DNA of 64,000 bases from positions 62,001-126,000 of the forward strand of contig NZ_JASC01000014.1 of NCBI RefSeq assembly GCF_000622365.1, read 5' to 3'. Positions 1-64,000 of this stretch are shown here, piece after piece. Under the pieces are notes generated by a model. The model ran no database searches. It saw only the letters and a list, made by a program, of their open reading frames with translations, and had not been told where the DNA came from. Position numbers and translations under genes: made by a program. This DNA comes from Sulfitobacter noctilucae (GTDB taxonomy: Bacteria > Pseudomonadota > Alphaproteobacteria > Rhodobacterales > Rhodobacteraceae). Positions within the stretch are counted from its first letter, which is position 1; each line of letters opens with the position of its first letter.

Positions 1-1185
1 GGTCAGCATCAGACCAATACCGCCGCCCGTGATCGCACCGATGATGGTGGCCGAGCGCGTGTTGGATTCGAGGAAATAGAGTATCTGTGCCAGCAACACC
101 GGAACCACCTGGGGTATGACGCCAAAGCGGTAGCGTTGCAGCGGCTTCGCACCGGTAGAAGAAACGCCTTCAATCTGCTTTTGATCGGCATTTTCCAAAG
201 CTTCCGAGAAAATCTTGCCGAAAGTGCCGGTATCGGTGATCAGGATTGCGAGCGCACCCGTCAAAGGGCCGGGACCAAAAGCCCGCGCCAAGACGACCGT
301 CCAGATCAGCGCGTCTACGCCTCTTACAAAGTCGAACAAACGACGGGTGGAGGCGCGGATCTGCATCAGCGGTGAAAACCGCTTGGCCGCAAGGAAGGCG
401 AGCGGCAGGGCGATGATCGCGGCTCCCATCGTCCCCAGAAACGCCATCAGGATCGTTTCGCCGATGGCCCAGGCCACATCCCTGTGACGCCACATCGGGT
501 TGTTCCACCAATCCGATAACGCGCCGGCAACGTTGGATCGCGTCGGGTCGATTTGCTTACCAAACAGGATGCTACCCAAACCCTCGCCGTGATAGGGACT
601 GTCGAGCGTGAACCAGAACAATTCCCACCCGGGGAAGTAGTTAAACACTTCGGTGCGTGCGCCCGTCAGCGTAATGCGTCCCTCAGGCGTTGTGATGCCG
701 ATGCGGCGGCTGGAGGCGGAAATCCAGTCTGGCAGATCTTCGGGCAGATTGCTGGTCAGGCTGCGGCCTTCGGCCTGCACTTCGATAAGCGGGAAGCCCG
801 GAATATCAATCTCTGTGCGGTTCTGGGGCAGATACCGCACGATGTGGTCACCGCCCAGATCAATGGTGGTGACCTCGTCTCCGCTCACCCAATCGGGGCG
901 CTGGCCCTCGGGATACCGTCCTTTGCGTTCGCCCTCTACCGCATAGGAAACCTCACCCGATCTGTTGTCGCGGGTGACATGCACCTTGTGGGACCAACTG
1001 TCAGACGCCAGCTTGACCGCGTTGTCCATACTGGCGCGCTGGGCGAGGCCGGGCAGGTCAAACGCGAAAAAGATGTAGGCGAGGTAGAGCGCGATGACCG
1101 CCGGAATACCAAAGGCGACCAGTCGCTTGCGCTGAAACAGTTTCTCGGCTGCGAATTTGGTCTGGTTTAGGTCAATTGCGGTCAT
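1..1185 (-). CDS. phnE: Phosphonate ABC transporter permease PhnE (long form), 3' end outside window
   Basis: The frame is open from the ATG at 1185 to the left edge, giving at least 395 codons without a stop, so the C-terminus is missing. The first ~35 residues hold a membrane segment, followed by a periplasmic-looking stretch of ~200 residues and then the permease domain, whose EAA-type loop (FGKIFSEALENADQKQIEGV) matches the downstream paralogue. This two-part build is that of the longer of the two PhnE subunits often encoded in tandem. The ATG overlaps the stop of the preceding phnE (1182-1184) as ATGA, so the two are probably translationally coupled. Role by family: membrane channel of a phosphonate or phosphate-ester importer. 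Confidence 0.9.
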   Translation of the reverse strand, partial: MTAIDLNQTKFAAEKLFQRKRLVAFGIPAVIALYLAYIFFAFDLPGLAQRASMDNAVKLASDSWSHKVHVTRDNRSGEVSYAVEGERKGRYPEGQRPDWVSGDEVTTIDLGGDHIVRYLPQNRTEIDIPGFPLIEVQAEGRSLTSNLPEDLPDWISASSRRIGITTPEGRITLTGARTEVFNYFPGWELFWFTLDSPYHGEGLGSILFGKQIDPTRSNVAGALSDWWNNPMWRHRDVAWAIGETILMAFLGTMGAAIIALPLAFLAAKRFSPLMQIRASTRRLFDFVRGVDALIWTVVLARAFGPGPLTGALAILITDTGTFGKIFSEALENADQKQIEGVSSTGAKPLQRYRFGVIPQVVPVLLAQILYFLESNTRSATIIGAITGGGIGLMLT

Positions 1186-2057
1186 TGGGCTTGCCCTTCG
1201 GTCAAACGATTGCGGTAGCGGCTTGAGACTTGATCAAAAAAGACGATCGTGCCGAACAGAAGAATGAAGATTGCCGCGGCCTCGTCAAAACGACCGGGCC
1301 CCCATGCCATTGCATTGCGCAGTTCGTAGCCAAGACCCCCTGCGCCGACAAAGCCGAGGATCGCAGAGGCGCGGATGTTGATCTCGAACCGGAGCAACGT
1401 GTAACTGACATAGTTCGGCGCAACCTGTGGCAGGATGCCGATGAGCATGCGCTTGAACCACGTCGCCCCGGTTGATTCCAAACCCTCAAGCGGTTTGAGG
1501 TCGGCATTCTCGGAAACTTCTGAAAACATCTTTCCAAGCGAGCCAGCGGTGTGGATTGCAATGGCAATCATCGCAGGCACCGGGCCGCCCCCCAACACAA
1601 AGATCAAAACGAGGGCGACCACAATTTCAGGCACGGCCCGCATGATGTCGGACAGACGGCGGAAAAGCAGGATCAAGCGCGGCCATTTGGCCAGTCCACG
1701 GGTGCCAAGCAGGGACAGAAAAAGCCCGCCGATCGCCCCGATCAACGTGGACACGGCCGCGATGTTCACGGTCTCAACCAAAGCCGGAAAGTATTTCACG
1801 ACCAGGCCGGGCAGATCTGCACGTTGTTCCCAAGCCTCGGAAAGAACATCCGTGGGATAGTCGCCAACCTGATGCAGCCCGTTCCAGAACCCGCCTGCAT
1901 TACGATCATCCGCGATGGTAAAGCCGGACACCATCAAGACGATAAAAATCAGAAGCGTCAGCCCGCCATAAAGACGGCGGCGCTGGACTTGCGCCAGATA
2001 GCTGGACTGGATGCTGTCCACGCCGAGTGACGCGCCGCTGAGTGATACATCTGCCAT
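1182..2057 (-). CDS. phnE: Phosphonate ABC transporter permease PhnE (short form)
   Basis: 291-residue inner-membrane permease starting MADVSLSGASLGV. A membrane segment (LTLLIFIVLMVSGFTI) lies near the N-terminus and the permease domain follows, with an EAA-type loop (GKMFSEVSENADLKPLEGLE). The frame continues upstream of 2057 into the end of phnD, but the ATG at 2057 has a G-rich ribosome site (GGGGGG about 7 bases upstream) and clears the phnD stop, so it is chosen; an ATG at 2114 is a weaker option. Third gene of phnC-phnD-phnE-phnE, forming the membrane channel with the long PhnE that overlaps its stop. Confidence 0.9.
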   Translation of the reverse strand: MADVSLSGASLGVDSIQSSYLAQVQRRRLYGGLTLLIFIVLMVSGFTIADDRNAGGFWNGLHQVGDYPTDVLSEAWEQRADLPGLVVKYFPALVETVNIAAVSTLIGAIGGLFLSLLGTRGLAKWPRLILLFRRLSDIMRAVPEIVVALVLIFVLGGGPVPAMIAIAIHTAGSLGKMFSEVSENADLKPLEGLESTGATWFKRMLIGILPQVAPNYVSYTLLRFEINIRASAILGFVGAGGLGYELRNAMAWGPGRFDEAAAIFILLFGTIVFFDQVSSRYRNRLTEGQAQ

Positions 2058-2081
2058 GAAGGCCCCCCGCACAAAGAAAGA

Positions 2082-2105
2082 CCGGCAGCCAACAATGGCT
2101 ACCGG
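2082..2105 (-). terminator. Stem-loop between phnD and phnE
   Basis: CCGGCAGCC (2082-2090) and GGCTACCGG (2097-2105) form a nine-base-pair stem with one mismatch and a six-base loop. On the transcribed strand it is followed by a pyrimidine-rich stretch. It sits directly after the binding-protein gene, where a hairpin commonly ends part of the transcripts or protects the binding-protein mRNA. Confidence 0.5.
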
Positions 2106-2124
2106 ACATGTCATGAAGAATTGC

Positions 2125-3036
2125 TTAGCCGCCGATTTTGGCTTTGCGTGCTTCGACGATGGAAGTGTAGGTGTCATGCGTGACGGGCTGGAAGCCGCGT
2201 GTTTCACCCGATGCTACACCATAGGCACAGTCTGGATCCGCTTCAAAAAGACCGTCGACCAGTGCTGTCATCTTTTCACGCACGTCTGAAGGCAGGGCCT
2301 TGCGCAGGACAACAGGGCCTTCGGGGATCACTTTGGATTTCCAGATTTGGACCATGTCGTTCATGTCAACGAGGCCTGCATCAACCGCCTTGCGCAGGGC
2401 GCCGGAGTTATAGCCGTCTTCCCAGTTGCCCTGGCCGTCGGCCCACGTCACGCCAGCGTCGATGTCGCCGTTGTTAACCGCAACGATTGTCTGCTCGTGA
2501 CCGCCGACAAACTTGACCTCGCCAAAGTACTCTCCGGATTCCATCGTCACGCCGTCTTTGTACTGCGGGATCTCGATAGATGGGATCAGGTAGCCGGAGG
2601 TGGAGTTCGGATCACCAAAGCCGAAAATTTTGCCTTCCATGTCATCCAGCGTTGTCACGCCACTGTCCTTGCGCGCAAACCCGATGGAGTGGTAGCCGAC
2701 GGACCCGTCAACGTTCACTTTGATCAGCACAGGCTCGACCGCTTCGGGGTCTTGTAGGAAGGTCGCGGCATAGGCGGATGCGCCCAGCCATGCCATGTCG
2801 ATATTGCCGCCCAGCAGGCCCTGGATCACGCCGTTATAGTCAGCAGGGGCGAACATTTTCGTTTCGACGCCCAGTTCCTCTGACGTGTAATCGGCCAGAC
2901 ACTGATAGGAATTCATCCGGTCCTGGGCGTTCTCACCACCGAGGATACCGATGCGGAATTCGGTGATCTCCTGGGCGAAAGCACCTGAGCTGAGGGCGGT
3001 TGTGGCGGCAAGCGCCAGTGCGAGGGTCTTGTTCAT
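2125..3036 (-). CDS. phnD: Phosphonate ABC transporter substrate-binding protein PhnD
   Basis: 303-residue periplasmic binding protein. Residues 1-22 form a typical Sec signal ending SSGAFAQ. The body shows the PhnD/type-2 binding fold: FRIGILGGENAQDRM near the N-terminus, a MAWLGASAYAAT loop and a FGFGDPNSTSGYLIPS segment matching the phosphonate/phosphate-ester pocket of the family. The ATG at 3036 is preceded by GGAG six bases upstream; an ATG twelve bases earlier is in frame but spaced worse and adds four residues before the signal. It delivers phosphonates or phosphate esters to the PhnE pair energised by PhnC. The exact ligand (2-aminoethylphosphonate, methylphosphonate, phosphite) cannot be read from sequence. 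Confidence 0.93.
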   Translation of the reverse strand: MNKTLALALAATTALSSGAFAQEITEFRIGILGGENAQDRMNSYQCLADYTSEELGVETKMFAPADYNGVIQGLLGGNIDMAWLGASAYAATFLQDPEAVEPVLIKVNVDGSVGYHSIGFARKDSGVTTLDDMEGKIFGFGDPNSTSGYLIPSIEIPQYKDGVTMESGEYFGEVKFVGGHEQTIVAVNNGDIDAGVTWADGQGNWEDGYNSGALRKAVDAGLVDMNDMVQIWKSKVIPEGPVVLRKALPSDVREKMTALVDGLFEADPDCAYGVASGETRGFQPVTHDTYTSIVEARKAKIGG

Positions 3037-3111
3037 CGTGATCTCCATTGGGTTTGATGAATGGTTAGGTGTGATGAGAATGTCCTGCGCGGCTGCGCAG
3101 AGCTCACTGGC

Positions 3112-3927
3112 TCAGACGTAGGCTTCGGCTTTGCGCACTTCTGGTCTGTCCAGGGTTTCGATTTCGGTTGATGTGGCCGCCTCTGAAAAGTCGGCACCAG
3201 CGCCGTAGATGTCGCGCGCAACGCCTGTGGTCAGCTGCGCGGGCGTGCCGTCAAATACGATCCGCCCGTCGCGCATCCCGATGACCCGGTCGCAGTAGCG
3301 GCGCGCGGTATCGAGTGTATGCAGGTTTGCAATGACCATGCGGCCGTCTTCTTCGTGAATGCTGCGCAGGGATTGCATCACGACCTGCGCGTTCATCGGA
3401 TCAAGCGAGGCGATCGGTTCATCCGCAAGAATGATCTTGGGATCCTGCATCAGCGCGCGGGCAATTGCGACGCGCTGCTGCTGGCCACCTGACAGTGCCT
3501 CCGCCCGTTTGGGGGCCTGCTCTGCAATGCCCAAGCGATCGAGAATTTCGATGGCTTTGTGAATGTCCGCCTGCGGGTAGAGGTTGAACATCGTCGCAAA
3601 AGTGGAGCGCTTGTTCAGTGTCCCGTGCAGCACGTTCGACACCACATCCATACGCGGCACTAGGTTGAACTGTTGAAAGATCATCGCGCAACGGGATTGC
3701 CAATCCCGTTTGGCCGCTCCTTTGAGCGTTGTGATGGACTCGCCCTGAAACGTGATGGTGCCGGTCGTCGCATCACTCAGCCGGTTCAGCATCCGCAGCA
3801 GTGTGGATTTGCCTGCACCGGATCGTCCGATGATCCCGATCATTGTAGGTTCACTCACAAAGATATTGGCCGCATCCACGGCCGTCTTGTCTCCGAAGCG
3901 CTTTGTCAGCATATCGATTTTCAGCAT
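3112..3927 (-). CDS. phnC: Phosphonate ABC transporter ATP-binding protein PhnC
   Basis: 271-residue ATPase. Walker [10 protein letters not shown] is at residues 34-42, Q-loop in [10 protein letters not shown] (~81-90), signature LSGGQQQR at 145-152, Walker B IILADEP at ~165-171. The start at 3927 is preceded by a G-rich ribosome site. It is the first gene of the phnCDEE operon, with 75 bases to phnD. The region upstream (3928-4140) carries a Pho-box-like direct repeat and a perfect 14-base palindrome, so phosphate-starvation control through PhoB is likely. No C-P lyase genes are seen here, so catabolism of the imported compound must be encoded elsewhere. Confidence 0.94.
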
Positions 3928-3965
3928 ATCGCCCCCATGTTCAGGGGAGCGGATAAGCGTGCTGC

Positions 3966-3983
3966 GCGACAGTTGCGTGACAG
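3966..3983 (-). promoter_or_regulatory. Pho-box-like direct repeat upstream of phnC
   Basis: On the minus strand this reads CTGTCAC GCAA CTGTCGC: two seven-base half sites with a four-base spacer, an 11-base period. That is the layout of PhoB boxes (CTGTCAT, four AT-rich bases, CTGTCAY). The spacer here is less AT-rich than usual. It ends 39 bases upstream of the phnC start and points the same way. Confidence 0.65.
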
Positions 3984-4022
3984 TTTTGATGCAGTTAATT
4001 TACAGATATACGAAGAAATTAT

Positions 4023-4036
4023 GACAGACGTCTGTC
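4023..4036. promoter_or_regulatory. Perfect 14-bp palindrome in the phnC upstream region
   Basis: GACAGACGTCTGTC is its own reverse complement. It lies about 95 bases upstream of phnC and 105 bases before the small secreted protein on the other strand. It contains another CTGTC element, so it could be a second PhoB contact or the operator of an unidentified dimeric regulator. Confidence 0.35.
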
Positions 4037-4140
4037 TGCCCGATCAGCAATTTGTTGTGCCTCTGCACCTGTAAAACGATTTATCCACAGGGCGTCATAA
4101 ACTTGTTACTTTCCTGGTTTTTCGCGACTACCGTTGTTTT

Positions 4141-4434
4141 ATGGCCAAATTCTTCGCCCTCGCGATCTCATGCATCCTTTTTTCGCCCGCTATGTCGTGG
4201 GCGCAGGTGGCTGACGTCAGTTGCGACGACAGCGAGCGCCTGACCCAAACACTGACAATAGTGATGGGGGCCAAACGTCACGGCATCGGCCTACGCGATC
4301 CGGATACAACGCTTGAAGTCTGGGTGACGCAGACAAACGGCGACTGGATGATTGTGCAGAACTACGCCAATGGCACGTCCTGCATTGTTGCAATGGGTGA
4401 GCATTGGGAAGGTACCAAAGCTAACCCTGCGTAA
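4141..4434 (+). CDS. Small secreted protein of unknown function
   Basis: 97 residues with a clear Sec signal peptide (MAKFFALAISCILFSPAMSWAQ) and a mature part of about 75 residues with two cysteines (SCDD and TSCIV) that could pair in the periplasm. The centre, LEVWVTQTNGDWMIVQNYANG, looks like a beta-strand-rich fold of a type seen in many small proteobacterial periplasmic proteins. I do not recognise a characterised family. It is divergent from phnC and ends 93 bases before the convergent zrg-type operon; the 93 bases hold no further gene. Confidence 0.6.
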   Translation: MAKFFALAISCILFSPAMSWAQVADVSCDDSERLTQTLTIVMGAKRHGIGLRDPDTTLEVWVTQTNGDWMIVQNYANGTSCIVAMGEHWEGTKANPA

Positions 4435-4527
4435 ACGTGATTACTTTTGGCTTTTGGGTGTAGATCGCGATAACGGCGCCTGCATCCTTAGGCGGCAGTA
4501 ATTTCAACCCACCACTGTTTAACCGCC

Positions 4528-5028
4528 CTAAAACGGTTCGATGTGATCCGCCGACAGGGCATAGGCGATGTCTGCGAGTTGAGTGGAGGTCGAAGCTGTG
4601 CCGAACATGCCAATGACATTGACCGCCTCGAACAGGCCGGAAGTTTGATAGGGCATCGTTGTGGTCACGAAAACCAGCTGGTTCGCGGGCGGTGGGGGGA
4701 CGTGCACGCAGGCGCCGACGAAGGGGACCAGCATAAAAGCGGTGACGCCTGTTCCCGAATATTCGATCGGCACGATATATCCCGGCAAGCGCACGATTTC
4801 CCCGTTCCAGTCTGTGCGCACACCTTGCGAGGGCGGTTGCTGACTGGACGGGGTGCTGTTGTCGTGCTGCAATCCCTGCAGGAACGGCGGAACAGCGGCT
4901 TGACCGTCTGGAACCAGATCGCCCCAATCCAGATCAATATAGTCTTTTGCAAAGGCCATCGACGGGACTGCCCTCAACGCTGCGAGGGCAGCAAGGATGG
5001 CCCTGCGGTTGTGGACCGATGCTACCAT
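4528..5028 (-). CDS. DUF3299 periplasmic protein, second copy of zrg-type operon
   Basis: 166 residues. The N-terminus (NRRAILAALAALRAVPSMAFA) is an export signal with an RR pair, possibly Tat. The body begins with the DUF3299 opening YIDLDWGDLVPDG and carries the family core LPGYIVPIEYSGTGVTAFMLVPFVGAC followed by the proline run VPPPPANQLVFV. The start overlaps the stop of the other DUF3299 gene by seven bases, so the pair is co-translated. It is the distal gene of the five-gene operon ZrgA - ATPase - permease - DUF3299 - DUF3299. In Vibrio the matching zrg genes are zinc-regulated and contribute to zinc uptake; the molecular job of DUF3299 is not established. Confidence 0.82.
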   Translation of the reverse strand: MVASVHNRRAILAALAALRAVPSMAFAKDYIDLDWGDLVPDGQAAVPPFLQGLQHDNSTPSSQQPPSQGVRTDWNGEIVRLPGYIVPIEYSGTGVTAFMLVPFVGACVHVPPPPANQLVFVTTTMPYQTSGLFEAVNVIGMFGTASTSTQLADIAYALSADHIEPF

Positions 5029-5528
5029 TCGTAGGCCTCGATCAGATCAGCCTCCATTGCATAGCCAATATCGGCCAGCGATGTGTGCTGCAGCTCATGC
5101 CGCATGCGGCCAGTGACCCAGACCGGAGACCACATTTGATCGCCGGGCCAGGGTTTCTTCGTCTCGACGAAGACAAGCTGGTTTGCGGGGGGCGGGGGCG
5201 TGTGGATGCACGCACCGGCATAGGGGACCATCAGAAAATTCGTGACACCCGCCGCAGACATATCGATGGGCAGCATATAACCGGGCATCTTGATATAAGC
5301 GCCATGCAAGACCTTGTTCAGCTTAGTCGCGTTTTCATCAAACTCGGGCAGCCAGGTATCCTTGATCGCATCAATTTCGCCTTGTCCGATGATCTCGGCA
5401 TAGGGCACGCCGGGGGGGATTAAATCCTCCCAGGTGATTACCCGTGGGGCTTCGTCCGCACTGCCAAAGCGCGGAACTGCCGCACATGCGGCCAGCGTAG
5501 AATTGAAATGGCGGCGTGATACAGTCAT
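5022..5528 (-). CDS. DUF3299 periplasmic protein, first copy of zrg-type operon
   Basis: 168 residues, starting MTVSRRHFNSTLAACAA with a twin-arginine-like motif SRRHF. The DUF3299 body includes VITWEDLIPPG, MPGYMLPIDMSAAGVTNFL and CIHTPPPPANQLVFVET, all repeated with variation in the next gene, so the two are paralogues. The frame is open further upstream, into the 3' end of the permease gene, but the ATG at 5528 gives the signal sequence and is chosen. Only 17 bases separate it from the permease stop (5546). Likely an exported accessory protein of the metal-uptake ABC system. Confidence 0.82.
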   Translation of the reverse strand: MTVSRRHFNSTLAACAAVPRFGSADEAPRVITWEDLIPPGVPYAEIIGQGEIDAIKDTWLPEFDENATKLNKVLHGAYIKMPGYMLPIDMSAAGVTNFLMVPYAGACIHTPPPPANQLVFVETKKPWPGDQMWSPVWVTGRMRHELQHTSLADIGYAMEADLIEAYEW

Positions 5529-5545
5529 TGTGTCATACCTTTTTC

Positions 5546-6796
5546 CTAGTTTCTCACCATCATACCATCTGCCAGTGACATCCGGTAGGCGCGGAATGCA
5601 GGCAGCAGGCTCACAATCGCGCCAGCGGCGACAACGGCCAGCACCACCCAAAGCTCCTGCATGGAAGGTTGTTCGATGGGCAACCACAAGCCGAAAGCCG
5701 CATCAACAAGGGGCTGAGCGACAACCAGCCCCGCATAAAATAGCCCAAGGCCGACCACTGCGCCGATCGCTGCCATCAATGCGGCCTCCAGGACCAGCAA
5801 GCCCAGGATCACGCGCGGCCGTGCGCCCATCGCACGCAGGATCGCCATTTCGCGACGCCGTTCGTTCAAACTGGAAAAGATCGTGGCCATCATGCCCATC
5901 AGGGCGGTGATCACCACCATGCCTGACACTGCAATCAGGGCAGTTTCTGCGATGCCGACAATTTGCCACAACTCCTGCAATGCGACCCCCGGCAGGATCG
6001 CCAACAGCGGCTCTGACGGGTAGTCGTTGATCGCCCGTTGCAGGCCAAAGATCTGAAGGCGGCTTTTGACACCGATGAGCGCAGCGGTGACCGCTTGTGG
6101 CTCAAGCTCCATCTGGCGCAGCGCATCGGCAGGTGTTGATTGTCCCGGAACCTGCGCGCCGCTGCGCCAATCCACATGAATGGCTTCGATGGCTTGCAAG
6201 CTGACGATGACAGTGCGGTCGACGGGTGTGCCTGTCTTTTCAAGAATACCCGACACGCGGAACAGCTGATCGTCATGCTCAATGAAAGACGCCAGCCCAT
6301 GCGCCACCACAATCGGGTCGCCCACTTCATAATTCAGCGCCGCGGCGACATCCGCTCCGATGATCGCATCGAACAGATCATCCATGACTTCACCCTCTGC
6401 CAGGGCAAGCGATCGGCCGGAGCGGTACTTATAGCGGTCAAAAAAGGCACCCGTGGTGCCCATGACCCGGAACTGGCGGTGGCTGTCGCCCAACGAGATC
6501 GGCACGATCCACTCCACTTCGGGGCGGGCGGCAAGATCAAGGTAGCTTTCCCAGGTCAGATTGTTCGTGGCATTGCCGATGCGAAACACGGAATACAGCA
6601 GCAATTGCACAGAGCCGGAGCGCGCTCCGACGATCAGATCCGTGCCCGATATCGTATCGGCAAAACTCGCCTTCGCACCGGTGCGGACTTTTTCAACGCC
6701 CAGAAACAATGCAACAGAGAGTGCAATGGCAAGCATTGTCATGCCTACTGTCAAGGCGCGCGCCATCAGCGATCCAAGAGCCAGCCTCAAAATCAT
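5546..6796 (-). CDS. FtsX/MacB-type ABC transporter permease of zrg-type operon
   Basis: 416 residues: an N-terminal membrane segment (~10-35), a large periplasmic domain (~36-275) and three C-terminal membrane segments, the last cluster starting near IVGIAETALIAVSGMVVI. The motif RRREMAILRAMGARPRVILG just after the second segment is typical of FtsX-type (MacB_PCD/FtsX) permeases. Start and stop interlock with neighbours: it overlaps the ATPase stop at 6793 by four bases. Such permeases act with a LolD-like ATPase in mechanotransmission or extraction and do not form a classic import channel, so how a zrg-type system helps metal uptake is unclear. Confidence 0.88.
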   Translation of the reverse strand: MILRLALGSLMARALTVGMTMLAIALSVALFLGVEKVRTGAKASFADTISGTDLIVGARSGSVQLLLYSVFRIGNATNNLTWESYLDLAARPEVEWIVPISLGDSHRQFRVMGTTGAFFDRYKYRSGRSLALAEGEVMDDLFDAIIGADVAAALNYEVGDPIVVAHGLASFIEHDDQLFRVSGILEKTGTPVDRTVIVSLQAIEAIHVDWRSGAQVPGQSTPADALRQMELEPQAVTAALIGVKSRLQIFGLQRAINDYPSEPLLAILPGVALQELWQIVGIAETALIAVSGMVVITALMGMMATIFSSLNERRREMAILRAMGARPRVILGLLVLEAALMAAIGAVVGLGLFYAGLVVAQPLVDAAFGLWLPIEQPSMQELWVVLAVVAAGAIVSLLPAFRAYRMSLADGMMVRN

Positions 6797-7494
6797 GCCG
6801 CAGCCTGCGCCGTTCTGGCGATGTCGGCCATTTGCACAACCCGGTCAAATTGCGGTGCCAGTCGTGCATCATGGCTGACCATCAGCAACGTGCTTCCGGC
6901 GTTTCGGGTCTGCTCAAAAAGCAAATCCAGAAAGGTGGCCTGCGTTGCAGCATCCAGGGCAGAGGTCGGCTCATCCGCGATGATCAGCGGGGGCGCTCCG
7001 ATCAGGGCACGCGCCGCAGCGACACGTTGCTGCTGGCCGACGCTTAGCGTCCCGGCTTGGGCGGTAAGGGTGTCTTTGGGCAGGCCAAGATCCATGCACA
7101 GCTTTTGCGCTGTCTGTTGTGGGTGTGCCACCCGCGCTCGGCGCTGCGGGGCAAACCGTAAGGACAACAGGATGTTGTCCAGCACCGTCGCATAGGGCAG
7201 CAAGTTGAATTGCTGGAATATCAATCCGATATGCTCGGCGCGGAACCGGTCGCGTTTGCCTGCTGAAAGCGACGCGATGTCGGTGCCTGACAGCAATACA
7301 CTACCGGCGTGCGGCGTGATCGTACCGCAAATGAGCGAAAGCAACGTCGACTTGCCCGAGCCGCTTTCCCCAAGCAGCAGTACCCGTTCTGAGGTGGCGA
7401 TAGAGAACGCAGGAACGTCCAACGCGAACGAGCCGCGCCCCGACCAGCGGTAAGAAACGCCTTTCAACGCCAGAATAGACGGGCCTGACCCCAT
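6793..7494 (-). CDS. LolD/MacB-type ABC transporter ATPase of zrg-type operon
   Basis: 233 residues. Walker A GESGSGKST at ~40-48, Q-loop GLIFQQFNLLPY, signature LSVGQQQR (Val replaces the usual second Gly-Gly pattern LSGGQ), Walker [14 protein letters not shown]-loop in LLMVSHD. It is 14 bases after zrgA and overlaps the FtsX-like permease, so the two form one transporter. Belongs to the LolD/MacB/FtsE group that partners with FtsX-fold permeases. Confidence 0.88.
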   Translation of the reverse strand: MGSGPSILALKGVSYRWSGRGSFALDVPAFSIATSERVLLLGESGSGKSTLLSLICGTITPHAGSVLLSGTDIASLSAGKRDRFRAEHIGLIFQQFNLLPYATVLDNILLSLRFAPQRRARVAHPQQTAQKLCMDLGLPKDTLTAQAGTLSVGQQQRVAAARALIGAPPLIIADEPTSALDAATQATFLDLLFEQTRNAGSTLLMVSHDARLAPQFDRVVQMADIARTAQAAA

Positions 7495-7508
7495 GACCTT
7501 TGTCTGCC

Positions 7509-8141
7509 TCAGAACATGTCGCGCAGATCGAGGGTAGGGGCATCGCGTGCGACCTCAAAGCCTGTCGCCCCACGATCCGAGATGATCTGCACTTCCAGCT
7601 CCAGCGCATTCGGGAAACTTGCAAAATAAGCAAAATCAATCTTTGTCGCTTGGGCGGGGTCAGCACATTTCAGCATGTATTCTGCGTGGAATTCGGTGTG
7701 GCTTACAGCATCGTGATCGTCATCAGCATGCGCAGCATGGTCGTCGTCATCGTGACCCTCATCTGCGTGTTCTTCATGGTCGTGATCGTGGTCATCATCC
7801 GCATGCGCATCGTGGTCTTCATCTTCTTCGCTTTCCAGCGATGCACTTGCCTCGATCACACTGCATCCCGCGGCAGCGGGCAGGGCAAATAGGTCAAGCG
7901 GGCGGGCGAGCGTCGCCACTGCTGCATCCACGGCGGCACGATCCTCGGCGCTTTTTGCGCCGTATTCAAAACCTACGATATCGGCACCCGGTGCGTGCAG
8001 TTCCATCGCAATCCGGTCGCCGTCAAAAGCAATATCAAGCGTGCCGGTGCCATGCTCATGCGCGTCCAGCTGGCGCGTTTCTTCGGCAACTGCGGCAGTC
8101 GCAGCAAGAATGGCGAGTGCGGTATAAGAAAATTTCAGCAT
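7509..8141 (-). CDS. ZrgA-like (DUF2796) His-rich periplasmic metal-binding protein
   Basis: 210 residues with a Sec signal (1-19). The mature N-terminus has the family motif QLDAHEHGTGTLDIAFDG. Residues ~110-148 are a His/Asp-rich tract (runs such as DDDHDHDHEEHADEGH) expected to bind zinc or another divalent ion, followed by the family C-terminal part ending DLRDMF. It heads the operon with an FtsX-type ABC pair and two DUF3299 proteins, matching the zrgABCDE layout known from Vibrio. No Zur-type box (AT-rich dyad) is evident in the 280 bases upstream, so zinc control is inferred from family only. Confidence 0.85.
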   Translation of the reverse strand: MLKFSYTALAILAATAAVAEETRQLDAHEHGTGTLDIAFDGDRIAMELHAPGADIVGFEYGAKSAEDRAAVDAAVATLARPLDLFALPAAAGCSVIEASASLESEEDEDHDAHADDDHDHDHEEHADEGHDDDDHAAHADDDHDAVSHTEFHAEYMLKCADPAQATKIDFAYFASFPNALELEVQIISDRGATGFEVARDAPTLDLRDMF

Positions 8142-8423
8142 GTCAAATATCCCTTATTCAATGGTTTGGGCCCTGCAGGTGTGGCTGCCTGCTTTTGGAC
8201 AGGACGCGAGTCTTCATGGCAAATCCTGCGTCATTCTGCAAAGTAGAACGCATCTGGTGAAGCGATGCAATTTGACTTTGTTGCTGCGGCGGCGTGGGGC
8301 GCATGTCATCTTGTCCAGTGACTTCTCACAATGGAATTGCCCCTGTTTTGGCCAGGTCTACACAGGAAAATTGTCGCTCCCGCTTTTGCGTAGGCTTTTG
8401 GTCCACCGACAGAAGTTGACGTA
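8142..8423. other. Gene-poor 282-bp stretch between zrgA and the SulP gene
   Basis: No convincing gene is seen. A minus-strand reading frame of about 48 codons starting MRPTPPQQQSQIASLHQM ends 18 bases before zrgA but has no recognisable ribosome site or family. The stretch must contain the zrgA promoter and the 3' end of the SulP transcript. No clear terminator hairpin was found. Confidence 0.4.
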
Positions 8424-10160
8424 TCACTTCGACTTAGCACCGGCATCCCCTTGCCCGGCAAGGCTGTTCCAAGCGTCGAACTGGGACAGGAATACCTCAC
8501 CATTCAGAACATCCATCAGATGGGAGCGGCGCAGGCGGTCCATCACGGGGCCTTTGACCTCAGAAAGGTGAAGCCCGACGCCCATGTCGGTCAAACGGGC
8601 ATTGATCGCTTCCAGACTTTCCAACGCGGAATAATCAACTTCGTTCACAGCCGAGAACATCAACACGACATCGCGCACATCGGAACCTTCGGTCACCCGT
8701 GTCTGGATCAGATCTTCCATGAAGCGGGCGTTCACAAAATAGAGGCTTTCATCGATCCGCAATGTCACCATGGACGGTACCGTTTGAACCTTGTGGCGGT
8801 GTATGTTGCGAAAGTGTTGCGTGCCCGGAACGAGACCCACCTCTGCCACATGCGGACGCGAGGTTTTGTAAAGATGCAAGAGCACAGAGATCGTGACACC
8901 GGCAGCCACGCCAACTTCGACACCAAGTCCAAGCGTCAAAAGGATCGTGACTGCGACTGCAACAAAATCGGCACGGCTGTAGCGCCATGTCTTGTTCAGT
9001 ATCGACAAGTCAACAAGTGACAACACCGCGACAATGATGGTTGCGGCAAGCGTGGCGTTGGGCAGGTAAAAGACCAACGGCGTCAACGCGACGGCGGCAA
9101 TCGCCAATCCCGCCGCAGTAAAAATGCCCGCGGCGGGCGTCTCTGCTCCGGCGTCATAATTCACCACCGAACGGGAAAACCCGCCCGTTACCGGAAAGCC
9201 GCCAGTGAAGGCGGCACCAAGGTTGGCAGCACCCAAACCGATCAGCTCCTGATTGGGATCAATGCGCTGTCGTTTCTTGGCGGCCAATGTCTGTGCAACC
9301 GATACGCTTTCCACAAAGCCGATCACGGAAATCAGAATGGCAGGCACCAAGAGGGCACCAAGAAGGTCGCCGGAGAAGCCCGGTAAGGTCAGTGGCGGCA
9401 GGCTGCGTGGCACATCCCCCACAATGCGCACCCCTTGACCCGCCAGATCGAACCCCCAGACCACCAACGTTGTGACCACCACGGCAACCACCGGACCTGC
9501 TTTGGCTATGAGATCAGTCAGCAGTGGTCCGGTGCCAAGCCGCTTGAGCAGGGGTTTGAAGTTACCGCGGACCCAGAACAAAAAGGCCGTTGCGCTGAGC
9601 CCAAGGCAAAGCGTGATCCAGTTGATCTGGCCCAGTTGCCCGAAGATCGAGTCTAGCATTTCGGGCAGGGTATGTCCCTGTGCGGTGACCCCAAGAAGGT
9701 GCTTGAGCTGGCTTGTCGCGATCAGAATACCCGACGCAGTGATAAACCCTGCAATGACCGGATGGGATAGGAAATTCGCCAGAAACCCCAGCCGTAGAAC
9801 GCCCAGGAGCACCAGAAAGGTCCCCGACATAAAGGCCAGAGTGAGTGCAGCCACGGCATAGCCTGCGGTCCCTGTCTCGGCGACCTGTCCGATGGCCGAT
9901 GCCGTCAGCAGCGACACAACCGCAACCGGACCCACGGCTAAAGCGCGGGAGGTTCCGAAAATGGCATACAGCACGATCGGCGCAATGGAAGCATATATCC
10001 CCGCCTCGGGCGGCAGCCCGGCAAGCAAAGCGTAAGCAAGGGATTGGGGGATCAGCATGATCGTTACGATGACCGCTGCAATCATGTCATTCGACAGGGC
10101 CGTGCGGTCATAACGACGGCCCCAATCAAGGATCGGGAGATATTGGCGCAGGAGGTTCAT
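8424..10160 (-). CDS. SulP-family anion transporter with C-terminal STAS domain
   Basis: 578 residues. The first ~400 residues are a polytopic SulP membrane domain, beginning with the family signature IVTIMLIPQSLAYALLAGLPPEAGIYAS and followed by GTSRALAVGPVAVVSLL. Residues ~440-560 form a STAS domain (ESLYFVNARFMEDLI, DVRDVVLMFSAVNEVDYSALESL). Located at the end of the sulfide-oxidation operon, 57 bases after the SQR fusion and behind a strong hairpin, so it may be expressed less than the upstream genes. Likely substrate is sulfate, sulfite or another oxyanion produced by sulfide oxidation; bicarbonate is an alternative in this family. Confidence 0.88.
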   Translation of the reverse strand: MNLLRQYLPILDWGRRYDRTALSNDMIAAVIVTIMLIPQSLAYALLAGLPPEAGIYASIAPIVLYAIFGTSRALAVGPVAVVSLLTASAIGQVAETGTAGYAVAALTLAFMSGTFLVLLGVLRLGFLANFLSHPVIAGFITASGILIATSQLKHLLGVTAQGHTLPEMLDSIFGQLGQINWITLCLGLSATAFLFWVRGNFKPLLKRLGTGPLLTDLIAKAGPVVAVVVTTLVVWGFDLAGQGVRIVGDVPRSLPPLTLPGFSGDLLGALLVPAILISVIGFVESVSVAQTLAAKKRQRIDPNQELIGLGAANLGAAFTGGFPVTGGFSRSVVNYDAGAETPAAGIFTAAGLAIAAVALTPLVFYLPNATLAATIIVAVLSLVDLSILNKTWRYSRADFVAVAVTILLTLGLGVEVGVAAGVTISVLLHLYKTSRPHVAEVGLVPGTQHFRNIHRHKVQTVPSMVTLRIDESLYFVNARFMEDLIQTRVTEGSDVRDVVLMFSAVNEVDYSALESLEAINARLTDMGVGLHLSEVKGPVMDRLRRSHLMDVLNGEVFLSQFDAWNSLAGQGDAGAKSK

Positions 10161-10187
10161 AGAGGGTGTGACTTCAATAAAAGGGGA

Positions 10188-10208
10188 GGCCCGTCAGGGC
10201 GACGGGCC
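10188..10208 (-). terminator. Hairpin with T-rich tail between SQR and SulP genes
   Basis: GGCCCGTC (10188-10195) pairs with GACGGGCC (10201-10208) around a five-base loop. On the transcribed strand the stem is followed by TCCCCTTTTATT, so it can act as a partial terminator that lowers SulP expression relative to the SQR gene, unless SulP has its own promoter. Confidence 0.6.
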
Positions 10209-10217
10209 AGAACGCAA

Positions 10218-11897
10218 TCACTCTGCCGAGACTTTGAACTTTTCTGGTTTGGCCATCCATTCTTTGCCCTTCAGCATCGCCTGCCAGTAGATCGGTGGCA
10301 AAAGCTTTTCCTTTAGGAACCACGCAGCGCGTGATGGTTTCGTGCCGTCCAGCAAAAACGAAGGGAACGACGGTTTCAGCGCACCGCCATAGCCAAATTC
10401 AGCCAAAACAATCTTGCCACGCTCGACCGTCAATGGGCATGACCCATAGCCATCGTATTGTGCCACAGCGGACCGCCCGGCGATGTCGGAAATGATGTTC
10501 TCAGCCACCGTCGGGGCCTGTTTGCGTGCGGCAGCCATGGTTTTGGCATTGGGCGCATTCATCACGTCCCCAAGGCTCCAGATGTTGTCGAACGTCTTGT
10601 GGCGCAGGGTCGCCTGATCCACGTCAACCCAGCCTGCCGCATCCGCCAGTGGTGAGACTCGGATAAAGTCAGGCGCGACCTGCGGTGGGCAGACATGCAT
10701 CATGTCGAAATCCACAGTCATCGTTCGGGCGTCCGTGTCAGGTTCGGCGATCTTGAAGGTCGCCTTTTTTGCGGGACCATCCACAGACACAAGGTTGTGG
10801 AAGAAATTGCAGGTCGCGCCGTATTTCTCGATATATTCCTCAAGCGCGGGAACGTAGTCTTTGACCCCGAACAGAACACCACCAGCGTTCATGAACTGAA
10901 TGTCGATGTCTTTGAGCCGCCGGTTGCGGAACCACGCATCACCTGACAGGTACATCGCCTTTTGCGGCGCACCCGCACATTTGATCGGCATCGGTGGCTG
11001 GGTGAACAGCGCACGCCCTTCTTTCAACTCTTGCACCAACTGCCAGGTATAGGGGGCCAGATCATAGCGGTAGTTTGAGGTGACCCCATTGCGGCCCAAC
11101 GTCTCCTCGAGGCCTTCAATCGCCTCCCAGTCGAGCTTGAGCCCCGGACAGACGATCAGACGGTCGTATTTGACCACACGGCAGCCATCAAGAATGACAG
11201 CATTTTTCGCAGGCTCAAACGCCGCCACCGCCGCCTTGATCCACTTCACGCCGGGCGGTATCAGCGAGCCCATGGTCTTGGCAGTCTGGCTTGCCTCAAA
11301 GATGCCGCCGCCGACCATGGTCCAACCCGGCTGATAATAATGGATATCTGCCGGATCAATGATCGCAATCGACAGGCTCGATTTGCGCGCATGCAGGCTG
11401 GCCGCAGCAGAAATGCCACCCGCGCCACCGCCTACGATGACGACGTCAAATTTGGCATCACCCATGTCGGTAGGTGTCTTGCCACCGTTTGCGATCCGAC
11501 GGGCAACGCCGTTCATATCATAGCCTGCCGCCATCGTCGCGGCGAGGATTTCAGGCATGGGTCGTTTCTTGGATTCGTGGAACGACCAGAGCGTTGCTGA
11601 CCGCGTTCCGGATCGGCAATAGGCCAGAACCGGACGCTGCAGTTCTGTAAGCGCGTCGGAAAATGCGGTAACGTCATCGTCTTGCACCATACCGCTTTGG
11701 ATCGGAACGTACCTCGCCTCGATCCCTGCGGCTTTGGCGGCGGTTTCGATTTCTTCAAAGGAAGGCTGATCGGCGCCTTCCCCGTCGGGGCGGTTGCAGA
11801 TGATGGCACGAAAACCTGCTGCCTTGATCGCCACCATATCATCGGCGGTAATCTGGGGGCTGACCGAGACCTTGTCTGTGATTTTATTCAGTTCCAT
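10218..11897 (-). CDS. Fusion: PTP-like (TIGR01244) domain + sulfide:quinone oxidoreductase
   Basis: 559 residues in two parts. Residues 1-~140 are the dual-specificity-phosphatase/rhodanese-like domain (TIGR01244), with the catalytic loop CRSGTRS at 94-100. Residues ~148-559 are a FAD/NAD oxidoreductase: dinucleotide motif VVIVGGGAGG (~152-161), and two redox cysteines, Cys307 in PIKCAGAPQK and Cys403 in HVCPPQ. The first matches type II (mitochondrial-type) sulfide:quinone reductase. It oxidises sulfide to sulfane sulfur and passes electrons to quinone; the N-terminal cysteine may accept the sulfur. An alternative TTG start at 11918 is in frame, but ATG 11897 has a GAGAGG ribosome site. Eighteen bases after the ETHE1-like gene. 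Confidence 0.9.
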   Translation of the reverse strand: MELNKITDKVSVSPQITADDMVAIKAAGFRAIICNRPDGEGADQPSFEEIETAAKAAGIEARYVPIQSGMVQDDDVTAFSDALTELQRPVLAYCRSGTRSATLWSFHESKKRPMPEILAATMAAGYDMNGVARRIANGGKTPTDMGDAKFDVVIVGGGAGGISAAASLHARKSSLSIAIIDPADIHYYQPGWTMVGGGIFEASQTAKTMGSLIPPGVKWIKAAVAAFEPAKNAVILDGCRVVKYDRLIVCPGLKLDWEAIEGLEETLGRNGVTSNYRYDLAPYTWQLVQELKEGRALFTQPPMPIKCAGAPQKAMYLSGDAWFRNRRLKDIDIQFMNAGGVLFGVKDYVPALEEYIEKYGATCNFFHNLVSVDGPAKKATFKIAEPDTDARTMTVDFDMMHVCPPQVAPDFIRVSPLADAAGWVDVDQATLRHKTFDNIWSLGDVMNAPNAKTMAAARKQAPTVAENIISDIAGRSAVAQYDGYGSCPLTVERGKIVLAEFGYGGALKPSFPSFLLDGTKPSRAAWFLKEKLLPPIYWQAMLKGKEWMAKPEKFKVSAE

Positions 11898-11914
11898 GTT
11901 CTCGATCCTCTCGA

Positions 11915-12817
11915 TCAAAATTTGTTCACAGGCATTTTCAGATAGCTGTAACCGTCATTTTCGGCTTCTGGCAGCCGCCCATCCCGCAGGTTCACCTGCA
12001 GCGCGGCGAGCATTCGGTTGGGCAGGCCAAGCGTCGCGTCGCGCTTCTCGCGCAGTTGGACAAAATCCTGTTTCGATACGCCGCCGCCCAGATGAATGTT
12101 ATCGGCTTTCTGTTCGCCAACGGTGCTTTCCCACGCCGGTTCTTCGCGGGTTTTGGTGCCATAGTCGTGTCCGATGAAAATCCGGTGATCGTCGGGGCGA
12201 TCAAGGATTGTTATGATGCTGTCGTAGAGTTCCGATGCAGACCCTCCGGGGAAATCGGCGCGCGACGAACCCGCGTCCGGCTGCATCAGTGTATCGTGTG
12301 CAAAGACCGCGTCGCCTGCCACATAACTGATGGAACCCAGCGTATGGCCCGGCGACAGCATCACACCGACGTCAAGATTGCCGATCTTGAAGCGGTCGCC
12401 GTCGGCAAACAGATGGTCAAAATGTGGATCAATCGGAAAGGCATCGGGCAGGTTGTAGTACCCGCGCCAAAGCTCTGCGATCTCGCGTACCTTTTCGCCA
12501 ATGGCCGTCTGCACGCCGGTCTTGTCCCTCAGCCATGCCGCAGCAATGAAGTGATCCGCATGAGGATGCGTGTCGAGTATCCATTCCAATTTCAGATCGT
12601 TGTCCGCAATATAGTCTAACGCCCATTGGGGATGGTCGAATTTGGTCGCGAAAGATTTGGGATCGAACTCCTGGACGACGTCGATAAGAGCGCATTTGCG
12701 GGTTTGATCGTCAATGCAGATGTACTGGCAACTTCCGGTATCGGGTTCGTAGAAACCGACGACAGTGGGGCTGTTTGGTCCGCGGGATGGCGACACTTTG
12801 TAAAGGATATCTGACAC
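11915..12817 (-). CDS. ETHE1-like metallo-beta-lactamase-fold hydrolase (persulfide dioxygenase candidate) 1
   Basis: 300 residues. Metal-binding motif THPHADH gives His84, His86, Asp88, His89; further ligands in SPGHTLGS and FIGHDYG. The surrounding pattern (FPGGSASELYDSI, RIFIGHDY, ADNIHLGG) is that of the ETHE1/Blh group, which oxidises glutathione persulfide to sulfite or otherwise handles sulfane sulfur. Placed directly before the sulfide:quinone reductase fusion, so it probably consumes its persulfide product. A second member of the same group lies two genes upstream; they differ around residues 1-60, so they may act on different persulfides. Confidence 0.85.
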   Translation of the reverse strand: MSDILYKVSPSRGPNSPTVVGFYEPDTGSCQYICIDDQTRKCALIDVVQEFDPKSFATKFDHPQWALDYIADNDLKLEWILDTHPHADHFIAAAWLRDKTGVQTAIGEKVREIAELWRGYYNLPDAFPIDPHFDHLFADGDRFKIGNLDVGVMLSPGHTLGSISYVAGDAVFAHDTLMQPDAGSSRADFPGGSASELYDSIITILDRPDDHRIFIGHDYGTKTREEPAWESTVGEQKADNIHLGGGVSKQDFVQLREKRDATLGLPNRMLAALQVNLRDGRLPEAENDGYSYLKMPVNKF

Positions 12818-12853
12818 GTTTTTGCTCCAATAACGCGCATCATTGAAAAGACT

Positions 12854-13342
12854 TCAGGCCTCCGCGCTGGCCTCTGCCGGTGTCAGGAAACGCGCGCTGT
12901 AAAGGGCCTCTCCCAACCGGTCGAGAAGATCGAGTTGCAGTTCAAGCCATGCCTTGTGGCCTTCCTCTTCCATCGCGATCTGCTCGAACAGTTTGCGCGA
13001 TCCGATGTCATCTTCCGCGTCAGCGTCTTTGGCGGCACGTTTGTAGAAGGCAAAGGCTTCCTCTTCGTCTGCCAGATCTGTCTCGAACATTTCTTTGAGG
13101 GAATTTACCCGAACAGGCTGCTTCTGGAACGCGATCTGGGGATCGCCTTTCAGCGCAAGGATCCGTTCGATAAACAAATCCGAGTGGCCCAGCTCCTCGG
13201 CCTGCTCTTCGCGCATCTGTTCGGCCAGACCGACAAGGCCCCAATCCTCAAGAACATGTGCGTGCATCTGGTATTGATGGGTCGCAGACAGCTCCATCTT
13301 GAGGGCCATGTTCAGGTTTTCGATCGTTTTCGCATTCGACAT
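12854..13342 (-). CDS. Ferritin-like (bacterioferritin-type) four-helix protein
   Basis: 162 residues. It reads as a four-helix bundle with carboxylate/His iron ligands: E in KMELSATHQYQMH, EEQAEELGHSD (ExxH pair) and DEEEAFAFYK, EEEGHKAWLE. This matches bacterioferritin/DPS-like ferritins. Start chosen at 13342 (MSNAKTIENLN) with CGGAG eight bases upstream; 13360 is in frame and also plausible. It sits between the two ETHE1-like genes, an unusual place for an iron store. A role may be to keep iron available for the non-heme-iron dioxygenases or to limit iron-sulfide chemistry; this is inference. Confidence 0.85.
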   Translation of the reverse strand: MSNAKTIENLNMALKMELSATHQYQMHAHVLEDWGLVGLAEQMREEQAEELGHSDLFIERILALKGDPQIAFQKQPVRVNSLKEMFETDLADEEEAFAFYKRAAKDADAEDDIGSRKLFEQIAMEEEGHKAWLELQLDLLDRLGEALYSARFLTPAEASAEA

Positions 13343-13374
13343 TGTATTACTCCGATTCATTTTCTCATCTCTTC

Positions 13375-14256
13375 TCAAAGCCCGTTGACAGGCACCTTGA
13401 GCATTGGATTGCCATTGGTATCTTTCGGTACTTCACCAGCTCGCATGTTCACCTGCAAAGACGGAATAATCAGCTTTGGCATGGCGAGCTGCGCGTCCCG
13501 TTCGGTCCGGAACTTCACAAAGTCTTCTTTGGTTTTCCCGCCGCCCACATGAATGTTATGCGCCTTTTCCTCTGCGACAGTGGTTTCCCACCGGATGTCG
13601 CGCCCGTTCGGGCCGTAGTCGTGACACATGAAAAGCCGCATCTCATCAGGCAGGGTCAGCACCTTCTGGATGCTGTCATAAAGCGTGCCTGCGTCCCCGC
13701 CGGGGAAATCAGCGCGTGCCGATCCACCGTCTGGCATGAACAATGTGTCGCCCACAAAAGCTGCGTTCCCCATCACATGCACCATGCAGGCAGGCGTATG
13801 GCCGGGGGTGTAGATGGCCGTCGCTTGCAGGTTCCCGATGCTATAGGTGTCGCCATCCTCAAAGAGCGCGTCAAACTGGCTGCCGTCGCGCTGGAACTCG
13901 GTGCCTTCGTTGAAAACTTTGCCAAAGGTTTCCTGAATGACGGTAATCTTCGCTCCGACGCCGATTTTGCCGCCCAGTTTATCCTGAATATAAGGCGCAG
14001 CACTCAGGTGATCGGCGTGAACATGGGTCTCGATGATCCACTCAAGCTTCAACCCTTGGGTCTCGATCTCTTGGATCAGCCGGTCTGCGTGGTCAAAGGT
14101 GATACGGCCCGCGGCATAATCAATGTCCATCACACTATCGATCACGGCGCAGGAGGCGCTCGACGGGTCTTTGACGATATAGCTGATGGTGTTTGTCGCT
14201 TCGTCAAAGAAGGCGTGCACTTCGGGCTTGATACTCAGGTCGGTGGCGATAGTCAT
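13375..14256 (-). CDS. ETHE1/Blh-like metallo-beta-lactamase-fold hydrolase 2
   Basis: 293 residues. Metal motif THVHADH gives His78, His80, Asp82, His83, with TPGHTPACMVH and FMCHDYGPNG supplying later ligands. It resembles the hydrolase half of Blh proteins (and ETHE1) found in BigR-type sulfide detoxification operons. Here the N-terminal phosphatase-like half of Blh is absent and a similar domain is fused to the SQR instead. Its stop overlaps the longer possible start of the ferritin gene. The 95 bases upstream, before the YeeE gene, contain no recognisable gene beyond a seven-codon frame. Confidence 0.85.
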   Translation of the reverse strand: MTIATDLSIKPEVHAFFDEATNTISYIVKDPSSASCAVIDSVMDIDYAAGRITFDHADRLIQEIETQGLKLEWIIETHVHADHLSAAPYIQDKLGGKIGVGAKITVIQETFGKVFNEGTEFQRDGSQFDALFEDGDTYSIGNLQATAIYTPGHTPACMVHVMGNAAFVGDTLFMPDGGSARADFPGGDAGTLYDSIQKVLTLPDEMRLFMCHDYGPNGRDIRWETTVAEEKAHNIHVGGGKTKEDFVKFRTERDAQLAMPKLIIPSLQVNMRAGEVPKDTNGNPMLKVPVNGL

Positions 14257-14351
14257 TGTCGGTCTCCTGTCTAAGAAAAACTGGCGGGCTTAGTGGCCGC
14301 GACGGTTTTTCATTATTGTGTTATAGGGGGCAGCCTGACCGCGTGACCGCG

Positions 14352-14783
14352 TCATTGCGCTGGCTCTGATCTGAACGGCATGGTCAGCACCCGCCGCAGA
14401 ATGATGCCCCCGGCAACGGCGATCAAAAATAGCACCACTTCCCACCGGCCCGTCCCAAGCGCGGGAATGGCAGCACCGGGACAGAAACCCGCGATCCCCC
14501 ACCCGACCCCGAACAGCGCCGAGCCTCCGATGAGTTTGGCGTCGATCGTGGTCGAGGTTGGCACCTGAAAACGCCCACCAAACAAAGGTGCTTTGCGGCG
14601 CCAAACAAGTCGATATCCCAAAGCGGTCACAATCAGCGCTCCGCCCATCACAAAGGCAAGGCTTGGATCCCATGAACCTGCAATATCAAAGAAGTTCAGC
14701 ACTTTGGCAGGGTCCATCATGCCCGACAGGGCGATACCAACGCCGAAGACGACACCGGTAAAGAGGGCGTAAACAAGTTTCAT
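14352..14783 (-). CDS. YeeE/YedE (DUF6691) membrane protein, second half of sulfur transporter pair
   Basis: 143 residues with four membrane segments. Contains IALSGMMDPAKVLNFFDI near the N-terminus and the characteristic GWGIAGFCPGAAIPALG, in which the Cys sits in the conserved CPGA motif of YeeE/TsuA-type thiosulfate transporters. It follows the other YeeE half by three bases; together they equal one full-length YeeE. Likely imports thiosulfate or exports/imports another reduced sulfur species feeding the same pathway as the SQR and ETHE1-like enzymes. Confidence 0.87.
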   Translation of the reverse strand: MKLVYALFTGVVFGVGIALSGMMDPAKVLNFFDIAGSWDPSLAFVMGGALIVTALGYRLVWRRKAPLFGGRFQVPTSTTIDAKLIGGSALFGVGWGIAGFCPGAAIPALGTGRWEVVLFLIAVAGGIILRRVLTMPFRSEPAQ

Positions 14784-14786
14784 GGC

Positions 14787-15218
14787 TCAGGCTCCCAAAA
14801 CATGACGGATGATAAAGACAGTAATCGCAGCGGTTGCCATGAATGTCGGCACCGCAACAATCGAGCGCAGGGAAAGGCGCGACAAACCGCACACGCCGTG
14901 ACCGGAAGTGCAGCCCGACCCCAAACTTGCGCCGAGACCAACGATCACACCGCCCACGACAATCATCACGGGGCTTACCGGCACGGCAATCTCTGGAAGC
15001 GTACCTGTCGCCACAAAAATCAACCCGGGTGCGAGGATCATTCCCAGCACCATAGCAGCGCGCCACGCAAATTCATCGCGACCCTCAGGCAATATCAGAC
15101 CGGACATGATGCCCGTCGCCCCAAGGATACGGCCAAGGCCCAGCATCAATAAGACGGCACCAAGCCCGATGGCGAGGCCACCACCGAAGGATGCGATAGG
15201 TGTGAATGCGGTTTCCAT
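14787..15218 (-). CDS. YeeE/YedE membrane protein, first half of sulfur transporter pair
   Basis: 143 residues, mostly membrane segments. The key motif is GASLGSGCTSGHGVCGLSR, the conserved Cys-containing loop of the YeeE/YedE family, where cysteines are thought to relay thiosulfate. The gene has three bases to DUF2892 upstream and three to the second half downstream. This split two-gene form is common in sulfide-oxidation operons of proteobacteria. Confidence 0.88.
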   Translation of the reverse strand: METAFTPIASFGGGLAIGLGAVLLMLGLGRILGATGIMSGLILPEGRDEFAWRAAMVLGMILAPGLIFVATGTLPEIAVPVSPVMIVVGGVIVGLGASLGSGCTSGHGVCGLSRLSLRSIVAVPTFMATAAITVFIIRHVLGA

Positions 15219-15221
15219 ATT

Positions 15222-15434
15222 TTAGGCCTTGCAGGTCTTGATGCCGAAGATTGAATAGATCGGGCATACCCGGACTGCTGCGACAATCAACATCACAACG
15301 CCGACAATGGCCGCTGCGAACTTTAACAAACCGCCATCAAAGGCGGGCAAGCCGCTGAAGAAGGCAAGGTAAAGCAGGCCGAGGCCAAGTGCTGCGCGAA
15401 AAATACGGTCGAGTGTTCCAACATTGGTGGTCAT
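15222..15434 (-). CDS. DUF2892 (YgaP-type) inner-membrane protein
   Basis: 70 residues: MTTNVGTLDRIFRAALG followed by two membrane helices and the C-terminal pattern CPIYSIFGIKTC with two cysteines. This is the DUF2892 membrane module that in other proteins is fused to rhodanese domains. It is the first gene of the sulfide operon, 64 bases downstream of the centre of a GTGAC/GTCAC dyad. Its Cys pair may help carry sulfane sulfur at the membrane; function not shown experimentally for this stand-alone form as far as I know. Confidence 0.85.
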   Translation of the reverse strand: MTTNVGTLDRIFRAALGLGLLYLAFFSGLPAFDGGLLKFAAAIVGVVMLIVAAVRVCPIYSIFGIKTCKA

Positions 15435-15452
15435 GATGCTCTCCAGTTTGAT

Positions 15453-15475
15453 AACTTGAACAACAGATATAACTT
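15453..15475 (-). promoter_or_regulatory. Possible NsrR-like box upstream of DUF2892 operon
   Basis: The minus strand shows AAGTTATATCT, one base, then TTGTTCAAGTT. The left half is close to the box at 16674-16696 (shared AAGTTATAT), the right half is poor. It may be a weak site for the NsrR-like regulator encoded two genes upstream. Confidence 0.3.
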
Positions 15476-15491
15476 TGACGCCGACGCTTCA

Positions 15492-15504
15492 GTGACTTTG
15501 TCAC
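15492..15504. promoter_or_regulatory. GTGAC-N3-GTCAC dyad upstream of sulfide operon
   Basis: GTGACTTTGTCAC. The same 13-base dyad with a different third base recurs at 16709-16721. Its centre is 64 bases from the DUF2892 start; the other copy is 62 and 59 bases from its two flanking genes. Half sites resemble CRP half sites (GTGA/TCAC) but with a five-base gap where CRP and FNR sites have six. Confidence 0.65.
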
Positions 15505-15526
15505 CTAAGATGTAAAAAGCCGAATA

Positions 15527-16189
15527 TTACCTGCTCTCCGCCAACACGCGGATGGCCGATTTATCCAGTAGTGCGATGCGCCCACGCGATTGGGCGATCA
15601 TGCCACGCTTTTGAAAATCGGACAAAACCCGGCTGACAACCTCGCGTGCTGTGCCGAGTTCGCTGGCAAGCTGTTGATGTGTCGCCGATATCTCTTTCAA
15701 GCCATCCCCAAGGACCAGGAGCCGTTCCGCTAGGCGCACATCCATATGGCCAAAGGCCACGTCATCAACGACACGCAAGAGATCAATCAACCTGCGGGAA
15801 TAGGCGGCGAATACAAATTTACGAAAAGCTTCTTCCTCAGCGACTAGACGGTCAAAGGCGGGCTTTGGCAAGACAATTGCCGTGATGTCCGTCTCCGCGA
15901 TGCCTTCAGCGTTATAGGCCTCCTCGGACAGCATGCAGGCTGTCGTCAATACACAGCTTTCGCCGGCGTCGACGCGGTACAGGACAATTTCGCGCCCGGA
16001 GTCAGAGCTTTGTGACACGCGAATACGACCATCATATAGGAAAAACAGGCTGTCGGGCACGTTCTCGGGTCCGAAAACCTGTGCACCGGCTTCCATGCGC
16101 TGGATCCGCGCAACCTTGATCAGCCGATCACGCACCGCACGTGGCAGCGCCGCGGTGCCTTGAAACTTCTCTGTCCAATCCTGAATCAT
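15527..16189 (-). CDS. Crp/Fnr-family transcriptional regulator
   Basis: 220 residues: cyclic-nucleotide-type beta-roll (~20-120), dimer helix, and winged helix-turn-helix (~165-215) with recognition helix AREVVSRVL. That helix carries both the R-E pair used by CRP to read GTGA and the ExxSR pattern of FNR. The N-terminal FNR iron-sulfur cysteines are absent; the only two cysteines are Cys79 and Cys85 in GESCVLTTACMLS. It follows the Rrf2 gene with a four-base overlap and precedes the sulfide operon on the same strand. Probably regulates that operon and itself through the GTGAC/GTCAC dyads; the effector may be reactive sulfur or another thiol oxidant (inference). Confidence 0.88.
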   Translation of the reverse strand: MIQDWTEKFQGTAALPRAVRDRLIKVARIQRMEAGAQVFGPENVPDSLFFLYDGRIRVSQSSDSGREIVLYRVDAGESCVLTTACMLSEEAYNAEGIAETDITAIVLPKPAFDRLVAEEEAFRKFVFAAYSRRLIDLLRVVDDVAFGHMDVRLAERLLVLGDGLKEISATHQQLASELGTAREVVSRVLSDFQKRGMIAQSRGRIALLDKSAIRVLAESR

Positions 16190-16656
16190 CTTGTCTTGCG
16201 CATCGGTGCGACGATGCCCTCTTCCAGTGGTGCAATACGGGCCAACAGATCGCCCCGGTTCGATGCAATATCTGCCAACGTGAGATCATCGAGAACAGCC
16301 ATAAAGGCATCTGCCGCAGTTTGAAGCGCCCGCGACAGTTTGCAAATGCCAATCAACGGGCAGGTGTTGGTATCAGGGCTGAAACACTCAACCAGATCAA
16401 GCGGCCCTTCGGTCAACCGCACAACATCGCCGATTACAATGTCGGAGGCTGGTCGTGCCAATCGAAAGCCGCCCCTGCGTCCCCGCTGGGTGTCCACATA
16501 CCCCGCGACCCCCAGCGCATGCACGATCTTTACGATGTGCGGACGTGCCAATCCATGAACGCGTACAACGTCATCGACTCGGATCAATTCGGGCGCCTTC
16601 AGCGCTGCCAATTGCAACGAACGCAGGGCAAAAGTTGTATAGGACGTAATCTTCAT
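16186..16656 (-). CDS. Rrf2-family regulator, NsrR-like
   Basis: 156 residues. N-terminal winged helix (MKITSYTTFALRSLQL, RPHIVKIVHALGVAGYV, RGRRGGFRLARPAS) and a cluster of three cysteines in ECFSPDTNTCPLIGICKLS, spaced Cys-x7-Cys-x5-Cys, which in Rrf2 proteins binds an iron-sulfur cluster. The order GYV..RGxxGGxRL..PASxIxIGDVVR..C..C..C..LADI closely follows E. coli NsrR, the nitric-oxide-sensing repressor. The frame extends upstream into the promoter, but ATG 16656 gives the standard N-terminus. Its stop overlaps the Crp/Fnr start. It is divergent from the peroxiredoxin, with an NsrR-like box between them. Confidence 0.86.
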   Translation of the reverse strand: MKITSYTTFALRSLQLAALKAPELIRVDDVVRVHGLARPHIVKIVHALGVAGYVDTQRGRRGGFRLARPASDIVIGDVVRLTEGPLDLVECFSPDTNTCPLIGICKLSRALQTAADAFMAVLDDLTLADIASNRGDLLARIAPLEEGIVAPMRKTR

Positions 16657-16673
16657 ACGGGCACCTCTGCAGT

Positions 16674-16696
16674 AAGTTATATTTTGAATATATGTT
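16674..16696. promoter_or_regulatory. NsrR-like box in the Rrf2/peroxiredoxin promoter region
   Basis: AAGTTATATTT (16674-16684), one base, then GAATATATGTT (16686-16696). This fits the 11-1-11 layout of the E. coli NsrR motif (AAGATGCATTT, N, AAATGCATCTT) at about 15 of 22 positions. The core TATATTTTGAATATA (16678-16692) is a dyad with a three-base centre. It lies 18 bases upstream of the NsrR-like gene, as expected for autoregulation. Confidence 0.6.
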
Positions 16697-16703
16697 TTTG
16701 CAA

Positions 16704-16726
16704 GTTCGGTGACATTGTCACTGAAC
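16704..16726. promoter_or_regulatory. Extended GTGAC-N3-GTCAC dyad between rrf2 and peroxiredoxin genes
   Basis: The core GTGACATTGTCAC (16709-16721) is flanked by GTTC and GAAC, extending the symmetry to 23 bases. The centre (16715) is 62 bases before the peroxiredoxin ATG and 59 bases before the Rrf2 ATG. A second copy precedes the sulfide operon at 15492-15504. Confidence 0.68.
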
Positions 16727-16776
16727 CCGTGCGGGCGCTTGCATACATCACGTTCAAACAATCAATGGAGAGCGAC

Positions 16777-17439
16777 ATGACACTTTTACTCGGCGATACT
16801 GTGCCTGACTTCAAAGCGGATACCACGACAGGTCCAATCTCGTTTCATGACTGGATCGGCAACGAATGGGCTTTCTTCTTCAGCCATCCCGCAGATTTCA
16901 CCCCGGTTTGCACGACCGAAATGGGACGCACCGCGCAACTGGCCGAGGAATTCGCGAAGCGCGACGTGAAACCGATCGGATTGAGCACAGATACCGTCGA
17001 CGAGCACCTGAAGTGGATTGCTGATGTGAATGATACGCAGGACACCACGCTACGGTTTCCCATTGTGGCCGACCCGGATTTCGCAATCGCCAAGCGCTAC
17101 GAGATGATCCATCCCGGCGAGTCGCAAACTGCTGCTGTACGGGCTGTCTTTATCATCGACCCTGATAAGAAACTGCGTTTGTCGATGACCTATCCGATGA
17201 GTGTGGGCCGAAATTTTGATGAGATACTGCGGGCGATCGACGCCTTGCAGACCGGCGACGCAAAAGGCGTGGCCTTGCCCGCCGATTGGCGGCCCGGCGC
17301 ACGTGCGATCATTCCGCCGTCACTCTCCAATACTGAGGCAACTGCCAAATTCCCGCAGGGCTTTGACGAAATCGGCCTTATCTGCGCACAGTGGATATTA
17401 GCACGACCTGACCCGCGCCTGACGGGCACCAATTTTTGA
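16777..17439 (+). CDS. 1-Cys peroxiredoxin (Prx6 type)
   Basis: 220 residues. The peroxidatic motif is ADFTPVCTTE with Cys45, preceded by FFFSHP; the C-terminal arm PADWRPGARAIIPPSLS is typical of Prx6-type enzymes. It reduces hydrogen peroxide, organic peroxides or peroxynitrite using an external thiol. A second cysteine lies in GLICAQWIL near the C-terminus. The reading frame continues far upstream in the antisense of the Rrf2 and Crp genes, but ATG 16777 with GGAG upstream gives the exact family N-terminus. Divergent from the NsrR-like regulator and sharing both operator types with the sulfide operon, so it is likely part of the same stress regulon. Confidence 0.9.
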   Translation: MTLLLGDTVPDFKADTTTGPISFHDWIGNEWAFFFSHPADFTPVCTTEMGRTAQLAEEFAKRDVKPIGLSTDTVDEHLKWIADVNDTQDTTLRFPIVADPDFAIAKRYEMIHPGESQTAAVRAVFIIDPDKKLRLSMTYPMSVGRNFDEILRAIDALQTGDAKGVALPADWRPGARAIIPPSLSNTEATAKFPQGFDEIGLICAQWILARPDPRLTGTNF

Positions 17440-17459
17440 CAGGTAAAACTGTATCGCCC

Positions 17460-17505
17460 GACCTGCGGTTGAGCACAGAAGCAAACTGTGTATCAGCCGC
17501 AGGTC
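17460..17505 (+). terminator. Long stem-loop downstream of peroxiredoxin
   Basis: GACCTGCGG (17460-17468) pairs with CCGCAGGTC (17497-17505), and inside CACAG (17474-17478) pairs with CTGTG (17486-17490). No T-run follows. It may end the peroxiredoxin transcript or stabilise its 3' end. The rest of the 196-base gap to the next gene holds no gene. Confidence 0.5.
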
Positions 17506-17635
17506 AGGCGCCGCGCGTGTAAGGCTAATTTACATCAATTCTCCATACATCTACTGATTGACGCCGAATGGTGCTTAACCCCGCGCGGATTGTCGGCACT
17601 TTGTTTCAATTGCCTAACGCGGAACCGGGAACACC

Positions 17636-18748
17636 ATGCAGAACGATCCAGCCTATTTTCTCTACCATTCCATTGGCCTGTACCCTGAGAAGGCCGAGGA
17701 TATGGCCGCGGCTTTGACCACATTCTCGCAGGATTGGTCGGCAACAGATGATGGGCAATGGCCCACCGTACTGACAGCCCGGCAGGAGTTCATAGACCTG
17801 TGGAGCAAACTGATCAACGCGCCGCAAGGCACGTTGACCTCCGCCGAAAACGTGACTGCCGCGCTGTTCTCGGTGCTGGGGGGGCTGCCGCCGGAGCGGT
17901 TGCGCGGCAAGAAGGTTCTGATTGCGGCCGATTGCTTTCCTTCGCTGCATTTTATGTTGAACGGCATGGCACCACGTCTGGGGTACACGCTTGAAACTGT
18001 TCCGATCCGGCAGGGAGCCTTCTGGGTTAGTGACGAAGATATGCTGGCCGCTTGGGACGCTGACGTCGGGCTGGCGCTGCTGACTTTTGTCACCTCCACA
18101 TCATCGCACCGATGCGATCTGGATCTTCTTATCGAGCACGGCCACCGTATGGGGTCGCTGATCGGGGTGGATCTGACCCAAGGCATTGGAGTTCTGCCCT
18201 TTTCTCTGAACAAGACGCCGGCGGATTTCGTCATATCGACCACGCTCAAATGGCTTTGCGGGACACCGGGCGCAGGGATCGTTCAAATGCGCCCCGATCT
18301 GATCCCCGAAGTGAAGCCGGAGCTGCGCGGCTGGTTTTCGCAGGACAATCCGTTTTCCTGGGATCTGGATGCCTTCGACTATGCGCCCGATGCGCGACGG
18401 TTCGAGAATGGAACACCTTCGGTTCTGGCCTGTGTCGGCTCGGTTCCCGCGCTGAGGTGGCACGCCGCGCAAAGAGATTTGCTGAGCCACAATCAGCACC
18501 TGACCCAAGCGATCATCGCAAGGGCACAGGACGCAAAGATGACCATCGCAACGCCATTGGAAGACGCGCGGCGCGGGGGATCGGTGATGGTGCAATTGGC
18601 GGATAATGCGCCGGGGCTGGTAGACGCGCTGCGCAACCAGGGCATTCACGTTGATATGCGCGGGCGAACCTTGCGCATCTCCCCGGGTGCAGTGACCGAA
18701 ATGCGCCATGTCGACAGATTGTTCGACGCTCTGACGACGTTGATCTGA
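17636..18748 (+). CDS. Class V aminotransferase-fold PLP enzyme, kynureninase-like
   Basis: 370 residues. The PLP-lysine lies in STTLKWLCGTPGAG (~residue 202-206), and the preceding VDLTQGIGVLPFSL supplies the Asp that contacts the pyridine ring. The shape (DYAPDARRFENGTPSVLA near 260; TLRISPGAVTE near the end) resembles the kynureninase branch of class V fold enzymes. Length is shorter than true kynureninases (~400-420) and the kynureninase identity is therefore unsure; a cysteine-desulfurase-like or isopenicillin-epimerase-like function is possible. Convergent with the next gene, seven bases apart. Confidence 0.78.
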   Translation: MQNDPAYFLYHSIGLYPEKAEDMAAALTTFSQDWSATDDGQWPTVLTARQEFIDLWSKLINAPQGTLTSAENVTAALFSVLGGLPPERLRGKKVLIAADCFPSLHFMLNGMAPRLGYTLETVPIRQGAFWVSDEDMLAAWDADVGLALLTFVTSTSSHRCDLDLLIEHGHRMGSLIGVDLTQGIGVLPFSLNKTPADFVISTTLKWLCGTPGAGIVQMRPDLIPEVKPELRGWFSQDNPFSWDLDAFDYAPDARRFENGTPSVLACVGSVPALRWHAAQRDLLSHNQHLTQAIIARAQDAKMTIATPLEDARRGGSVMVQLADNAPGLVDALRNQGIHVDMRGRTLRISPGAVTEMRHVDRLFDALTTLI

Positions 18749-18755
18749 CCAAGCG

Positions 18756-19919
18756 CTACAGCGCGTTAAAGAACCGCTGCATCCGGTCCATTGCGTCTTC
18801 GAGTACAGCCATCTCTGCACAGCCGAAGCAGACCCGCAGATGTCCTTCGCCGGCGTCGCCGTAGAAGCTGCCAGCCTCGACGACCACGCCGGTCTGTTCG
18901 AGCAATTGATCGGCACAATCCTGCGCTGAAAGCCCCGTCGCGGATATGTCGGGGAAGGCATAGATGGTCCCTTCGACCTCGGCACAGCGTACGCCGGGCA
19001 TCTGGTTCAGCCGGCCCACGACCAAATCGCGCCGTTCCCTGTCACGGGCGACCATGCCTGCCAAAACGGACGGATCGCCCGTCACCGCCGCCAGCGCCCC
19101 ATGTTGGATAAACGTATTCACATGGGTCACTTCGGTGGTTGTGATCTTCATCATCGGACCAATCAACGCGGCATCGGCGGCGATATATCCCAACCGCCAG
19201 CCGTCCATCGCATAGGCCTTGGTAAAGGCACCCATGGTGATAGTCCGTTCTTTCATTCCCGGCAGGGATGCGATGGAAATATGCTCGGCCCCGTCATAGG
19301 TAATTTCTTCATATACCTCGTCCGAGAGCACCAGAAGATCATGCTCCAGTGCGATATCGGCCAGAATTTCCAGTTCGGCCCGCGTATAGACACGGCCCGT
19401 CGGGTTGCACGGATTGATCAGCGCGATGGCCCGCGTGTTTGCTGTGATCTGCGGCTCGATCAGGGCGCGATTGATAGCAAAGCCGTTCGCAGCATCCAGC
19501 GGCGCGACGGTGACCGAGGCCCCGGCCATTTCCGCTTTGCCGATGTGTTGTGGATAATAAGGGGCCAGCAACAGGCACTCATCGCCTGCATCCAGAAACG
19601 CCATGAAGGCGGCGAAGGACGCTTGTGTCAGACCGTTGGTGATAATCACCTCATTAGCGGTGACATCCATTTTGTTCTTGTCGCGCAGTTTGCCCGCAAT
19701 GGCGGCGCGTAATTCGGGCATGCCTTGCAGGTCTGAATAATGCACATCGCCCGCCTGAAGGGCCGCGACGGTTGCCTCTTTGATATGCTGCGGCGTGTCC
19801 TCTGCCGGCATACCAAGCTCGAGGTGAATAAGGTCGCCTTCCATTCCTACCGCTTTGGCAAACATGCCAAAATTCTTGGGCGAGGTATTGGTAATGCGGC
19901 GGGCAGGGCGGATCGGCAT
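18756..19919 (-). CDS. Class I/II pyridoxal-phosphate aminotransferase
   Basis: 387 residues. Fold-type I aminotransferase: NPCNPTGRVYT substrate/PLP loop, DEVYEEITYDG, PLP lysine in GAFTKAYAMDGWRLGY, and the C-terminal Arg region GHLRVCFG. Start 19919 (MPIRPARRITNTSPKNFG) with AAGGAA upstream; longer in-frame extensions lack similarity. Likely an aspartate/aromatic-type or 2-aminoadipate-type aminotransferase. Divergent from the SDR gene with 69 bases between, which must hold both promoters. Confidence 0.86.
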   Translation of the reverse strand: MPIRPARRITNTSPKNFGMFAKAVGMEGDLIHLELGMPAEDTPQHIKEATVAALQAGDVHYSDLQGMPELRAAIAGKLRDKNKMDVTANEVIITNGLTQASFAAFMAFLDAGDECLLLAPYYPQHIGKAEMAGASVTVAPLDAANGFAINRALIEPQITANTRAIALINPCNPTGRVYTRAELEILADIALEHDLLVLSDEVYEEITYDGAEHISIASLPGMKERTITMGAFTKAYAMDGWRLGYIAADAALIGPMMKITTTEVTHVNTFIQHGALAAVTGDPSVLAGMVARDRERRDLVVGRLNQMPGVRCAEVEGTIYAFPDISATGLSAQDCADQLLEQTGVVVEAGSFYGDAGEGHLRVCFGCAEMAVLEDAMDRMQRFFNAL

Positions 19920-19988
19920 CGCGTGTTCCTTGGCAAGGGTCGGTGGCTTGGCTACACCTAACGCAGATAAATCAGAAAGGGCAGGGGT

Positions 19989-20711
19989 ATGAGCAAGGTA
20001 GCAGTCGTGACAGGGGCCGCAGGTGGCATGGGACAGGCGATTGTGACGCGCCTGTTGGCCGATGGCTGGGCGGTGGTGGGCTTTGACATCGACGCCGAAG
20101 GGCTGGCCGCGATGGCACAAGACGGGTTTGCCGCGATGGTCGTTGATCTGATGGACCCGGAGGCGATCAGGGGCGCCTTTGCGGAGATCAACTCAATGCT
20201 GGGCGGCGTTGATGCCCTGGTGAACAATGCAGGCACCTGTTTCATGTCAGACTTCCCCGACATCCCCGAGGATGAGCTGGAGCGCCAGATGCAGCTCAAT
20301 TTTTCCTCTGCCTTTCACTGTTGTCAGGCTGCGGTCAAGCTGATGACAGGGCGGGACGGAGTGCGCAAAATCGTCAATATCTCTTCCAACGGGGCGTATA
20401 ATTTCGACGTCTTCGATCCCCCCCACTACCGCGCCTCCAAGGCGGCTTTGGACACATTGACCAAGGATCTGGCCCGCCGCTACGCCACCGAGAAAATCGC
20501 CGTCAATTCGATCGCGCCCGCGATGACGGAGACACCGCTTTTTGGTGTGCTGACCGAGGATGTTCTGGCAAAGGCGGTCGCCGCCATGCCGCACGGCCGC
20601 GCAATGCAACCGGAGGAGATCGCCGCCTGGGTCGGCTTTTTGATGTCTCCTGCTGGCGATGTCTCAAGCGGGAATGTGATCATTCTTAATCAGGGGCGCG
20701 ATGTGCGGTAG
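19989..20711 (+). CDS. Short-chain dehydrogenase/reductase (SDR)
   Basis: 240 residues. Cofactor motif TGAAGGMGQA at ~8-17, NNAG at ~77-80, catalytic Ser in NISSNGAYNF and Tyr-Lys in YRASK. Asp in VVGFDID after the second strand suggests NAD(H) preference. Substrate unknown; neighbours (aminotransferases, MBL hydrolase) point to an amino- or hydroxy-acid pathway. Confidence 0.86.
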   Translation: MSKVAVVTGAAGGMGQAIVTRLLADGWAVVGFDIDAEGLAAMAQDGFAAMVVDLMDPEAIRGAFAEINSMLGGVDALVNNAGTCFMSDFPDIPEDELERQMQLNFSSAFHCCQAAVKLMTGRDGVRKIVNISSNGAYNFDVFDPPHYRASKAALDTLTKDLARRYATEKIAVNSIAPAMTETPLFGVLTEDVLAKAVAAMPHGRAMQPEEIAAWVGFLMSPAGDVSSGNVIILNQGRDVR

Positions 20712-20747
20712 GATCGAACCGATTGTTTAACGTCAGCGCAAGGAAGG

Positions 20748-21506
20748 TCACTCGAACCAATGCGGCGCTTTCTTCAACTCGGGCCATTGCTCGGGCGAAT
20801 GGCCAAAGATCACAAAAGCATCCCGCGCGGCGGCCATCGCCATCAAACGGTCTCCATGAAGAATGGCCTGATCCACATCCCATGATCCGGCAAATTTTTC
20901 GTTGATCTCGGACGCCCGGCTTATGGCATCCGAGGTCAGCAGGACCCAGCCCGTCTGTGGCAATGCTATCATAAAGGCCAATTGCCCCGGCGCGTGACCG
21001 GGGCAGTGCAGCACCTCAAACCCGGTCCCAAATGTCATATCCCCCTCAACCAACAGATACTCCCGATCCGGCCATTCCATCGGCTGTTTGCCAGACCAGT
21101 ACAGTGGGCGTGGCAAGGCACGCTCGGCAGCAGAGATCAGAATAGGCGCGTGGGGATAACCCGCCATATCGCCCAGATGGTCGATATGCGTATGGCTTTG
21201 GATCATCAGCGTGACGTCGGTTTTTGACAGACCAAGCTTGCCCAGCTGCGCCTCCGGCAGGTTCTCCGGCGTGACAGAAAGCACTCTGCCAAAGCTCCCC
21301 AATGCATCTTGCTCTGTCGCGGCGTCCGCATCATGGGCATATTTTTCGGGAAAGCCCGTGTCGATCAGAACGACCTCATCCGCATCAGTTTCGATCACAA
21401 AACCACAGATGCCAATGGTGCGCGGTCCGGCGTGGACTTCGAACAATCCATAGTCCAGCACAGCCAGACGTTTCGGTTTGCCCCTCAAGGTGAATTGGGT
21501 ACTCAT
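20748..21506 (-). CDS. MBL-fold hydrolase of the N-acyl homoserine lactonase group
   Basis: 252 residues. Motif SHTHIDHLGD (HxHxDH) with later ligands CPGHAPGQL, TSDAI and IFGHSPEQW fits the AHL-lactonase branch of metallo-beta-lactamase enzymes. The N-terminal LDYGLFEVHAGPRTIGICGFVIET followed by VLIDTGFP is typical of this branch. Start 21506 (MSTQFTLRGK) leaves 24 bases to the divergent aminotransferase. Could open a lactone in a catabolic route or quench quorum-sensing lactones; the gene neighbourhood of PLP enzymes favours metabolism. No luxI/luxR genes are in the window. Confidence 0.78.
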   Translation of the reverse strand: MSTQFTLRGKPKRLAVLDYGLFEVHAGPRTIGICGFVIETDADEVVLIDTGFPEKYAHDADAATEQDALGSFGRVLSVTPENLPEAQLGKLGLSKTDVTLMIQSHTHIDHLGDMAGYPHAPILISAAERALPRPLYWSGKQPMEWPDREYLLVEGDMTFGTGFEVLHCPGHAPGQLAFMIALPQTGWVLLTSDAISRASEINEKFAGSWDVDQAILHGDRLMAMAAARDAFVIFGHSPEQWPELKKAPHWFE

Positions 21507-21530
21507 GCCGGCATTGAGGAGAGAGGCACG

Positions 21531-22661
21531 ATGAAAGTCAAGATACACAGATTGTTCCAGTATTTACTGGAAACCACCGAAGCGGCACCGGAAGCGATTG
21601 TCGGATTTTCGCTGTCGCAGTCGCCCGTGTTGGGCGATTTTCTGGATGATCTGGATCCGGCGCAGACGCTTGACTGGAACAACCGCGACTTTCGCGGCCT
21701 GCCGGAGTTGCGTGAGCATGTCTTGCGGCAAGCAGGGTTGGACCGCGTGTGCAAAGCGCAGGACGTATTGATCACGGCAGGCGCGGCAGAGGCGAATTAT
21801 CTGGCAATTATGCAGCTGCTACAGCCAGGTGACGAGATCGTTGTAGAGACCCCTGGCTGGCCGCAAGCGGAGGTTCTGGCCAAGGCCATCGGCGCAAAGA
21901 TTATCCGCGTAGAACGGCGCGAAGCCAATGGCTGGGCTTTGCCGCTGGATGAGATGCGCGATGCAGTCACGCCGCGCACCAAGCTTGTCTTTGTCAGCAA
22001 TCCTAACAACCCGACGGGTCATCTTTTGCAACAAGCCGAAGTAGAAGAATTGGTGCGGATTGCCGACCGCGCAGGTGCGTGGCTGCTGGTGGACGAGGTC
22101 TATGCCGGGCTGGAATGGCAAGGGCCGCGCGCGCCCTCTGTCGCCGGTCTCTATGAGCGCGGGATCACCACCGGTTCCGTCAGCAAAGCGCTGGGCATGC
22201 AAGGTCTGCGGACAGGCTGGCTTATTTGCCAAGACGCAGAACTGATGATGGATGCGGTGATCCTGCGCGAAAATGCATCTGAAATCATGAACATTATGGG
22301 CGAGGTCATCGCAGAGATTGCCTTGCGCCCCGGCCGCTATGAGTCAGCGATGCTCAAGGCGCGAGAGGAAGGTGCCGCGAACCTTCGGCAAATGAACGCT
22401 TGGGTCGATGCGCAAGAGAGCTTGAGCTGGGTTTCGCCGCAGGCCGGGTTAATTGGCCTTGCCCGGCTGCCGCAGGCGATCGACAGCGATGCCTTCGCCA
22501 CAACGCTGCTGGCTGAGCCTTATCGCACCTTCCTGCTACCCGGCAGCGCCTACGATCAACCCAATCACATTCGTCTGGGTGTGGGGGGCGGCGCGGCGGT
22601 CAATCTGGACGCGGGGCTAGAGCGCGTGGCGCTAGCATTGCGAGAATGGGAGACAACCTGA
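21531..22661 (+). CDS. Class I/II pyridoxal-phosphate aminotransferase
   Basis: 376 residues. SNPNNPTGHLL loop, DEVYAGLEW, PLP lysine in SVSKALGMQGLRTGW, C-terminal NHIRLGVGGG. The opening KIHRLFQYLLETTEAAPEAIVGFSLSQS is unlike classical AspC and resembles capreomycidine-synthase/VioD-like or MocR-free class I enzymes; exact family not assigned. ATG 21531 has a GAGGAGAGAGG ribosome site. The codons upstream run into the divergent MBL gene and are ignored. Confidence 0.85.
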   Translation: MKVKIHRLFQYLLETTEAAPEAIVGFSLSQSPVLGDFLDDLDPAQTLDWNNRDFRGLPELREHVLRQAGLDRVCKAQDVLITAGAAEANYLAIMQLLQPGDEIVVETPGWPQAEVLAKAIGAKIIRVERREANGWALPLDEMRDAVTPRTKLVFVSNPNNPTGHLLQQAEVEELVRIADRAGAWLLVDEVYAGLEWQGPRAPSVAGLYERGITTGSVSKALGMQGLRTGWLICQDAELMMDAVILRENASEIMNIMGEVIAEIALRPGRYESAMLKAREEGAANLRQMNAWVDAQESLSWVSPQAGLIGLARLPQAIDSDAFATTLLAEPYRTFLLPGSAYDQPNHIRLGVGGGAAVNLDAGLERVALALREWETT

Positions 22662-22752
22662 GCCTCTTTGGCTTTTCCTAAGTTTGAGCCAATGCCGTCA
22701 TATTTGGTGCTACGATAGCGTTTCTGCTACCTGAGATAGAAATTCTGCTAAT

Positions 22753-22768
22753 ATAACCAAATGGTTAT
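22753..22768. promoter_or_regulatory. 16-bp dyad upstream of the 109-residue unknown gene
   Basis: ATAACCA, AA, TGGTTAT: perfect seven-base arms. It lies about 35 bases before the start at 22803 in the 140-base gap that otherwise holds nothing recognisable. Likely an operator. Confidence 0.35.
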
Positions 22769-22802
22769 CGTCACTGTCGCGTTTAGGCTCTAATCAAATG
22801 TG

Positions 22803-23132
22803 ATGGATGTTGCAGGCTGGGATTTTTTCGAAGAGCGGATCGCAACTCTGGTTCTGTTGGAAAACCATTCTTTGCCACAGGCCATCGGTGCACTCTGTGA
22901 CGCCTATCCTGAAAGCAGCGCTGATCAGCTTCTTCTGGCCGCGATTTCCTTTGCGACCCACTTGGATACAACATCTGGCCATGTCGAGGATAAAGCGCTG
23001 GCGCAATCGCACCGTCGTTATCGGGTCATCGCTGCCTTGGCGGCAGATTTGGCACTTCTACCCGACGGCAAACGACAATGTGAGGACCTGCGGCTGTTCT
23101 GGCAGGCATCTGGAAGTGAGGTCTTTTTCTGA
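22803..23132 (+). CDS. Conserved-looking small cytoplasmic protein, unknown function
   Basis: 109 residues from ATG 22803 (GTG 22800 is in frame and adjacent). The translation is helical and protein-like (MDVAGWDFFEERIATLVLLENH; ADQLLLAAISFATHLDTTSGH; YRVIAALAADLALLPDG) without signal or membrane segment. Competing frames over the same bases read as low-quality sequence. I do not recognise the family. Convergent with hemF, 62 bases apart. No clear ribosome site is visible, which lowers confidence. Confidence 0.5.
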   Translation: MDVAGWDFFEERIATLVLLENHSLPQAIGALCDAYPESSADQLLLAAISFATHLDTTSGHVEDKALAQSHRRYRVIAALAADLALLPDGKRQCEDLRLFWQASGSEVFF

Positions 23133-23194
23133 CAGGCATGACTGCCTGCCATCTTATCAGTTAGGTATAGGAGCCAGCCTTGCCGGTGGCCGTG

Positions 23195-24076
23195 CTAGTA
23201 CCACTTCGCAACCGGCGGCAGGCTCATCAACACGGCCTCAGGATCATGGCCGGTTTCCAGACCAAATTTGGTGCCACGGTCGTAGACAAGATTGTATTCG
23301 GCATAAAGCCCACGATGCTGCAGCTGTACTTCCTTGTCTGCGTCGTCCCACTTGGTATTTCGCCGTTTGTCGACCAGCGGCACAAAGGCTGGCAAAAAGG
23401 CCGCCCCCACATCCTGCGTCAATCTGAAATCCGCTTCCCAGTCGCCTGTATTCCGATCATCATAAAAGATGCCGCCAACACCGCGCGCCCGTTTGCGGTG
23501 CGGAATGTAGAAATACTCGTCGGCCCAAGCTTTGAGTTCGTCATAAAGCGCATCACCATGAGGGTCGCAGGCCCCCTTCATCTTGCCGTGAAAATATGCG
23601 GTGTCTTCTGCGTACTCAATACAGGGGTTAAGGTCGGCCCCGCCGCCAAACCACCAGGCATGCGGTGTCCAGAACATGCGTGTGTTCATATGCACGGCAG
23701 GGACATGAGGATTTTGCATGTGTGCCACCAGCGAAATGCCCGAAGCCCAAAAGCGCGGATCGTCCTGCATGCCGGGGATTCCCTTGCGCGCCGCCATCGC
23801 CGCCTGCGCCCGTTCGCCCAAGGTGCCATAAACGGTCGAGATATTGACGCCGACCTTCTCGAAGACACGGCCCCCGCGCATCACACTCATTTCACCGCCG
23901 CCCGCATCCGTGCCGTCATCAGACGTGCGCGAGGTCTTGCGCACCTCAACCCGGCCTGCCGCACCGTCGCTTTCGTGTCGGTCTTCCAGCGCGTGAAACT
24001 CTGTCACAATATCGTCCCGCAATTGGCGGAACCATGCAGCCGCACGGGCTTTTTCGATGTCGAAGGTATCTGTCAT
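23195..24076 (-). CDS. hemF: Oxygen-dependent coproporphyrinogen III oxidase
   Basis: 293 residues. Family blocks are all present: WFRQLRDDIVTEFHALEDR, GGGEMSVMRGGRVFEKVGVN, HMNTRMFWTPHAWWFGGGADLNPC, RARGVGGIFYDD and EYNLVYDRGTKFGLETG. The enzyme oxidatively decarboxylates two propionates of coproporphyrinogen III to vinyl groups in heme biosynthesis, using O2. An FNR-type box lies 80 bases upstream, suggesting oxygen-dependent expression. Confidence 0.96.
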   Translation of the reverse strand: MTDTFDIEKARAAAWFRQLRDDIVTEFHALEDRHESDGAAGRVEVRKTSRTSDDGTDAGGGEMSVMRGGRVFEKVGVNISTVYGTLGERAQAAMAARKGIPGMQDDPRFWASGISLVAHMQNPHVPAVHMNTRMFWTPHAWWFGGGADLNPCIEYAEDTAYFHGKMKGACDPHGDALYDELKAWADEYFYIPHRKRARGVGGIFYDDRNTGDWEADFRLTQDVGAAFLPAFVPLVDKRRNTKWDDADKEVQLQHRGLYAEYNLVYDRGTKFGLETGHDPEAVLMSLPPVAKWY

Positions 24077-24155
24077 GATGTCTGTTCTCAGTTTGTTTCC
24101 GGCGTAGCCTAACGCTGCGCCGCCGCAGATAAAACAGACATCTGCCCCCCGATCT

Positions 24156-24169
24156 TTGATCTAAATCAG
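24156..24169. promoter_or_regulatory. FNR-type box upstream of hemF
   Basis: TTGAT CTAA ATCAG matches the FNR/FnrL consensus TTGAT-N4-ATCAA with one mismatch at the last base. It is centred about 86 bases upstream of the hemF ATG. The remaining bases between hemF and the BY-kinase fragment (24077-24206) show no gene. Confidence 0.6.
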
Positions 24170-24206
24170 TCTTTGTCCGCAAACAATTCGACGCAGGGCA
24201 GGGGGA

Positions 24207-25330
24207 TCAGTTATCGTAGTAAGCGCTATAGGCTCCATAGCTGTCACCATAGCCATAGCGCTTCATCTGGCGTGCGTTGATTTGGCTGAGCACCAAACCA
24301 GAAACCTTGATGTTCACATCTTCAAATGACCGCAGCCCCTCGCGCACCTGCCGATGCGTCGTGCTGTCCCATTTTACGGTATACACAATAGCATCCACAG
24401 CTTGCCCGATAATCCGTGCATCCGGCACAGCCAGAACTGGTGGCGTATTAATGATAATACAATCATATATTTCACGCGCTTCGGTAAGGAAGTCTGTGAA
24501 CCGATCGGAAGAAAAGATATCGGCGGCGTTTGTCTTAGCTTTTTCGCCGACCAAAACATCCGCGCCTAGGTCATCGACAAATATCGTGGCTTCTGACAGC
24601 GCGCGGTCTCCTGACAGTACTGACAACAGGCCTACGTCCCCTGGGACATCAAAGTACTGGCTGAAAACACGGCGCCGAATATCGCCTTCGATCAACAAAA
24701 CCCGCTTCCCAAGACCGGTCAAATTTTGCGTGAGTGCAAGGGATTGCGTCGTCTTGCCTTCCTGAGGGATGGAAGAGGTCGACATGATGACCTGTGGGCG
24801 TCGGTCAAGGTTGGACAACAACACTGAAGTTCGAAGATTGCGGATCGCCTCAGCCGCCGCAGAGGTCGGCTTGTCGACCAGATATTTAAGAACGTTCTTA
24901 CGACGCTGGGCCGGAATCGTAGGAACCTGGCCGATCACAGTGTAACCGGTTCTACCTTCCAATTTAGAAGCGTCGCGGAAGGTCGTCTGAGCAAATTCGC
25001 GCACCAGAACATACCCAGCCCCAAACATCAGACCCAACATCATAGAGAGCGCCAGTATCAGTGATTTACGCGGAGCAGATGGGAGGTTGGGCACCACTGC
25101 ACGCGAGAGAACGCGGCTGTCGGCCTGCTGTATACCTTCCTGAACACTGGTTTCTTTCAACCGGCTGAGGAAAAACTCGACAATCAGGCGGCTCGCCTCT
25201 GACTCGCGCTGCAGTTGCTGCAAGCGAACCAAATCCTCGGACTGGCTTTCGATCTGCTGTTCTTGCTGGCTGATCGTATCCTGAAGTGCTGCAATTTGGC
25301 TTTCTGCACGGTCAACTTCGAGCTGGGCGC
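24207..25330 (-). pseudogene. 5'-truncated Wzz/BY-kinase (exopolysaccharide tyrosine kinase) gene
   Basis: The readable part begins inside a coiled-coil (QLEVDRAESQIAALQDTI) and continues through the second membrane helix (SLILALSMMLGLMFGAGYVLV), the kinase P-loop (SSIPQEGKTT), Walker A' strand (VLLIEGDIRR), Walker B-like IIINTPP and the C-terminal tyrosine cluster YGYGDSYGAYSAYYDN. This is the C-terminal ~370 residues of a Wzc/ExoP-type chain-length regulator with tyrosine kinase. The N-terminal Wzz domain and first membrane helix are missing because the frame runs directly into an IS5-type remnant near 25330. No proper start remains (a TTG at 25232 is the first usable codon), so it is probably non-functional. 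The DNA is visibly richer in A/T than its neighbours. Confidence 0.75.
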
Positions 25331-25650
25331 GCCATGCTGGTCGCTGTACGGTGGGCCTTGAGATAGGTTGCGTCGATCAGCACGGTCTTCTCTTCGCCGT
25401 GGCTGGCCGCCAGACCGACCGTCATCTGCGCTCAGATGCCCTTATTGCTCTAGCGCTTCCAACGGTTGTAGAGCGCATTGTGAGAACCGTACTTCCTCGG
25501 CGTATCGCTGAACTTTAAGCCATTGTTATTGATGAAGATAATCCCCCTTAGCACATGCTGATCGTCAACGCGTGGTTTGCCATGGGGCTTTGGCAAATAG
25601 GGTCTCAAAAACGCCATCCGCGCATCGCTCAACCAGAAAAGATCAGCCAT
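25330..25650 (-). mobile_element. Degenerate IS5-family (IS427-like) transposase remnant
   Basis: The frame starts MADLFWLSDARMAFLRPYLP, continues VDDQHVLRGIIFINNNGLKF and HNALYNRWKR, then meets TAG (25450-25452) and TGA (25432-25434), and goes on in the same frame as MTVGLAASHGEEKTVLIDAT YLKAHRTATSMA until it breaks off at ~25330. These are the IS5 N-terminal domain and the first DDE aspartate region (LIDATYLKAHRT). The remaining ~60% of the transposase, with the rest of the catalytic site, is gone. Its lost right end is joined to the BY-kinase fragment, so a deletion ended within the IS. Confidence 0.85.
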
Positions 25651-25699
25651 GTCACCGCTCGTTCTTCAACGGTGGGTCATACAGCTTTCCGGAAATGAA

Positions 25700-25921
25700 T
25701 GGGTCCTATCGCTAGGATCATCCAATCCGGCGGACTTTGGTGCTGTGACAGCTTGGCATCTGAATGCCCGCAATGCCACGAACATGACATTGGCCACTCG
25801 TTTCATGATGCAGCCGAATGATGTTGTCTTCATCGCTGAGCAGCTAATCACCCGTTGGAACCGTGCGCTGAGACAGATCTTCCCATCGCTGATCGGTCTG
25901 GCAAATGTCGCCACGAACTAA
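25700..25921 (+). pseudogene. 3' fragment of a Wza-like polysaccharide export protein gene
   Basis: About 73 codons ending ANVATN and stop at 25919-25921. The text SNPADFGAVTAWHLNARNAT, then TLATRFMMQPNDVVFIAEQL and TRWNRALRQIFP matches the end of Wza/GumB-type outer-membrane export proteins, where a phrase like F.M..NDVVYV is followed by W.K.L.Q. The 5' part is missing; the bases at ~25650-25690 belong to the IS end. The left limit is approximate. It points away from the IS, as does the BY-kinase fragment on the other side. Confidence 0.6.
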
Positions 25922-25925
25922 GTCT

Positions 25926-25945
25926 GAGCGGGGTAAGCCCCGCTC
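25926..25945 (+). terminator. Hairpin after the Wza fragment
   Basis: GAGCGGGG (25926-25933), loop TAAG, CCCCGCTC (25938-25945). Eight perfect base pairs five bases after the stop codon; no T-run, but position fits the terminator of the former export gene. Confidence 0.6.
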
Positions 25946-26146
25946 GTTCAGATCACTCGGCATGAGATCGTCATAAAGTTCTACTGATCCACAAGACCGG
26001 TGCACCATACGGTCTAGTGGGACATGCTCAGGTGAGCTTCACGCTTCTGCACCCAGCCGCGCTTCCTGCGGTCCTTTGGATGTATTGTATGGAAGCGGGC
26101 GGACCAATTTCAGCGGCACTGCTTGATGTGTTTTGTGGCGCATATA

Positions 26147-26185
26147 GCGGCGACTTCAGATCGCCGCTCGGGAGGTATCCCGAGC
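26147..26185. terminator. Two overlapping hairpins downstream of the YjbF-like gene
   Basis: GCGGCGA/TCGCCGC (26147-26153 with 26161-26167) and GCTCGGGA/TCCCGAGC (26166-26173 with 26178-26185) share two bases, so only one can form fully at a time. They lie 35 bases beyond the stop of the YjbF-like gene. The remaining ~200 bases of the gap from 25946 show no gene. Confidence 0.45.
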
Positions 26186-26219
26186 GCTCCCACGCTAACC
26201 GAAGACCGCAACATGCTCG

Positions 26220-26873
26220 TCAGTAGTTGTGAACCGTCTTGATCTGGAACTCACCGAAAAGCTCACCACTCCACTGTCGCGACTGCGCAATGCGGCCCCT
26301 GCTGGTATCGACCCAGTAGGTGTTGGTGAAGGATTGATCGAGGTTGTTACATGTCTCGACCATACGCCGGGTCCGGGTTGCGCCATTGTGCAACTGGATC
26401 GTTTCTGACCCTTGGTTCTCGATGGTGCAAATATAGGCCCGCGTGTCGGTCGTATTGTTTCCGGTCAGGAAGGTGTGCACCCGCTCTACCTGGCCCGAGC
26501 GGCCTGCAAGAATGGCGCTGGCTGACGCTGATACATCAGAGGCCAGCATGCCTGCACCCACACCGCGTGTGCCATGCAAGACGCCACGATCAAACGTCAA
26601 CGCAACGCCGTCAGTGCCCAGCCATGTTTCAATGCTGCCACGGCCGCTTTCGCGTAGAAAGCCACCCTGGATCCCGGATGAGGTGATCGTGACCTGCAGT
26701 GCAGGACCACCACCGGCCTGCAAGAGGGGACGGAACCGAGGGAACTGGCCATCGTAGGACGGGCCAACAGGTTCGTCCAACAACACGTTCAACGCGCGGT
26801 CCTGAAAGCTCTGTTCACCGCAGGCACCAAGGGCCAGTGCTGCACCGAATGCTATGCTAAGGGACCATTTCAT
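26220..26873 (-). CDS. YjbF/GfcB-like outer-membrane lipoprotein
   Basis: 217 residues. Signal peptide with lipobox LGAC (MKWSLSIAFGAALALGAC), so the mature protein is lipidated at Cys18. The body, including QVTITSSGIQGGFL..GRGSIETWLGTDG and TYWVDTSRGRIAQSRQWSGE, fits the YjbF/GfcB family of group-4-capsule and exopolysaccharide operons. ATG 26873 overlaps the yjbH stop as ATGA, so the two are coupled. Acts with YjbH in polysaccharide secretion or surface assembly. Confidence 0.82.
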   Translation of the reverse strand: MKWSLSIAFGAALALGACGEQSFQDRALNVLLDEPVGPSYDGQFPRFRPLLQAGGGPALQVTITSSGIQGGFLRESGRGSIETWLGTDGVALTFDRGVLHGTRGVGAGMLASDVSASASAILAGRSGQVERVHTFLTGNNTTDTRAYICTIENQGSETIQLHNGATRTRRMVETCNNLDQSFTNTYWVDTSRGRIAQSRQWSGELFGEFQIKTVHNY

Positions 26874-28861
26874 CGCAGATACCGTCCCCAACCATCGCGC
26901 AGCTCTTTGCCGCGGTATTCCCGAACCTGACGGTGCAGGCGATTTTGCACGTTCAGCCTTGCACCACCATCACGCTGCACCGGCCGGATTGTCTGGCTCA
27001 CGATGGTTTTGCTTGGGTTGCCGGTAAGGAAGGACAGCGGCACTTCAAACCGGATGCCCTTGTCAAAGGACCCTTCGCCAAAATCAGTCGAGCTGACATC
27101 GGTCACTGTAAAGAAGCCCCCTACACGGAAGCCGTTGTTAAACTCGCGGTCCAGAGAGAACGTGGCCCCCCAATCGCCCGCAAGGTAGCGTCCCGCGTCG
27201 ACCTGACCCAGAAAGCCGTTGCCGAAGTCATAATAGGCGGAGGCATGTCCGGTTACGACATCGTAGTCCTGAAAGCCGAATAGCTTGTCGAAATCGCGTT
27301 GTTTGGCATAGTTTACTTCGGCCCCGAGCGCGAGACGACTGCCAACTGGATACCACAGCAATTCCGCCGACACGCCGCCGAACATGCTTTCCAGGTAGCC
27401 ACCCGTGACCCGGCCGAACAAATCCTCTCCCGGGCGGAATTGGTATTCAGAGGTCAGCCTGTTTACCTCGAAATCAGATTCCTGCGCATAGCGCACCGCA
27501 TTTGTGCGCACCGGTTCGATGAGCGAGTCCGACACGCGATCTGAATCTTCGATGTTGCCTGCCACCGGATAGCGGAACTGGCCTGCAAACGTCATCCCCG
27601 GTGTCGGGCGGAAAGACACATCAAACTGTGCACCGACCTCGACCCGGACCGGATTGTCGGGATCAAAAAATGAAAACGCGGCATAGGGTTTCAAACCGTA
27701 GTCAAAAATCGGGTAGAGGTCGGACAATTCGCCGTTTCTGCCCTGATCTGCAGCGTCCTCGATCCGGGCGCGGGAATAGGTCCGCCACGCCCCGTCGTAG
27801 TCATACTGCAAGTCTTCCAGATCGGAGCGCTTCGTCACAACCCGGCTGATCGGGACGCCGCGTTCCTGAAACACTACGGTCAGCTCTTCGACATGTGGTG
27901 GCAGTGTTGTGGCCATCGCGCGTGCTGCTCGGCCTGCGGCCTGCGCCTCGGCACCAAAGAGGTTGTTCTCGATACGTACGGTGGCGCGGGTGCGCTCTAG
28001 GGTAAAGCCTTGCAAGACCATGCTGTTCTCGGCCAGTTTTGCGCGCAGCACTTCCTGCGCCGCGTCCTTGCCTCCGCCAAGCGCCGAATTGTTCCAGGCC
28101 GCCACTGCCAGATCATTGCGTGACCCGACCGGTCGGGGCGACGCATCGCGTCCACCGGGGATCGCTGGCTTTCTCGGGTCGAGCACATAGCTGAATTGCG
28201 CACCGATCTCATTGCCGCCTACAACGAACGCCTTGAGATCGACGCCGTTATCGAACCGATGCTGAAGCCCGACGTTCAACGGCAATGAAATATCAATCAA
28301 GTCCAAGTTTGATGCGCGATCGTAGGTATCGGTGGAATACTCGGCAAAAACCTTGGTTTGTTCGTTGAATTTATAGCTCGCACCGGCAAAAAACGATGCC
28401 GGTCCTCGGAACCATTCATCTGATTCCAGTCGCCCACCGTCACCCGAAGTGCCAGAAGGTCTTGTTTCGAAACGATCGTCGATCACGCCAAGCGGGTTGG
28501 TGAAGCTGCCGCGTCCGGCAAACCTTCCCCACCCGATCCCACCAGTCAACTCGAACCGTGACCCAAAAGACTTGGTCGCGACGACATACTCTCCGCTAAA
28601 TCTTCCTGTGCCCAAAAAGTCGCGCAGACCAACGGCAACGGCAGGACGTATGCTCTTTTCATCTAGGAGATTGATATGAATGTCGAAACTGCGATCGAAT
28701 GTGGCCCCACCGTCTCGCGCTTGATCATCGAGCCTGCTGTAGCGAAAGCTGCCGGAGACACGAGGCAGAACCTGAAAAGTGACCGTGTTACGAATAGTAG
28801 GGCCGACAATACTGCTTGTGAAAGCGAGTTCGCCATCATTCAAACGACGGGCCGTGGGCAT
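26870..28861 (-). CDS. YjbH-domain outer-membrane protein; true start unclear
   Basis: From the first in-frame ATG (28861) the product has 663 residues, rich in beta-strand segments expected for an outer-membrane barrel, with family pieces such as NLFGAEAQAAGRAARAMATT and PPHVEELTVVF. However, the same frame continues upstream to at least 28993 and encodes a hydrophobic signal peptide (FFLLAFGSASVLALTSATAQ) followed by LSTYGTPGIVEMPTARRLNDG, the usual mature N-terminus of YjbH proteins. That extension contains no ATG, GTG or TTG before an in-frame TGA at 29048-29050. Either the start codon has been lost or a rare start is used. Works with YjbF in exopolysaccharide export. Confidence 0.8.
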   Translation of the reverse strand: MPTARRLNDGELAFTSSIVGPTIRNTVTFQVLPRVSGSFRYSRLDDQARDGGATFDRSFDIHINLLDEKSIRPAVAVGLRDFLGTGRFSGEYVVATKSFGSRFELTGGIGWGRFAGRGSFTNPLGVIDDRFETRPSGTSGDGGRLESDEWFRGPASFFAGASYKFNEQTKVFAEYSTDTYDRASNLDLIDISLPLNVGLQHRFDNGVDLKAFVVGGNEIGAQFSYVLDPRKPAIPGGRDASPRPVGSRNDLAVAAWNNSALGGGKDAAQEVLRAKLAENSMVLQGFTLERTRATVRIENNLFGAEAQAAGRAARAMATTLPPHVEELTVVFQERGVPISRVVTKRSDLEDLQYDYDGAWRTYSRARIEDAADQGRNGELSDLYPIFDYGLKPYAAFSFFDPDNPVRVEVGAQFDVSFRPTPGMTFAGQFRYPVAGNIEDSDRVSDSLIEPVRTNAVRYAQESDFEVNRLTSEYQFRPGEDLFGRVTGGYLESMFGGVSAELLWYPVGSRLALGAEVNYAKQRDFDKLFGFQDYDVVTGHASAYYDFGNGFLGQVDAGRYLAGDWGATFSLDREFNNGFRVGGFFTVTDVSSTDFGEGSFDKGIRFEVPLSFLTGNPSKTIVSQTIRPVQRDGGARLNVQNRLHRQVREYRGKELRDGWGRYLR

Positions 28862-29055
28862 TTCAACAATGCCGGGCGTGCCGTATGTCGAAAGCGAAGT
28901 GCGGTTAGATTGGGCGGTCGCGCTGGTCAGAGCCAGTACGGAAGCTGATCCGAAGGCCAGCAGGAAAAATGGAGAAGTTCGAAGGCGCGATATTGCGCTA
29001 GCTATGCAACAATATGCCGTTAAGCCGCAATTTGTTGCCCCGGAGTATCAGTATC

Positions 29056-29850
29056 TCAATCCCACGGCTGGTCGGGATCAGGCAGTGGAATAGACGCGAG
29101 AAGTTCGCGGGTATAGGCGGCTTGGGGCGCAGCAAACAATGCATCTGTATCACCTTGCTCGACGACTTCGCCGTGATGCAGCACAAGAACGCGATCGCAG
29201 AGCCTGCGGATCACCGACAGGTCGTGGCTGATGAACCCTAGCGTCAGCCCCAATTCGCCCACCAGTTTACCCAGTAGATTCAACACCTGCGCTTGGCTTG
29301 ATACATCAAGGCCCGAAACAATCTCATCGGCGAGGATGAAATCGGGCCGCAGGGCGATAGCGCGGGCAATGCCGACGCGCTGGCGCTGACCGCCCGAGAG
29401 TTCATGCGGGAAACGGCGTGCAAAGCTGCGGGGCAGGCCGACCATGTCGAGCGCCTCATTCACGCGGGCAGTCAGTCCATCAAAGCCGTACAACTTCAAC
29501 GGCCCTGCAATGATCCCGCCGACCCGGCGGCGCGGGTTCAACGACGACATCGGGTCTTGAAAGATCATCTGAAAACGCTGCCGCATCCCGCGCAACTGAT
29601 CTTCGGTTTGGTGGGTGATGTCGGTGCCATCAAATGCAATTGTACCGCTATCAGGCTCCAGCAGGCGCAGCATCGCGCGGCCCAAGGTGGATTTGCCGGA
29701 GCCGGAACCACCAACAATGCCGAGAACGGCCCCTTTCGGCAAATCAAAGCTGATCCCTTTGAGCACGGGCGTACGCGGTGCCGCCCCCAGCAGGGGTTTG
29801 CGCGTGAGATCAGGAAAGGAAAGCCGAAGATCGCGGACTTGATACATCAT
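29056..29850 (-). CDS. Oligopeptide-type ABC transporter ATPase (DppF/OppF-like)
   Basis: 264 residues. Walker A GGSGSGKST at ~47-55, signature LSGGQRQR, Walker B FILADEIVSGLD (Glu followed by Ile where most have Pro), H-loop FISHD; the C-terminal VEQGDTDALFAAPQAAYTRELLASIP is the peptide-transporter type extension. It is the last gene of the five-gene transporter and overlaps the preceding ATPase start by four bases. Energises import of the substrate recognised by the binding protein at 32628-34154. Confidence 0.9.
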   Translation of the reverse strand: MMYQVRDLRLSFPDLTRKPLLGAAPRTPVLKGISFDLPKGAVLGIVGGSGSGKSTLGRAMLRLLEPDSGTIAFDGTDITHQTEDQLRGMRQRFQMIFQDPMSSLNPRRRVGGIIAGPLKLYGFDGLTARVNEALDMVGLPRSFARRFPHELSGGQRQRVGIARAIALRPDFILADEIVSGLDVSSQAQVLNLLGKLVGELGLTLGFISHDLSVIRRLCDRVLVLHHGEVVEQGDTDALFAAPQAAYTRELLASIPLPDPDQPWD

Positions 29851-30716
29851 GTGCCCGCCCTCGCATCGTGCCAGCGAACTTCAGCCTCAACCTCTTCGAT
29901 CACCGTATCAGAGACCGGCGTCAGACTTCCCAACGGATCTTCGTAACTGGGTGTGGCCGAGAGCAAGGCGCGCGAATAGGAATGGATCGGTCGCATGAAA
30001 AACCGCTGCATCCGGGCCTCTTCGACCACTTTGCCGGCATAGAGAACACTAAGAGTATCACATACCTTGGACACCACGCCCAGATCGTGGGTGACAAAGA
30101 GCAGCGCCGTACCATGCCGCGCCTGCATTTGAGCGATCAGTCGAAGGATCTGCTTTTGCACCGTGACGTCCAGCGCGGTCGTCGGCTCATCTGCGATGAT
30201 CAGCTTGGGTTCGGCGGCAAAGGCAGAGGCAATGAGGATGCGCTGGCGCATACCGCCTGACAATTCGTGGGGGTAGCTGCGCATTACTCTTGCGGCATTG
30301 GGGATCTGCACCTCGTCCAGCAGTTCCAGCGCGCGGGCCTCGGCCGCCTGCTTCGTCCAGCCAAGGATATCGATCAGCCGCCGCGTGATCTGTGGCCCGA
30401 TCCGTTTCGAAGGGTTCAGTGCGGTCAGCGGATCCTGCGGGATCAACGCAGCCGTAGCCCCGATGCGCCGCCGCCGTTCGGCCGCGGACAGCGACAGCAG
30501 ATCGACACCGTCCAGCCAGATTTCTCCGCCCGTGATCTGCAAAGCGCGGGGCAGGGTGCCCAGCACCGCTTTGCCGATCATCGATTTACCCGCGCCGCTT
30601 TCGCCGACCAGCCCGTGCACCTGACCCGCCGCAACATTCAGCGAAACGGACCGCAGGATCACCGGGCCAGAGCGCAGCCGCACCGTCAGGTTCCTTATGA
30701 TCAGATAGCCGCTCAT
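29847..30716 (-). CDS. Oligopeptide-type ABC transporter ATPase (DppD/OppD-like)
   Basis: 289 residues. Walker A GESGAGKS, signature ELSGGMRQR, Walker [13 protein letters not shown], and the C-terminal extension [16 protein letters not shown] found in OppD-type subunits. Start overlaps the permease stop by four bases. Partner of the DppF-like subunit; both needed for the heterodimeric motor. Confidence 0.9.
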
Positions 30717-31564
30717 CTCAGCACCGGATCAAAGCGGTCTTTCAACCCTTCGCCCAATTGGCTGAAACTCAGCACCGTGAGGAACAACGTGATAAGCGGG
30801 AAAACCAGCACCCACCACGCCTGATGTACCGATGTGCGCCCTTCGGCAATCATGCCCCCCCAAGTAGGGCTGTCGGTGGATATCGAGAGGTTCACAAAAC
30901 TCAGGATCGCTTCGACGATCACGGCAATGCCCATTTCCAGCGTCAGCAGGGCCACGATGGTGGGCAGCACGTTGGGCAGGATCTCGGTCAGCATGGTGCC
31001 GAACCGGGTGCGTCCGGCCACTTGGGCAGAGGCGACGTAATCCATCGCCCCCTGTGTCATCGCCTCGGCTCGGATTACGCGCGCAAAGCGGGTCCAATCA
31101 ATCACAACGATGGCGATGATGATCGAGATCAGACCGGGACCCAGTACCGCAATAAGCAAAATTGCAAACAGCACGGGCGGAAAGGCCATCCAGATGTCGA
31201 CAAAACGGCTGATAATCCGGTCGGGCCAGCCGCGATAATAGCCCGCGATCAGGCCCAGCGTCGCACCGATGACGCAGGTCAGCGTACCTGCCACCAGCGC
31301 CACAATCAGCGCCAGCCGCGTGCCATAGAGGATACGGCTTAGCACATCACGGCCCAGCGAATCTGTGCCCAGCAGATACCCCGGTTCCGCTCCCTGCACC
31401 CAGAAAGGCGGCATGCGGCCCAGAAACAGGTCTTGCATCAGCGGATCTTTGGGTGCGATCCACGGGGTGAAAAGTGCGCCGAGTGCCAGCAAAGTCAGCC
31501 AGCCGCCCGAGAGCCACAACCGTAGACCGATAGGTCTGCGAATATCTCCGCGCGCATCACGCAT
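30713..31564 (-). CDS. Oligopeptide-type ABC transporter permease (DppC-like)
   Basis: 283 residues with six membrane segments. YLLGTDSLGRDVLSRILYG is the DppC signature, and the EAA loop reads EAMTQGAMDYVASAQVAGRT. Start overlaps the DppB stop by eight bases. Inner-membrane channel half. Confidence 0.91.
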   Translation of the reverse strand: MRDARGDIRRPIGLRLWLSGGWLTLLALGALFTPWIAPKDPLMQDLFLGRMPPFWVQGAEPGYLLGTDSLGRDVLSRILYGTRLALIVALVAGTLTCVIGATLGLIAGYYRGWPDRIISRFVDIWMAFPPVLFAILLIAVLGPGLISIIIAIVVIDWTRFARVIRAEAMTQGAMDYVASAQVAGRTRFGTMLTEILPNVLPTIVALLTLEMGIAVIVEAILSFVNLSISTDSPTWGGMIAEGRTSVHQAWWVLVFPLITLFLTVLSFSQLGEGLKDRFDPVLR

Positions 31565-32567
31565 GACGCAGCCGGGGATTCAGTACAACATAGAGCATAT
31601 CGACCACCAGATTGACGATGGTAAACAGGAGCGCAAAGAGGATTACGATCCCCTGGATCAGCGGCAGGTCGCGGTTGATCACCGCGTCGATGGCCATATT
31701 GCCAAGCCCCTCGTAGCTAAAGAGCCGTTCGATGATCACAGTGCCGCCGATTAGAAAGGTGAATTGCACGCCTACCAAAGTCAATGTGGGCAGGATTGCG
31801 TTGGGCAGAGCCTCGCGCGTGATGACGTGGTTCTCACCATATCCCTTGGTGCGGGCAAGCGTCACATAATCCAGATGCATGGTTTCTTTCAGCGATTGCT
31901 TCAGTAGTTGCGCGATGATGGCGGCTAGCGGGATGGCCAAGGCCAGCGCGGGCATGAACATGTGGCCAATGAGGTCGGCGAGGACGTCAAAGCGAAGCCG
32001 CACCAGGGCCTCGAAGAAATAGAAATTCGTGTTGAAATCAATGTTTAGCGCGGGCGAGATGCGGCCCGAGATGTGGAACACCGGCCAGAGCACGCCGAAC
32101 AACAGGATCAGCACCAACCCCCACAGAAAATCCGGGATCGACAGCGCCATGCCGGCGCTGATGTCAACCGCGCCTTCGGTCTTGGTGTCGCGGTAGCGGG
32201 TGCCCAAGAGGGCCATCGTTCCGCCGATCACAATCGCGATGGACAATGCAAAGATCGACAGCTCTAATGTGGCGGGCAGGCGGCCCAGCACGAGCCCGGC
32301 TACCGGTTGGCGCAATGAAATGGAGGTGCCGAAATCGCCCTGCATCACCCCGCCCAGCCAGATCACGAATTGCTCAAAGATGGATTTGTCGAACCCGTAT
32401 TGGGTCTGCAACCGCGCGATATCGGCTTCGGTGGCACCGGGTGGCAGCATCATAGCAATCGGATTGCCGGGCACCACGCGGATCACGACAAAGACAATCA
32501 CCGCCACGCCGATAAGCGTCACAAGCGTCGTCAGCAGACGGATCAAGATGTTGCGGAGGAGTGTCAT
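31557..32567 (-). CDS. Oligopeptide-type ABC transporter permease (DppB-like)
   Basis: 336 residues. The N-terminal membrane helix is followed by VVPGNPIAMMLPPGATEADI, typical of DppB; the EAA loop is LKETMHLDYVTLARTKGYGE; C-terminal part VIERLFSYEGLGNMAIDAVINRDLPLIQG is conserved. Lies 60 bases after the binding-protein gene, separated by a strong hairpin. Confidence 0.91.
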   Translation of the reverse strand: MTLLRNILIRLLTTLVTLIGVAVIVFVVIRVVPGNPIAMMLPPGATEADIARLQTQYGFDKSIFEQFVIWLGGVMQGDFGTSISLRQPVAGLVLGRLPATLELSIFALSIAIVIGGTMALLGTRYRDTKTEGAVDISAGMALSIPDFLWGLVLILLFGVLWPVFHISGRISPALNIDFNTNFYFFEALVRLRFDVLADLIGHMFMPALALAIPLAAIIAQLLKQSLKETMHLDYVTLARTKGYGENHVITREALPNAILPTLTLVGVQFTFLIGGTVIIERLFSYEGLGNMAIDAVINRDLPLIQGIVILFALLFTIVNLVVDMLYVVLNPRLRHA

Positions 32568-32584
32568 GTATTCTGCTCGAAAAT

Positions 32585-32612
32585 AGGCGGGGCCATCTGC
32601 GCAGCCCCGCCT
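32585..32612 (-). terminator. Hairpin between the binding-protein gene and dppB-like gene
   Basis: AGGCGGGGC (32585-32593) pairs with GCCCCGCCT (32604-32612), nine perfect pairs with a ten-base loop, followed on the transcribed strand by ATTTTCG. Likely raises binding-protein expression over the membrane components by partial termination or mRNA protection. Confidence 0.62.
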
Positions 32613-32627
32613 GTATTAAAATCTAAC

Positions 32628-34154
32628 TCAGGACCGCGTCATCAGGTGGGGCAACAGCGCACCCGAGCGGTGGGGCGTCACCTTGACCCGCGCATCATGA
32701 ATGATGGGCTGGACGTATTGCAGCAACGGGATGACTTCGGCGTTTTCAGCCACCAACCGGTCCACCGCTTTCCAGCCTTCGATGCGCTTGGCCTCATCTG
32801 TTTCGCCCCACAGCGGCAGGATCGCGTCAAAGGTCTCCTTGCCGTCCCAGACCGAATGGGGGGAGGGGCCGAACATTGCGAAACCCGTCGATGTTGTCGG
32901 ATCGCCGACGGAGTTGCCCCAATTATAGAAGGCAGCAGGAGCCAGCTGATCGGCGGCACGCAGCTCGAAATGTTTGGCGATCTCGTAGACTTCAATCTCG
33001 GCCTCAATCCCGACACGGCGCCATAGGCCCACAATGGCCTGAACCATTTCATAATCCTTGGGTTTGAACCCCTTGGTGGTCTGGATTTTGAATTTCACAG
33101 GATTGTCCGGGCCATAGCCGCTGTCGGCCAGCAGTTTTTTGGACAGTTCCGGGTCGTAGGCCACTTTGATCGTCTCATCAAAGGCCGAATAATCCGGGGT
33201 CTGCAGCGTGTCGATGGGGACGCCGTAGCCTGACAGCAAGCGCTCTATTATCAGCGGTTTGTCGATGGCATGGGCGGCCGCCTTGCGCACGTTAGGGTCT
33301 GTCATGACCTCGATATCATTGAGAAAAATCATCCCGATATCGGAAACCGGCTCGGCCACGCCCGCCAATCCGTCCTTGGCCTTGAGCCGGTCGAATTCCT
33401 CATAAGGGATTTCCAGCGTGACATGGGAGTTGCCGGATTCAACTTCGGCCACACGGCTCGCCGCATCGGTCACGAACTTCACCGTCACCGTCTTGAACTC
33501 CGGCGCGCCGCCCCAGTAATTCTCGTTGGCTTTGAGGCGCACAAAGGCGTTCCGCTCGAACCGCTCGACCATATAAGGGCCGGTGCCAATGGGTGCAGCC
33601 TCGAACCCGTCCGCGCCGACTTCTTCATAGTATTTCTTGGGCATGACATAGCCTGTCAAAAAGGACATCCACTTGAAGAACGTGGGATCATATTCTTTGA
33701 CATCAGCCGTCACACGATTGCCGTCAGCCATCACGTTTTCAACCTTGCCCCAGACGAACTGGATCGGGCTGCCGGTGTCCGGATTGGCGACGCGGGTCAG
33801 CGACCATGCCACATCTTCCGCGGTCAGCGGGTCGCCGTTGTGCCATGTCACGCCTTCGCGCACATCCATCCAGATCTGACTGTTGTCATCGTTCCAGCCA
33901 TAATCAGTGATGATGCCAGAGCCGAAGGAAAGGTCTGGGTTCTGCGGGATGAAAAGGTCAAAGACAGACTGGTAGAACCCCTGAATGGTCGGATTCACCG
34001 CAGAAAGCCCCACTGTCGGATCCCAGCTGGGCAGGTTCACATTGTAGGCCACGACCAGCTCATCAATTTCCTGCGCAAAGCTGGGAAGACCGATGGTGGT
34101 CAAGGCCGCCACGGCGGCCGATGTCTTGAGCAGGCTTCTTCTGGATAAGGTCAT
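32628..34154 (-). CDS. ABC transporter substrate-binding protein, family 5 (DppA/OppA-like)
   Basis: 508 residues. Tat-type signal (SRRSLLKTSAAVAALTTIG) ending near SFAQ. The family-5 pattern includes WMDVREGVTWHNGDPLTAEDVAWSL, APIGTGPYMVERF and DVRKAAAHAIDKPLI. Such proteins bind peptides, but many in roseobacters bind sugars, amines or other organics. Its place directly after a flavoprotein gene and opposite a catabolic operon suggests the ligand is that pathway's substrate; the ligand cannot be read from sequence. Confidence 0.9.
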   Translation of the reverse strand: MTLSRRSLLKTSAAVAALTTIGLPSFAQEIDELVVAYNVNLPSWDPTVGLSAVNPTIQGFYQSVFDLFIPQNPDLSFGSGIITDYGWNDDNSQIWMDVREGVTWHNGDPLTAEDVAWSLTRVANPDTGSPIQFVWGKVENVMADGNRVTADVKEYDPTFFKWMSFLTGYVMPKKYYEEVGADGFEAAPIGTGPYMVERFERNAFVRLKANENYWGGAPEFKTVTVKFVTDAASRVAEVESGNSHVTLEIPYEEFDRLKAKDGLAGVAEPVSDIGMIFLNDIEVMTDPNVRKAAAHAIDKPLIIERLLSGYGVPIDTLQTPDYSAFDETIKVAYDPELSKKLLADSGYGPDNPVKFKIQTTKGFKPKDYEMVQAIVGLWRRVGIEAEIEVYEIAKHFELRAADQLAPAAFYNWGNSVGDPTTSTGFAMFGPSPHSVWDGKETFDAILPLWGETDEAKRIEGWKAVDRLVAENAEVIPLLQYVQPIIHDARVKVTPHRSGALLPHLMTRS

Positions 34155-34186
34155 TAAAATTTCTCCCTGTTATGGTCTTTTGTTAT

Positions 34187-35755
34187 TCAGTTTCCGGCCA
34201 GTTTCTTGGCCAATAATGTGCCTGGCCCCGCGCCTGTGCCGCCGCCGGGCCAGACGGCCGCGCCGGTATGATAAAGGTTTCGGATCGGCGTTGTGCCATC
34301 GGCGTAGCCGCGTGCGGGACGGTTCATGAAATGCTGATGCAGGTGGTGGCTGCCGCAGACCTGATCCCCGCCGACAAGGTTGGGGTTGTCGGCCTCCAAC
34401 ATAGTGGGCGTCACGATATGCTGGCCAAGTATTTTGGCGCGGGTGCCCGGTGCATAACGCTCCAGAATACCCAACGCGCGATTGGCAAAGGGTTCCGCAG
34501 CGCTTTCCCAATCGGTTGCGGCATTCTCGCCTTTGGCGTCGCCCTTTATCTGGCCGGGGGCCATGCGCACCTGCAACCACAACACATGTTTGCCCTCAGG
34601 CGCACGACTGGGGTCCACGACGGTGGGCTGGCCGCAAACGATCACCGGCTCATCCGGCAGCAAACCTGCCTTGGCCTGCGCGTAGGTGCGGGCCATTTGA
34701 TCCATGGACGGTGCCATGTGAACATAGGCAAAGCGCTTTAGTTCGGGCGCAGACCAGTCGGGCAGGGCATCCATTGCCAGATGAATCATCATTGTGCCGG
34801 GGGCGTGCTGGAAGCTTCTCAGCTTCTGGTCATATTTTGTATCACTGGTGTCGCCTGTAAGCTTGGCCAACGCGGCAGGGGACACGTTGGCGATCACGGC
34901 TTTCTCAGCCTCGACCAGCGTGCCATCGGCCAGGATGATGCCAAAGGCGCGGCCCGCGGCCTCTTTGATACCGGTCACGTTGGCGTCGCAGTGCACGCTG
35001 CCGCCGCGCGCTTCGATCATACGGACCATGGCATTGGTGATCGTGTTCGCCCCGCCTTGGCCGAGGACCATGCCAAAGGCCTGCCCCGCCATTGCCTCGA
35101 GGTACGGAAACACCGCACCGCCCGCGATATCAGGGGCAAAATCCAGATGCATGCCCCAGGCGGCAAGGGTCGCCTTGACGTGCTCGGATGTGAAGGTTTC
35201 ATCCAGCCAGGCACGGGGCGACATCATCAGGAATCCGGCAAGGTCTAGCGTGCCGCCACCGCCGTTCTTGCGCCACAGCTTCCAACCTAAAGATGAAACT
35301 GCACGTAAATTCATCGCGCTGCCCAAGACGCCAAATATTGATTCGGCTTGCGCTGGAAAGTCATCGGTCAGTTGCTGCCACGTCTGTGCATCCGCATCTG
35401 AAAACCCGCGCACCCGCGCTGTTGTTAAAGCATGATCATTCGAGATGCCCAGCCAGCGGCCGTCTGGAAAAACACTGGCAAAGGGATTGGCGGTTGGCGC
35501 AAAAGCCAGTCCGTATTTTGCCAGCTCTGCCGCGTTTTCAGTGTGAAATGCCGATCCCGCAAACATAGACAGGTTCATCGCAGCCCAGTCGTGGCGAAAC
35601 CCCGGCAGCGTATAGGCGCCTGTTTTGACGGCCCCTCCGGGTTCGCCGGCCTGTTCGTACACGGCGACTTTCCAACCGCGTGCGGCAAGGTGACAAGCAC
35701 AGGCAAGCGAGTTGTGGCCTGCGCCGATGATCACTGCATCCGGGTTTGTCGCCAT
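34187..35755 (-). CDS. Phytoene-desaturase-like FAD oxidoreductase A
   Basis: 522 residues. Rossmann motif VIIGAGHNSLACACHLAARG at the N-terminus, second motif WKVAVYEQAGEPGGAVKTG, and C-terminal FAD contact NLYHTGAAVWPGGGTGAGPG. This is the CrtI/retinol-saturase-like family that also includes many non-carotenoid oxidases and isomerases. Carotenoid genes are absent nearby. It heads the transporter operon (32 bases to the binding protein) and is divergent from the cyclase gene with 115 bases between. A paralogue of nearly equal length lies at 36668-38230. Confidence 0.87.
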   Translation of the reverse strand: MATNPDAVIIGAGHNSLACACHLAARGWKVAVYEQAGEPGGAVKTGAYTLPGFRHDWAAMNLSMFAGSAFHTENAAELAKYGLAFAPTANPFASVFPDGRWLGISNDHALTTARVRGFSDADAQTWQQLTDDFPAQAESIFGVLGSAMNLRAVSSLGWKLWRKNGGGGTLDLAGFLMMSPRAWLDETFTSEHVKATLAAWGMHLDFAPDIAGGAVFPYLEAMAGQAFGMVLGQGGANTITNAMVRMIEARGGSVHCDANVTGIKEAAGRAFGIILADGTLVEAEKAVIANVSPAALAKLTGDTSDTKYDQKLRSFQHAPGTMMIHLAMDALPDWSAPELKRFAYVHMAPSMDQMARTYAQAKAGLLPDEPVIVCGQPTVVDPSRAPEGKHVLWLQVRMAPGQIKGDAKGENAATDWESAAEPFANRALGILERYAPGTRAKILGQHIVTPTMLEADNPNLVGGDQVCGSHHLHQHFMNRPARGYADGTTPIRNLYHTGAAVWPGGGTGAGPGTLLAKKLAGN

Positions 35756-35870
35756 GCGTTCCTACATCTTTCTATCGATAAGATAATTGCAAACGCATAT
35801 AATTTTGTCTAGCTTTTGATTCACAGATACAACTGCGGGGGGAACCTGCGGACTTCAGGGAGATTACAAA

Positions 35871-36662
35871 ATGAGCGCATCTGATGTAGTGACCAATTTA
35901 GGGGCGATGCTGGCCTCTGGTGGTGTAGAGGTCGTCGATTGTTCGGGCGTCTTGGGACCGGAGACGCCAATTCTGCAATTGCCGCCGGATTTTGCCAAGA
36001 ACACGCCCAAGGTCGAGATCCATAAGATCAGTGAGTACGACAACGATGGCCCGTTCTTTGCGTGGAACTGGATGGTACTGGGTGAACACTCTGGTACGCA
36101 TTTCGACGCGCCCCATCACTGGATCACCGGCAAGGATTACGAGGACGGTTATACCGACAAGCTGGACGTGCAGCGGCTGGTGGCCCCGGTGAACGTGATC
36201 GACTGCTCCGAACAAACACAAGAAGACCCCGATTTCCTGCTGACTGCCAAAGGCGTGAAGGAATGGGAAGATGCCCATGGCGAGATCGGCAAGGGCGAAT
36301 GGGTCGTGATGCGCACCGACTGGGACCAGCGTGTCGACGACGAGGACAAATTCCTGAACGCAGATGAAACGGGGCCGCACTCCCCCGGTCCGACACCTGA
36401 TTGCATCGAATACCTTCTGAGCAAAGGTATTGTCGGTTGGGGCACCCAGTGCATCGGTACCGACGCAGGGCAAGCTGGCGGGATGGAGCCGCCTTATCCG
36501 GCGCATAATCTGCTGCACCGCGATAATTGCTTTGGTTTGGCGTCGCTGGCCAATCTGGACAAACTGCCTGCCAAGGGCGCGATCCTGATTGCGGCACCGC
36601 TCAAGATCAAGCACGGCACCGGCTCTCCGATCCGCGCGCTGGCGCTGGTTCCCAAAGGCTGA
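35871..36662 (+). CDS. Cyclase-family metal hydrolase (isatin hydrolase / kynurenine formamidase type)
   Basis: 263 residues. The metal-binding signature HSGTHFDAPHHW (HxGTHxDxPxH) is at ~72-83, with GTDAGQAGG and AHNLLHRDN later. This family includes isatin hydrolase (opens the lactam ring of isatin to isatinate), kynurenine formamidase and related Mn/Zn hydrolases. Length and the tryptophan-rich FFAWNWMVLGEHSG fit the larger isatin-hydrolase-like group better than bacterial KynB (~210). ATG 35871 has GGGAG upstream. First gene of a tight operon with flavoprotein B, MarR, IorA, IorB and IspD. Confidence 0.82.
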   Translation: MSASDVVTNLGAMLASGGVEVVDCSGVLGPETPILQLPPDFAKNTPKVEIHKISEYDNDGPFFAWNWMVLGEHSGTHFDAPHHWITGKDYEDGYTDKLDVQRLVAPVNVIDCSEQTQEDPDFLLTAKGVKEWEDAHGEIGKGEWVVMRTDWDQRVDDEDKFLNADETGPHSPGPTPDCIEYLLSKGIVGWGTQCIGTDAGQAGGMEPPYPAHNLLHRDNCFGLASLANLDKLPAKGAILIAAPLKIKHGTGSPIRALALVPKG

Positions 36663-36667
36663 ACGCG

Positions 36668-38230
36668 GTGGCGGCGTTCGATCATCTGATCATCGGGTCG
36701 GGCATCAATGCCTTGGTGGCCGCCGCGATGCTGTCGCGCAAAGGCGATAGCGTGTTGGTGATCGAACGCGAGAACCGCGTGGGCGGCTGCATGTATACGT
36801 CTGATGACGTAACACTGCCGGGCTTTCATCACGACGTGATGGCGGCAACCTTTGTGTTGTTCCTGACCGGCCCCGCGCACGAGGCGTTAGGGGCCGATCT
36901 GGCCGAGCACGGACTGGAGTTCTGCCATACCGCGCACCCCACGGCCGTATTGCGCCCTAATGGGTCTGCGCTGGTGCTGAGCACTGACAGGGCTGCAAAT
37001 GTCACAGCGTTCGACAAGTTGTCCGCAGGTGACGGCGATCAACATGCCGCCGATGTGGGCGCGGTCGAGGCGGATGCGCCGTTTCTCTTTGCGCTTCTGG
37101 GTCAACCGCTCTGGTCCCGCCAGACGATAACGCTGCTGGCGAAACAGGCGTGGAAACGCGGGCTCGGCCCTCTCAAGACATGGTTCGGCGAGGCGATGGA
37201 ACCTGCGCGTGGCCGGCTGGAAACCCGCTATGCCGCGCCAGAGATCCAAGCGCTTTGGGCCCCTTGGGTGCTCCATGTCGGCTTGACCCCCGAAGCGACC
37301 TATGGCGGGCAAATGGCGCGGGTCATCGCCTTTGCGCTGGAGGCTGCCGGCGCACCGGTGGTCAAAGGCGGTGCCGGACAGGCAGCAGCGGCGTTTCAGT
37401 CCTTGATCGAGGCGAACGGCGGCACGTTCCGCACCGGGGTCGAAGCGACCAGGATTATCGTAGAAAACGGCAAGGCAATCGGTGTCGAGACATCGGAGGC
37501 CGAGCGCATACTGGCCAAGAACGTGATCGCCAGCACGGCCCCCGGACAGTTGTATGACAGGTTGCTCGGGGATCAGCCGCGTCCGCAAACTGCCAAGAAA
37601 TTCCGCCACGGACGGGGAAACTTCCAACTGCATTATGCGCTCGATGGCCCGATTGAATGGAACGCCGAAGGGCTTGAGGATGTGGCCCTGATTCATCTGG
37701 CCGATGGCATCGATTCGGTCTCAAAATCCTGCAATGAAGCGGAACGCGGCATGCTGCCTGTGCGCCCGACCATCTGTGTCGGCCAACCCCACAGGTTGGA
37801 CCCGACCCGCTGTCCCGAGGGTAAAGGCGTGTTGTGGCTGCAAATCCCCGATGCACCGGGCGTGATCAAGGGCGATGCTGCGGGTGAAATCGAGACAGAG
37901 ACGACCTGGACCGACACCATGCGCGAGGCGTTCGCCGACCGGATCGAAGCGATCTTGGCCAGCCACATACGCAATTGGGAACAGATCAAACTGAAACGCC
38001 GCGCCTATTCGCCTGCCGATCTGGAACGGATGAACGTAAACCTCGTGGGCGGTGACCCTTACGGCGGGGCCTGTACGCTGGACCAATTCTTTGTCTGGCG
38101 GCCCTATGCCGCACAAACGAACAACAGCACACCGGTTGCGAACCTCTATCACATCGGGGCTTCCACCCATCCCGGTCCCGGTCTGGGCGGTGGATCGGGC
38201 TTGAACGTGGCGAAGGGATTGGGTGCATGA
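36668..38230 (+). CDS. Phytoene-desaturase-like FAD oxidoreductase B
   Basis: 520 residues from GTG 36668, five bases after the cyclase stop. N-terminal LIIGSGINALVAAAMLSRKG and VLVIERENRVGGCMYT form the FAD site; C-terminal NLYHIGASTHPGPGLGGGSG closes it. Paralogous to flavoprotein A across the divergent promoter (both share GTMMIHLAMD/NFQLHYALDGPI, VCGQPTV/ICVGQPHR and the LWLQ stretch), suggesting either two consecutive steps or a hetero-complex. Longer upstream frames lie within the cyclase gene and are discarded. Confidence 0.86.
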   Translation: MAAFDHLIIGSGINALVAAAMLSRKGDSVLVIERENRVGGCMYTSDDVTLPGFHHDVMAATFVLFLTGPAHEALGADLAEHGLEFCHTAHPTAVLRPNGSALVLSTDRAANVTAFDKLSAGDGDQHAADVGAVEADAPFLFALLGQPLWSRQTITLLAKQAWKRGLGPLKTWFGEAMEPARGRLETRYAAPEIQALWAPWVLHVGLTPEATYGGQMARVIAFALEAAGAPVVKGGAGQAAAAFQSLIEANGGTFRTGVEATRIIVENGKAIGVETSEAERILAKNVIASTAPGQLYDRLLGDQPRPQTAKKFRHGRGNFQLHYALDGPIEWNAEGLEDVALIHLADGIDSVSKSCNEAERGMLPVRPTICVGQPHRLDPTRCPEGKGVLWLQIPDAPGVIKGDAAGEIETETTWTDTMREAFADRIEAILASHIRNWEQIKLKRRAYSPADLERMNVNLVGGDPYGGACTLDQFFVWRPYAAQTNNSTPVANLYHIGASTHPGPGLGGGSGLNVAKGLGA

Positions 38231-38706
38231 ACAAGGCAGAACCGACCATCGCCCAAGCCCCCCGGCTGGGCGAAATGGGTCTCGAGAATTTTGCACCCTA
38301 TCTGATGAACCGGATCATTGGTCGCTACAACGCAGCCCTGTCCTCCGAGATGGCAGAGATGGGGTTGACCACGCCGCAAATGCGGTCGCTCGCTGTGCTT
38401 TCGGTGATGGATGGCTTGCTGATCCGCGAACTCGCGGTCTATGCGGTGGTGCAGCAGTCCACGCTTAGCCGCGCACTAGAGACGTTGGACCAGAACGGCA
38501 TGATCCGCCGTGCCCCCGATGAACAGGACAGCCGCGCCACCCGCGTTTTCATTACCGACGCGGGCCGTGAGGCTTATATCCGGCTTTGGCCACAGATGTC
38601 TGACGCCTCGGAAGCGATGTTCAAAGGCATCAGCGAAGAGCAGCGGCGAGCCTTTGTCGGAACATTGCAAACCATGTTGCGCAACATCCGCAAACACGAT
38701 TTCTAA
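38227..38706 (+). CDS. MarR-family transcriptional regulator
   Basis: 159 residues with the MarR winged helix: LTTPQMRSLAVLSVMDGLLIRELAVYAV, then QSTLSRALETLDQNGMIRRAPDEQDSRATRVFITDAG (recognition helix and wing with DxR). ATGA overlap with flavoprotein B, nine bases to iorA. Regulators of this type often bind the pathway's aromatic acid; regulation of the divergent promoter at 35756-35870 is the obvious candidate. Confidence 0.9.
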   Translation: MNKAEPTIAQAPRLGEMGLENFAPYLMNRIIGRYNAALSSEMAEMGLTTPQMRSLAVLSVMDGLLIRELAVYAVVQQSTLSRALETLDQNGMIRRAPDEQDSRATRVFITDAGREAYIRLWPQMSDASEAMFKGISEEQRRAFVGTLQTMLRNIRKHDF

Positions 38707-38715
38707 GGAGATAGC

Positions 38716-40866
38716 ATGGCTGAACGCTCGTTCAAAGCCGAGGTGGAACACCTGCGCAAAGGGGATGGCGACGTCTTTACCGGCGAAGGGATTTTGGCCA
38801 TCACCAAAGCACTTTTGGAAAACGGTGTGGGCTATGTCGGCGGCTATCAGGGCGCGCCGATTAGCCATCTGATGGACGTGCTCGCCGACGCCGAGGAGCT
38901 GATGGGCGAATTGGGCGTGCGGTTTGAAGCGAACGCTTCAGAGGCCGCCGCCGCGGCGATGTTGGCGGCGTCGGTGCATTATCCCATTCGCGGTGCGGTG
39001 ACCTTCAAAGGACCGGTCGGGGTCAATGTGGCATCTGATGCTTTGGCCAACCTGTGTTCAAGCGGCGTGAACGGTGGCGCGCTGATCATCGTTGGCGAAG
39101 ACTATGGCGAGGGGAGTTCCATCATGCAGGAACGCTCCCACGGATTTGCAATGAAATCGCAGTTCTGGATGCTGGACCCGCGTCCCAACCTGCCCTCAAT
39201 CACGAAGGCGGTGAAGGACGGGTTCGAGCTGAGCGAGGCGAGCAACACGCCGGTTATGCTTATGGTGCGCATCCGGTCTTGCCATGTGACGGGCAGTTTC
39301 GCGACCAAGGACAACGTGCCGCCGCCGCTGACCATGAAGCAGGCGATCGCCAACCCGCAGTCCGATTTCCGCCGCGTGGTGCTGCCACCGATGAGCTATC
39401 TGCATGAACAGGACAAAGTGCAGAACCGCTGGCCCGCCGCCGAGAAATTCATCGTCGAGAATGGGCTGAACGAACACTTCGGCCCCAAAGACGCCAAGCT
39501 GGGTATCGTGGTGCAGGGCGGCATGTACAACGGCGTGATCCGGGCCCTGCAACGGCTGGGGCTCGCAGATATCTTTGGCGAAACGCAAGTGCCGATCTAC
39601 TGCCTGAACGTCACCTATCCCATCGTCAAAGACGAATTCGACGCCTTTTGCGCGGGCAAGGATCACGTCATGATCGTGGAGGAAGGCCAGCCCGAACATA
39701 TCGAACAGATGCTGGGCAACTTCCTTTTCAAGTCGGGCCGCAAGATCAAGCTTTATGGCAAGGACGTGCTTCCGATGGCCGGCGAATACACCGGTCAGGT
39801 GATGCTGGACGGCGTGACCGCGTTTCTGCGCAAAGCCGCTCCCGACATGCTGCCGGGTCAGGTGCGCGCTCCTAATCAGGAAGCGGCCGCGATACCGGAC
39901 CTCAGCAAGACCGTGCCAATCCGCCCACCCGGTTTTTGTACGGGGTGTCCCGAACGGCCAATTTTTGCAGGGATGAAGCTGGTCGAGCAGGAGTTGGGCA
40001 AGCACCAGATCACCGCCGACATCGGCTGTCATCTTTTCGGTTCCCTTCCGCCCTTCGAGATTGGTGGTGCTACCATGGGCTACGGCCTTGGGCCTGCGGC
40101 CAATGCGGCCTTTGATGGTGGGGGTGAACGGCGCGCCATCTCGATCCTCGGGGATGGCGGGTTCTGGCACAACGGGCTCAGTTCCTCGATCGGGAACATG
40201 GTGTTCAATAAATCCGACAACGTGGTGATGATCGTCGATAACTATTATTCCGCCGCCACAGGGGGGCAGGATATTCTTTCCAGCCGTGCGCAGAATGACA
40301 CCAAGTCGACGGGCAATCCCATTTCGGCAGCGTTGAAAGGGGTCGGCGTGGAATGGATACGCCAGATCGACCACACCTATGACGTGGGCAAAATGCGCGA
40401 CACTTTGAAAGAAGCGCTCACCACCGATTTCAAAGGACCGAAGGTGATTGTCGCCTCCTCTGAATGTATGTTGAACAAGCAGCGCCGTGAAAAGCCGATC
40501 CGCACCGCGGCCATCAAGGAAGGCCGCCGCGTGGACGTACCGCGCTTTGGCATTGACGAGAACATTTGTACTGGCGACCACGCCTGCATCCGTCTGTCGG
40601 GCTGTCCGTCCCTGTCGCTTAAGCGGTTGGACGATCCGCTGCGCGACGATCCAATCGCGCATATCGACCAGACCTGCGTAGGCTGCGGCAACTGTGGTGA
40701 GGTGGCCGATGCCGCCGTGCTTTGCCCGTCGTTTTACCGTGCTGATGTGGTTCACAATCCCGGCGGTTTTGAGACATGGCGCGCGGGCCTGCGCGCGGGC
40801 ATCATCGGCTGGCTGCAAAAACGCCGTGACCGCAAGCGGCTTCGGCTGGGCGGGGCTGCCGCATGA
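38716..40866 (+). CDS. Indolepyruvate:ferredoxin oxidoreductase-type alpha subunit (IorA-like)
   Basis: 716 residues. N-terminal pyruvate-oxidoreductase domain I (GEGILAITKALLENGVGYVGGYQGAPISHL; FEANASEAAAAAMLAAS), TPP-binding C-terminal domain (CTGCPERPIFAGMKLVEQEL; DIGCHLFGSLPPFE; SILGDGGFWHNGL; MIVDNYYSAATGGQD), and a C-terminal ferredoxin part. The second iron-sulfur motif CVGCGNCGEVADAAVLCP is regular; the first, NICTGDHACIRLSGCPS, is spread out. Oxidatively decarboxylates an aryl 2-oxo acid to the acyl-CoA with IorB. Substrate could be indole- or phenylpyruvate, or an arylglyoxylate such as isatinate given the cyclase neighbour. Stop overlaps iorB by four bases. Confidence 0.88.
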   Translation: MAERSFKAEVEHLRKGDGDVFTGEGILAITKALLENGVGYVGGYQGAPISHLMDVLADAEELMGELGVRFEANASEAAAAAMLAASVHYPIRGAVTFKGPVGVNVASDALANLCSSGVNGGALIIVGEDYGEGSSIMQERSHGFAMKSQFWMLDPRPNLPSITKAVKDGFELSEASNTPVMLMVRIRSCHVTGSFATKDNVPPPLTMKQAIANPQSDFRRVVLPPMSYLHEQDKVQNRWPAAEKFIVENGLNEHFGPKDAKLGIVVQGGMYNGVIRALQRLGLADIFGETQVPIYCLNVTYPIVKDEFDAFCAGKDHVMIVEEGQPEHIEQMLGNFLFKSGRKIKLYGKDVLPMAGEYTGQVMLDGVTAFLRKAAPDMLPGQVRAPNQEAAAIPDLSKTVPIRPPGFCTGCPERPIFAGMKLVEQELGKHQITADIGCHLFGSLPPFEIGGATMGYGLGPAANAAFDGGGERRAISILGDGGFWHNGLSSSIGNMVFNKSDNVVMIVDNYYSAATGGQDILSSRAQNDTKSTGNPISAALKGVGVEWIRQIDHTYDVGKMRDTLKEALTTDFKGPKVIVASSECMLNKQRREKPIRTAAIKEGRRVDVPRFGIDENICTGDHACIRLSGCPSLSLKRLDDPLRDDPIAHIDQTCVGCGNCGEVADAAVLCPSFYRADVVHNPGGFETWRAGLRAGIIGWLQKRRDRKRLRLGGAAA

Positions 40867-42401
40867 ACATGGTGTTGCCTTCCAAAACGACGGATGCCCG
40901 TGTGGCGCAGATCATCAAACTGGCGGTGATGGCCGTTGGTGGGCAGGGCGGTGGGGTGCTCACCGGCTGGATCGAAGCGCTGGGCCGGGCGCAGGGCTAT
41001 GCCGTTCAGGCGACAAGCGTGGCAGGCGTGGCCCAGCGCACGGGTGCGACGATCTATTACGTGGAGATGGCTTCGATGGATGGTGGTACGCCGGTCTTCG
41101 CGCTGGCCCCTTCTGGCGGCGATGTCGACATCCTGATCGCGGCCGAAATGATGGAAGTGGGCCGCGCCGTGATGCGCGGCTTTGTGACGCCGGATCGCAC
41201 AACATTGATCGGCTCGACCCACCGCGCTTTGGCGGTGTCTGAAAAGACCATGCCGGGTGACGGCATCGCCAATGCGGACGAAGTTCGCGCCGCGGCAGAG
41301 CTTGCTTCTCAGCGGATGATTTTGGCCGACATGGATCGGCTAGCCGTCGATCAGGGGTCTGTGATTTCCTCCAGCCTTTTCGGCGCTTTGGCCGGGTCCG
41401 GTGCCCTGCCTTTCCCGCGTGAAGCGTTCGAACAGGCAATCCGTGACGGCGGAAAATCGGTAGATGCATCTTTGCGAGGGTTTGAGGCAGGGTTTCAGGC
41501 GGCGCAGGGCGAAACAGATCCTCTCGAGGACGTCAGTGCACCGCCCGCGACGCCCAAGATCGTGGGGCCGAAGGCCCGCATGGGCAACTGGCAAGCGCTG
41601 ATCGAACGCTCGCAAAGTTTGCCCGCGCCGGTGGTTTGGATGGCGCAGGCCGGTCTGATGAAAGTCGTGGATTTCCAGGATTGTGGCTATGGCCGCGTCT
41701 ATCTGGACCGGTTGGATCAGGTGGTTGCACAGGACAGCGCAGATCACGATTGGCAGTTGAGCGTTACCGCCGCGAAATATATCGCCAATGCTATGGCCTA
41801 TGATGACATCATCCGCGTGGCGGACCTGAAGACCCGCGCGCCCCGCCTGCACCGCATTCGCGGTGAGATGGGCGCGAAAGACGGCAATTTGGTTGAGCTG
41901 ACCGAGTTTTTCCATCCCCGTGCCGAAGAAGTTGCCAGCCTGATGCCCGCCAAGATGGGCGCGCGTTGGGAGGCGAACCCTAAACGCATGGCGTTGCTGA
42001 ACAGGCTTTTCAACAAAGGACGGCGTTTGCGGACCCATACGCTCAGGTCCTTTCTAATGCTACATTTTCTGGGTGGGCTGAAAGGCTACCGGCTAAAAAC
42101 CCGCCGCCATCAGGTAGAGGTCGCGCATCTTGAAGGCTGGCTGCGCGACAGTCTCGCGGTGCGCGGCCAGGACTATGCATTGGCGGTCGAGATGTTGAAA
42201 AATCGCCGTCTGGTCAAAGGCTATTCCGACACGCACGCACGCGGGCTGACCAAATTCGGCACCGTGATGGGGGCCGCGACGCTTTTGCAGGGTCGCAAGG
42301 ATGCAGCGGAGTGGATGAACCGCCTGCGCGAAGCGGCTTTGCAGGACCCCGAGGGCAAAGCTCTGGACGGGGCGATCCAGACAGTGCGCAGTTTTGTCTG
42401 A
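40863..42401 (+). CDS. Indolepyruvate oxidoreductase-type beta subunit with DUF6537 extension (IorB-like)
   Basis: 512 residues. Residues ~15-200 are the gamma/beta oxidoreductase domain (VMAVGGQGGGVLTGWIEALGRAQGYAVQATSVAGVAQRTG in overlapping pieces; SVISSSLFGALAGSGALPF). The rest (~230-500) is a helical DUF6537 domain (RVYLDRLDQVV, VAHLEGWLRDSLAVRGQDYAL). Classical archaeal IorB is ~200 residues, so this is the longer bacterial form. Works as the partner of IorA; one base separates it from the IspD-like gene. Confidence 0.87.
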   Translation: MNMVLPSKTTDARVAQIIKLAVMAVGGQGGGVLTGWIEALGRAQGYAVQATSVAGVAQRTGATIYYVEMASMDGGTPVFALAPSGGDVDILIAAEMMEVGRAVMRGFVTPDRTTLIGSTHRALAVSEKTMPGDGIANADEVRAAAELASQRMILADMDRLAVDQGSVISSSLFGALAGSGALPFPREAFEQAIRDGGKSVDASLRGFEAGFQAAQGETDPLEDVSAPPATPKIVGPKARMGNWQALIERSQSLPAPVVWMAQAGLMKVVDFQDCGYGRVYLDRLDQVVAQDSADHDWQLSVTAAKYIANAMAYDDIIRVADLKTRAPRLHRIRGEMGAKDGNLVELTEFFHPRAEEVASLMPAKMGARWEANPKRMALLNRLFNKGRRLRTHTLRSFLMLHFLGGLKGYRLKTRRHQVEVAHLEGWLRDSLAVRGQDYALAVEMLKNRRLVKGYSDTHARGLTKFGTVMGAATLLQGRKDAAEWMNRLREAALQDPEGKALDGAIQTVRSFV

Positions 42402-42402
42402 T

Positions 42403-43071
42403 ATGAAAGTCGCTATCCTGATTGTCGCTGCCGGACGCGGCCGCCGCTTTGGCGATCCGCTGCCCAAGCAGTACCTACCTGTCGCGGGGATCTGTGCGCT
42501 GCGCCGGTGTCTGGATACATTCTTGGGCATGGTGAATGTGGGCACCGTCCAAGTTGTGATCCACTCGGATGATGCAGATCTTTACGCCGGGGCAGTGGCG
42601 GGCGTGTTTGATCCACGTTTGAACCAGCCCGTAGCGGGGGCAGAGACCCGCGCAAAATCTGTGATGCGAGGGCTACTGGCCTTGCAGGATGCTGCACCCG
42701 ATGTGGTTCTGGTCCATGATGCCGCGCGGCCTTTCGTGACGGAACGGATTGTCGCGGATGTGCTGACAGCTCTCGAACATGCGGACGGGGCATTCGCCGC
42801 CTTACCCGTGGTCGATGCGCTTTGGCAGGCCGAAGATGGGCTTGCCCTGACACCAGTCGCGCGGGACGGATTGTGGCGCGCGCAAACACCGCAGGGGTTT
42901 CGGTTTCAGGCTCTGCTGGACGCACACCGCACCTATCAGGGGGATGCTGCCGACGACGTAGAAATTGCCCGCGCGATGGGCATCGACGTTCGTATCGTGC
43001 ACGGTGACACGGCAAACTTCAAAATCACCACGCCCGAAGATCTTGCCCGCGCAGAACGCTTTCTGCGCTAG
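42403..43071 (+). CDS. IspD-like 2-C-methyl-D-erythritol 4-phosphate cytidylyltransferase
   Basis: 222 residues. Nucleotide-binding opening ILIVAAGRGRRFGDPLPKQYL, metal/substrate site VLVHDAARPFVTERIV, and C-terminal NFKITTPEDLARAERFL match IspD, which makes CDP-methylerythritol in isoprenoid synthesis. Stand-alone here, with no ispF domain; many alphaproteobacteria carry an IspD-IspF fusion. Its location as last gene of a catabolic operon is odd. It shares a CTAG with the convergent DUF2783 gene, the two stop codons overlapping. Confidence 0.85.
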   Translation: MKVAILIVAAGRGRRFGDPLPKQYLPVAGICALRRCLDTFLGMVNVGTVQVVIHSDDADLYAGAVAGVFDPRLNQPVAGAETRAKSVMRGLLALQDAAPDVVLVHDAARPFVTERIVADVLTALEHADGAFAALPVVDALWQAEDGLALTPVARDGLWRAQTPQGFRFQALLDAHRTYQGDAADDVEIARAMGIDVRIVHGDTANFKITTPEDLARAERFLR

Positions 43072-43256
43072 GACGCCGCTGCGTCAAGGGCTTGCTTCAG
43101 AATTGCGCGGTCGCCGATGTGGTTGGCCAAAATGAGCACCAACCGCGCATTGATGGCATCGCTTTCCTCTTTGCTGCGGCCTTCGTGCAGGGCCAACAGG
43201 TCGGCGTAGAAATCGTCAGGTCTGTCGATATTGGCTGTCAGGTTTAGGGTGCTCAT
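43068..43256 (-). CDS. DUF2783 small protein
   Basis: 62 residues, acidic and helical: DRPDDFYADLLALHEGRS followed by NARLVLILANHIGDRAILKQAL. DUF2783 proteins are regularly encoded directly after FAD monooxygenases, as here (overlap of four bases with the monooxygenase stop). A helper of the monooxygenase is plausible; no function is established that I know of. Confidence 0.8.
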   Translation of the reverse strand: MSTLNLTANIDRPDDFYADLLALHEGRSKEESDAINARLVLILANHIGDRAILKQALDAAAS

Positions 43257-44890
43257 GCCGTGGCCTCCTGTCCGGTCGCGCGGCGGATCGCGGCGCGCAG
43301 TGCCTCTTCGTCAAATGTGGCCATCCTTGCTGCAACGTGCTGATCGGGGCGGATCAAATAAACCGCGCTTTTTGTGTCGCCCAGATACCGTGCGGCTAGC
43401 TGTCCTGACGGATCATCCTCGGCAGACAGGCTCACGGCCTTTGCAGTGATCCCGCCTTCCGTCAGGCTCTCTGGCACATCGGTTTCCAGCGCCAGAACGG
43501 TAAAGCCGTCCCCGAGAAGCGCTAATAGATAGCCTTCACCAAGCGGTGCGTCGGGGCAGGGGGCGCCGGGGCGCGTGCGTGCGGGACCTGCTGGCAGGGC
43601 GTCGGCACTGTTCAAAGGCGAGCCATCATAAATGCAGGGCAACGACAGACGGCCCGAGTTCACGAGCGGGCGGGCGAATTCGTACCGCTCACTCAGATGC
43701 AGGACCGCGTCACGGAACAGACGGCTGGTGTCGGACTTGGGCGTGATGAAATCGGTGGAGCGGGTGGAGTTGAGGATGTTCTCGTCCGCGCCGAACATAC
43801 GTTCGTCGTTATAGGTGTCGATCAGGCTGGCGGGTGCCTTGTTCGCTACAACCAGCCCCAGTTTCCAGCCCAGATTATCCGCATCCTGCATGCCGGAATT
43901 TGCCCCGCGCGCCCCAAAGGGCGAGACCTGATGTGCGGCGTCCCCGGCAAAGATCACCGGCCCCTTGCGGAATGTCTCCATCCGTTTGCACTGGAATGTG
44001 TAGATCGAGGACCAGACCAGCTCGTATTCCACATCCGCACCCAAAAAGGCGTCCAGTCTTGCGCGGATGTTCTCCTCTTTCATCTCTTCACTGCGGTCAA
44101 TGTCCCAGCCGATCTGGAAATCCACCCGCCAGATATCATCGGGCTGCTTGTGCAAGAGGGTCGAGGCACCGGCAGATTTGAACGGTGGATCAAACCAGAA
44201 CCAGCGTTCGGTCGGAAATTTGGTGTTGATCATCTTGATGTCGGCAATCAGGAAGTTGTCTTGGAATACGCGGCCCGTGAAGTCGAGGTCGAGCATCCCG
44301 CGTAAGGGCGAATTGGCACCGTCGCACCCGATCAGCCAATCCGCTTCGAGGGTGTAGGGGCCATCGGGCGTCAGGATGGTGATAATGACGTGATCATCCT
44401 TCACCTCCACGCCTTCGACACGGTTTTTGCCGCGGATCTGGATCGGTGCGCCCTGCGCTTGCAGGTCAAAAGCGCGTTCGATCATGAACTGTTCGAAATA
44501 GGGCTGCTGCATGTTGATGAACGCAGGAAATTTATGCCCCTCTTCGGGCAGGAGGTTGAATTCGAACACCTGTCTGTCTTCGTGAAACACTTTGCCGATG
44601 TTCCAGACCACACCCTTGTCCACCATCCGTTCGCCGCACCCATAGCGGTCTGCAATTTCGAGGCTGCGTTTGGCAAAGCAAATCGCGCGGCTGCCCATGC
44701 CAACACCTTCGTGATCGTCTAGCACCACCACCGGGATGTTCTGCCGCCCCAGATCAAGCGCTGTAGCAATGCCCACCGGACCACCACCCATTACAACGAC
44801 CGGATGGCGGACGGGTGTCGCCGCATCCTGATCCGCGTTGCGTTCGTAAGGATAGGCTTTGAAAGCAAGCGCATAGCGTTCATCGAACAT
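43253..44890 (-). CDS. FAD-dependent aromatic monooxygenase (MhpA/PheA-type group A flavoprotein)
   Basis: 545 residues. FAD Rossmann motif VVMGGGPVGIATALDLGRQ (~31-50), the DG-type motif ADWLIGCDGANSPLRGML (~182-199), and the GD motif GPVIFAGDAAHQVSPFGARGANSGMQDADNL (~305-335, broken here into parts GPVIFAGDAAHQ and GARGANSGMQDA). This is the class A aromatic hydroxylase family that uses NAD(P)H and O2. It is followed by DUF2783. Upstream lie two tandem operator-like dyads (44917-44957). The substrate is likely a phenolic or aminobenzoate-type compound; it may finish the pathway of the neighbouring island or be separate. Confidence 0.87.
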   Translation of the reverse strand: MFDERYALAFKAYPYERNADQDAATPVRHPVVVMGGGPVGIATALDLGRQNIPVVVLDDHEGVGMGSRAICFAKRSLEIADRYGCGERMVDKGVVWNIGKVFHEDRQVFEFNLLPEEGHKFPAFINMQQPYFEQFMIERAFDLQAQGAPIQIRGKNRVEGVEVKDDHVIITILTPDGPYTLEADWLIGCDGANSPLRGMLDLDFTGRVFQDNFLIADIKMINTKFPTERWFWFDPPFKSAGASTLLHKQPDDIWRVDFQIGWDIDRSEEMKEENIRARLDAFLGADVEYELVWSSIYTFQCKRMETFRKGPVIFAGDAAHQVSPFGARGANSGMQDADNLGWKLGLVVANKAPASLIDTYNDERMFGADENILNSTRSTDFITPKSDTSRLFRDAVLHLSERYEFARPLVNSGRLSLPCIYDGSPLNSADALPAGPARTRPGAPCPDAPLGEGYLLALLGDGFTVLALETDVPESLTEGGITAKAVSLSAEDDPSGQLAARYLGDTKSAVYLIRPDQHVAARMATFDEEALRAAIRRATGQEATA

Positions 44891-44916
44891 GGTTCATTCC
44901 TTCGGGCAAAAGGGAG

Positions 44917-44957
44917 TTGGTTTCACTTGTAACGAATTTGGTTGCATTTGAAACCAA
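44917..44957. promoter_or_regulatory. Two tandem 20-bp dyads upstream of the FAD monooxygenase
   Basis: Units at 44917-44936 and 44938-44957 both follow TTGGTTNCANNTGNAACCAA, with one mismatch in the first unit. Each unit is a dyad and the repeat period is 21 bases, two turns of DNA, so two dimers would sit on the same face. They begin 27 bases upstream of the monooxygenase start. The rest of the 210-base gap up to 45100 shows no gene. Confidence 0.65.
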
Positions 44958-45100
44958 TGTCAACAAGTCGCTGCGCGGCCCTCGGCATTCTTGCGTGATG
45001 CGGTTCACTAAAAAACGGGTTCTCATATGACGGCCATTGTGTAGACTGATCTTAATTTAAGACGTTCCAGATATTTTCAGCGACCATCGGGAAACCCAAA

Positions 45101-46177
45101 ATGTTTAGCATCTCTGTTTACCGCAGTTTCGTTCTATTAATTATGGCCAGTATGCTGGGTATTGTGACCCATCTGACGGCCGCGCAAGCTCAGCAAAGCC
45201 CGTTTAGCGGCGGCTGGACCTTGCAGCCGGAAATGTCGAACCTGAATTTCCAATCGGTGAAAAAGCAGACGGTTGTAGAATCAAGCAGCTTTGCCACACT
45301 GGAAGGTGCGATCGACGACAGTGGCAAGACCGAGGTCAACGTCCTGCTCGACTCGGTTGATACCAAAGTTGACCTGCGCAATGTGCGGATGCGGTTCCTG
45401 TTTTTCGAGACGTTCAAGTTCCCCAGCGCCAAGATCACAACCCAGATTGATCCCGCATTACTGAACGATTTGGCAACAGTACGCCGCAAGACCTTGCCGA
45501 TCAGCTATACGATTGACCTGCATGGCGTGACCAAGAGCTTCGACGCCGACGTGGCGGTTACGCTGCTGACGGATGATCTGGTGTCGGTTGCCAGCACGAC
45601 GCCGATTTCGGTCAGCGTGGCAGACTTCAATTTGATGGAAGGGCTGGGCAAGCTGCAAGAGGCTGCAAACGTCGATATCATACCGTCGGCGACTGTTTCC
45701 TTTGATTTTCTCTTCGCCCGCAACAGCACCACGGCTGAGGCTGCGCCGGCGCAAAGCGCCGTGACAGAGCCGAGCTCAGTGGCGCTAGAGGTTGAGGGCG
45801 ATTTTGACCGCGAAGCCTGCAAAGGGCGTTTTGAAATTCTGTCGCGCACCGGTAATATCTATTTCGCCTCCGGCAGCTCGCGCCATGACAGCAAAAGCGA
45901 ACCTTTGCTGAATTCGCTGGCAGGCATCATCCAGCGTTGCCCTGATATGGTGATTGAAGTGGGCGGGCATACCGATTCTATTGGCAGCACCTCTTCCAAC
46001 CAGCGCCTGTCAGACGCCCGCGCTGATGCCGTCCGCCGCTATCTGATTTCCCGCGACCTCGACCCGTCGGTTCTGGTGAGCAAAGGCTATGGCGAGACGA
46101 CGCCACTAGCGTCGAACGACACCTCTGAAGGACGCTGGAAAAATCGCCGCATCGAATTCAAGGTGCTGAGCAACTGA
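45101..46177 (+). CDS. YceI-domain / OmpA-C-domain fusion protein
   Basis: 358 residues: signal peptide to ~QAQ (31), a YceI-type lipocalin-like domain (~35-215; FSGGWTLQPEMSNLNFQSVKK, LPISYTIDLHGVTKSFDADV) and a C-terminal OmpA peptidoglycan-binding domain (~250-356; IEVGGHTDSIGSTSSNQRLSD split, KGYGETTPLASNDTSEGRWKNRRIEF). YceI domains bind isoprenoid-like lipids; OmpA domains anchor to the wall. The fusion is unusual. One base separates it from the caspase-like gene. Confidence 0.84.
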   Translation: MFSISVYRSFVLLIMASMLGIVTHLTAAQAQQSPFSGGWTLQPEMSNLNFQSVKKQTVVESSSFATLEGAIDDSGKTEVNVLLDSVDTKVDLRNVRMRFLFFETFKFPSAKITTQIDPALLNDLATVRRKTLPISYTIDLHGVTKSFDADVAVTLLTDDLVSVASTTPISVSVADFNLMEGLGKLQEAANVDIIPSATVSFDFLFARNSTTAEAAPAQSAVTEPSSVALEVEGDFDREACKGRFEILSRTGNIYFASGSSRHDSKSEPLLNSLAGIIQRCPDMVIEVGGHTDSIGSTSSNQRLSDARADAVRRYLISRDLDPSVLVSKGYGETTPLASNDTSEGRWKNRRIEFKVLSN

Positions 46178-46178
46178 A

Positions 46179-47717
46179 ATGAAATGGGATTTTCGTAGAG
46201 TGACAAGTGTATATGGCCGACTGGCCAGCGTTCTGGGATTGTTATGCGTGCTGCTGACAGGTGGCGCATCAGCACAGGAACAAGGGCCGCGCATCGCGTT
46301 GATCGTGGGCAATGGCGGCTATGGCACCGTGACCCCGCTGGACAATCCCGGGCCCGATGCCACGCTGATGGCGCAGACGCTTGAAACGCAGGGCTTTGCG
46401 GTCACGCTGTTGATCGACGCAAACCAGATCACGCTGAACCGAGCGATCTCGCAGTTCGGTCGTGATCTGCGCGAAGCGGGGCAGGAGGCGACAGGCCTGT
46501 TTTTCTACGCCGGTCACGCTGTTCAGTCTTTCGGCTCAAACTATCTTTTGCCCACCGATGCCAGCCTGACCAATGCTGCTGACCTCAGCCTTGTGGCGGT
46601 GCCAGCACAGGCTGTCCTGCGGCAGATGTTCTCGGCCCGCAACCGCACAAATATCGTGATCCTTGACGCTTGCCGCAACAATCCATTTCAGGCGATCCCC
46701 GAGTTGAACGACAATGGTCTGGCGGAAATGAAATCACCCACGGGCACCTTCCTGTCCTATTCCACAGCGCCAGGTGCCGTGGCGCTGGACGGGTTGGATG
46801 GCAACAGCCCCTTCACTCAAGCACTGGCCCGTGAACTACCCACCCCCGGCCTGCCCATCGAACAGGTGTTCAAGAACGTGCGCGTCGCCGTGATCGAGAA
46901 GACGAACGGCCAGCAGACCCCTTGGGATACCTCGTCGCTCACCAGCAACTTTGTCTTTTCACCCGAGAAAGGCATCAGCGCGGGTGAGCAGGCCGAGCTG
47001 CAGCTCTGGGACTCTGTCAAAGACAGCACAGATCCGGTGCAGGTCGTTTTGTTCATGCGCGGTTATCCTGACAGCCCGTTCATCCCCGAAGCACGCGCTC
47101 TATTGTCACGGCTGATGGGTAGCACACCTGTGGTGCCACCGGCCCCTGCCGAAACAATCGCGGCCGCACCCGAACCCGAGCCCGAGGTCGACACAAGCCA
47201 GGACCAGCAACGCCTGATCGGCATCGCCCAATCCACCGGCGCGGCAGAGGATTATCAAGCCTACATAGACGCCTATCCCGAAGGCACCTACGCCGAGCTG
47301 GCGACCTTCGAGCTCAAGATCATCGCCGAGAAAGTCGAGCGTGCAGATGCGGGTACCGATGCAGGCGAAACCGTGGTTGCGGCCTTGCCCGAAGCATCCC
47401 GTGCGGCACCGCCTCCGATGGGGACCGAACTGACCTTCACAATGCCATTCACATCAGGTGGCGAGGCGATCATGGGCAAAAGCATCGAAGAATTGGTGAC
47501 GCTCTCGCCGCTTTTTCCCCCGATCGAGGGCATCCCGGACGAGCTGTGGAAAGACCAGTCCTGCTCAAACTGCCACCAGTGGACCAAAGAGGCGCTGTGC
47601 ACCCAAGGCACTACCTACGTGACGGCGGCTGACGACAAGGCGATCAGCAAAAACCATCCCTACGGCGGTGGGTTCAAGATGAATCTGCGGGCATGGGCTG
47701 ACGGTGGCTGCAAGTAA
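46179..47717 (+). CDS. Exported caspase-family (peptidase C14) protein with C-terminal CxxCH motif
   Basis: 512 residues. Signal peptide ending ~GASAQ (33). Caspase-like domain ~37-260: RIALIVGNGGYGTVTPLDNP, catalytic His113 in FFYAGHAVQ and Cys165 in ILDACRNNPF, with SPTGTFLSYSTAPGAVALDG. A linker with many Pro/Glu (~320-345) and a repeat-like helical stretch follow. At 462-466 there is CSNCH, a c-type heme attachment pattern, in a segment with WTKEALCTQG and ending RAWADGGCK. The heme binding is a prediction only. Follows the YceI-OmpA gene by one base, so co-expressed. Confidence 0.83.
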   Translation: MKWDFRRVTSVYGRLASVLGLLCVLLTGGASAQEQGPRIALIVGNGGYGTVTPLDNPGPDATLMAQTLETQGFAVTLLIDANQITLNRAISQFGRDLREAGQEATGLFFYAGHAVQSFGSNYLLPTDASLTNAADLSLVAVPAQAVLRQMFSARNRTNIVILDACRNNPFQAIPELNDNGLAEMKSPTGTFLSYSTAPGAVALDGLDGNSPFTQALARELPTPGLPIEQVFKNVRVAVIEKTNGQQTPWDTSSLTSNFVFSPEKGISAGEQAELQLWDSVKDSTDPVQVVLFMRGYPDSPFIPEARALLSRLMGSTPVVPPAPAETIAAAPEPEPEVDTSQDQQRLIGIAQSTGAAEDYQAYIDAYPEGTYAELATFELKIIAEKVERADAGTDAGETVVAALPEASRAAPPPMGTELTFTMPFTSGGEAIMGKSIEELVTLSPLFPPIEGIPDELWKDQSCSNCHQWTKEALCTQGTTYVTAADDKAISKNHPYGGGFKMNLRAWADGGCK

Positions 47718-47848
47718 CTCTGGGACTGCTTAGCAAGCAAACGCCGGGACGGGTGCCCTGCTGGTCTGGTCATATCCAGTCTTCTGCCTATATGGAGGGG
47801 CGGTAGCGGCCCCTGCGGTCGCAACTCCCTATTGCAAAAGGCCAACGC

Positions 47849-49162
47849 ATGACCCTGCTGAAACGGCTCACCGATAAAGAAGCGACCGTTGGCGTCATTG
47901 GATTGGGCTACGTTGGTCTGCCGCTCGCCATTGCAGCGGCAAAAAGCGGCTATCAGGTCATCGGTTTCGATGTCGATGTGACTAAGGTCGAGCGGCTCTA
48001 TGCCGGCACGAGCTATATCGAGGCAGTCGCGGATACGGACCTATCCCTGACCCGACCCAGCTGCGCATGGACAACTGATTTTGCCCAAATCGCTACTTGC
48101 GACGTGGTGGTAATCTGCGTGCCGACCCCGCTGACCCAACACCGCGAGCCGGATCTGTCTTTCGTCGAAGATACCGCGCGCACCATCGCCGCGCATCTTA
48201 GCGCGGATACGCTTGTGGTGCTGGAATCAACCACATGGCCCGGTACCACTGATGAAGTGCTGAAACCCCTGCTGGCCGCCAGTGGGCTTGCCTTGGGTCA
48301 GGAAATTTTTGTCGGTTACTCCCCCGAACGCGAAGATCCCGGTAACACCAGTTTCCGCACCCAGACGATCCCCAAGATCATTGCAGGGGACGGTCCGCAA
48401 GCGCAGGCCATGATGGAGGCGTTCTATGGCGCCGTGGTCGAAACCATTGTGGCGGTGCCGTCCCCCACCGTGGCCGAAGCCGTTAAGATCACCGAGAACA
48501 TCTTTCGTTCCGTCAATATCGCTTTGGTTAATGAGCTGAAGCTGATCTATGACGAGATGGGCATCGATGTCTGGGATGTCATCGACGGTGCCGCAACCAA
48601 GCCTTTTGGCTTTATGCCATTTTACCCCGGCCCCGGTCTGGGCGGTCATTGTATCCCAATTGATCCGTTTTACCTGACGTGGCGCGCACGAAAATTCGAC
48701 GTGCGCACAAGGTTCATCGAGCTGGCTGGAGAGATCAATACCAACATGCCCGATCATATCGTGCACCGGACCCGCGAAGTGCTGGACCGTGCAAGCGGCA
48801 AGGGCCTGAACGGGTCGCGGGTGTTGCTGGTGGGTGTGGCCTACAAGAAAAACGTGTCTGACATGCGCGAAAGCCCTGCGATGCGGTTGATGCAATTGTT
48901 CAGCGACGCGGGTGCCAAGGTATCCTTTATCGACCCGCATGTGCCGCGTATTCCGCCGATGCGGGAGTATGGACTGTACGAGGGACGGCAGGCGCTCGAT
49001 CCTGACGCGCTAGAGGTTGGCGCCTGCGATGTGGTGGTGATCGCAACGGACCATGATGCGATTGATTACGCTGCTCTGCTCACTCTCGGCGTCCCAGTTG
49101 TCGACACCCGCAACGCAATTGCAAAGCGGGGTTTGCCGATGAAGGATGTGACCAAAGCATAA
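47849..49162 (+). CDS. UDP-sugar 6-dehydrogenase (WecC/TviB-type nucleotide-sugar dehydrogenase)
   Basis: 437 residues. NAD motif VGVIGLGYVGLPLAIAAAKSG at ~14-34, catalytic cysteine in GPGLGGHCIPIDPFYLTW (~257-274), and UDP-binding C-terminal domain VLLVGVAYKKNVSDMRESPA. Oxidises the 6-hydroxyl of a UDP-sugar (UDP-GlcNAc/GalNAc class rather than UDP-glucose by the TviB-like features) to the uronate for surface polysaccharide. No other sugar genes are adjacent, although the broken EPS locus is ~20 kb away. The 131-base leader holds a small G/C hairpin (47796-47814) and no gene. Confidence 0.9.
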   Translation: MTLLKRLTDKEATVGVIGLGYVGLPLAIAAAKSGYQVIGFDVDVTKVERLYAGTSYIEAVADTDLSLTRPSCAWTTDFAQIATCDVVVICVPTPLTQHREPDLSFVEDTARTIAAHLSADTLVVLESTTWPGTTDEVLKPLLAASGLALGQEIFVGYSPEREDPGNTSFRTQTIPKIIAGDGPQAQAMMEAFYGAVVETIVAVPSPTVAEAVKITENIFRSVNIALVNELKLIYDEMGIDVWDVIDGAATKPFGFMPFYPGPGLGGHCIPIDPFYLTWRARKFDVRTRFIELAGEINTNMPDHIVHRTREVLDRASGKGLNGSRVLLVGVAYKKNVSDMRESPAMRLMQLFSDAGAKVSFIDPHVPRIPPMREYGLYEGRQALDPDALEVGACDVVVIATDHDAIDYAALLTLGVPVVDTRNAIAKRGLPMKDVTKA

Positions 49163-49173
49163 GGGGGTCCACC

Positions 49174-50511
49174 CTAAACCGCTTTCGCCGTTTCCGTTTC
49201 AATCGCCGAAGCCATGACATCGACAATCAAATCGATTTCGGCATTTGTCGAGGTAAAGCAGGGTGCCAGCAGCACGTGGTCACCTGACGTGCCGTCGGCG
49301 CAGCCCTGCGATGGATAGCAGATGACCCCGGCTTCTAGCGTTGCTTTGAGGATGCGGCCTGCCATATTCAGTGACACGTCGAACGGCGTTTTGGATACGC
49401 GGTCGGCGACGATTTCAACCGTCCAGAACAACCCGCGTCCGCGGATATCGCCCACCTGCGGATTTTGGTGTAGCCTGCTGCGCAATCCGCTCTCCAGTCG
49501 TTGGCCAAGTCGGCGAACATCGGTCAACAAATCACGGTCTTCTATTTCTTGCATCACGGCCATTGCGCCTGCGGTGGCAACCGCATGCGACATATAAGTG
49601 TGACCGTTCCATAGTTTCCCGCTGCCCGAAAGGATCGCGTTCACCACTTTCTCGGATGCCATTACAGCAGCAATGGGTTGGTACCCTGCACCCAGCCCCT
49701 TGGCCATTGTTGTGATGTCGGCGGCAATGCCTTCTTGCTCCAGCGCGAACAGGCTGCCGGTGCGCCCCATGCCACACATGACCTCATCAGCAATATAGAG
49801 CACACCATAGGTGTCGCAGATCTCGCGGATCCGTTTGAAGTATCCTCGGGGCGCGGGCTGTGTGCCAAGGGACGCACCAACCACGGGTTCGGCAACGAAT
49901 GCAGCGACGGTTTCAGGTCCCAACGCCAGAATGCGGGCTTCCAGCTGGTTCGCCATGCGCAGCGCAAAATCCGCTTCGCTCTCGCCTTCTTTTTGGAAAC
50001 GGTAAGCATAGGCCGCTTCGATGTGCTCAACGTCGATCAACAGGGGCGCGAAGGGCGCACGTCGGCCCGCGTGACCACTGACCGCAAGTGCCGCCAGCGT
50101 ATTGCCATGGTAACTCGGCGCGCGGGCGATGATGCGGGCACGTTCCGGTTGTCCGTTCTCGATATGATACTGACGGGCGAGTTTCAGCGCAGCCTCCATC
50201 GCCTCGGAACCGGACCCCAGATACATCACCCGACCTTCGCCTGTGCCGTCGGGCGCATGGGCGATCAGATAATCAGCCAACTGTTCGGCGGGTTCGTTCG
50301 TAAACAGACCCGTATGCGCAAAGCTGAGCGTCTCCATTTGGCGCGCCACCGCTGCACGCACAGCCGAGTTGTCATGGCCAAGGCTCGACACCGCTGCACC
50401 GCCACAAGCGTCCAGATAGCGCTTGCCGGTGCTGTCGATCAGAAACGATCCCTCCCCCCGGACGATGGTCGGCTGATCCCCGGTCAGGGTGCGGCGCAGG
50501 ACATGGCTCAT
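49174..50511 (-). CDS. Class III aminotransferase (omega-transaminase family)
   Basis: 445 residues. Family signatures: YLGSGSEAMEAALKLARQYH, SYHGNTLAALAVSGHAGRR, LYIADEVMCGMGRTGSLFALE, PLP lysine in ITTMAKGLGAGYQPIAAV, and GDHVLLAPCFTST at the end. These enzymes move the amino group from an omega-amino acid, amine or diamine to pyruvate or 2-oxoglutarate. Convergent with the dehydrogenase gene, 11 bases apart. The MarR-like gene upstream (same strand, 103 bases) may control it. Confidence 0.9.
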   Translation of the reverse strand: MSHVLRRTLTGDQPTIVRGEGSFLIDSTGKRYLDACGGAAVSSLGHDNSAVRAAVARQMETLSFAHTGLFTNEPAEQLADYLIAHAPDGTGEGRVMYLGSGSEAMEAALKLARQYHIENGQPERARIIARAPSYHGNTLAALAVSGHAGRRAPFAPLLIDVEHIEAAYAYRFQKEGESEADFALRMANQLEARILALGPETVAAFVAEPVVGASLGTQPAPRGYFKRIREICDTYGVLYIADEVMCGMGRTGSLFALEQEGIAADITTMAKGLGAGYQPIAAVMASEKVVNAILSGSGKLWNGHTYMSHAVATAGAMAVMQEIEDRDLLTDVRRLGQRLESGLRSRLHQNPQVGDIRGRGLFWTVEIVADRVSKTPFDVSLNMAGRILKATLEAGVICYPSQGCADGTSGDHVLLAPCFTSTNAEIDLIVDVMASAIETETAKAV

Positions 50512-50614
50512 GTGACATTCCTAATTGTAACGGTGGGGCGGCACCTGTGATCAAAGCGTACCTATGCAGCCCATTATCGCGCAAGAGCAGGGCGCTGTCT
50601 GTACTGATTTCGTG

Positions 50615-51142
50615 CTAGAGCGAGGTCGCCGCGCGGCTGGCCTGGTCGTATTGCCCCGAGATCGCGCGCAAACCCGCCGCCATTTCGCGCAGATCGTCGC
50701 CGTTGGTATCTGTCCTACCCAGCCCATCCAGAAAGCAGGACTTTCGGATCGCGCGGTAGGCTTCACACAGCGCAGCCCCCTCGGATGAGGTGCTATAGAA
50801 GACCTCCTTGCCGCGCTTGTCGGTTTCCAGCAGACCTGATTTCACCAGTTTGCGCAGCGCGTAGTTCACGGTGTGGGTGTCTTCGATGTTCAGCAGGAAG
50901 CAAATATCGTTCAACCGCTTTTCGCGGTTGCGGTGATTGGTGTTGTGCAACACCAGAATTTCCAGAGGAGTCAGATCAGCATTGCCTGCCGCCGCCATGC
51001 AGCGCGACATCCAGCGTGTGAAAGCGTTGTAGGCGATGATCATCCCGTATTCGAGTTCTGACGCTTCCCATCCATCCCCTTCGGCAAGATGCCGGGAAGA
51101 TACGATGCGTCTTTGGGGGAGGGATGGCTTGCGGTTCGGCAT
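50615..51142 (-). CDS. Winged-helix MarR-type transcriptional regulator
   Basis: 175 residues. MarR-like winged helix in LTPLEILVLHNTNHRNREKRLNDICFLLNI, VNYALRKLVKSGLLETDKRGKEVFYSTSSEG. The N-terminal 25 residues are basic and likely flexible. The family of predicted MarR-like proteins with this pattern is common next to aminotransferases in Rhodobacterales. Upstream, a perfect TTGTCGACAA palindrome (51178-51187) could be its own operator. Confidence 0.83.
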   Translation of the reverse strand: MPNRKPSLPQRRIVSSRHLAEGDGWEASELEYGMIIAYNAFTRWMSRCMAAAGNADLTPLEILVLHNTNHRNREKRLNDICFLLNIEDTHTVNYALRKLVKSGLLETDKRGKEVFYSTSSEGAALCEAYRAIRKSCFLDGLGRTDTNGDDLREMAAGLRAISGQYDQASRAATSL

Positions 51143-51177
51143 TTGGCGCTCCTTTTTTGCTCAAAAACGCTAACAAC

Positions 51178-51187
51178 TTGTCGACAA
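51178..51187. promoter_or_regulatory. TTGTCGACAA palindrome upstream of MarR-type gene
   Basis: Ten-base perfect palindrome 35 bases upstream of the regulator start. Symmetry does not extend beyond ten bases, so support is modest. Confidence 0.3.
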
Positions 51188-51438
51188 ATTGCAAGGATGG
51201 CCAAGCTATGCGGGTGTGGCCTCCCAGATATAACTCTGTGAGTTGTGGAGTGTGTTAAAAAACACGCGCTGCTGCAAAGTTCGTTTATGTGCTGATCTTA
51301 CCCGATATTTGGCAGAACAAGCCAATATTCGCACGAAATGGAAGTTTCCCGCGTGGCGCGAAACTCAAACGACGCAAGATCACCCCACTTTCGTGAATCC
51401 ATCTTGAAAAACGGTCTTTCCCGAAATGCGCGTTTTTG

Positions 51439-51453
51439 TTAACTTCGAGTTAA
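51439..51453. promoter_or_regulatory. 15-bp dyad upstream of the Hint-domain gene
   Basis: TTAACT, TCG, AGTTAA: perfect six-base arms. Followed by TAATAAAAAAACTG. Could be an operator or a short mRNA stem next to the translation start. Confidence 0.35.
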
Positions 51454-51482
51454 TAAAAAAACTGAGGCAGGCAGAACGAGCA

Positions 51483-52559
51483 ATGAAAACGGGCTTTAAG
51501 GGCACGTTTGTCATCAGCTGGTCGCAAACAGAGATAGACGGTCTTGATGCCGCGCCGGTGCAGAACCTCAAGGTAGGGGCAGCATGGGCATGGCGTGGGG
51601 ACGCAGTTCGGGTCGATGGCCCGAATGATGTATTGCGGCTGGATCAGGCAGACGGCGCAGATAAACTTCGCAAACGAGCGGCACGCATGGTGCATCGCCT
51701 TGTCGGCGCGGCGTTGGAAACAGCACCGCCGGTGCTAAGCGAAGACCAGAAAGACATGCTCGAGACAACGGCGTTGATGGACAATAGTTTTGTCGTCACG
51801 GATGGGGGTCAAAGCTATACCGTTACGCTGATCGAGGTTGGTGGCGGAACGCAGCCGTTGTTGATGTTCCTGAATGAAATCCCGCCGCGAGACTGCGATT
51901 TGTGGATCGTGCATCACACACTGGGTGCCACGCCGCATGATGCCGATAGCGCCGGAAGCGGTGGGGTCATTTGCTTTACCCCCGGCACGCGGATCATGAC
52001 GCCCGAAGGGTTGATGCTGATCGAGGATCTGCGTGAAGGCGACATGATCCAGACCAAGGACAACGGAGCGCAGGCAATCCGTTGGGTCGGCAGCCGGCGC
52101 ATGACAGGTGCACGCCTTTTCGCCATGCCAAAGCTGCGCCCTGTGCGCATTGCGGCGGGGGTGTTGGGCGACGATGTGCCGGACGAGGATCTGATTGTCT
52201 CGCCTGAGCACCGCGTTCTGGTCAAAGGTGCTGTGGCTCAGGATTTGTTCAACACACCCGAGGTGCTGGTCGCAGCCAAGGATCTGATTGATGGCACAGG
52301 GATCACGGTAGATATGAAGCTGCGCGAAGTGACTTATGTGCATCTGCTTCTGGACCGGCATCAGGTGATGTGGGCCAACGGGGTAGAGACAGAGAGCTTC
52401 CATCCGGCTTCAGCTGCACTCAGCACATTGGATGAGGGTGACCGGGCGCGGCTGCTCGCCACGCATCCCGAGCTTGAGTTTGATCCGCATACCTACGGCA
52501 GCTTTGCCCGGCGCAACCTGTCCGCGTCAGAAGCGGCGATTCTCAGGCACGCAGCCTGA
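51483..52559 (+). CDS. Hint (hedgehog/intein) domain protein
   Basis: 358 residues. Residues 1-~160 form a small N-terminal region without known fold. At ~163-320 lies a Hint_2-type domain beginning ICFTPGTRIMTPEGLMLIEDL with nucleophile Cys164, then EGDMIQTKDNGAQAIRWVGS and the late block LIVSPEHRVLVKG, VTYVHLLLDRHQVMWANG. In roseobacters such modules are frequent at the end of secreted RTX-like proteins; here it stands almost alone with no signal peptide. Autocleavage at Cys164 is possible but the C-terminal His-Asn of inteins is not seen. Confidence 0.83.
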   Translation: MKTGFKGTFVISWSQTEIDGLDAAPVQNLKVGAAWAWRGDAVRVDGPNDVLRLDQADGADKLRKRAARMVHRLVGAALETAPPVLSEDQKDMLETTALMDNSFVVTDGGQSYTVTLIEVGGGTQPLLMFLNEIPPRDCDLWIVHHTLGATPHDADSAGSGGVICFTPGTRIMTPEGLMLIEDLREGDMIQTKDNGAQAIRWVGSRRMTGARLFAMPKLRPVRIAAGVLGDDVPDEDLIVSPEHRVLVKGAVAQDLFNTPEVLVAAKDLIDGTGITVDMKLREVTYVHLLLDRHQVMWANGVETESFHPASAALSTLDEGDRARLLATHPELEFDPHTYGSFARRNLSASEAAILRHAA

Positions 52560-52574
52560 GTGCAGGTGCGGAAC

Positions 52575-52594
52575 GCGCGGTCAGCTGTCCGCGC
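52575..52594. terminator. Hairpin between convergent Hint and tlpA-like genes
   Basis: GCGCGG (52575-52580) and CCGCGC (52589-52594) pair around an eight-base loop. It covers the last codons of the tlpA-like gene and lies 16 bases after the Hint stop; may serve both strands. Confidence 0.4.
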
Positions 52595-53150
52595 GGCTGT
52601 CGATCAATGCCTTGATGATGGATTTGGCGCTGTCGCTGTCCCATTTTGCGTCGCCGCGTAGGCGGGCGATCTCGCGTCCTTCGGGGTCGATGATCACACT
52701 GATCGGCAAGCCGAATATGCCCATCTGTGCAGCCAGTGCCTGTTTGGGGTCTTGGTGACGGGGCAGGCTATCAACGCCCGCTTCTTTGAAGAATTTGATG
52801 ATGCCTTGCGGCGAGTTGCGGCCCGTGGCGATGGTCAGCACTTCAAAATCATCGCCGCCGAATTCCTTTTGCAATGCGTTCAGCTGCGGCATTTCCTTGC
52901 GGCAGGGTGCACACCAGGTGGCCCAAAAATTGACCAGCACATATTTGCCGCGCCAGTCTTCAAGCGTGGAGGTGCCTGCATCATCCGCCAGATTGAACGC
53001 CGCATCCGATGTAGATTCAGGCGTATCATGCACAACGAGTTTCTTCATATCACCGTCACGCAGGGGCAGAATGTCGGGGCCTGCGGCAAGGGCAGGGTTT
53101 GCACCTGCCAAAAGGGCCGTATACACGAGGCCGAATATTACTTTTCTCAT
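52581..53150 (-). CDS. TlpA-type thiol:disulfide oxidoreductase
   Basis: 189 residues with a Sec signal ([22 protein letters not shown]). Thioredoxin fold with active site [15 protein letters not shown] and the cis-Pro in [13 protein letters not shown]. Periplasmic reductase for cytochrome c maturation or copper-site assembly. The ATG at 53150 (upstream extension rejected) leaves 22 bases to the divergent argH. Confidence 0.9.
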
Positions 53151-53172
53151 CTGTCCCTCCGAGGGTTCTGAC

Positions 53173-54564
53173 ATGACTGATCACACGTCCAACAAAATGT
53201 GGGGCGGCCGCTTTGCCGCTGGTCCCGATGCCATCATGGAGGCAATTAACGCCTCTATCGGTTTTGACAAGCGCATGGCGGCACAGGACATCGCAGGCAG
53301 TCGCGCACATGCTGCGATGTTGGCCGCAACCGGCATCATCACTGATAGCGACGCCAAAGCGATCCGGGAAGGCTTGCTCACGATCTTGTCAGAGATTGAA
53401 GGCGGGACATTCGAATATTCCACAGCGCTTGAAGACATTCATATGAATGTCGAGGCGCGGCTGAAAGAGGTGATTGGCGAACCGGCGGGCCGGTTGCATA
53501 CGGGCCGGTCGCGCAACGACCAAGTGGCGACCGATTTCAAGCTCTGGGTGCGCGATCAGCTCGATGCTTTCGAGGGTGGCCTCCTCGCGCTTATTCAAGC
53601 GCTCCTCGGACAGGCCGAGGCTGGTGCGGATTGGGTCATGCCGGGCTTTACCCATCTGCAGACGGCACAGCCGGTCACCTGGGGTCATCATATGATGGCT
53701 TATGTCGAGATGTTCGGGCGCGACCTGAGCCGGGTGCGCGATGCCCGCGCACGAATGAACGAAAGCCCTCTTGGTGCGGCTGCTCTGGCAGGCACGTCCT
53801 TTCCAATCGACCGGGAGATGACGGCGCAGGCGCTGGGCTTTGACCGTCCTGCGGCAAATTCACTGGATGCGGTCAGCGACCGGGATTTCGCGCTGGAGTT
53901 TCTGGGGGCTGCCAGCATTTGTGCCATGCACCTGAGCCGCTTTGCCGAGGAATTGGTGATCTGGTCGTCAGCCCAGTTTCGCTTTGTCGCCCTGTCGGAC
54001 CGGTTTTCAACCGGGTCCAGCATTATGCCGCAGAAGAAAAACCCTGATGCCGCAGAGCTGATCCGTGCCAAAGTCGGACGCATCTTTGGCGCGAACACGG
54101 CGCTGATGATGGTGATGAAAGGTCTACCGCTGGCCTATTCCAAGGACATGCAGGAAGACAAGGAACAGGTCTTTGACGCCGCCGATAATTTGATGCTGGC
54201 GCTGGCCGCTATGGAAGGCATGGTGCGCGACATGACCGGACAGCGCGAGAACCTCGCGGCCGCAGCAGGCAGTGGATTTTCCACCGCGACCGATCTTGCC
54301 GATTGGCTCGTGCGGGTACTGGGACTGCCGTTCCGGGACGCGCATCACATCACCGGCGCGCTCGTTGGCATGGCCGAAACGCAGGGCTGTGATCTGCCTG
54401 ACCTGACGCTGGCGCAAATGCAATCTGTGCACGACGGGATTACGGAGGATATTTTCGGCGTTCTGGGCGTGGAAAATTCGGTCAATTCGCGTATGTCTTA
54501 CGGCGGTACAGCCCCTGCGCAGGTGCGCGCACAGATCAAGCGCTGGAAGGACCTTTTGGCATGA
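53173..54564 (+). CDS. argH: Argininosuccinate lyase
   Basis: 463 residues. [20 protein letters not shown] opening, [13 protein letters not shown] (~110-122), [14 protein letters not shown], and the fumarase/lyase signature [12 protein letters not shown]. Cleaves argininosuccinate to arginine and fumarate. ATG 53173 gives the normal N-terminus; the much longer frame upstream is antisense to the tlpA-like gene. Next two genes are overlapped short lipoproteins. Confidence 0.96.
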
Positions 54565-54740
54565 GATGGATTTTGGCTATGGGTTTGGGCACGCTCTGTG
54601 CGGCTTGTGGCGCTGACGGTGAGCCGGTTCAGCCCACACGGAATGCGACAATTACTCTATCGGATGCTGGCGTGTCGGGCGGGCTTGGACTTGGGATGAC
54701 GCAAGGTCCCGTTTCGGTATCTGTAGGGTTAGGATTGTGA
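54561..54740 (+). CDS. Small lipoprotein between argH and lysA (first)
   Basis: 59 residues: [20 protein letters not shown] carries a lipobox (CAAC, lipidated Cys16). Mature part is Gly/Ser/Val-rich ([20 protein letters not shown]). ATG overlaps the argH stop (ATGA). It overlaps the next gene by four bases. Function unknown; conserved position in the argH-lysA interval of Rhodobacterales is my recollection, not checked here. Confidence 0.68.
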
Positions 54741-54904
54741 AAGGGCTACTTATCGCTGCACTTTTCGCCCTTGTCGCATGTGGTCCGCTGCCGCGTGCCG
54801 AGCGTAGCAACACAGATCCCGCATCGCGGCAGCAACCCAGCGTGGCAACACCTGGCGTACATGTCTCGGGTCATGCCACTGTCGGCGTTGCGAGGGCTTG
54901 GTGA
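54737..54904 (+). CDS. Small lipoprotein between argH and lysA (second)
   Basis: 55 residues from GTG 54737 (GTGA overlap with the previous stop): [20 protein letters not shown] with lipobox VAC, lipidated Cys15; mature part polar, ending GHATVGVARAW. The tight overlap with both neighbours and the intact lipobox support it as a real gene. Function unknown. Confidence 0.62.
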   Translation: MKGLLIAALFALVACGPLPRAERSNTDPASRQQPSVATPGVHVSGHATVGVARAW

Positions 54905-54905
54905 T

Positions 54906-55223
54906 ATGTCGCCTTTGCGGATGATTTTTCTGGCGCTGGCCCTCTGGGGCGCGATCCATCCGATGTACTATTTCATCACCTGGTTCAACGCGAACGGCTA
55001 CGACATCATGGCGATGGTGGATGCCTGGCACGCCAATACAGCGTCCAGCGGTCTAGTCTGGGATCTGACCATTGCGGCTGTCACCCTGACCGTCTGGATC
55101 CTGGCCGAGGTCGCCGTGCGGCGGAACTGGTTCGCCCTGATCGCGATCCCTGCAACCTTTTGCATTGGGGTTTCTTGCGGCTTGCCGCTCTATCTTTTTC
55201 TGCGGACTGCGCCCGTTAAATAG
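54906..55223 (+). CDS. DUF2834 membrane protein
   Basis: 105 residues with three membrane segments: MIFLALALWGAIHPMYYFIT, LVWDLTIAAVTLTVWILAEV and ALIAIPATFCIGVSCGLPLYLF. The spacing and the ATG start one base after the previous stop suggest one operon with argH and lysA. Fits the DUF2834 family; role unknown. Confidence 0.75.
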   Translation: MSPLRMIFLALALWGAIHPMYYFITWFNANGYDIMAMVDAWHANTASSGLVWDLTIAAVTLTVWILAEVAVRRNWFALIAIPATFCIGVSCGLPLYLFLRTAPVK

Positions 55224-55255
55224 GGTGCACTACGGTATATAAGGCCAAAAAGAGA

Positions 55256-56521
55256 ATGGATCATTTCCTTTATCGCGACGGTGCGCTCTACGCCGAGGAT
55301 GTCGCCATCTCCGAAATTGCGGCGGCGGTTGGCACACCATTTTATGTGTATTCCACCGCAACGCTGTTGCGCCATTTTCACTTGTTTGATGATGCGCTCG
55401 ACGGGATGGAGCACTTGGTCTGTTATGCGATGAAGGCCAATTCCAATCAGGCGGTTTTGCAAACTCTTGCGCAGGCAGGGGCCGGCATGGATGTGGTGTC
55501 TGGCGGAGAATACCGCCGGGCACGGGCGGCTGGTGTGCCCGGAGAGCGAATCGTTTTCTCCGGTGTGGGCAAGACGCGAGACGAGATCAGGCTGGCGCTG
55601 GAGGGGGGCATCCGGCAGTTCAATGTCGAGAGCGAACCGGAAATGGCCATTCTCGATGCGGTCGCACAGGAATTGGGCGTTGTTGCGCCGATCACGGTGC
55701 GGGTAAACCCCGATGTGGATGCCAAGACCCATGCGAAGATTGCGACCGGCAAATCCGAGAATAAGTTCGGCATTCCCATTGCCCGTGCGCGTGAAGTCTA
55801 TGCAATGGCCGCTGCGATGCCGGGGTTGGATGTCATCGGTATTGATGTGCACATCGGGTCCCAGCTGACCGACCTCGCCCCGTTCGAGCAGGCCTACCTG
55901 AAAGTTGCGGAGCTGACCGAAACCCTCCGGGCTGATGGGCACCGCATCACGCGGCTTGATCTTGGCGGGGGCCTGGGCATCCCTTACGAGCGAAGCAACG
56001 CCGATCCACCGCTCCCTTCGGACTATGGTGCCTTGGTTCAACGGACGCTGGGCCATCTGGGCTGCGAAATCGAGATCGAGCCGGGACGCTTGATTGCCGG
56101 TAATGCCGGGCTGATGGTCAGTGAGGTGATCTATGTCAAATCAGGCGAGGGGCGCGATTTCCTAATCCTGGACGGGGCGATGAATGATCTCATCCGGCCT
56201 GCGATGTATGAAGCTTATCACGACATTATTCCGGTGATTGAGCCTGCACCGGGCGTGGCACCCGAGCCCATCGATATCGTTGGTCCGGTATGCGAATCCG
56301 GCGACACTTTTGCAAAGCAGCGCAATATGCCGCCGCTTGTTGCAGGTGACCTTGTCGCGTTCCGCTCGGCCGGAGCTTACGGCGCGGTGATGAGCAGCGA
56401 ATACAACTCGCGGCCCCTGATCCCGGAAGTATTGGTGAAAGAGGATCAATTTGCGGTTATCCGCGCACGGCCCACCTTTGACGAAATGATAAATCGCGAT
56501 ACCATACCTGAATGGTTGTAG
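55256..56521 (+). CDS. lysA: Diaminopimelate decarboxylase
   Basis: 421 residues. PLP lysine in CYAMKANSNQAVL (~59-71), HIGSQLTDLAPF, glycine-rich phosphate loop LDLGGGLGIPY, and the catalytic GPVCESGDTFAK. Converts meso-diaminopimelate to lysine. Fold-type III with N-terminal TIM barrel and C-terminal beta domain. Confidence 0.96.
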   Translation: MDHFLYRDGALYAEDVAISEIAAAVGTPFYVYSTATLLRHFHLFDDALDGMEHLVCYAMKANSNQAVLQTLAQAGAGMDVVSGGEYRRARAAGVPGERIVFSGVGKTRDEIRLALEGGIRQFNVESEPEMAILDAVAQELGVVAPITVRVNPDVDAKTHAKIATGKSENKFGIPIARAREVYAMAAAMPGLDVIGIDVHIGSQLTDLAPFEQAYLKVAELTETLRADGHRITRLDLGGGLGIPYERSNADPPLPSDYGALVQRTLGHLGCEIEIEPGRLIAGNAGLMVSEVIYVKSGEGRDFLILDGAMNDLIRPAMYEAYHDIIPVIEPAPGVAPEPIDIVGPVCESGDTFAKQRNMPPLVAGDLVAFRSAGAYGAVMSSEYNSRPLIPEVLVKEDQFAVIRARPTFDEMINRDTIPEWL

Positions 56522-56558
56522 GGCTATTCTGCCCGGCAACTGATGGGAGCCAAACGGA

Positions 56559-59207
56559 ATGAGCACTTTCACCCCGGATGACGTAGGCAAGTCCCTCAGC
56601 AAACTGCGGTGGCCGCTGCGCATGACGCAGACGGGTATGCTGGCCGAACAGGTAGTGCAGGCGCTCTGGCCCTTGCTGACGGTTGTCCTGTTAACGCTGG
56701 CGGCACTGATGCTTGGCTTGCAGGATTCCGTCATGGTCGAGGTCGTTTGGGCCGCTGCGGTGGTGCTTGCGCTTTGCGGACTTCTGTCGATTGTCTATGC
56801 CTTCCGGCGTTTTGAATGGCCCAACCGGGCAGCCGCGATGGAGCGGCTTGATGCGAGCCTGCCGGGGCGGCCCATTCAGGCGATGTTGGATGATGCAGCG
56901 ATTGGTGGCGATGATGATGCGTCGATGGCCGTATGGCGGGCGCATAAATCACGCATGGCGGCGCGGGCAGCGCAGGCTGGGCCGGTGGCGGCTGATCTGC
57001 GGGTATCAGACCGGGACCCCTATGCACTGCGCTATGTTGCGGTGCTGGCTTTCGCGGTCGCGTTGATATTTGGATCGGTCTGGCGCGTCGGATCGGTGGT
57101 TGGCATGGCCCCGACGGGTGCCGGCTTGGCCAGTGGACCAGTTTGGGAGGGCTGGGCTGAACCGCCGCGATATACCGGACGTCCAAGGCTTTACCTGAAT
57201 GACTTGGATGCAGGGCCGCTGGATTTGCCAGCCGGTACTTTGATCACGTTGCGTTTTTACGGTGATGTCGGAGCGCTGACGCTGGCCGAGACCGTGTCAG
57301 GCAGGACAGTCGATTTGCCAGCCGCATCCGATCCCGCACAGGATTTCGCGGTGGTACAAGAGGGCAGTATCGCCATTGAAGGGCCGGGCGGGCGGTCCTG
57401 GTCCGTGACGATGCGGCCCGATACCGCGCCAGAAGTTAATATTCTGGGCGAAGCAGAGGTAGCAGCCCTTGGGGAAATGCGCCTGCCGTTCAGTGCGCAA
57501 GATGACTACGGCGTCGAAGCGGGCGAGGCGCGCTTTGTGCTTGATTTGACGGCAGTCGATCGGCGGCACGGTTTGACCATAGATCCAGATCCGCGTGCGC
57601 AGATAACGGTGCCCCTGCCGACGCCAATCTCTGGTGACCGCGCAACTTTTGAGGAAAACCTGATAGAAGATTTCTCCAAACATCCTTGGGCGAACCTGCC
57701 TGTGAAGCTGACGCTGGCGGTGCTTGACGCCGCAGAGCAGCAGGGTGAGACGCTGCCGCAGGATATGGTCCTGCCCGGGCGGCGGTTCTTTAATCCGTCT
57801 GCCGCAGCGTTGATCGAGATGCGGCGCGATCTGCTGTGGTCCAAGGCCAACGCATCGCGCACCGCACAGATTTTGCGCACCATCGCTTTTCAACCCGAAG
57901 ACGTGATCCGCAGTGAAACTACGGTGCTGCGTCTGCGCCAGATCATCGAGCGGCTGGAAATTCGAGCTCGTTTTGGATTGGACGATGATGTGCAGGACGA
58001 TCTGGCAGAAGATCTTTGGGGACTTGCAATCGAGTTGGAAGAGGGTGTGCTGGCCGACGCGTTGGAGCGGTTACGCCGTGCGCAGGAGCGGTTGCAGGAA
58101 GCAATGAAAAACGGTGCCTCAGACGAGGAAATCGCAGAGTTGATGGATGAATTGCGCCGTGCGACCGAGGAATATATGCGCCAGTTGCAGCGCCAGCAGG
58201 CCGAGAATGGTCAACAGGACGGGGAGCAACAGCAGCAGCAGGGCGAGTCCATGCAAATGACGCAGGATGATCTGCAGCGTATGATGGACCGTATCCAGGA
58301 ATTGATGGAAGAGGGCCGGATGGCGGAAGCTGCAGAGGCGCTTCAGCAGTTGCAGGAAATGATGGAGAACATGCGCGTTACCGAAGGCCAGCAGGGACAG
58401 GGAAGCCAGTCGCCGGGTGAACAGGCGATGGAAGACCTCGCCGATACGTTGCGCCAGCAGCAAGGGTTGAGCGATCAGGCGTTCCGCGATCTGCAGGAAC
58501 AGTTCAATCCCGGTGCGCAGGCGGGCGAAAACCAGGGCAATGAAGGGCGTAACGGGGGCCAGGGGCGCGGCCAAAGCCACGAGGGCCAGAACGGTCAGGG
58601 CCAGGGCAGCGATCAACAGCAAGGTCAGAACCAGCAAGGTCAAAACCATCAGGGCGGCAATCAGCCGATGCCGGAAGGTGGCGAGCAGGGCGATGGATTT
58701 GGTAAAGGCGAAGAGGGCTTGGCACAACGTCAGGAAGCCTTGCGCGACGAATTGCGCCGCCAGCAGAGTAATTTGCCGGGACAAGGGACGCCGGAGGGCG
58801 ATGCGGCACGTGACGCACTGGACCGTGCAGGTCGTGCGATGGATCAGGCCGAAGAGGCCCTGCGCAATCAGGATCTGGCCGAGGCCATCGACAATCAGGC
58901 ACAGGCCATGGAAGCCTTGCGCGAGGGTATGCGATCGTTGGGTGAAGCGATGGCGCAAGAGCAGCAACAGGACCAGCAGCCCGGTCAGGGCACGACGGAA
59001 TCCGATCGCCGGGCGGAAAACCGTGACCCGCTTGGGCGCGAACAGGGCACCAACGGCGCCACTGGTTCAGAAGGACCGCTGGCGCTTGGTCCGGATCGCG
59101 GTGCCCGTGCACGTGAATTGCTGGATGAGATACGCCGCCGTTCGGGAGAGACGGCACGCCCTGAAGTGGAGCGCGACTATCTGAACAGGTTGCTGGATCG
59201 TTTCTAG
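56559..59207 (+). CDS. TIGR02302 (DUF4175) family membrane protein
   Basis: 882 residues. Two or three membrane segments in the first 180 (ALWPLLTVVLLTLAALMLGL; VVLALCGLLSIVYAF; VAVLAFAVALIFGSVWRVG), a large periplasmic domain, a long coiled-coil rich in Glu/Gln/Arg (~490-640) and a Gln/Gly/Asn-rich stretch (~640-760) with QGQNQQGQNHQGGNQP-like runs. The end ARELLDEIRRRSGETARPEVERDYLNRLLDRF is the conserved TIGR02302 tail. Alphaproteobacterial family of unknown function located after lysA. Confidence 0.85.
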   Translation: MSTFTPDDVGKSLSKLRWPLRMTQTGMLAEQVVQALWPLLTVVLLTLAALMLGLQDSVMVEVVWAAAVVLALCGLLSIVYAFRRFEWPNRAAAMERLDASLPGRPIQAMLDDAAIGGDDDASMAVWRAHKSRMAARAAQAGPVAADLRVSDRDPYALRYVAVLAFAVALIFGSVWRVGSVVGMAPTGAGLASGPVWEGWAEPPRYTGRPRLYLNDLDAGPLDLPAGTLITLRFYGDVGALTLAETVSGRTVDLPAASDPAQDFAVVQEGSIAIEGPGGRSWSVTMRPDTAPEVNILGEAEVAALGEMRLPFSAQDDYGVEAGEARFVLDLTAVDRRHGLTIDPDPRAQITVPLPTPISGDRATFEENLIEDFSKHPWANLPVKLTLAVLDAAEQQGETLPQDMVLPGRRFFNPSAAALIEMRRDLLWSKANASRTAQILRTIAFQPEDVIRSETTVLRLRQIIERLEIRARFGLDDDVQDDLAEDLWGLAIELEEGVLADALERLRRAQERLQEAMKNGASDEEIAELMDELRRATEEYMRQLQRQQAENGQQDGEQQQQQGESMQMTQDDLQRMMDRIQELMEEGRMAEAAEALQQLQEMMENMRVTEGQQGQGSQSPGEQAMEDLADTLRQQQGLSDQAFRDLQEQFNPGAQAGENQGNEGRNGGQGRGQSHEGQNGQGQGSDQQQGQNQQGQNHQGGNQPMPEGGEQGDGFGKGEEGLAQRQEALRDELRRQQSNLPGQGTPEGDAARDALDRAGRAMDQAEEALRNQDLAEAIDNQAQAMEALREGMRSLGEAMAQEQQQDQQPGQGTTESDRRAENRDPLGREQGTNGATGSEGPLALGPDRGARARELLDEIRRRSGETARPEVERDYLNRLLDRF

Positions 59208-59261
59208 CGGGCGATGGCTGCGCAAAAGGCGTTTACGGATGTCAAGCGCAGGACCATGCGG

Positions 59262-59867
59262 TCACCACATGGTCTTTTCAGCACGTGACGCCCAAGCGCT
59301 GTCATAAGGCGCGCCGCCTTCCTCCCCGCTGGTCATCTCGGCAAGGATATCTCCGATAGAGGGCAGATCAGCGCGCCGGTCGACGCCCTCCCATATTCCG
59401 GCACGCATCAACGCACGGGCACATTGGCTGTAAATCTCTGAAATTGTAATGACGATCACGGTTGCGGGTTGGTGCCCGTTCTTCTCAAACCGCGCCCTGA
59501 GGGTATCATCATCCGTCAGGATAGCCGTTCCGTTCACCCGCACCACATTGTTTGAACCGGGTACGATGAACATGCAGGAGATGCGCCCGTCTTCCACAAT
59601 ATTGCGCAGCGAATCCAATCGGTTATTGCCCCGCCAGTCCGGCATAGCAAGTGTCCGGGCATCCAGTTCCGTGACAACGGGTCCATCGTCCCCACGCGGG
59701 CTGCCGTCTACGCCTTCCGGACCAACGGTGCTGAGTACGCAAAGCTGCGATGCCATGATCCATATGCGATAAAGCGGCGTCAGCTCGGTCGCAACCTTGC
59801 GCAGCGCAGGTGCACTGGGCTTGCCGTAGAGCGCATGAAGCGCCGCAAGATCGCTTATCTTATGCAT
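59262..59867 (-). CDS. Pyridoxamine 5'-phosphate oxidase-like flavin-binding protein
   Basis: 201 residues. Split-barrel flavin/F420 fold: ASQLCVLSTVGPEGVDGSPRGD, DWRGNNRLDSLRNIVEDGRISCMFIVPG and NNVVRVNGTAILT. Belongs to the MSMEG_1061-type branch of the pyridoxamine-phosphate-oxidase superfamily; no specific substrate. Starts eight bases inside plsC-like gene's end. Confidence 0.8.
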   Translation of the reverse strand: MHKISDLAALHALYGKPSAPALRKVATELTPLYRIWIMASQLCVLSTVGPEGVDGSPRGDDGPVVTELDARTLAMPDWRGNNRLDSLRNIVEDGRISCMFIVPGSNNVVRVNGTAILTDDDTLRARFEKNGHQPATVIVITISEIYSQCARALMRAGIWEGVDRRADLPSIGDILAEMTSGEEGGAPYDSAWASRAEKTMW

Positions 59868-60588
59868 TTGCCCGATACCCTGCTTCGGCCAGCAAAGCAT
59901 CGGATTCCGTTTCGATGGTCTGTTCAAGGGTTTTCATAAAGGCATCTTTGCTCAGGCCCGGTGCAATGGGATCGAGAAACTCAACGACCGCAAGCCCAGG
60001 GCGGCGATACAGGCCCCTGCGCGGCCAGAAGTACCCTGCATTCGTTGAAACCGGCACGCAGGACTGGCCAAGCTGGTCATAGAGGATCGCCGTACCCACC
60101 TTATAGCTTACCTTCGCGCCGGGGGCGACGCGGGTACCTTGCGGATAAATCACGATCTGGCCCGGTTCGATCCGGCCGGCGTTCACATCCTGCATCATCT
60201 GCTGGATGGCCTTGCCGCGCTTGCCGCGATCCACGGCGATCATCTGCATCCGTTTGGTGTATTGTCCGATGACCGGTGTCCATAGAATTTCGCGTTTCAT
60301 GATGAACTTGGCGCGGGGCAGGGCGTGAAAAATCATCATGATGTCCAGAAACGACTGGTGTTTGGCTGCGACCAGCACTTCACCATCGGGCACCGTTCCA
60401 CGGATCTCGCAGCGCAGGCCAATCATCCAGCGCGCAGTCCACATGCACCAGCCTGCATAGGATTTGCAGGCGGCATAGGCCCCGGTTTTGGAGAACATGG
60501 CCCAGGGTGCAAAGAGCAGTCCGATGATCGGCATCGCAATGGTTGCCTGGATGATAAAGAGGATCGAGCGCACCCACTGCAGCATCAT
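59860..60588 (-). CDS. plsC: 1-acyl-sn-glycerol-3-phosphate acyltransferase
   Basis: 242 residues. Acyltransferase motif I HQSFLD (HxxxxD), motif III YPQGTR (the usual EGTR with Gln), and two N-terminal membrane helices. Makes phosphatidic acid from lysophosphatidate at the inner membrane. ATG 60588 overlaps the ftsX stop. Confidence 0.9.
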   Translation of the reverse strand: MMLQWVRSILFIIQATIAMPIIGLLFAPWAMFSKTGAYAACKSYAGWCMWTARWMIGLRCEIRGTVPDGEVLVAAKHQSFLDIMMIFHALPRAKFIMKREILWTPVIGQYTKRMQMIAVDRGKRGKAIQQMMQDVNAGRIEPGQIVIYPQGTRVAPGAKVSYKVGTAILYDQLGQSCVPVSTNAGYFWPRRGLYRRPGLAVVEFLDPIAPGLSKDAFMKTLEQTIETESDALLAEAGYRANA

Positions 60589-61490
60589 GCAAGCTCCTTT
60601 AACGTGCGTTTGGCCGCTGCGCGGGTCGCGGCAAAGGCGACACCGGCTGCCAGTAGAGGGATCAGCAAAGGCAGCAGCCAATGGCTTCCCTGAAACCCGA
60701 GACCGGTCAGAAATCCGCCCATGTCGGAGCCGCGCGGCATCAACAACATCGCAAGCATCCCCAGAACCGTGCCCGCTGCGGCTCCAGACAGGGCGCGCAG
60801 CGTGAAGCGGCGGATGAAAGCGAGGGCGATGTAATCATCGGTTGCGCCGATCAAGCGCAGGACAGAGATCACCTGCGCGTTCGCGGCCAGTGCTGCATTG
60901 GCCGCCAGTGTGATCATCGCGGCCACAGCTGCGGTGATCAGGACGATCGACACCCATCCAAGCAGCCGCAAGCGCGTCGCGGCTTCAATCAAGGGCTGGC
61001 GCCAACGGTTGTGGTCATCCAGCACCGCGCCTGGTACTTCTGCCGCGAGGCGCAGGCGTAATCCCGCAGGATCCATGCCATCGGTGTCTTCAATCACTTC
61101 GATCAATCGCGGCACCGGCAGGCTTTCCAGCGCCAAATCGTTGCCAAACCACGGGGCCAGCAGATCGCGTTGTTCCTCGTCGCTCAGGGCGCGGGCACTC
61201 GCGATGCCGCGTGTCGTCTCCAGTATACGCAGGGCAGCATCGGTCTGGGCTGAACGTTGGTCGAGTGGAGCGACGATCCGGATGGTGGCGGACCGGGCAA
61301 GCTCATCCCCCCAGCGATCAGCCAACCGCCCCGAAGCGAGCGACAGCGCCAAAGCAAAAACGGCCAGAAAGGCCATCGCGCCAGCAGCAAAGACCGTCAG
61401 TTGCGCCGTGAACCCTGATGGCGGCACCACCCGGTCCGCGTTCCGGTCCCCTGCCAACAACGCGCGGAGGCTTCCCACATTCGGCCTCAC
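60585..61490 (-). CDS. ftsX: Cell-division ABC permease FtsX
   Basis: 301 residues: N-terminal membrane segment (~30-50), periplasmic domain and three C-terminal segments (VSIVLITAAVAAMITLAANA; GTVLGMLAMLLM; LPLLIPLLAAGVAF). Fits FtsX, which with FtsE controls peptidoglycan hydrolases at the septum. Start overlaps ftsE stop by four bases. Confidence 0.88.
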   Translation of the reverse strand: MRPNVGSLRALLAGDRNADRVVPPSGFTAQLTVFAAGAMAFLAVFALALSLASGRLADRWGDELARSATIRIVAPLDQRSAQTDAALRILETTRGIASARALSDEEQRDLLAPWFGNDLALESLPVPRLIEVIEDTDGMDPAGLRLRLAAEVPGAVLDDHNRWRQPLIEAATRLRLLGWVSIVLITAAVAAMITLAANAALAANAQVISVLRLIGATDDYIALAFIRRFTLRALSGAAAGTVLGMLAMLLMPRGSDMGGFLTGLGFQGSHWLLPLLIPLLAAGVAFAATRAAAKRTLKELA

Positions 61491-62164
61491 AGATCCGCCC
61501 CCGCCAGTTGTATCCGCCGGTTGGCAATGCGCAACACGCGGGCCTGCACATGCGCTTTTGTGGCGCGGATCAGGCTGAGGTCATGGGTGGCGATCAACAC
61601 GGTTTTGCCCATTTTGTTTAGCTCGATCAGCAACCGCAGCAAGCGTTGCGACATGTCCCAATCCACGTTGCCGGTGGGCTCATCCGCGAGCACCACATCG
61701 GGTGACATAATCACGGCCCGCGCAAGTGCCGCCCTTTGTCTTTCGCCACCTGATAGTTCGGGCGGCAAGGCGTCGGCACGGTTGGTCAGTCCGACCCATG
61801 ACATCAACTCGTCCAGATCATTGCCTGCGGCTTCCGCATGACGGCCTGAAACCGTCAGTGGCAAACCGATATTGTCCGTTACATTCAGATGGTCGAGAAA
61901 TTTCACATCCTGGTGCACCACGCCAACCCGGCGGCGTACAGCCGTGATATCGTCACGGTCCAGCCCACGGACATCCGCGCCGAACAGCCGGACATGACCG
62001 GCCGTCGGAAGCAAAGCCCCGTAGCACAATTTCATCAAGGTGGTCTTGCCCGCGCCCGAAGGCCCGGTCAAAAAATGAAACGAACCCGGCGCAAGTTTCA
62101 GCGAAATGTCAGAGAGCAATTCCCCCCCGCCATAGCTGTACGCCACATTTTCCAGTTCGATCAC
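61487..62164 (-). CDS. ftsE: Cell-division ABC ATPase FtsE
   Basis: 225 residues from GTG 62164 (MIELENVAYSYGGG) with GGGG upstream; longer frames to 62278 add a poor leader. Walker A GPSGAGKTT, Q-loop VVHQDVKFLDH, signature LSGGERQR, Walker B VVLADEPTGNVD, H-loop ATHD. The QDVKFL and NVD features are typical of FtsE. Confidence 0.9.
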   Translation of the reverse strand: MIELENVAYSYGGGELLSDISLKLAPGSFHFLTGPSGAGKTTLMKLCYGALLPTAGHVRLFGADVRGLDRDDITAVRRRVGVVHQDVKFLDHLNVTDNIGLPLTVSGRHAEAAGNDLDELMSWVGLTNRADALPPELSGGERQRAALARAVIMSPDVVLADEPTGNVDWDMSQRLLRLLIELNKMGKTVLIATHDLSLIRATKAHVQARVLRIANRRIQLAGADL

Positions 62165-62329
62165 AATCTTAACCCCAATATCACCGCGCCTGTTGTGCCT
62201 GAGCATCGTTGCGGATTCAATGCAGCACTTGGCGGCCATGGCAACAGTTAACGCTTTTCCCGCATGACTGTTGATCATATGCTACCTAAGGTGTGCACCA
62301 TCCGTTGTGAGTGAGCGAAGAAATACCTG

Positions 62330-63175
62330 ATGAGGCTGACCTGTCCCAATTGTGACGCCCAGTACGAAGTACCGGACGAGGTGGTCCCAACCGCCGGTCG
62401 AGACGTGCAATGTTCAAATTGCGGCCAGACGTGGTTTCAACACCATCCAGATAATGCGCCCCCCGAAGAAGACGAGGAAACGCTGACAGTCGATGCGCCA
62501 AGCGAAGACGAGGAAGTCTCTCCGCCGCCACCTCCCGCACCGCCCCCCTCTGTCGGGCCTGAGCGGCGACAGCTTGATCCGGCCGTCGCAGATATTTTGC
62601 GGCAGGAAGCCGAAGCCGAATTCGAAGCCCGCAAGCGCCGGCAGTCAACGCCACTGGAAAGCCAGCCTGATCTCGGCTTGGATACAGGCGAGCCAACACC
62701 GCCACCGCGGCCAGATATGGATGAAGACGACGCGGATCGTCGCGCCCTAGAGGCGAAAAAGCGCATGGCCCGGATGCGTGGCGAAGCGGAGCCCGCCGCA
62801 GAGGTCGCTGCAACCGCCGCTGCCATGTCCTCGCGCCGTGAGTTGCTGCCGGACATTGAAGAGATCAATTCAACCCTACGCAATGACAGCAATACCACCG
62901 GTGTAGATGCCGATGTGCGCGAGGGTCTGGGTGCCGGTGGACAGCGCAAAAAAAGCGGTGGCTTCCGCCGGGGGTTCATCAGCGTGGTGCTGATCTTTGT
63001 GGTACTGGCGCTGCTTTATATCTACGCGCCCAAAATGAGCGCAATGGTGCCTGCGCTAGAAGGCGTGATGACAGCCTATACAGGGTTTATCGATCAATTG
63101 CGGATATCATTGGCAAGGGGGCTCAGGGCCTTGCTGACCTGGCTGGACGTGGTGGCAAGCCAATCAGAAGGTTGA
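62330..63175 (+). CDS. MJ0042-type zinc-ribbon membrane protein
   Basis: 281 residues. Zinc ribbon MRLTCPNCDAQYEVPD...VQCSNCGQTWFQH (CxxC, CxxC), long acidic/proline-rich linker (EDEEVSPPPPPAPPPS), conserved central segment with RRELLPDIEEINSTLRND, and a membrane helix GFISVVLIFVVLALLYIYAP (~222-241). Cytoplasmic ribbon with C-terminus across the membrane. Divergent from ftsE, a common arrangement in Rhodobacterales. Confidence 0.86.
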   Translation: MRLTCPNCDAQYEVPDEVVPTAGRDVQCSNCGQTWFQHHPDNAPPEEDEETLTVDAPSEDEEVSPPPPPAPPPSVGPERRQLDPAVADILRQEAEAEFEARKRRQSTPLESQPDLGLDTGEPTPPPRPDMDEDDADRRALEAKKRMARMRGEAEPAAEVAATAAAMSSRRELLPDIEEINSTLRNDSNTTGVDADVREGLGAGGQRKKSGGFRRGFISVVLIFVVLALLYIYAPKMSAMVPALEGVMTAYTGFIDQLRISLARGLRALLTWLDVVASQSEG

Positions 63176-63179
63176 TGCA

Positions 63180-63201
63180 GTGGCCCTTGTTCAAGGGCCA
63201 C
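63180..63201. terminator. Bidirectional hairpin between zinc-ribbon gene and lpd
   Basis: GTGGCCCTT (63180-63188), loop GTTC, AAGGGCCAC (63193-63201). Nine perfect pairs between two convergent stops (63175 and 63213); likely terminates both. Confidence 0.75.
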
Positions 63202-63212
63202 CACAGGGGCGA

Positions 63213-64000
63213 TCACATGTGGATCGGTCCGTCGCCGCAGGCAAGGGCAGCTTCACGAACCGCTTCGGAATAGGTCGGATGTGCATGGCATGTCATTGCC
63301 AAATCCTGAGCAGAGGCCCCGAATTCCATCGCAACGCAGACTTCATGGATCAGATCACCCGCTGACGGCCCGATGATGTGAGCACCCAGAATGCGGTCTG
63401 TTTCCTTGTCCGCAAGGATCTTCACAAAACCGTCGCCCGCGAAATTTGCCTTGGCACGGGCATTGCCCATAAAGCTGAATTTGCCGACCTTATAGGCACG
63501 ACCCGCTTCTTTAAGGGTTTCTTCCGTCTCGCCCACATTGGCGACCTCGGGGTGGGTATAGATGACGCCGGGGATCACGCCGTAATTCACGTGACCATGT
63601 TTGCCCGCAATAACCTCGGCCACGGCCATGCCCTCGTCTTCGGCTTTGTGGGCCAGCATCGGCCCTTCGGTCACATCGCCAATGGCATAGATGCCTTTGA
63701 CGTCTGTTTGCCATTCCTTGGTGATGGCAATCTGCCCGCGCTTGGTCAGACGGATGCCAAGCGATTCCAGATCGAGGTGGTCGTGGTAGGGTTTGCGCCC
63801 TGTCGCCACCAGCACTACATCGGCGTCCAGCACATGTTCGCTGTCATCCTTGCGCAGCTTGTAATGGACTTTGGCCTTGGTCTTGCTGGCCTCGGTCTTT
63901 TGCACTGCGGCGCCCATGATAAATTCCAGTCCCTGCTTTTTCAGCATCCGCTGGAAGGTTTTCTGTACTTCGGGGTCCATGCCCGGCGTGATCGCGTCAA
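63213..64000 (-). CDS. lpd: Dihydrolipoyl dehydrogenase, C-terminal part (5' end outside window)
   Basis: About 262 codons are visible; the frame is open to the right edge ([19 protein letters not shown]). Contains NAD-domain end [18 protein letters not shown] contact [22 protein letters not shown] and the C-terminal dimer domain with catalytic His-Glu in [17 protein letters not shown]3 subunit of 2-oxoacid dehydrogenase complexes. The N-terminal disulfide motif is outside the window. Confidence 0.95.

Follow-up and report, generated by a model that had tools for sequence, protein, structure and literature searches.

The window analysed here, a stretch of DNA of 64,000 nucleotides, harbours a divergent gene island and, about 11 kb away, a module of genes around a kynureninase-like PLP enzyme (Table 1). 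The initial annotation had described thirteen genes meeting at one divergent gap of 115 bp. On re-reading, its gene order, strands and coordinates were correct and the single gap is present, but twelve genes were counted. The family labels hold as well, namely Cyclase (PF04199), SBP_bac_5, MarR, TPP_enzyme_C, POR with DUF6537, and IspD, and for the importer ABC_tran and BPD_transp_1, twice each. The divergent gene island is confirmed as real, and its interpretation as a whole is partly supported.

Table 1. Features of the isatin hydrolase cluster and of the PLP module, with positions in the window
Feature	Position	Strand	Remarks
Kynureninase-like PLP enzyme	17636..18748	+	TIGR01814 59 bits (cutoff 246.4); ~11 kb from cluster
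Class-I PLP aminotransferase-like	18756..19919	-	Next to a kynureninase-like gene in L188 too and, by eye, in L136
SDR dehydrogenase	19989..20711	+	Recurs in L147, L149, L176, L188
MBL-fold hydrolase	20748..21548	-	Recurs in L147, L149, L176
Second class-I aminotransferase-like (label by eye)	21534..22661, start approximate	+	Recurs in L147, L149 (by eye), L176
ABC transporter ATPase, Opp/Dpp F-type	29056..29850	-	PF00005 1.1e-31; kept in cluster
ABC transporter ATPase, Opp/Dpp D-type	29847..30716	-	PF00005 2.1e-27; kept in cluster
ABC permease, DppC-like	30713..31564	-	PF00528 4.3e-25; kept in cluster
ABC permease, DppB-like	31557..32567	-	PF00528 8.2e-33; kept in cluster
Family-5 substrate-binding protein with Tat signal	32628..34154	-	PF00496 1.1e-70, PF10518 4e-05
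FlavA, CrtI/CrtO-like FAD oxidoreductase; may supply isatin as front end	34187..35755	-	PF01593/PF01266
Divergent promoter region, 115 bp	35756..35870
Conserved operator-like element	35778..35814	+	Core TTGCAAACGCATATAA at 35787-35802; matrix score 58.2
Isatin hydrolase B orthologue (cyclase, PF04199)	35871..36662	+	PDB 4J0N E 1.2e-157
FlavB, distant FlavA paralogue (35%)	36668..38230	+	GTG start
MarR regulator	38227..38706	+	PDB 3CJN best match, 7KYM second
IorA, TPP-binding 2-oxoacid oxidoreductase alpha	38716..40866	+	PF02775 (TPP_enzyme_C); TIGR03336 273.6 bits
IorB, POR gamma + DUF6537	40863..42401	+	NF006179 644 bits (cutoff 348)
IspD-like	about 42403-43071	+	IspD family match

Conservation and probable regulation of the eleven-gene unit

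Relatives of the cluster were taken from the best 80 of 432, among which 55 named loci had enough flanking sequence. All eleven core genes, a conserved set of marine bacteria, are kept in 51 of these 55 loci, and gene order and strands are identical in the 51 complete loci, which have common ancestry. The four exceptions (L059, L065, L089, and L126) all lack IorAB at the locus. Among 246 genomes of the family, every genome with FlavA also carries the type-B isatin hydrolase and IorA (27/27), against 4.3 and 5.7 genomes expected by chance, respectively. The grouping of the cluster genes is far from chance. The initial annotation had counted the IspD-like gene in the rightward arm and had suggested a search for these genes together in other genomes. 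The eleven core genes recur, but the IspD-like gene was found at 55% identity or more in only three of the 63 loci reaching its place, and is therefore a mere neighbour and not part of the unit. Genes in most of the fetched loci were called with a codon-score program of our own, which had been trained on genes of the cluster and produced one artefact, a merged ORF in L140 (154-2547); many neighbour labels in these loci were given by eye from translations, and those bearing on the argument were scanned with profiles.

The operator-like element in the divergent gap is the sole site scoring at least 12 in the window. In the whole genome, its 16-base core is matched exactly once and with two mismatches four times, and the reversed control gives two. 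A 37-base matrix scores at least 25 in 71 of 77 FlavA-cyclase gaps, most of which are training sites of the matrix. The motif TTGCAAA is present in 69 of the 77 gaps, compared to at most 11 for any 7-mer in shuffles. No perfect inverted repeat common to the divergent gaps was detected, and perfect inverted repeats with arms of at least six bases occur in 23 of the 77.

In four Sulfitobacter genomes, one contig carries both the FlavAB-importer genes and the hydrolase, with about 66 kb between them. All four keep the element at FlavA/FlavB (L041, L042, L044, and L050; score 47.6), and the two examined for it also have it before the hydrolase-MarR-IorAB genes (L187 and L191; score 50.2). Its presence at both halves in two split-cluster Sulfitobacter genomes supports co-regulation. 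The distant clusters L132, L133, L134, L136, and L139 have no element scoring at least 8, and the loci carrying a PLP-hydrolase fusion none scoring at least 12. In L188, a stretch with the 16-base core but a low matrix score (10.6) separates the PLP gene from the hydrolase, L140 has a score of 33.4 before the hydrolase, and weak sites (13-21) are present in L178, L180, L181, and L186. We rejected the idea of an element common to the cluster and the PLP module, as the window has a single site, which is not near the module. The second-best PDB match of the MarR protein, 7KYM, comes from an auxin-MarR study, and the MarR of the iad-type locus L156 is nearly identical to 7KYM. The MarR protein of the cluster may bind the element, and the eleven-gene unit is probably controlled by this regulator.

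Isatin hydrolase B and the proposed route to anthraniloyl-CoA

The assignment of the cyclase as an isatin hydrolase in the initial annotation was borne out. The protein matches PDB 4J0N with a conserved HxxxHxD metal stretch, and is 85% identical to its orthologue in Roseibium aggregatum (L074), which equals 4J0N over 263/263 residues and is encoded there in the same cluster. Compared with this isatin hydrolase B of Labrenzia/Roseibium aggregatum (PDB 4J0N, 4M8D), no difference in the enzyme was found, and the surrounding pathway is the new part. Since the characterised orthologue sits in the same cluster, the cyclase very likely opens isatin to isatinate. The arylformamidase model TIGR03035 gave the cyclase 38.6 bits, below its cutoff of 223.05. 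Crystal structures of isatin hydrolase B exist, and its pathway is apparently undescribed; the available main text of PMC6117287 does not contain the words "operon" or "gene cluster". Our data supply a genomic home for this enzyme.

IorA possesses C-terminal cysteine motifs, as read from its sequence, and remains below the cutoff for the indolepyruvate ferredoxin oxidoreductase alpha subunit (TIGR03336, 650.9 bits), and IorB lies above that of the Indolepyruvate oxidoreductase beta family (NF006179). In L144, a 4HBT thioesterase gene is located between the fusion gene and IorA, and 4HBT thioesterases near IorAB were also present in L156, L157, L182, and L184. A thioesterase-like gene in L138 had no Pfam match at E 1e-5, and its relative in L182 matched. 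Genes for a salicylyl/anthraniloyl-CoA-type monooxygenase (cutoff 1078 bits) are found near IorAB in L157 (1348 bits) and L186 (1299 bits), and with IorA in L160 (1269 bits). The genome under study encodes such a monooxygenase too (1298 bits), outside the eleven-gene unit, in a genomic cluster with a kynureninase above cutoff, and with a tryptophan dioxygenase (381.7 vs 390.7 bits) and a CoA ligase, both just under cutoff. Because IorAB adjoins thioesterases or this monooxygenase in some relatives, and the monooxygenase is also encoded in this genome, the route from isatin via isatinate to anthraniloyl-CoA, put forward in the initial annotation, is well supported by gene context.

The iad locus of Variovorax, Achromobacter, and Bradyrhizobium shares with the present cluster MarR, IorA/IorB (iadA/iadB), an isatin-hydrolase-family gene (iadI, annotated as kynurenine formamidase), and the chemistry of isatin and anthranilate, according to the accessible parts of PMC9613470 and PMC12633357. 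The accessible part of PMC9613470 assigns no step to iadA/iadB, and the words iadA, iadB, and indolepyruvate are absent from the main text of PMC12633357; our analysis suggests a role for these two genes. The deletion in V. paradoxus HS33 removed genes 77-53, so that iadA (gene 72) is missing (PMC9613470, accessible part). As far as the available part of PMC12633357 reports, strain HS33 complemented with iadC-K2 accumulates C8H7NO3, a formula that fits isatinate; this is a hint in favour of the proposed IorAB step, and could also stem from overexpression alone. Anthranilate is still restored with only iadC-K2 (PMC12633357, same part), and the IorAB-type genes are therefore not obligatory for anthranilate in V. 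paradoxus.

PLP enzyme and flavoproteins as candidate sources of isatin

The kynureninase-like gene was not linked to the cluster in the initial annotation, and relatives of it are fused to isatin hydrolase. In 11 of the 246 family genomes, the PLP enzyme is encoded in one reading frame with the type-B isatin hydrolase. Its structure model best matches the kynureninase 1QZ9 (TM 0.86 by query length), with which it shares the fold, a lysine that aligns with the PLP-binding one, and a C-terminal arginine that is invariant. The PLP enzyme differs from this kynureninase in its identity of only 24%, its score under the family cutoff, and its relatives fused to isatin hydrolase, and this genome has a separate gene for a kynureninase that scores above cutoff. 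Cysteine desulfurases match the PLP model almost equally (rank 2, E 7.9e-24). Among 39 genomes with the type-B hydrolase, 16 possess both FlavA and the PLP gene, 11 FlavA alone, 11 the PLP gene alone, and one neither, which makes it less likely that the two work together in one pathway.

FlavA and FlavB share FAD-binding profile matches with CrtI/CrtO-type carotenoid oxidoreductases. However, both score far below the CrtO cutoff of 1000 bits (194 bits for FlavA, for which CrtO is the best NCBIfam match, and 151 bits for FlavB), and their neighbours are catabolic. By co-occurrence and the common operator-like element, both flavoproteins may be placed with isatin metabolism. The two flavin oxidations of an indolic compound put forward in the initial annotation are kept here as a hypothesis. 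FlavA homologues were also found in other gene contexts, and Mesorhizobium pML2037 carries FlavA and the importer beside xanthine-dehydrogenase-family genes, with neither hydrolase nor IorAB; FlavA is therefore not tied to isatin everywhere. A structure model of FlavA, based on ten orthologues, was of low quality (pLDDT 48.2). Gene neighbours in L041 and S. indolifex gave rise to the idea that FlavA/FlavB act on hydroxyproline. It was dropped, since the same genomes keep the type-B hydrolase at about 66 kb, with MarR, IorAB, and the same element in two of the four genomes.

Proposed pathway and alternative readings

We favour, with reasonable though far from full confidence, a reading of positions 29056-42401 as one catabolic unit around isatin, with the PLP module as a second isatin source. 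The Opp/Dpp-type importer would take up an indole- or oxindole-type solute, which FlavA and FlavB may oxidise to isatin. Isatin hydrolase B would then very likely form isatinate, and IorAB, a 2-oxoacid oxidoreductase with thiamine and iron-sulfur cofactors, is predicted from its contexts to convert isatinate to anthraniloyl-CoA by oxidative decarboxylation. Anthraniloyl-CoA would enter the monooxygenase pathway, whose genes were found elsewhere in the genome. The natural fusions suggest that the PLP module (17.6-22.7 kb) yields isatin independently from an amino acid, perhaps oxidised tryptophan. Both proposed routes into isatin would be Rieske-free.

A more tentative proposal, which we regard as possible but doubtful, specifies these two routes, with an oxindolyl amino acid as substrate of the PLP lyase and an imported oxindole-type solute as that of FlavA/FlavB. 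The PLP lyase could split dioxindolylalanine, an oxidised tryptophan, by a retro-aldol reaction into isatin and alanine. The fusion of the PLP enzyme with isatin hydrolase suggests a specific reaction that can be checked, and perhaps that bacteria use oxidised tryptophan. If the proposal is true, the two routes together would recover oxidised tryptophan and related compounds via isatin, isatinate, and anthraniloyl-CoA, and isatin would be a central bacterial intermediate reached by two routes seemingly undescribed before.

We consider it improbable that the locus degrades indole-3-acetate (IAA) in the manner of iad, with isatin made from IAA, despite the gene families in common. IorA is 65% and IorB 49-50% identical to their counterparts in the iad-type loci L156 and L158, the former being the locus with the 7KYM-like MarR, and PMC9613470, in its accessible part, uses iadA/iadB to mark iad-like operons exclusively, so that the present locus could count as iad-like. 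However, the genome gave no match at E 1e-120 to an iad-type Rieske alpha subunit, with a query that is iad-type by gene neighbourhood and not V. paradoxus IadD itself, and no type-A isatin hydrolase was found in it. Among the twelve cluster genes there is no acyl-CoA ligase or thiolase (iadF, iadG). Unlike the iad locus with its type-A hydrolase, the cluster combines a type-B hydrolase with FlavA/FlavB and a peptide-type importer. Across the 246 genomes, all 22 with the Rieske gene carry a type-A hydrolase, and a Rieske gene lies within 8 kb of 16 of 24 type-A genes, but of only one of 45 type-B genes. Gene context mostly divides the isatin hydrolases, with type A found beside the Rieske gene and type B beside FlavA/FlavB or the PLP enzyme. 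This sets the type-B enzyme apart from the type-A enzyme beside auxin-type Rieske genes, and makes the isatin source testable. The absence of the iad-type Rieske oxygenase agrees with the initial annotation, which had called the locus distinct from IAA degradation through isatin.

A kynurenine-pathway variant giving anthranilate, with the cyclase as kynurenine formamidase and the PLP gene as kynureninase, seems very unlikely as well. Both genes have distant matches to these families, and some databases label the fusion as kynurenine formamidase/selenocysteine lyase/cysteine desulfurase, but the scores are far under the cutoffs, the group of the cyclase includes the crystallised isatin hydrolase, and an above-cutoff kynureninase is already encoded beside tryptophan dioxygenase in another cluster. 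Furthermore, IorAB requires a substrate of the 2-oxo acid type, and anthranilate does not belong to this type. There is a small but real chance that isatin hydrolase and IorAB form the core, with FlavA/FlavB serving a different substrate or a side step, for example the oxidation of another N-heterocycle or detoxification, as the Mesorhizobium locus would allow. The strict co-occurrence of FlavA with the core genes, the fixed gene order, and the common operator-like element argue instead for a single unit around isatin.

Layout and conservation of the cluster

The cluster is a real, conserved isatin catabolic unit, the downstream half of which is well supported and the front end of which is new. 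Searches of open-access literature turned up no description of it. The initial annotation of this DNA, which belongs to a genome of 3.9 Mb in 14 contigs, placed the genes correctly and gave family labels consistent with Pfam and NCBIfam profiles, but its count of thirteen genes was one too high, as twelve were found. FlavA and the cyclase are separated by a divergent gap of 115 bp. In the rightward arm the cyclase is followed by FlavB after 5 bp and MarR by IorA after 9 bp, and the pairs FlavB/MarR and IorA/IorB overlap by 4 bp.

Features of the cluster and of other parts of the window
Feature	Position	Strand	Content
Core unit	29056-42401		eleven genes
Leftward arm	from 35755	-	FlavA, binding protein, two permeases, two ATPases
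Rightward arm	from 35871	+	cyclase, FlavB, MarR, IorA, IorB, IspD-like
FlavB start	36668		GTG
Operator-like element	35778-35814		in the divergent promoter
IspD	42403-43071		3' of IorB
FAD monooxygenase	43253-44890		PRK08132 family, adjoining the cluster
PLP gene	17636-18748		kynureninase-like
Second catabolic module	17636-22661		kynureninase-like enzyme, two aminotransferase-like genes, SDR, MBL hydrolase

The scan of named genomes with FlavA, a CrtI/CrtO-like FAD oxidoreductase, gave 432 relatives, of which the best 80 were retained and 55 had enough flank. All eleven core genes were kept in 51 of the 55, with the same gene order and strands in 51/51 complete loci. The incomplete ones were L059, L065, L089, and L126. 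IspD, previously counted as a cluster member, does not belong to it, being found at ≥55% identity in only 3 of the 63 loci reaching its place.

The closest FlavA from a named genome belongs to a Sulfitobacter record, in line with a genome from Sulfitobacter or a near relative. FlavA matches at E 1e-30 were present in 25 of 60 genomes (own genome counted), with at least 65% identity in 21 of the 25. Thirty plasmid records had a match at E 1e-60, including ten of Sulfitobacter and three of Tritonibacter, and one Tritonibacter plasmid (L207) has the entire unit annotated.

Complete clusters with 71-75% FlavA identity were also found in assemblies titled Nocardioides marinus (L076) and Blastopirellula (L064), which are probably mislabelled or contaminated. 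In Mesorhizobium loti pML2037 (L204), FlavA and the importer adjoin xanthine-dehydrogenase-family genes, without hydrolase or IorAB; this context suggests that the uptake and oxidation functions may serve N-heterocycles more broadly. IspD (196.8 bits against a cutoff of 181.3) is common only to few close relatives. The PRK08132-family monooxygenase (750.7 bits against a cutoff of 416) was not among the genes listed for 20 relatives.

Putative operator element

The gaps between FlavA and the cyclase share the motifs TTGCAAA (69/77) and TGTCTAG (67/77); in 100 shuffles, the top 7-mer occurred in at most 11 gaps. A 37-base matrix gave the window site a score of 58.2; in 20 shuffled windows every site stayed below 5. 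Scores of at least 25 were obtained in 71 of the 77 gaps, most of these being training sites, at least one of which was misaligned and scored negatively. In four genomes where FlavAB-importer is separate from the hydrolase, the element is retained at FlavA/FlavB (47.6), and in the two for which the other half was fetched, it also lies 5' of hydrolase-MarR-IorAB (50.2). We infer that the MarR of the cluster binds this putative operator.

In the S. dubius/delicatus/indolifex group (L041, L042, L044, L050, L066, L124, L206) the hydrolase is missing between FlavA and FlavB; the element is retained in the six loci scanned (all but L206), and hydroxyproline-type genes adjoin FlavB in L041 and L206. 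Rhizobial-looking clusters (L153-L155) have a weaker element (35.1), and lower scores were found in L137 (30.8), L138 (29.2), and L135 (27.0). The matrix scan detected no element at ≥8 in L132, L133, L134, L136, and L139, and none at ≥12 in the fusion loci.

Isatin hydrolase, its partners and the kynureninase-like enzyme

The cyclase matches isatin hydrolase B of Labrenzia aggregata (4J0N) at E 1.2e-157, versus about 1e-81 for isatin hydrolase A. In Roseibium aggregatum IAM 12614 (L074), the same cluster encodes a cyclase that has 85% identity to the one in the window and does not differ from 4J0N at any of 263 residues; the crystallised enzyme therefore stems from a cluster of this kind. The words operon and gene cluster are absent from the available part of PMC6117287.

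Among 246 genomes of the family, nearly all from different genera, type-B hydrolase (≥60% identity) was present in 39, FlavA in 27, the kynureninase-like PLP gene in 30, IorA (≥60%, ten rows at 51-55% excluded) in 52, iad-type Rieske alpha in 22, and type-A hydrolase (≤52%) in 23. Type B accompanied FlavA in 27/27 genomes and the PLP gene in 27/30, and type A accompanied the Rieske gene in 22/22, although shared ancestry of the genomes reduces the weight of co-occurrence probabilities. The 39 type-B genomes comprise sixteen with FlavA and the PLP gene, eleven with FlavA alone, eleven with the PLP gene alone, and one with neither; fourteen also carry the Rieske gene. Of the 45 type-B genes, 27 have FlavA no more than 8 kb away, and one of these has a Rieske gene nearby as well; 14 have the PLP gene at such a distance, one of them being close to both, and five are near neither. 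For 16 out of 24 type-A genes the Rieske gene is no more than 8 kb away, and none is near FlavA or the PLP gene; the remaining eight are near none of the three, several of them in draft assemblies where a different contig holds the Rieske gene.

The Rieske gene, whose top NCBIfam matches are under cutoff, was called iad-type from its neighbours in Sulfitobacter loci L189 and L190, not via V. paradoxus IadD. Both loci hold Rieske genes, an AMP ligase, a thiolase, type-A isatin hydrolase, and an SDR, similar to the published iad gene set. Locus L137 is a hybrid, with FlavA/FlavB-hydrolase-MarR-IorAB followed by iad-type Rieske reductase and oxygenase.

Eleven of the 246 genomes have a type-B gene and a PLP gene within a single open frame, reported with the same length for both. 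Nine fusions (L143, L144, L145, L146, L149, L172, L173, L175, L176) each read as one ORF, 656-672 aa in length with the PLP domain N-terminal, and their hydrolase domains form one group within type B (support 100/99) in a tree sampling 25 of 91 FlavA-linked rows. With one fusion as the query, 2186 proteins matched at E 1e-60, though not necessarily all are fused; each of the 120 matches listed has PF00266 and PF04199, under generic or missing names. Loci L188 and L140, like the genome of L141/L177, also have the PLP gene adjoining hydrolase and IorAB; FlavA was found in none of these genomes. Since a fused pair most simply represents successive catalytic steps, we infer that the PLP enzyme forms isatin.

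The model of the window enzyme (pLDDT 90.9) matches P. fluorescens kynureninase best, at 24% identity and a TM of 0.86 normalised by query length; cysteine desulfurases match nearly as well. The enzyme is under the kynureninase family cutoff, and the genome encodes a separate kynureninase above it (L194). Next to the latter are a benzoate-type CoA ligase and tryptophan dioxygenase, each scoring slightly below its cutoff. This locus also holds a monooxygenase with the curated name salicylyl-CoA 5-hydroxylase, a type we take to act on anthraniloyl-CoA. Kynureninase cleaves gamma-hydroxy analogues in a retro-aldol step. By such a cleavage, the PLP enzyme would convert dioxindolylalanine to isatin and alanine. 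In L173 and L175 the fusion is preceded by genes for a dipeptide-type importer and a peptidase-like protein (in L173 NF005478 is above cutoff, the dipeptidase match weaker), an arrangement consistent with peptides as the source of the amino acid. Pieces of the second catabolic module were found together again in L147, L149, L176, and L188.

IorAB and its product

IorA relatives with 76-85% identity occur with the PLP enzyme (L140, L188), beside iad-type Rieske genes (L180, L184), and in FlavA clusters. Near IorAB we found 4HBT thioesterases (L144, L156, L157, L182, L184). RidA proteins occur in L182 and, adjoining FlavA, in L153, and salicylyl/anthraniloyl-CoA-type monooxygenase genes lie near IorA or IorAB in L157, L186, and L160. 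These contexts favour an aryl-CoA as the product.

The accumulation of C8H7NO3, which has the formula of isatinate, in V. paradoxus complemented with iadC-K2 (a preprint, PMC12633357) bears on this step. According to the parts of the two sources available, the complementation background was the HS33 deletion (PMC12633357), which covers genes 77-53 (PMC9613470) and therefore removes iadA. Loss of an isatinate-consuming IadAB would give such accumulation; overexpression is another explanation. In the part of PMC12633357 available, section 5 makes no statement linking the accumulation to IadAB loss, and complemented HS33 still produced anthranilate.

One genome, G247, carries hydrolase-FlavB-FlavA-importer on one contig (L133) and MarR-IorAB, adjoining an anthraniloyl-CoA-type monooxygenase, on another (L186).
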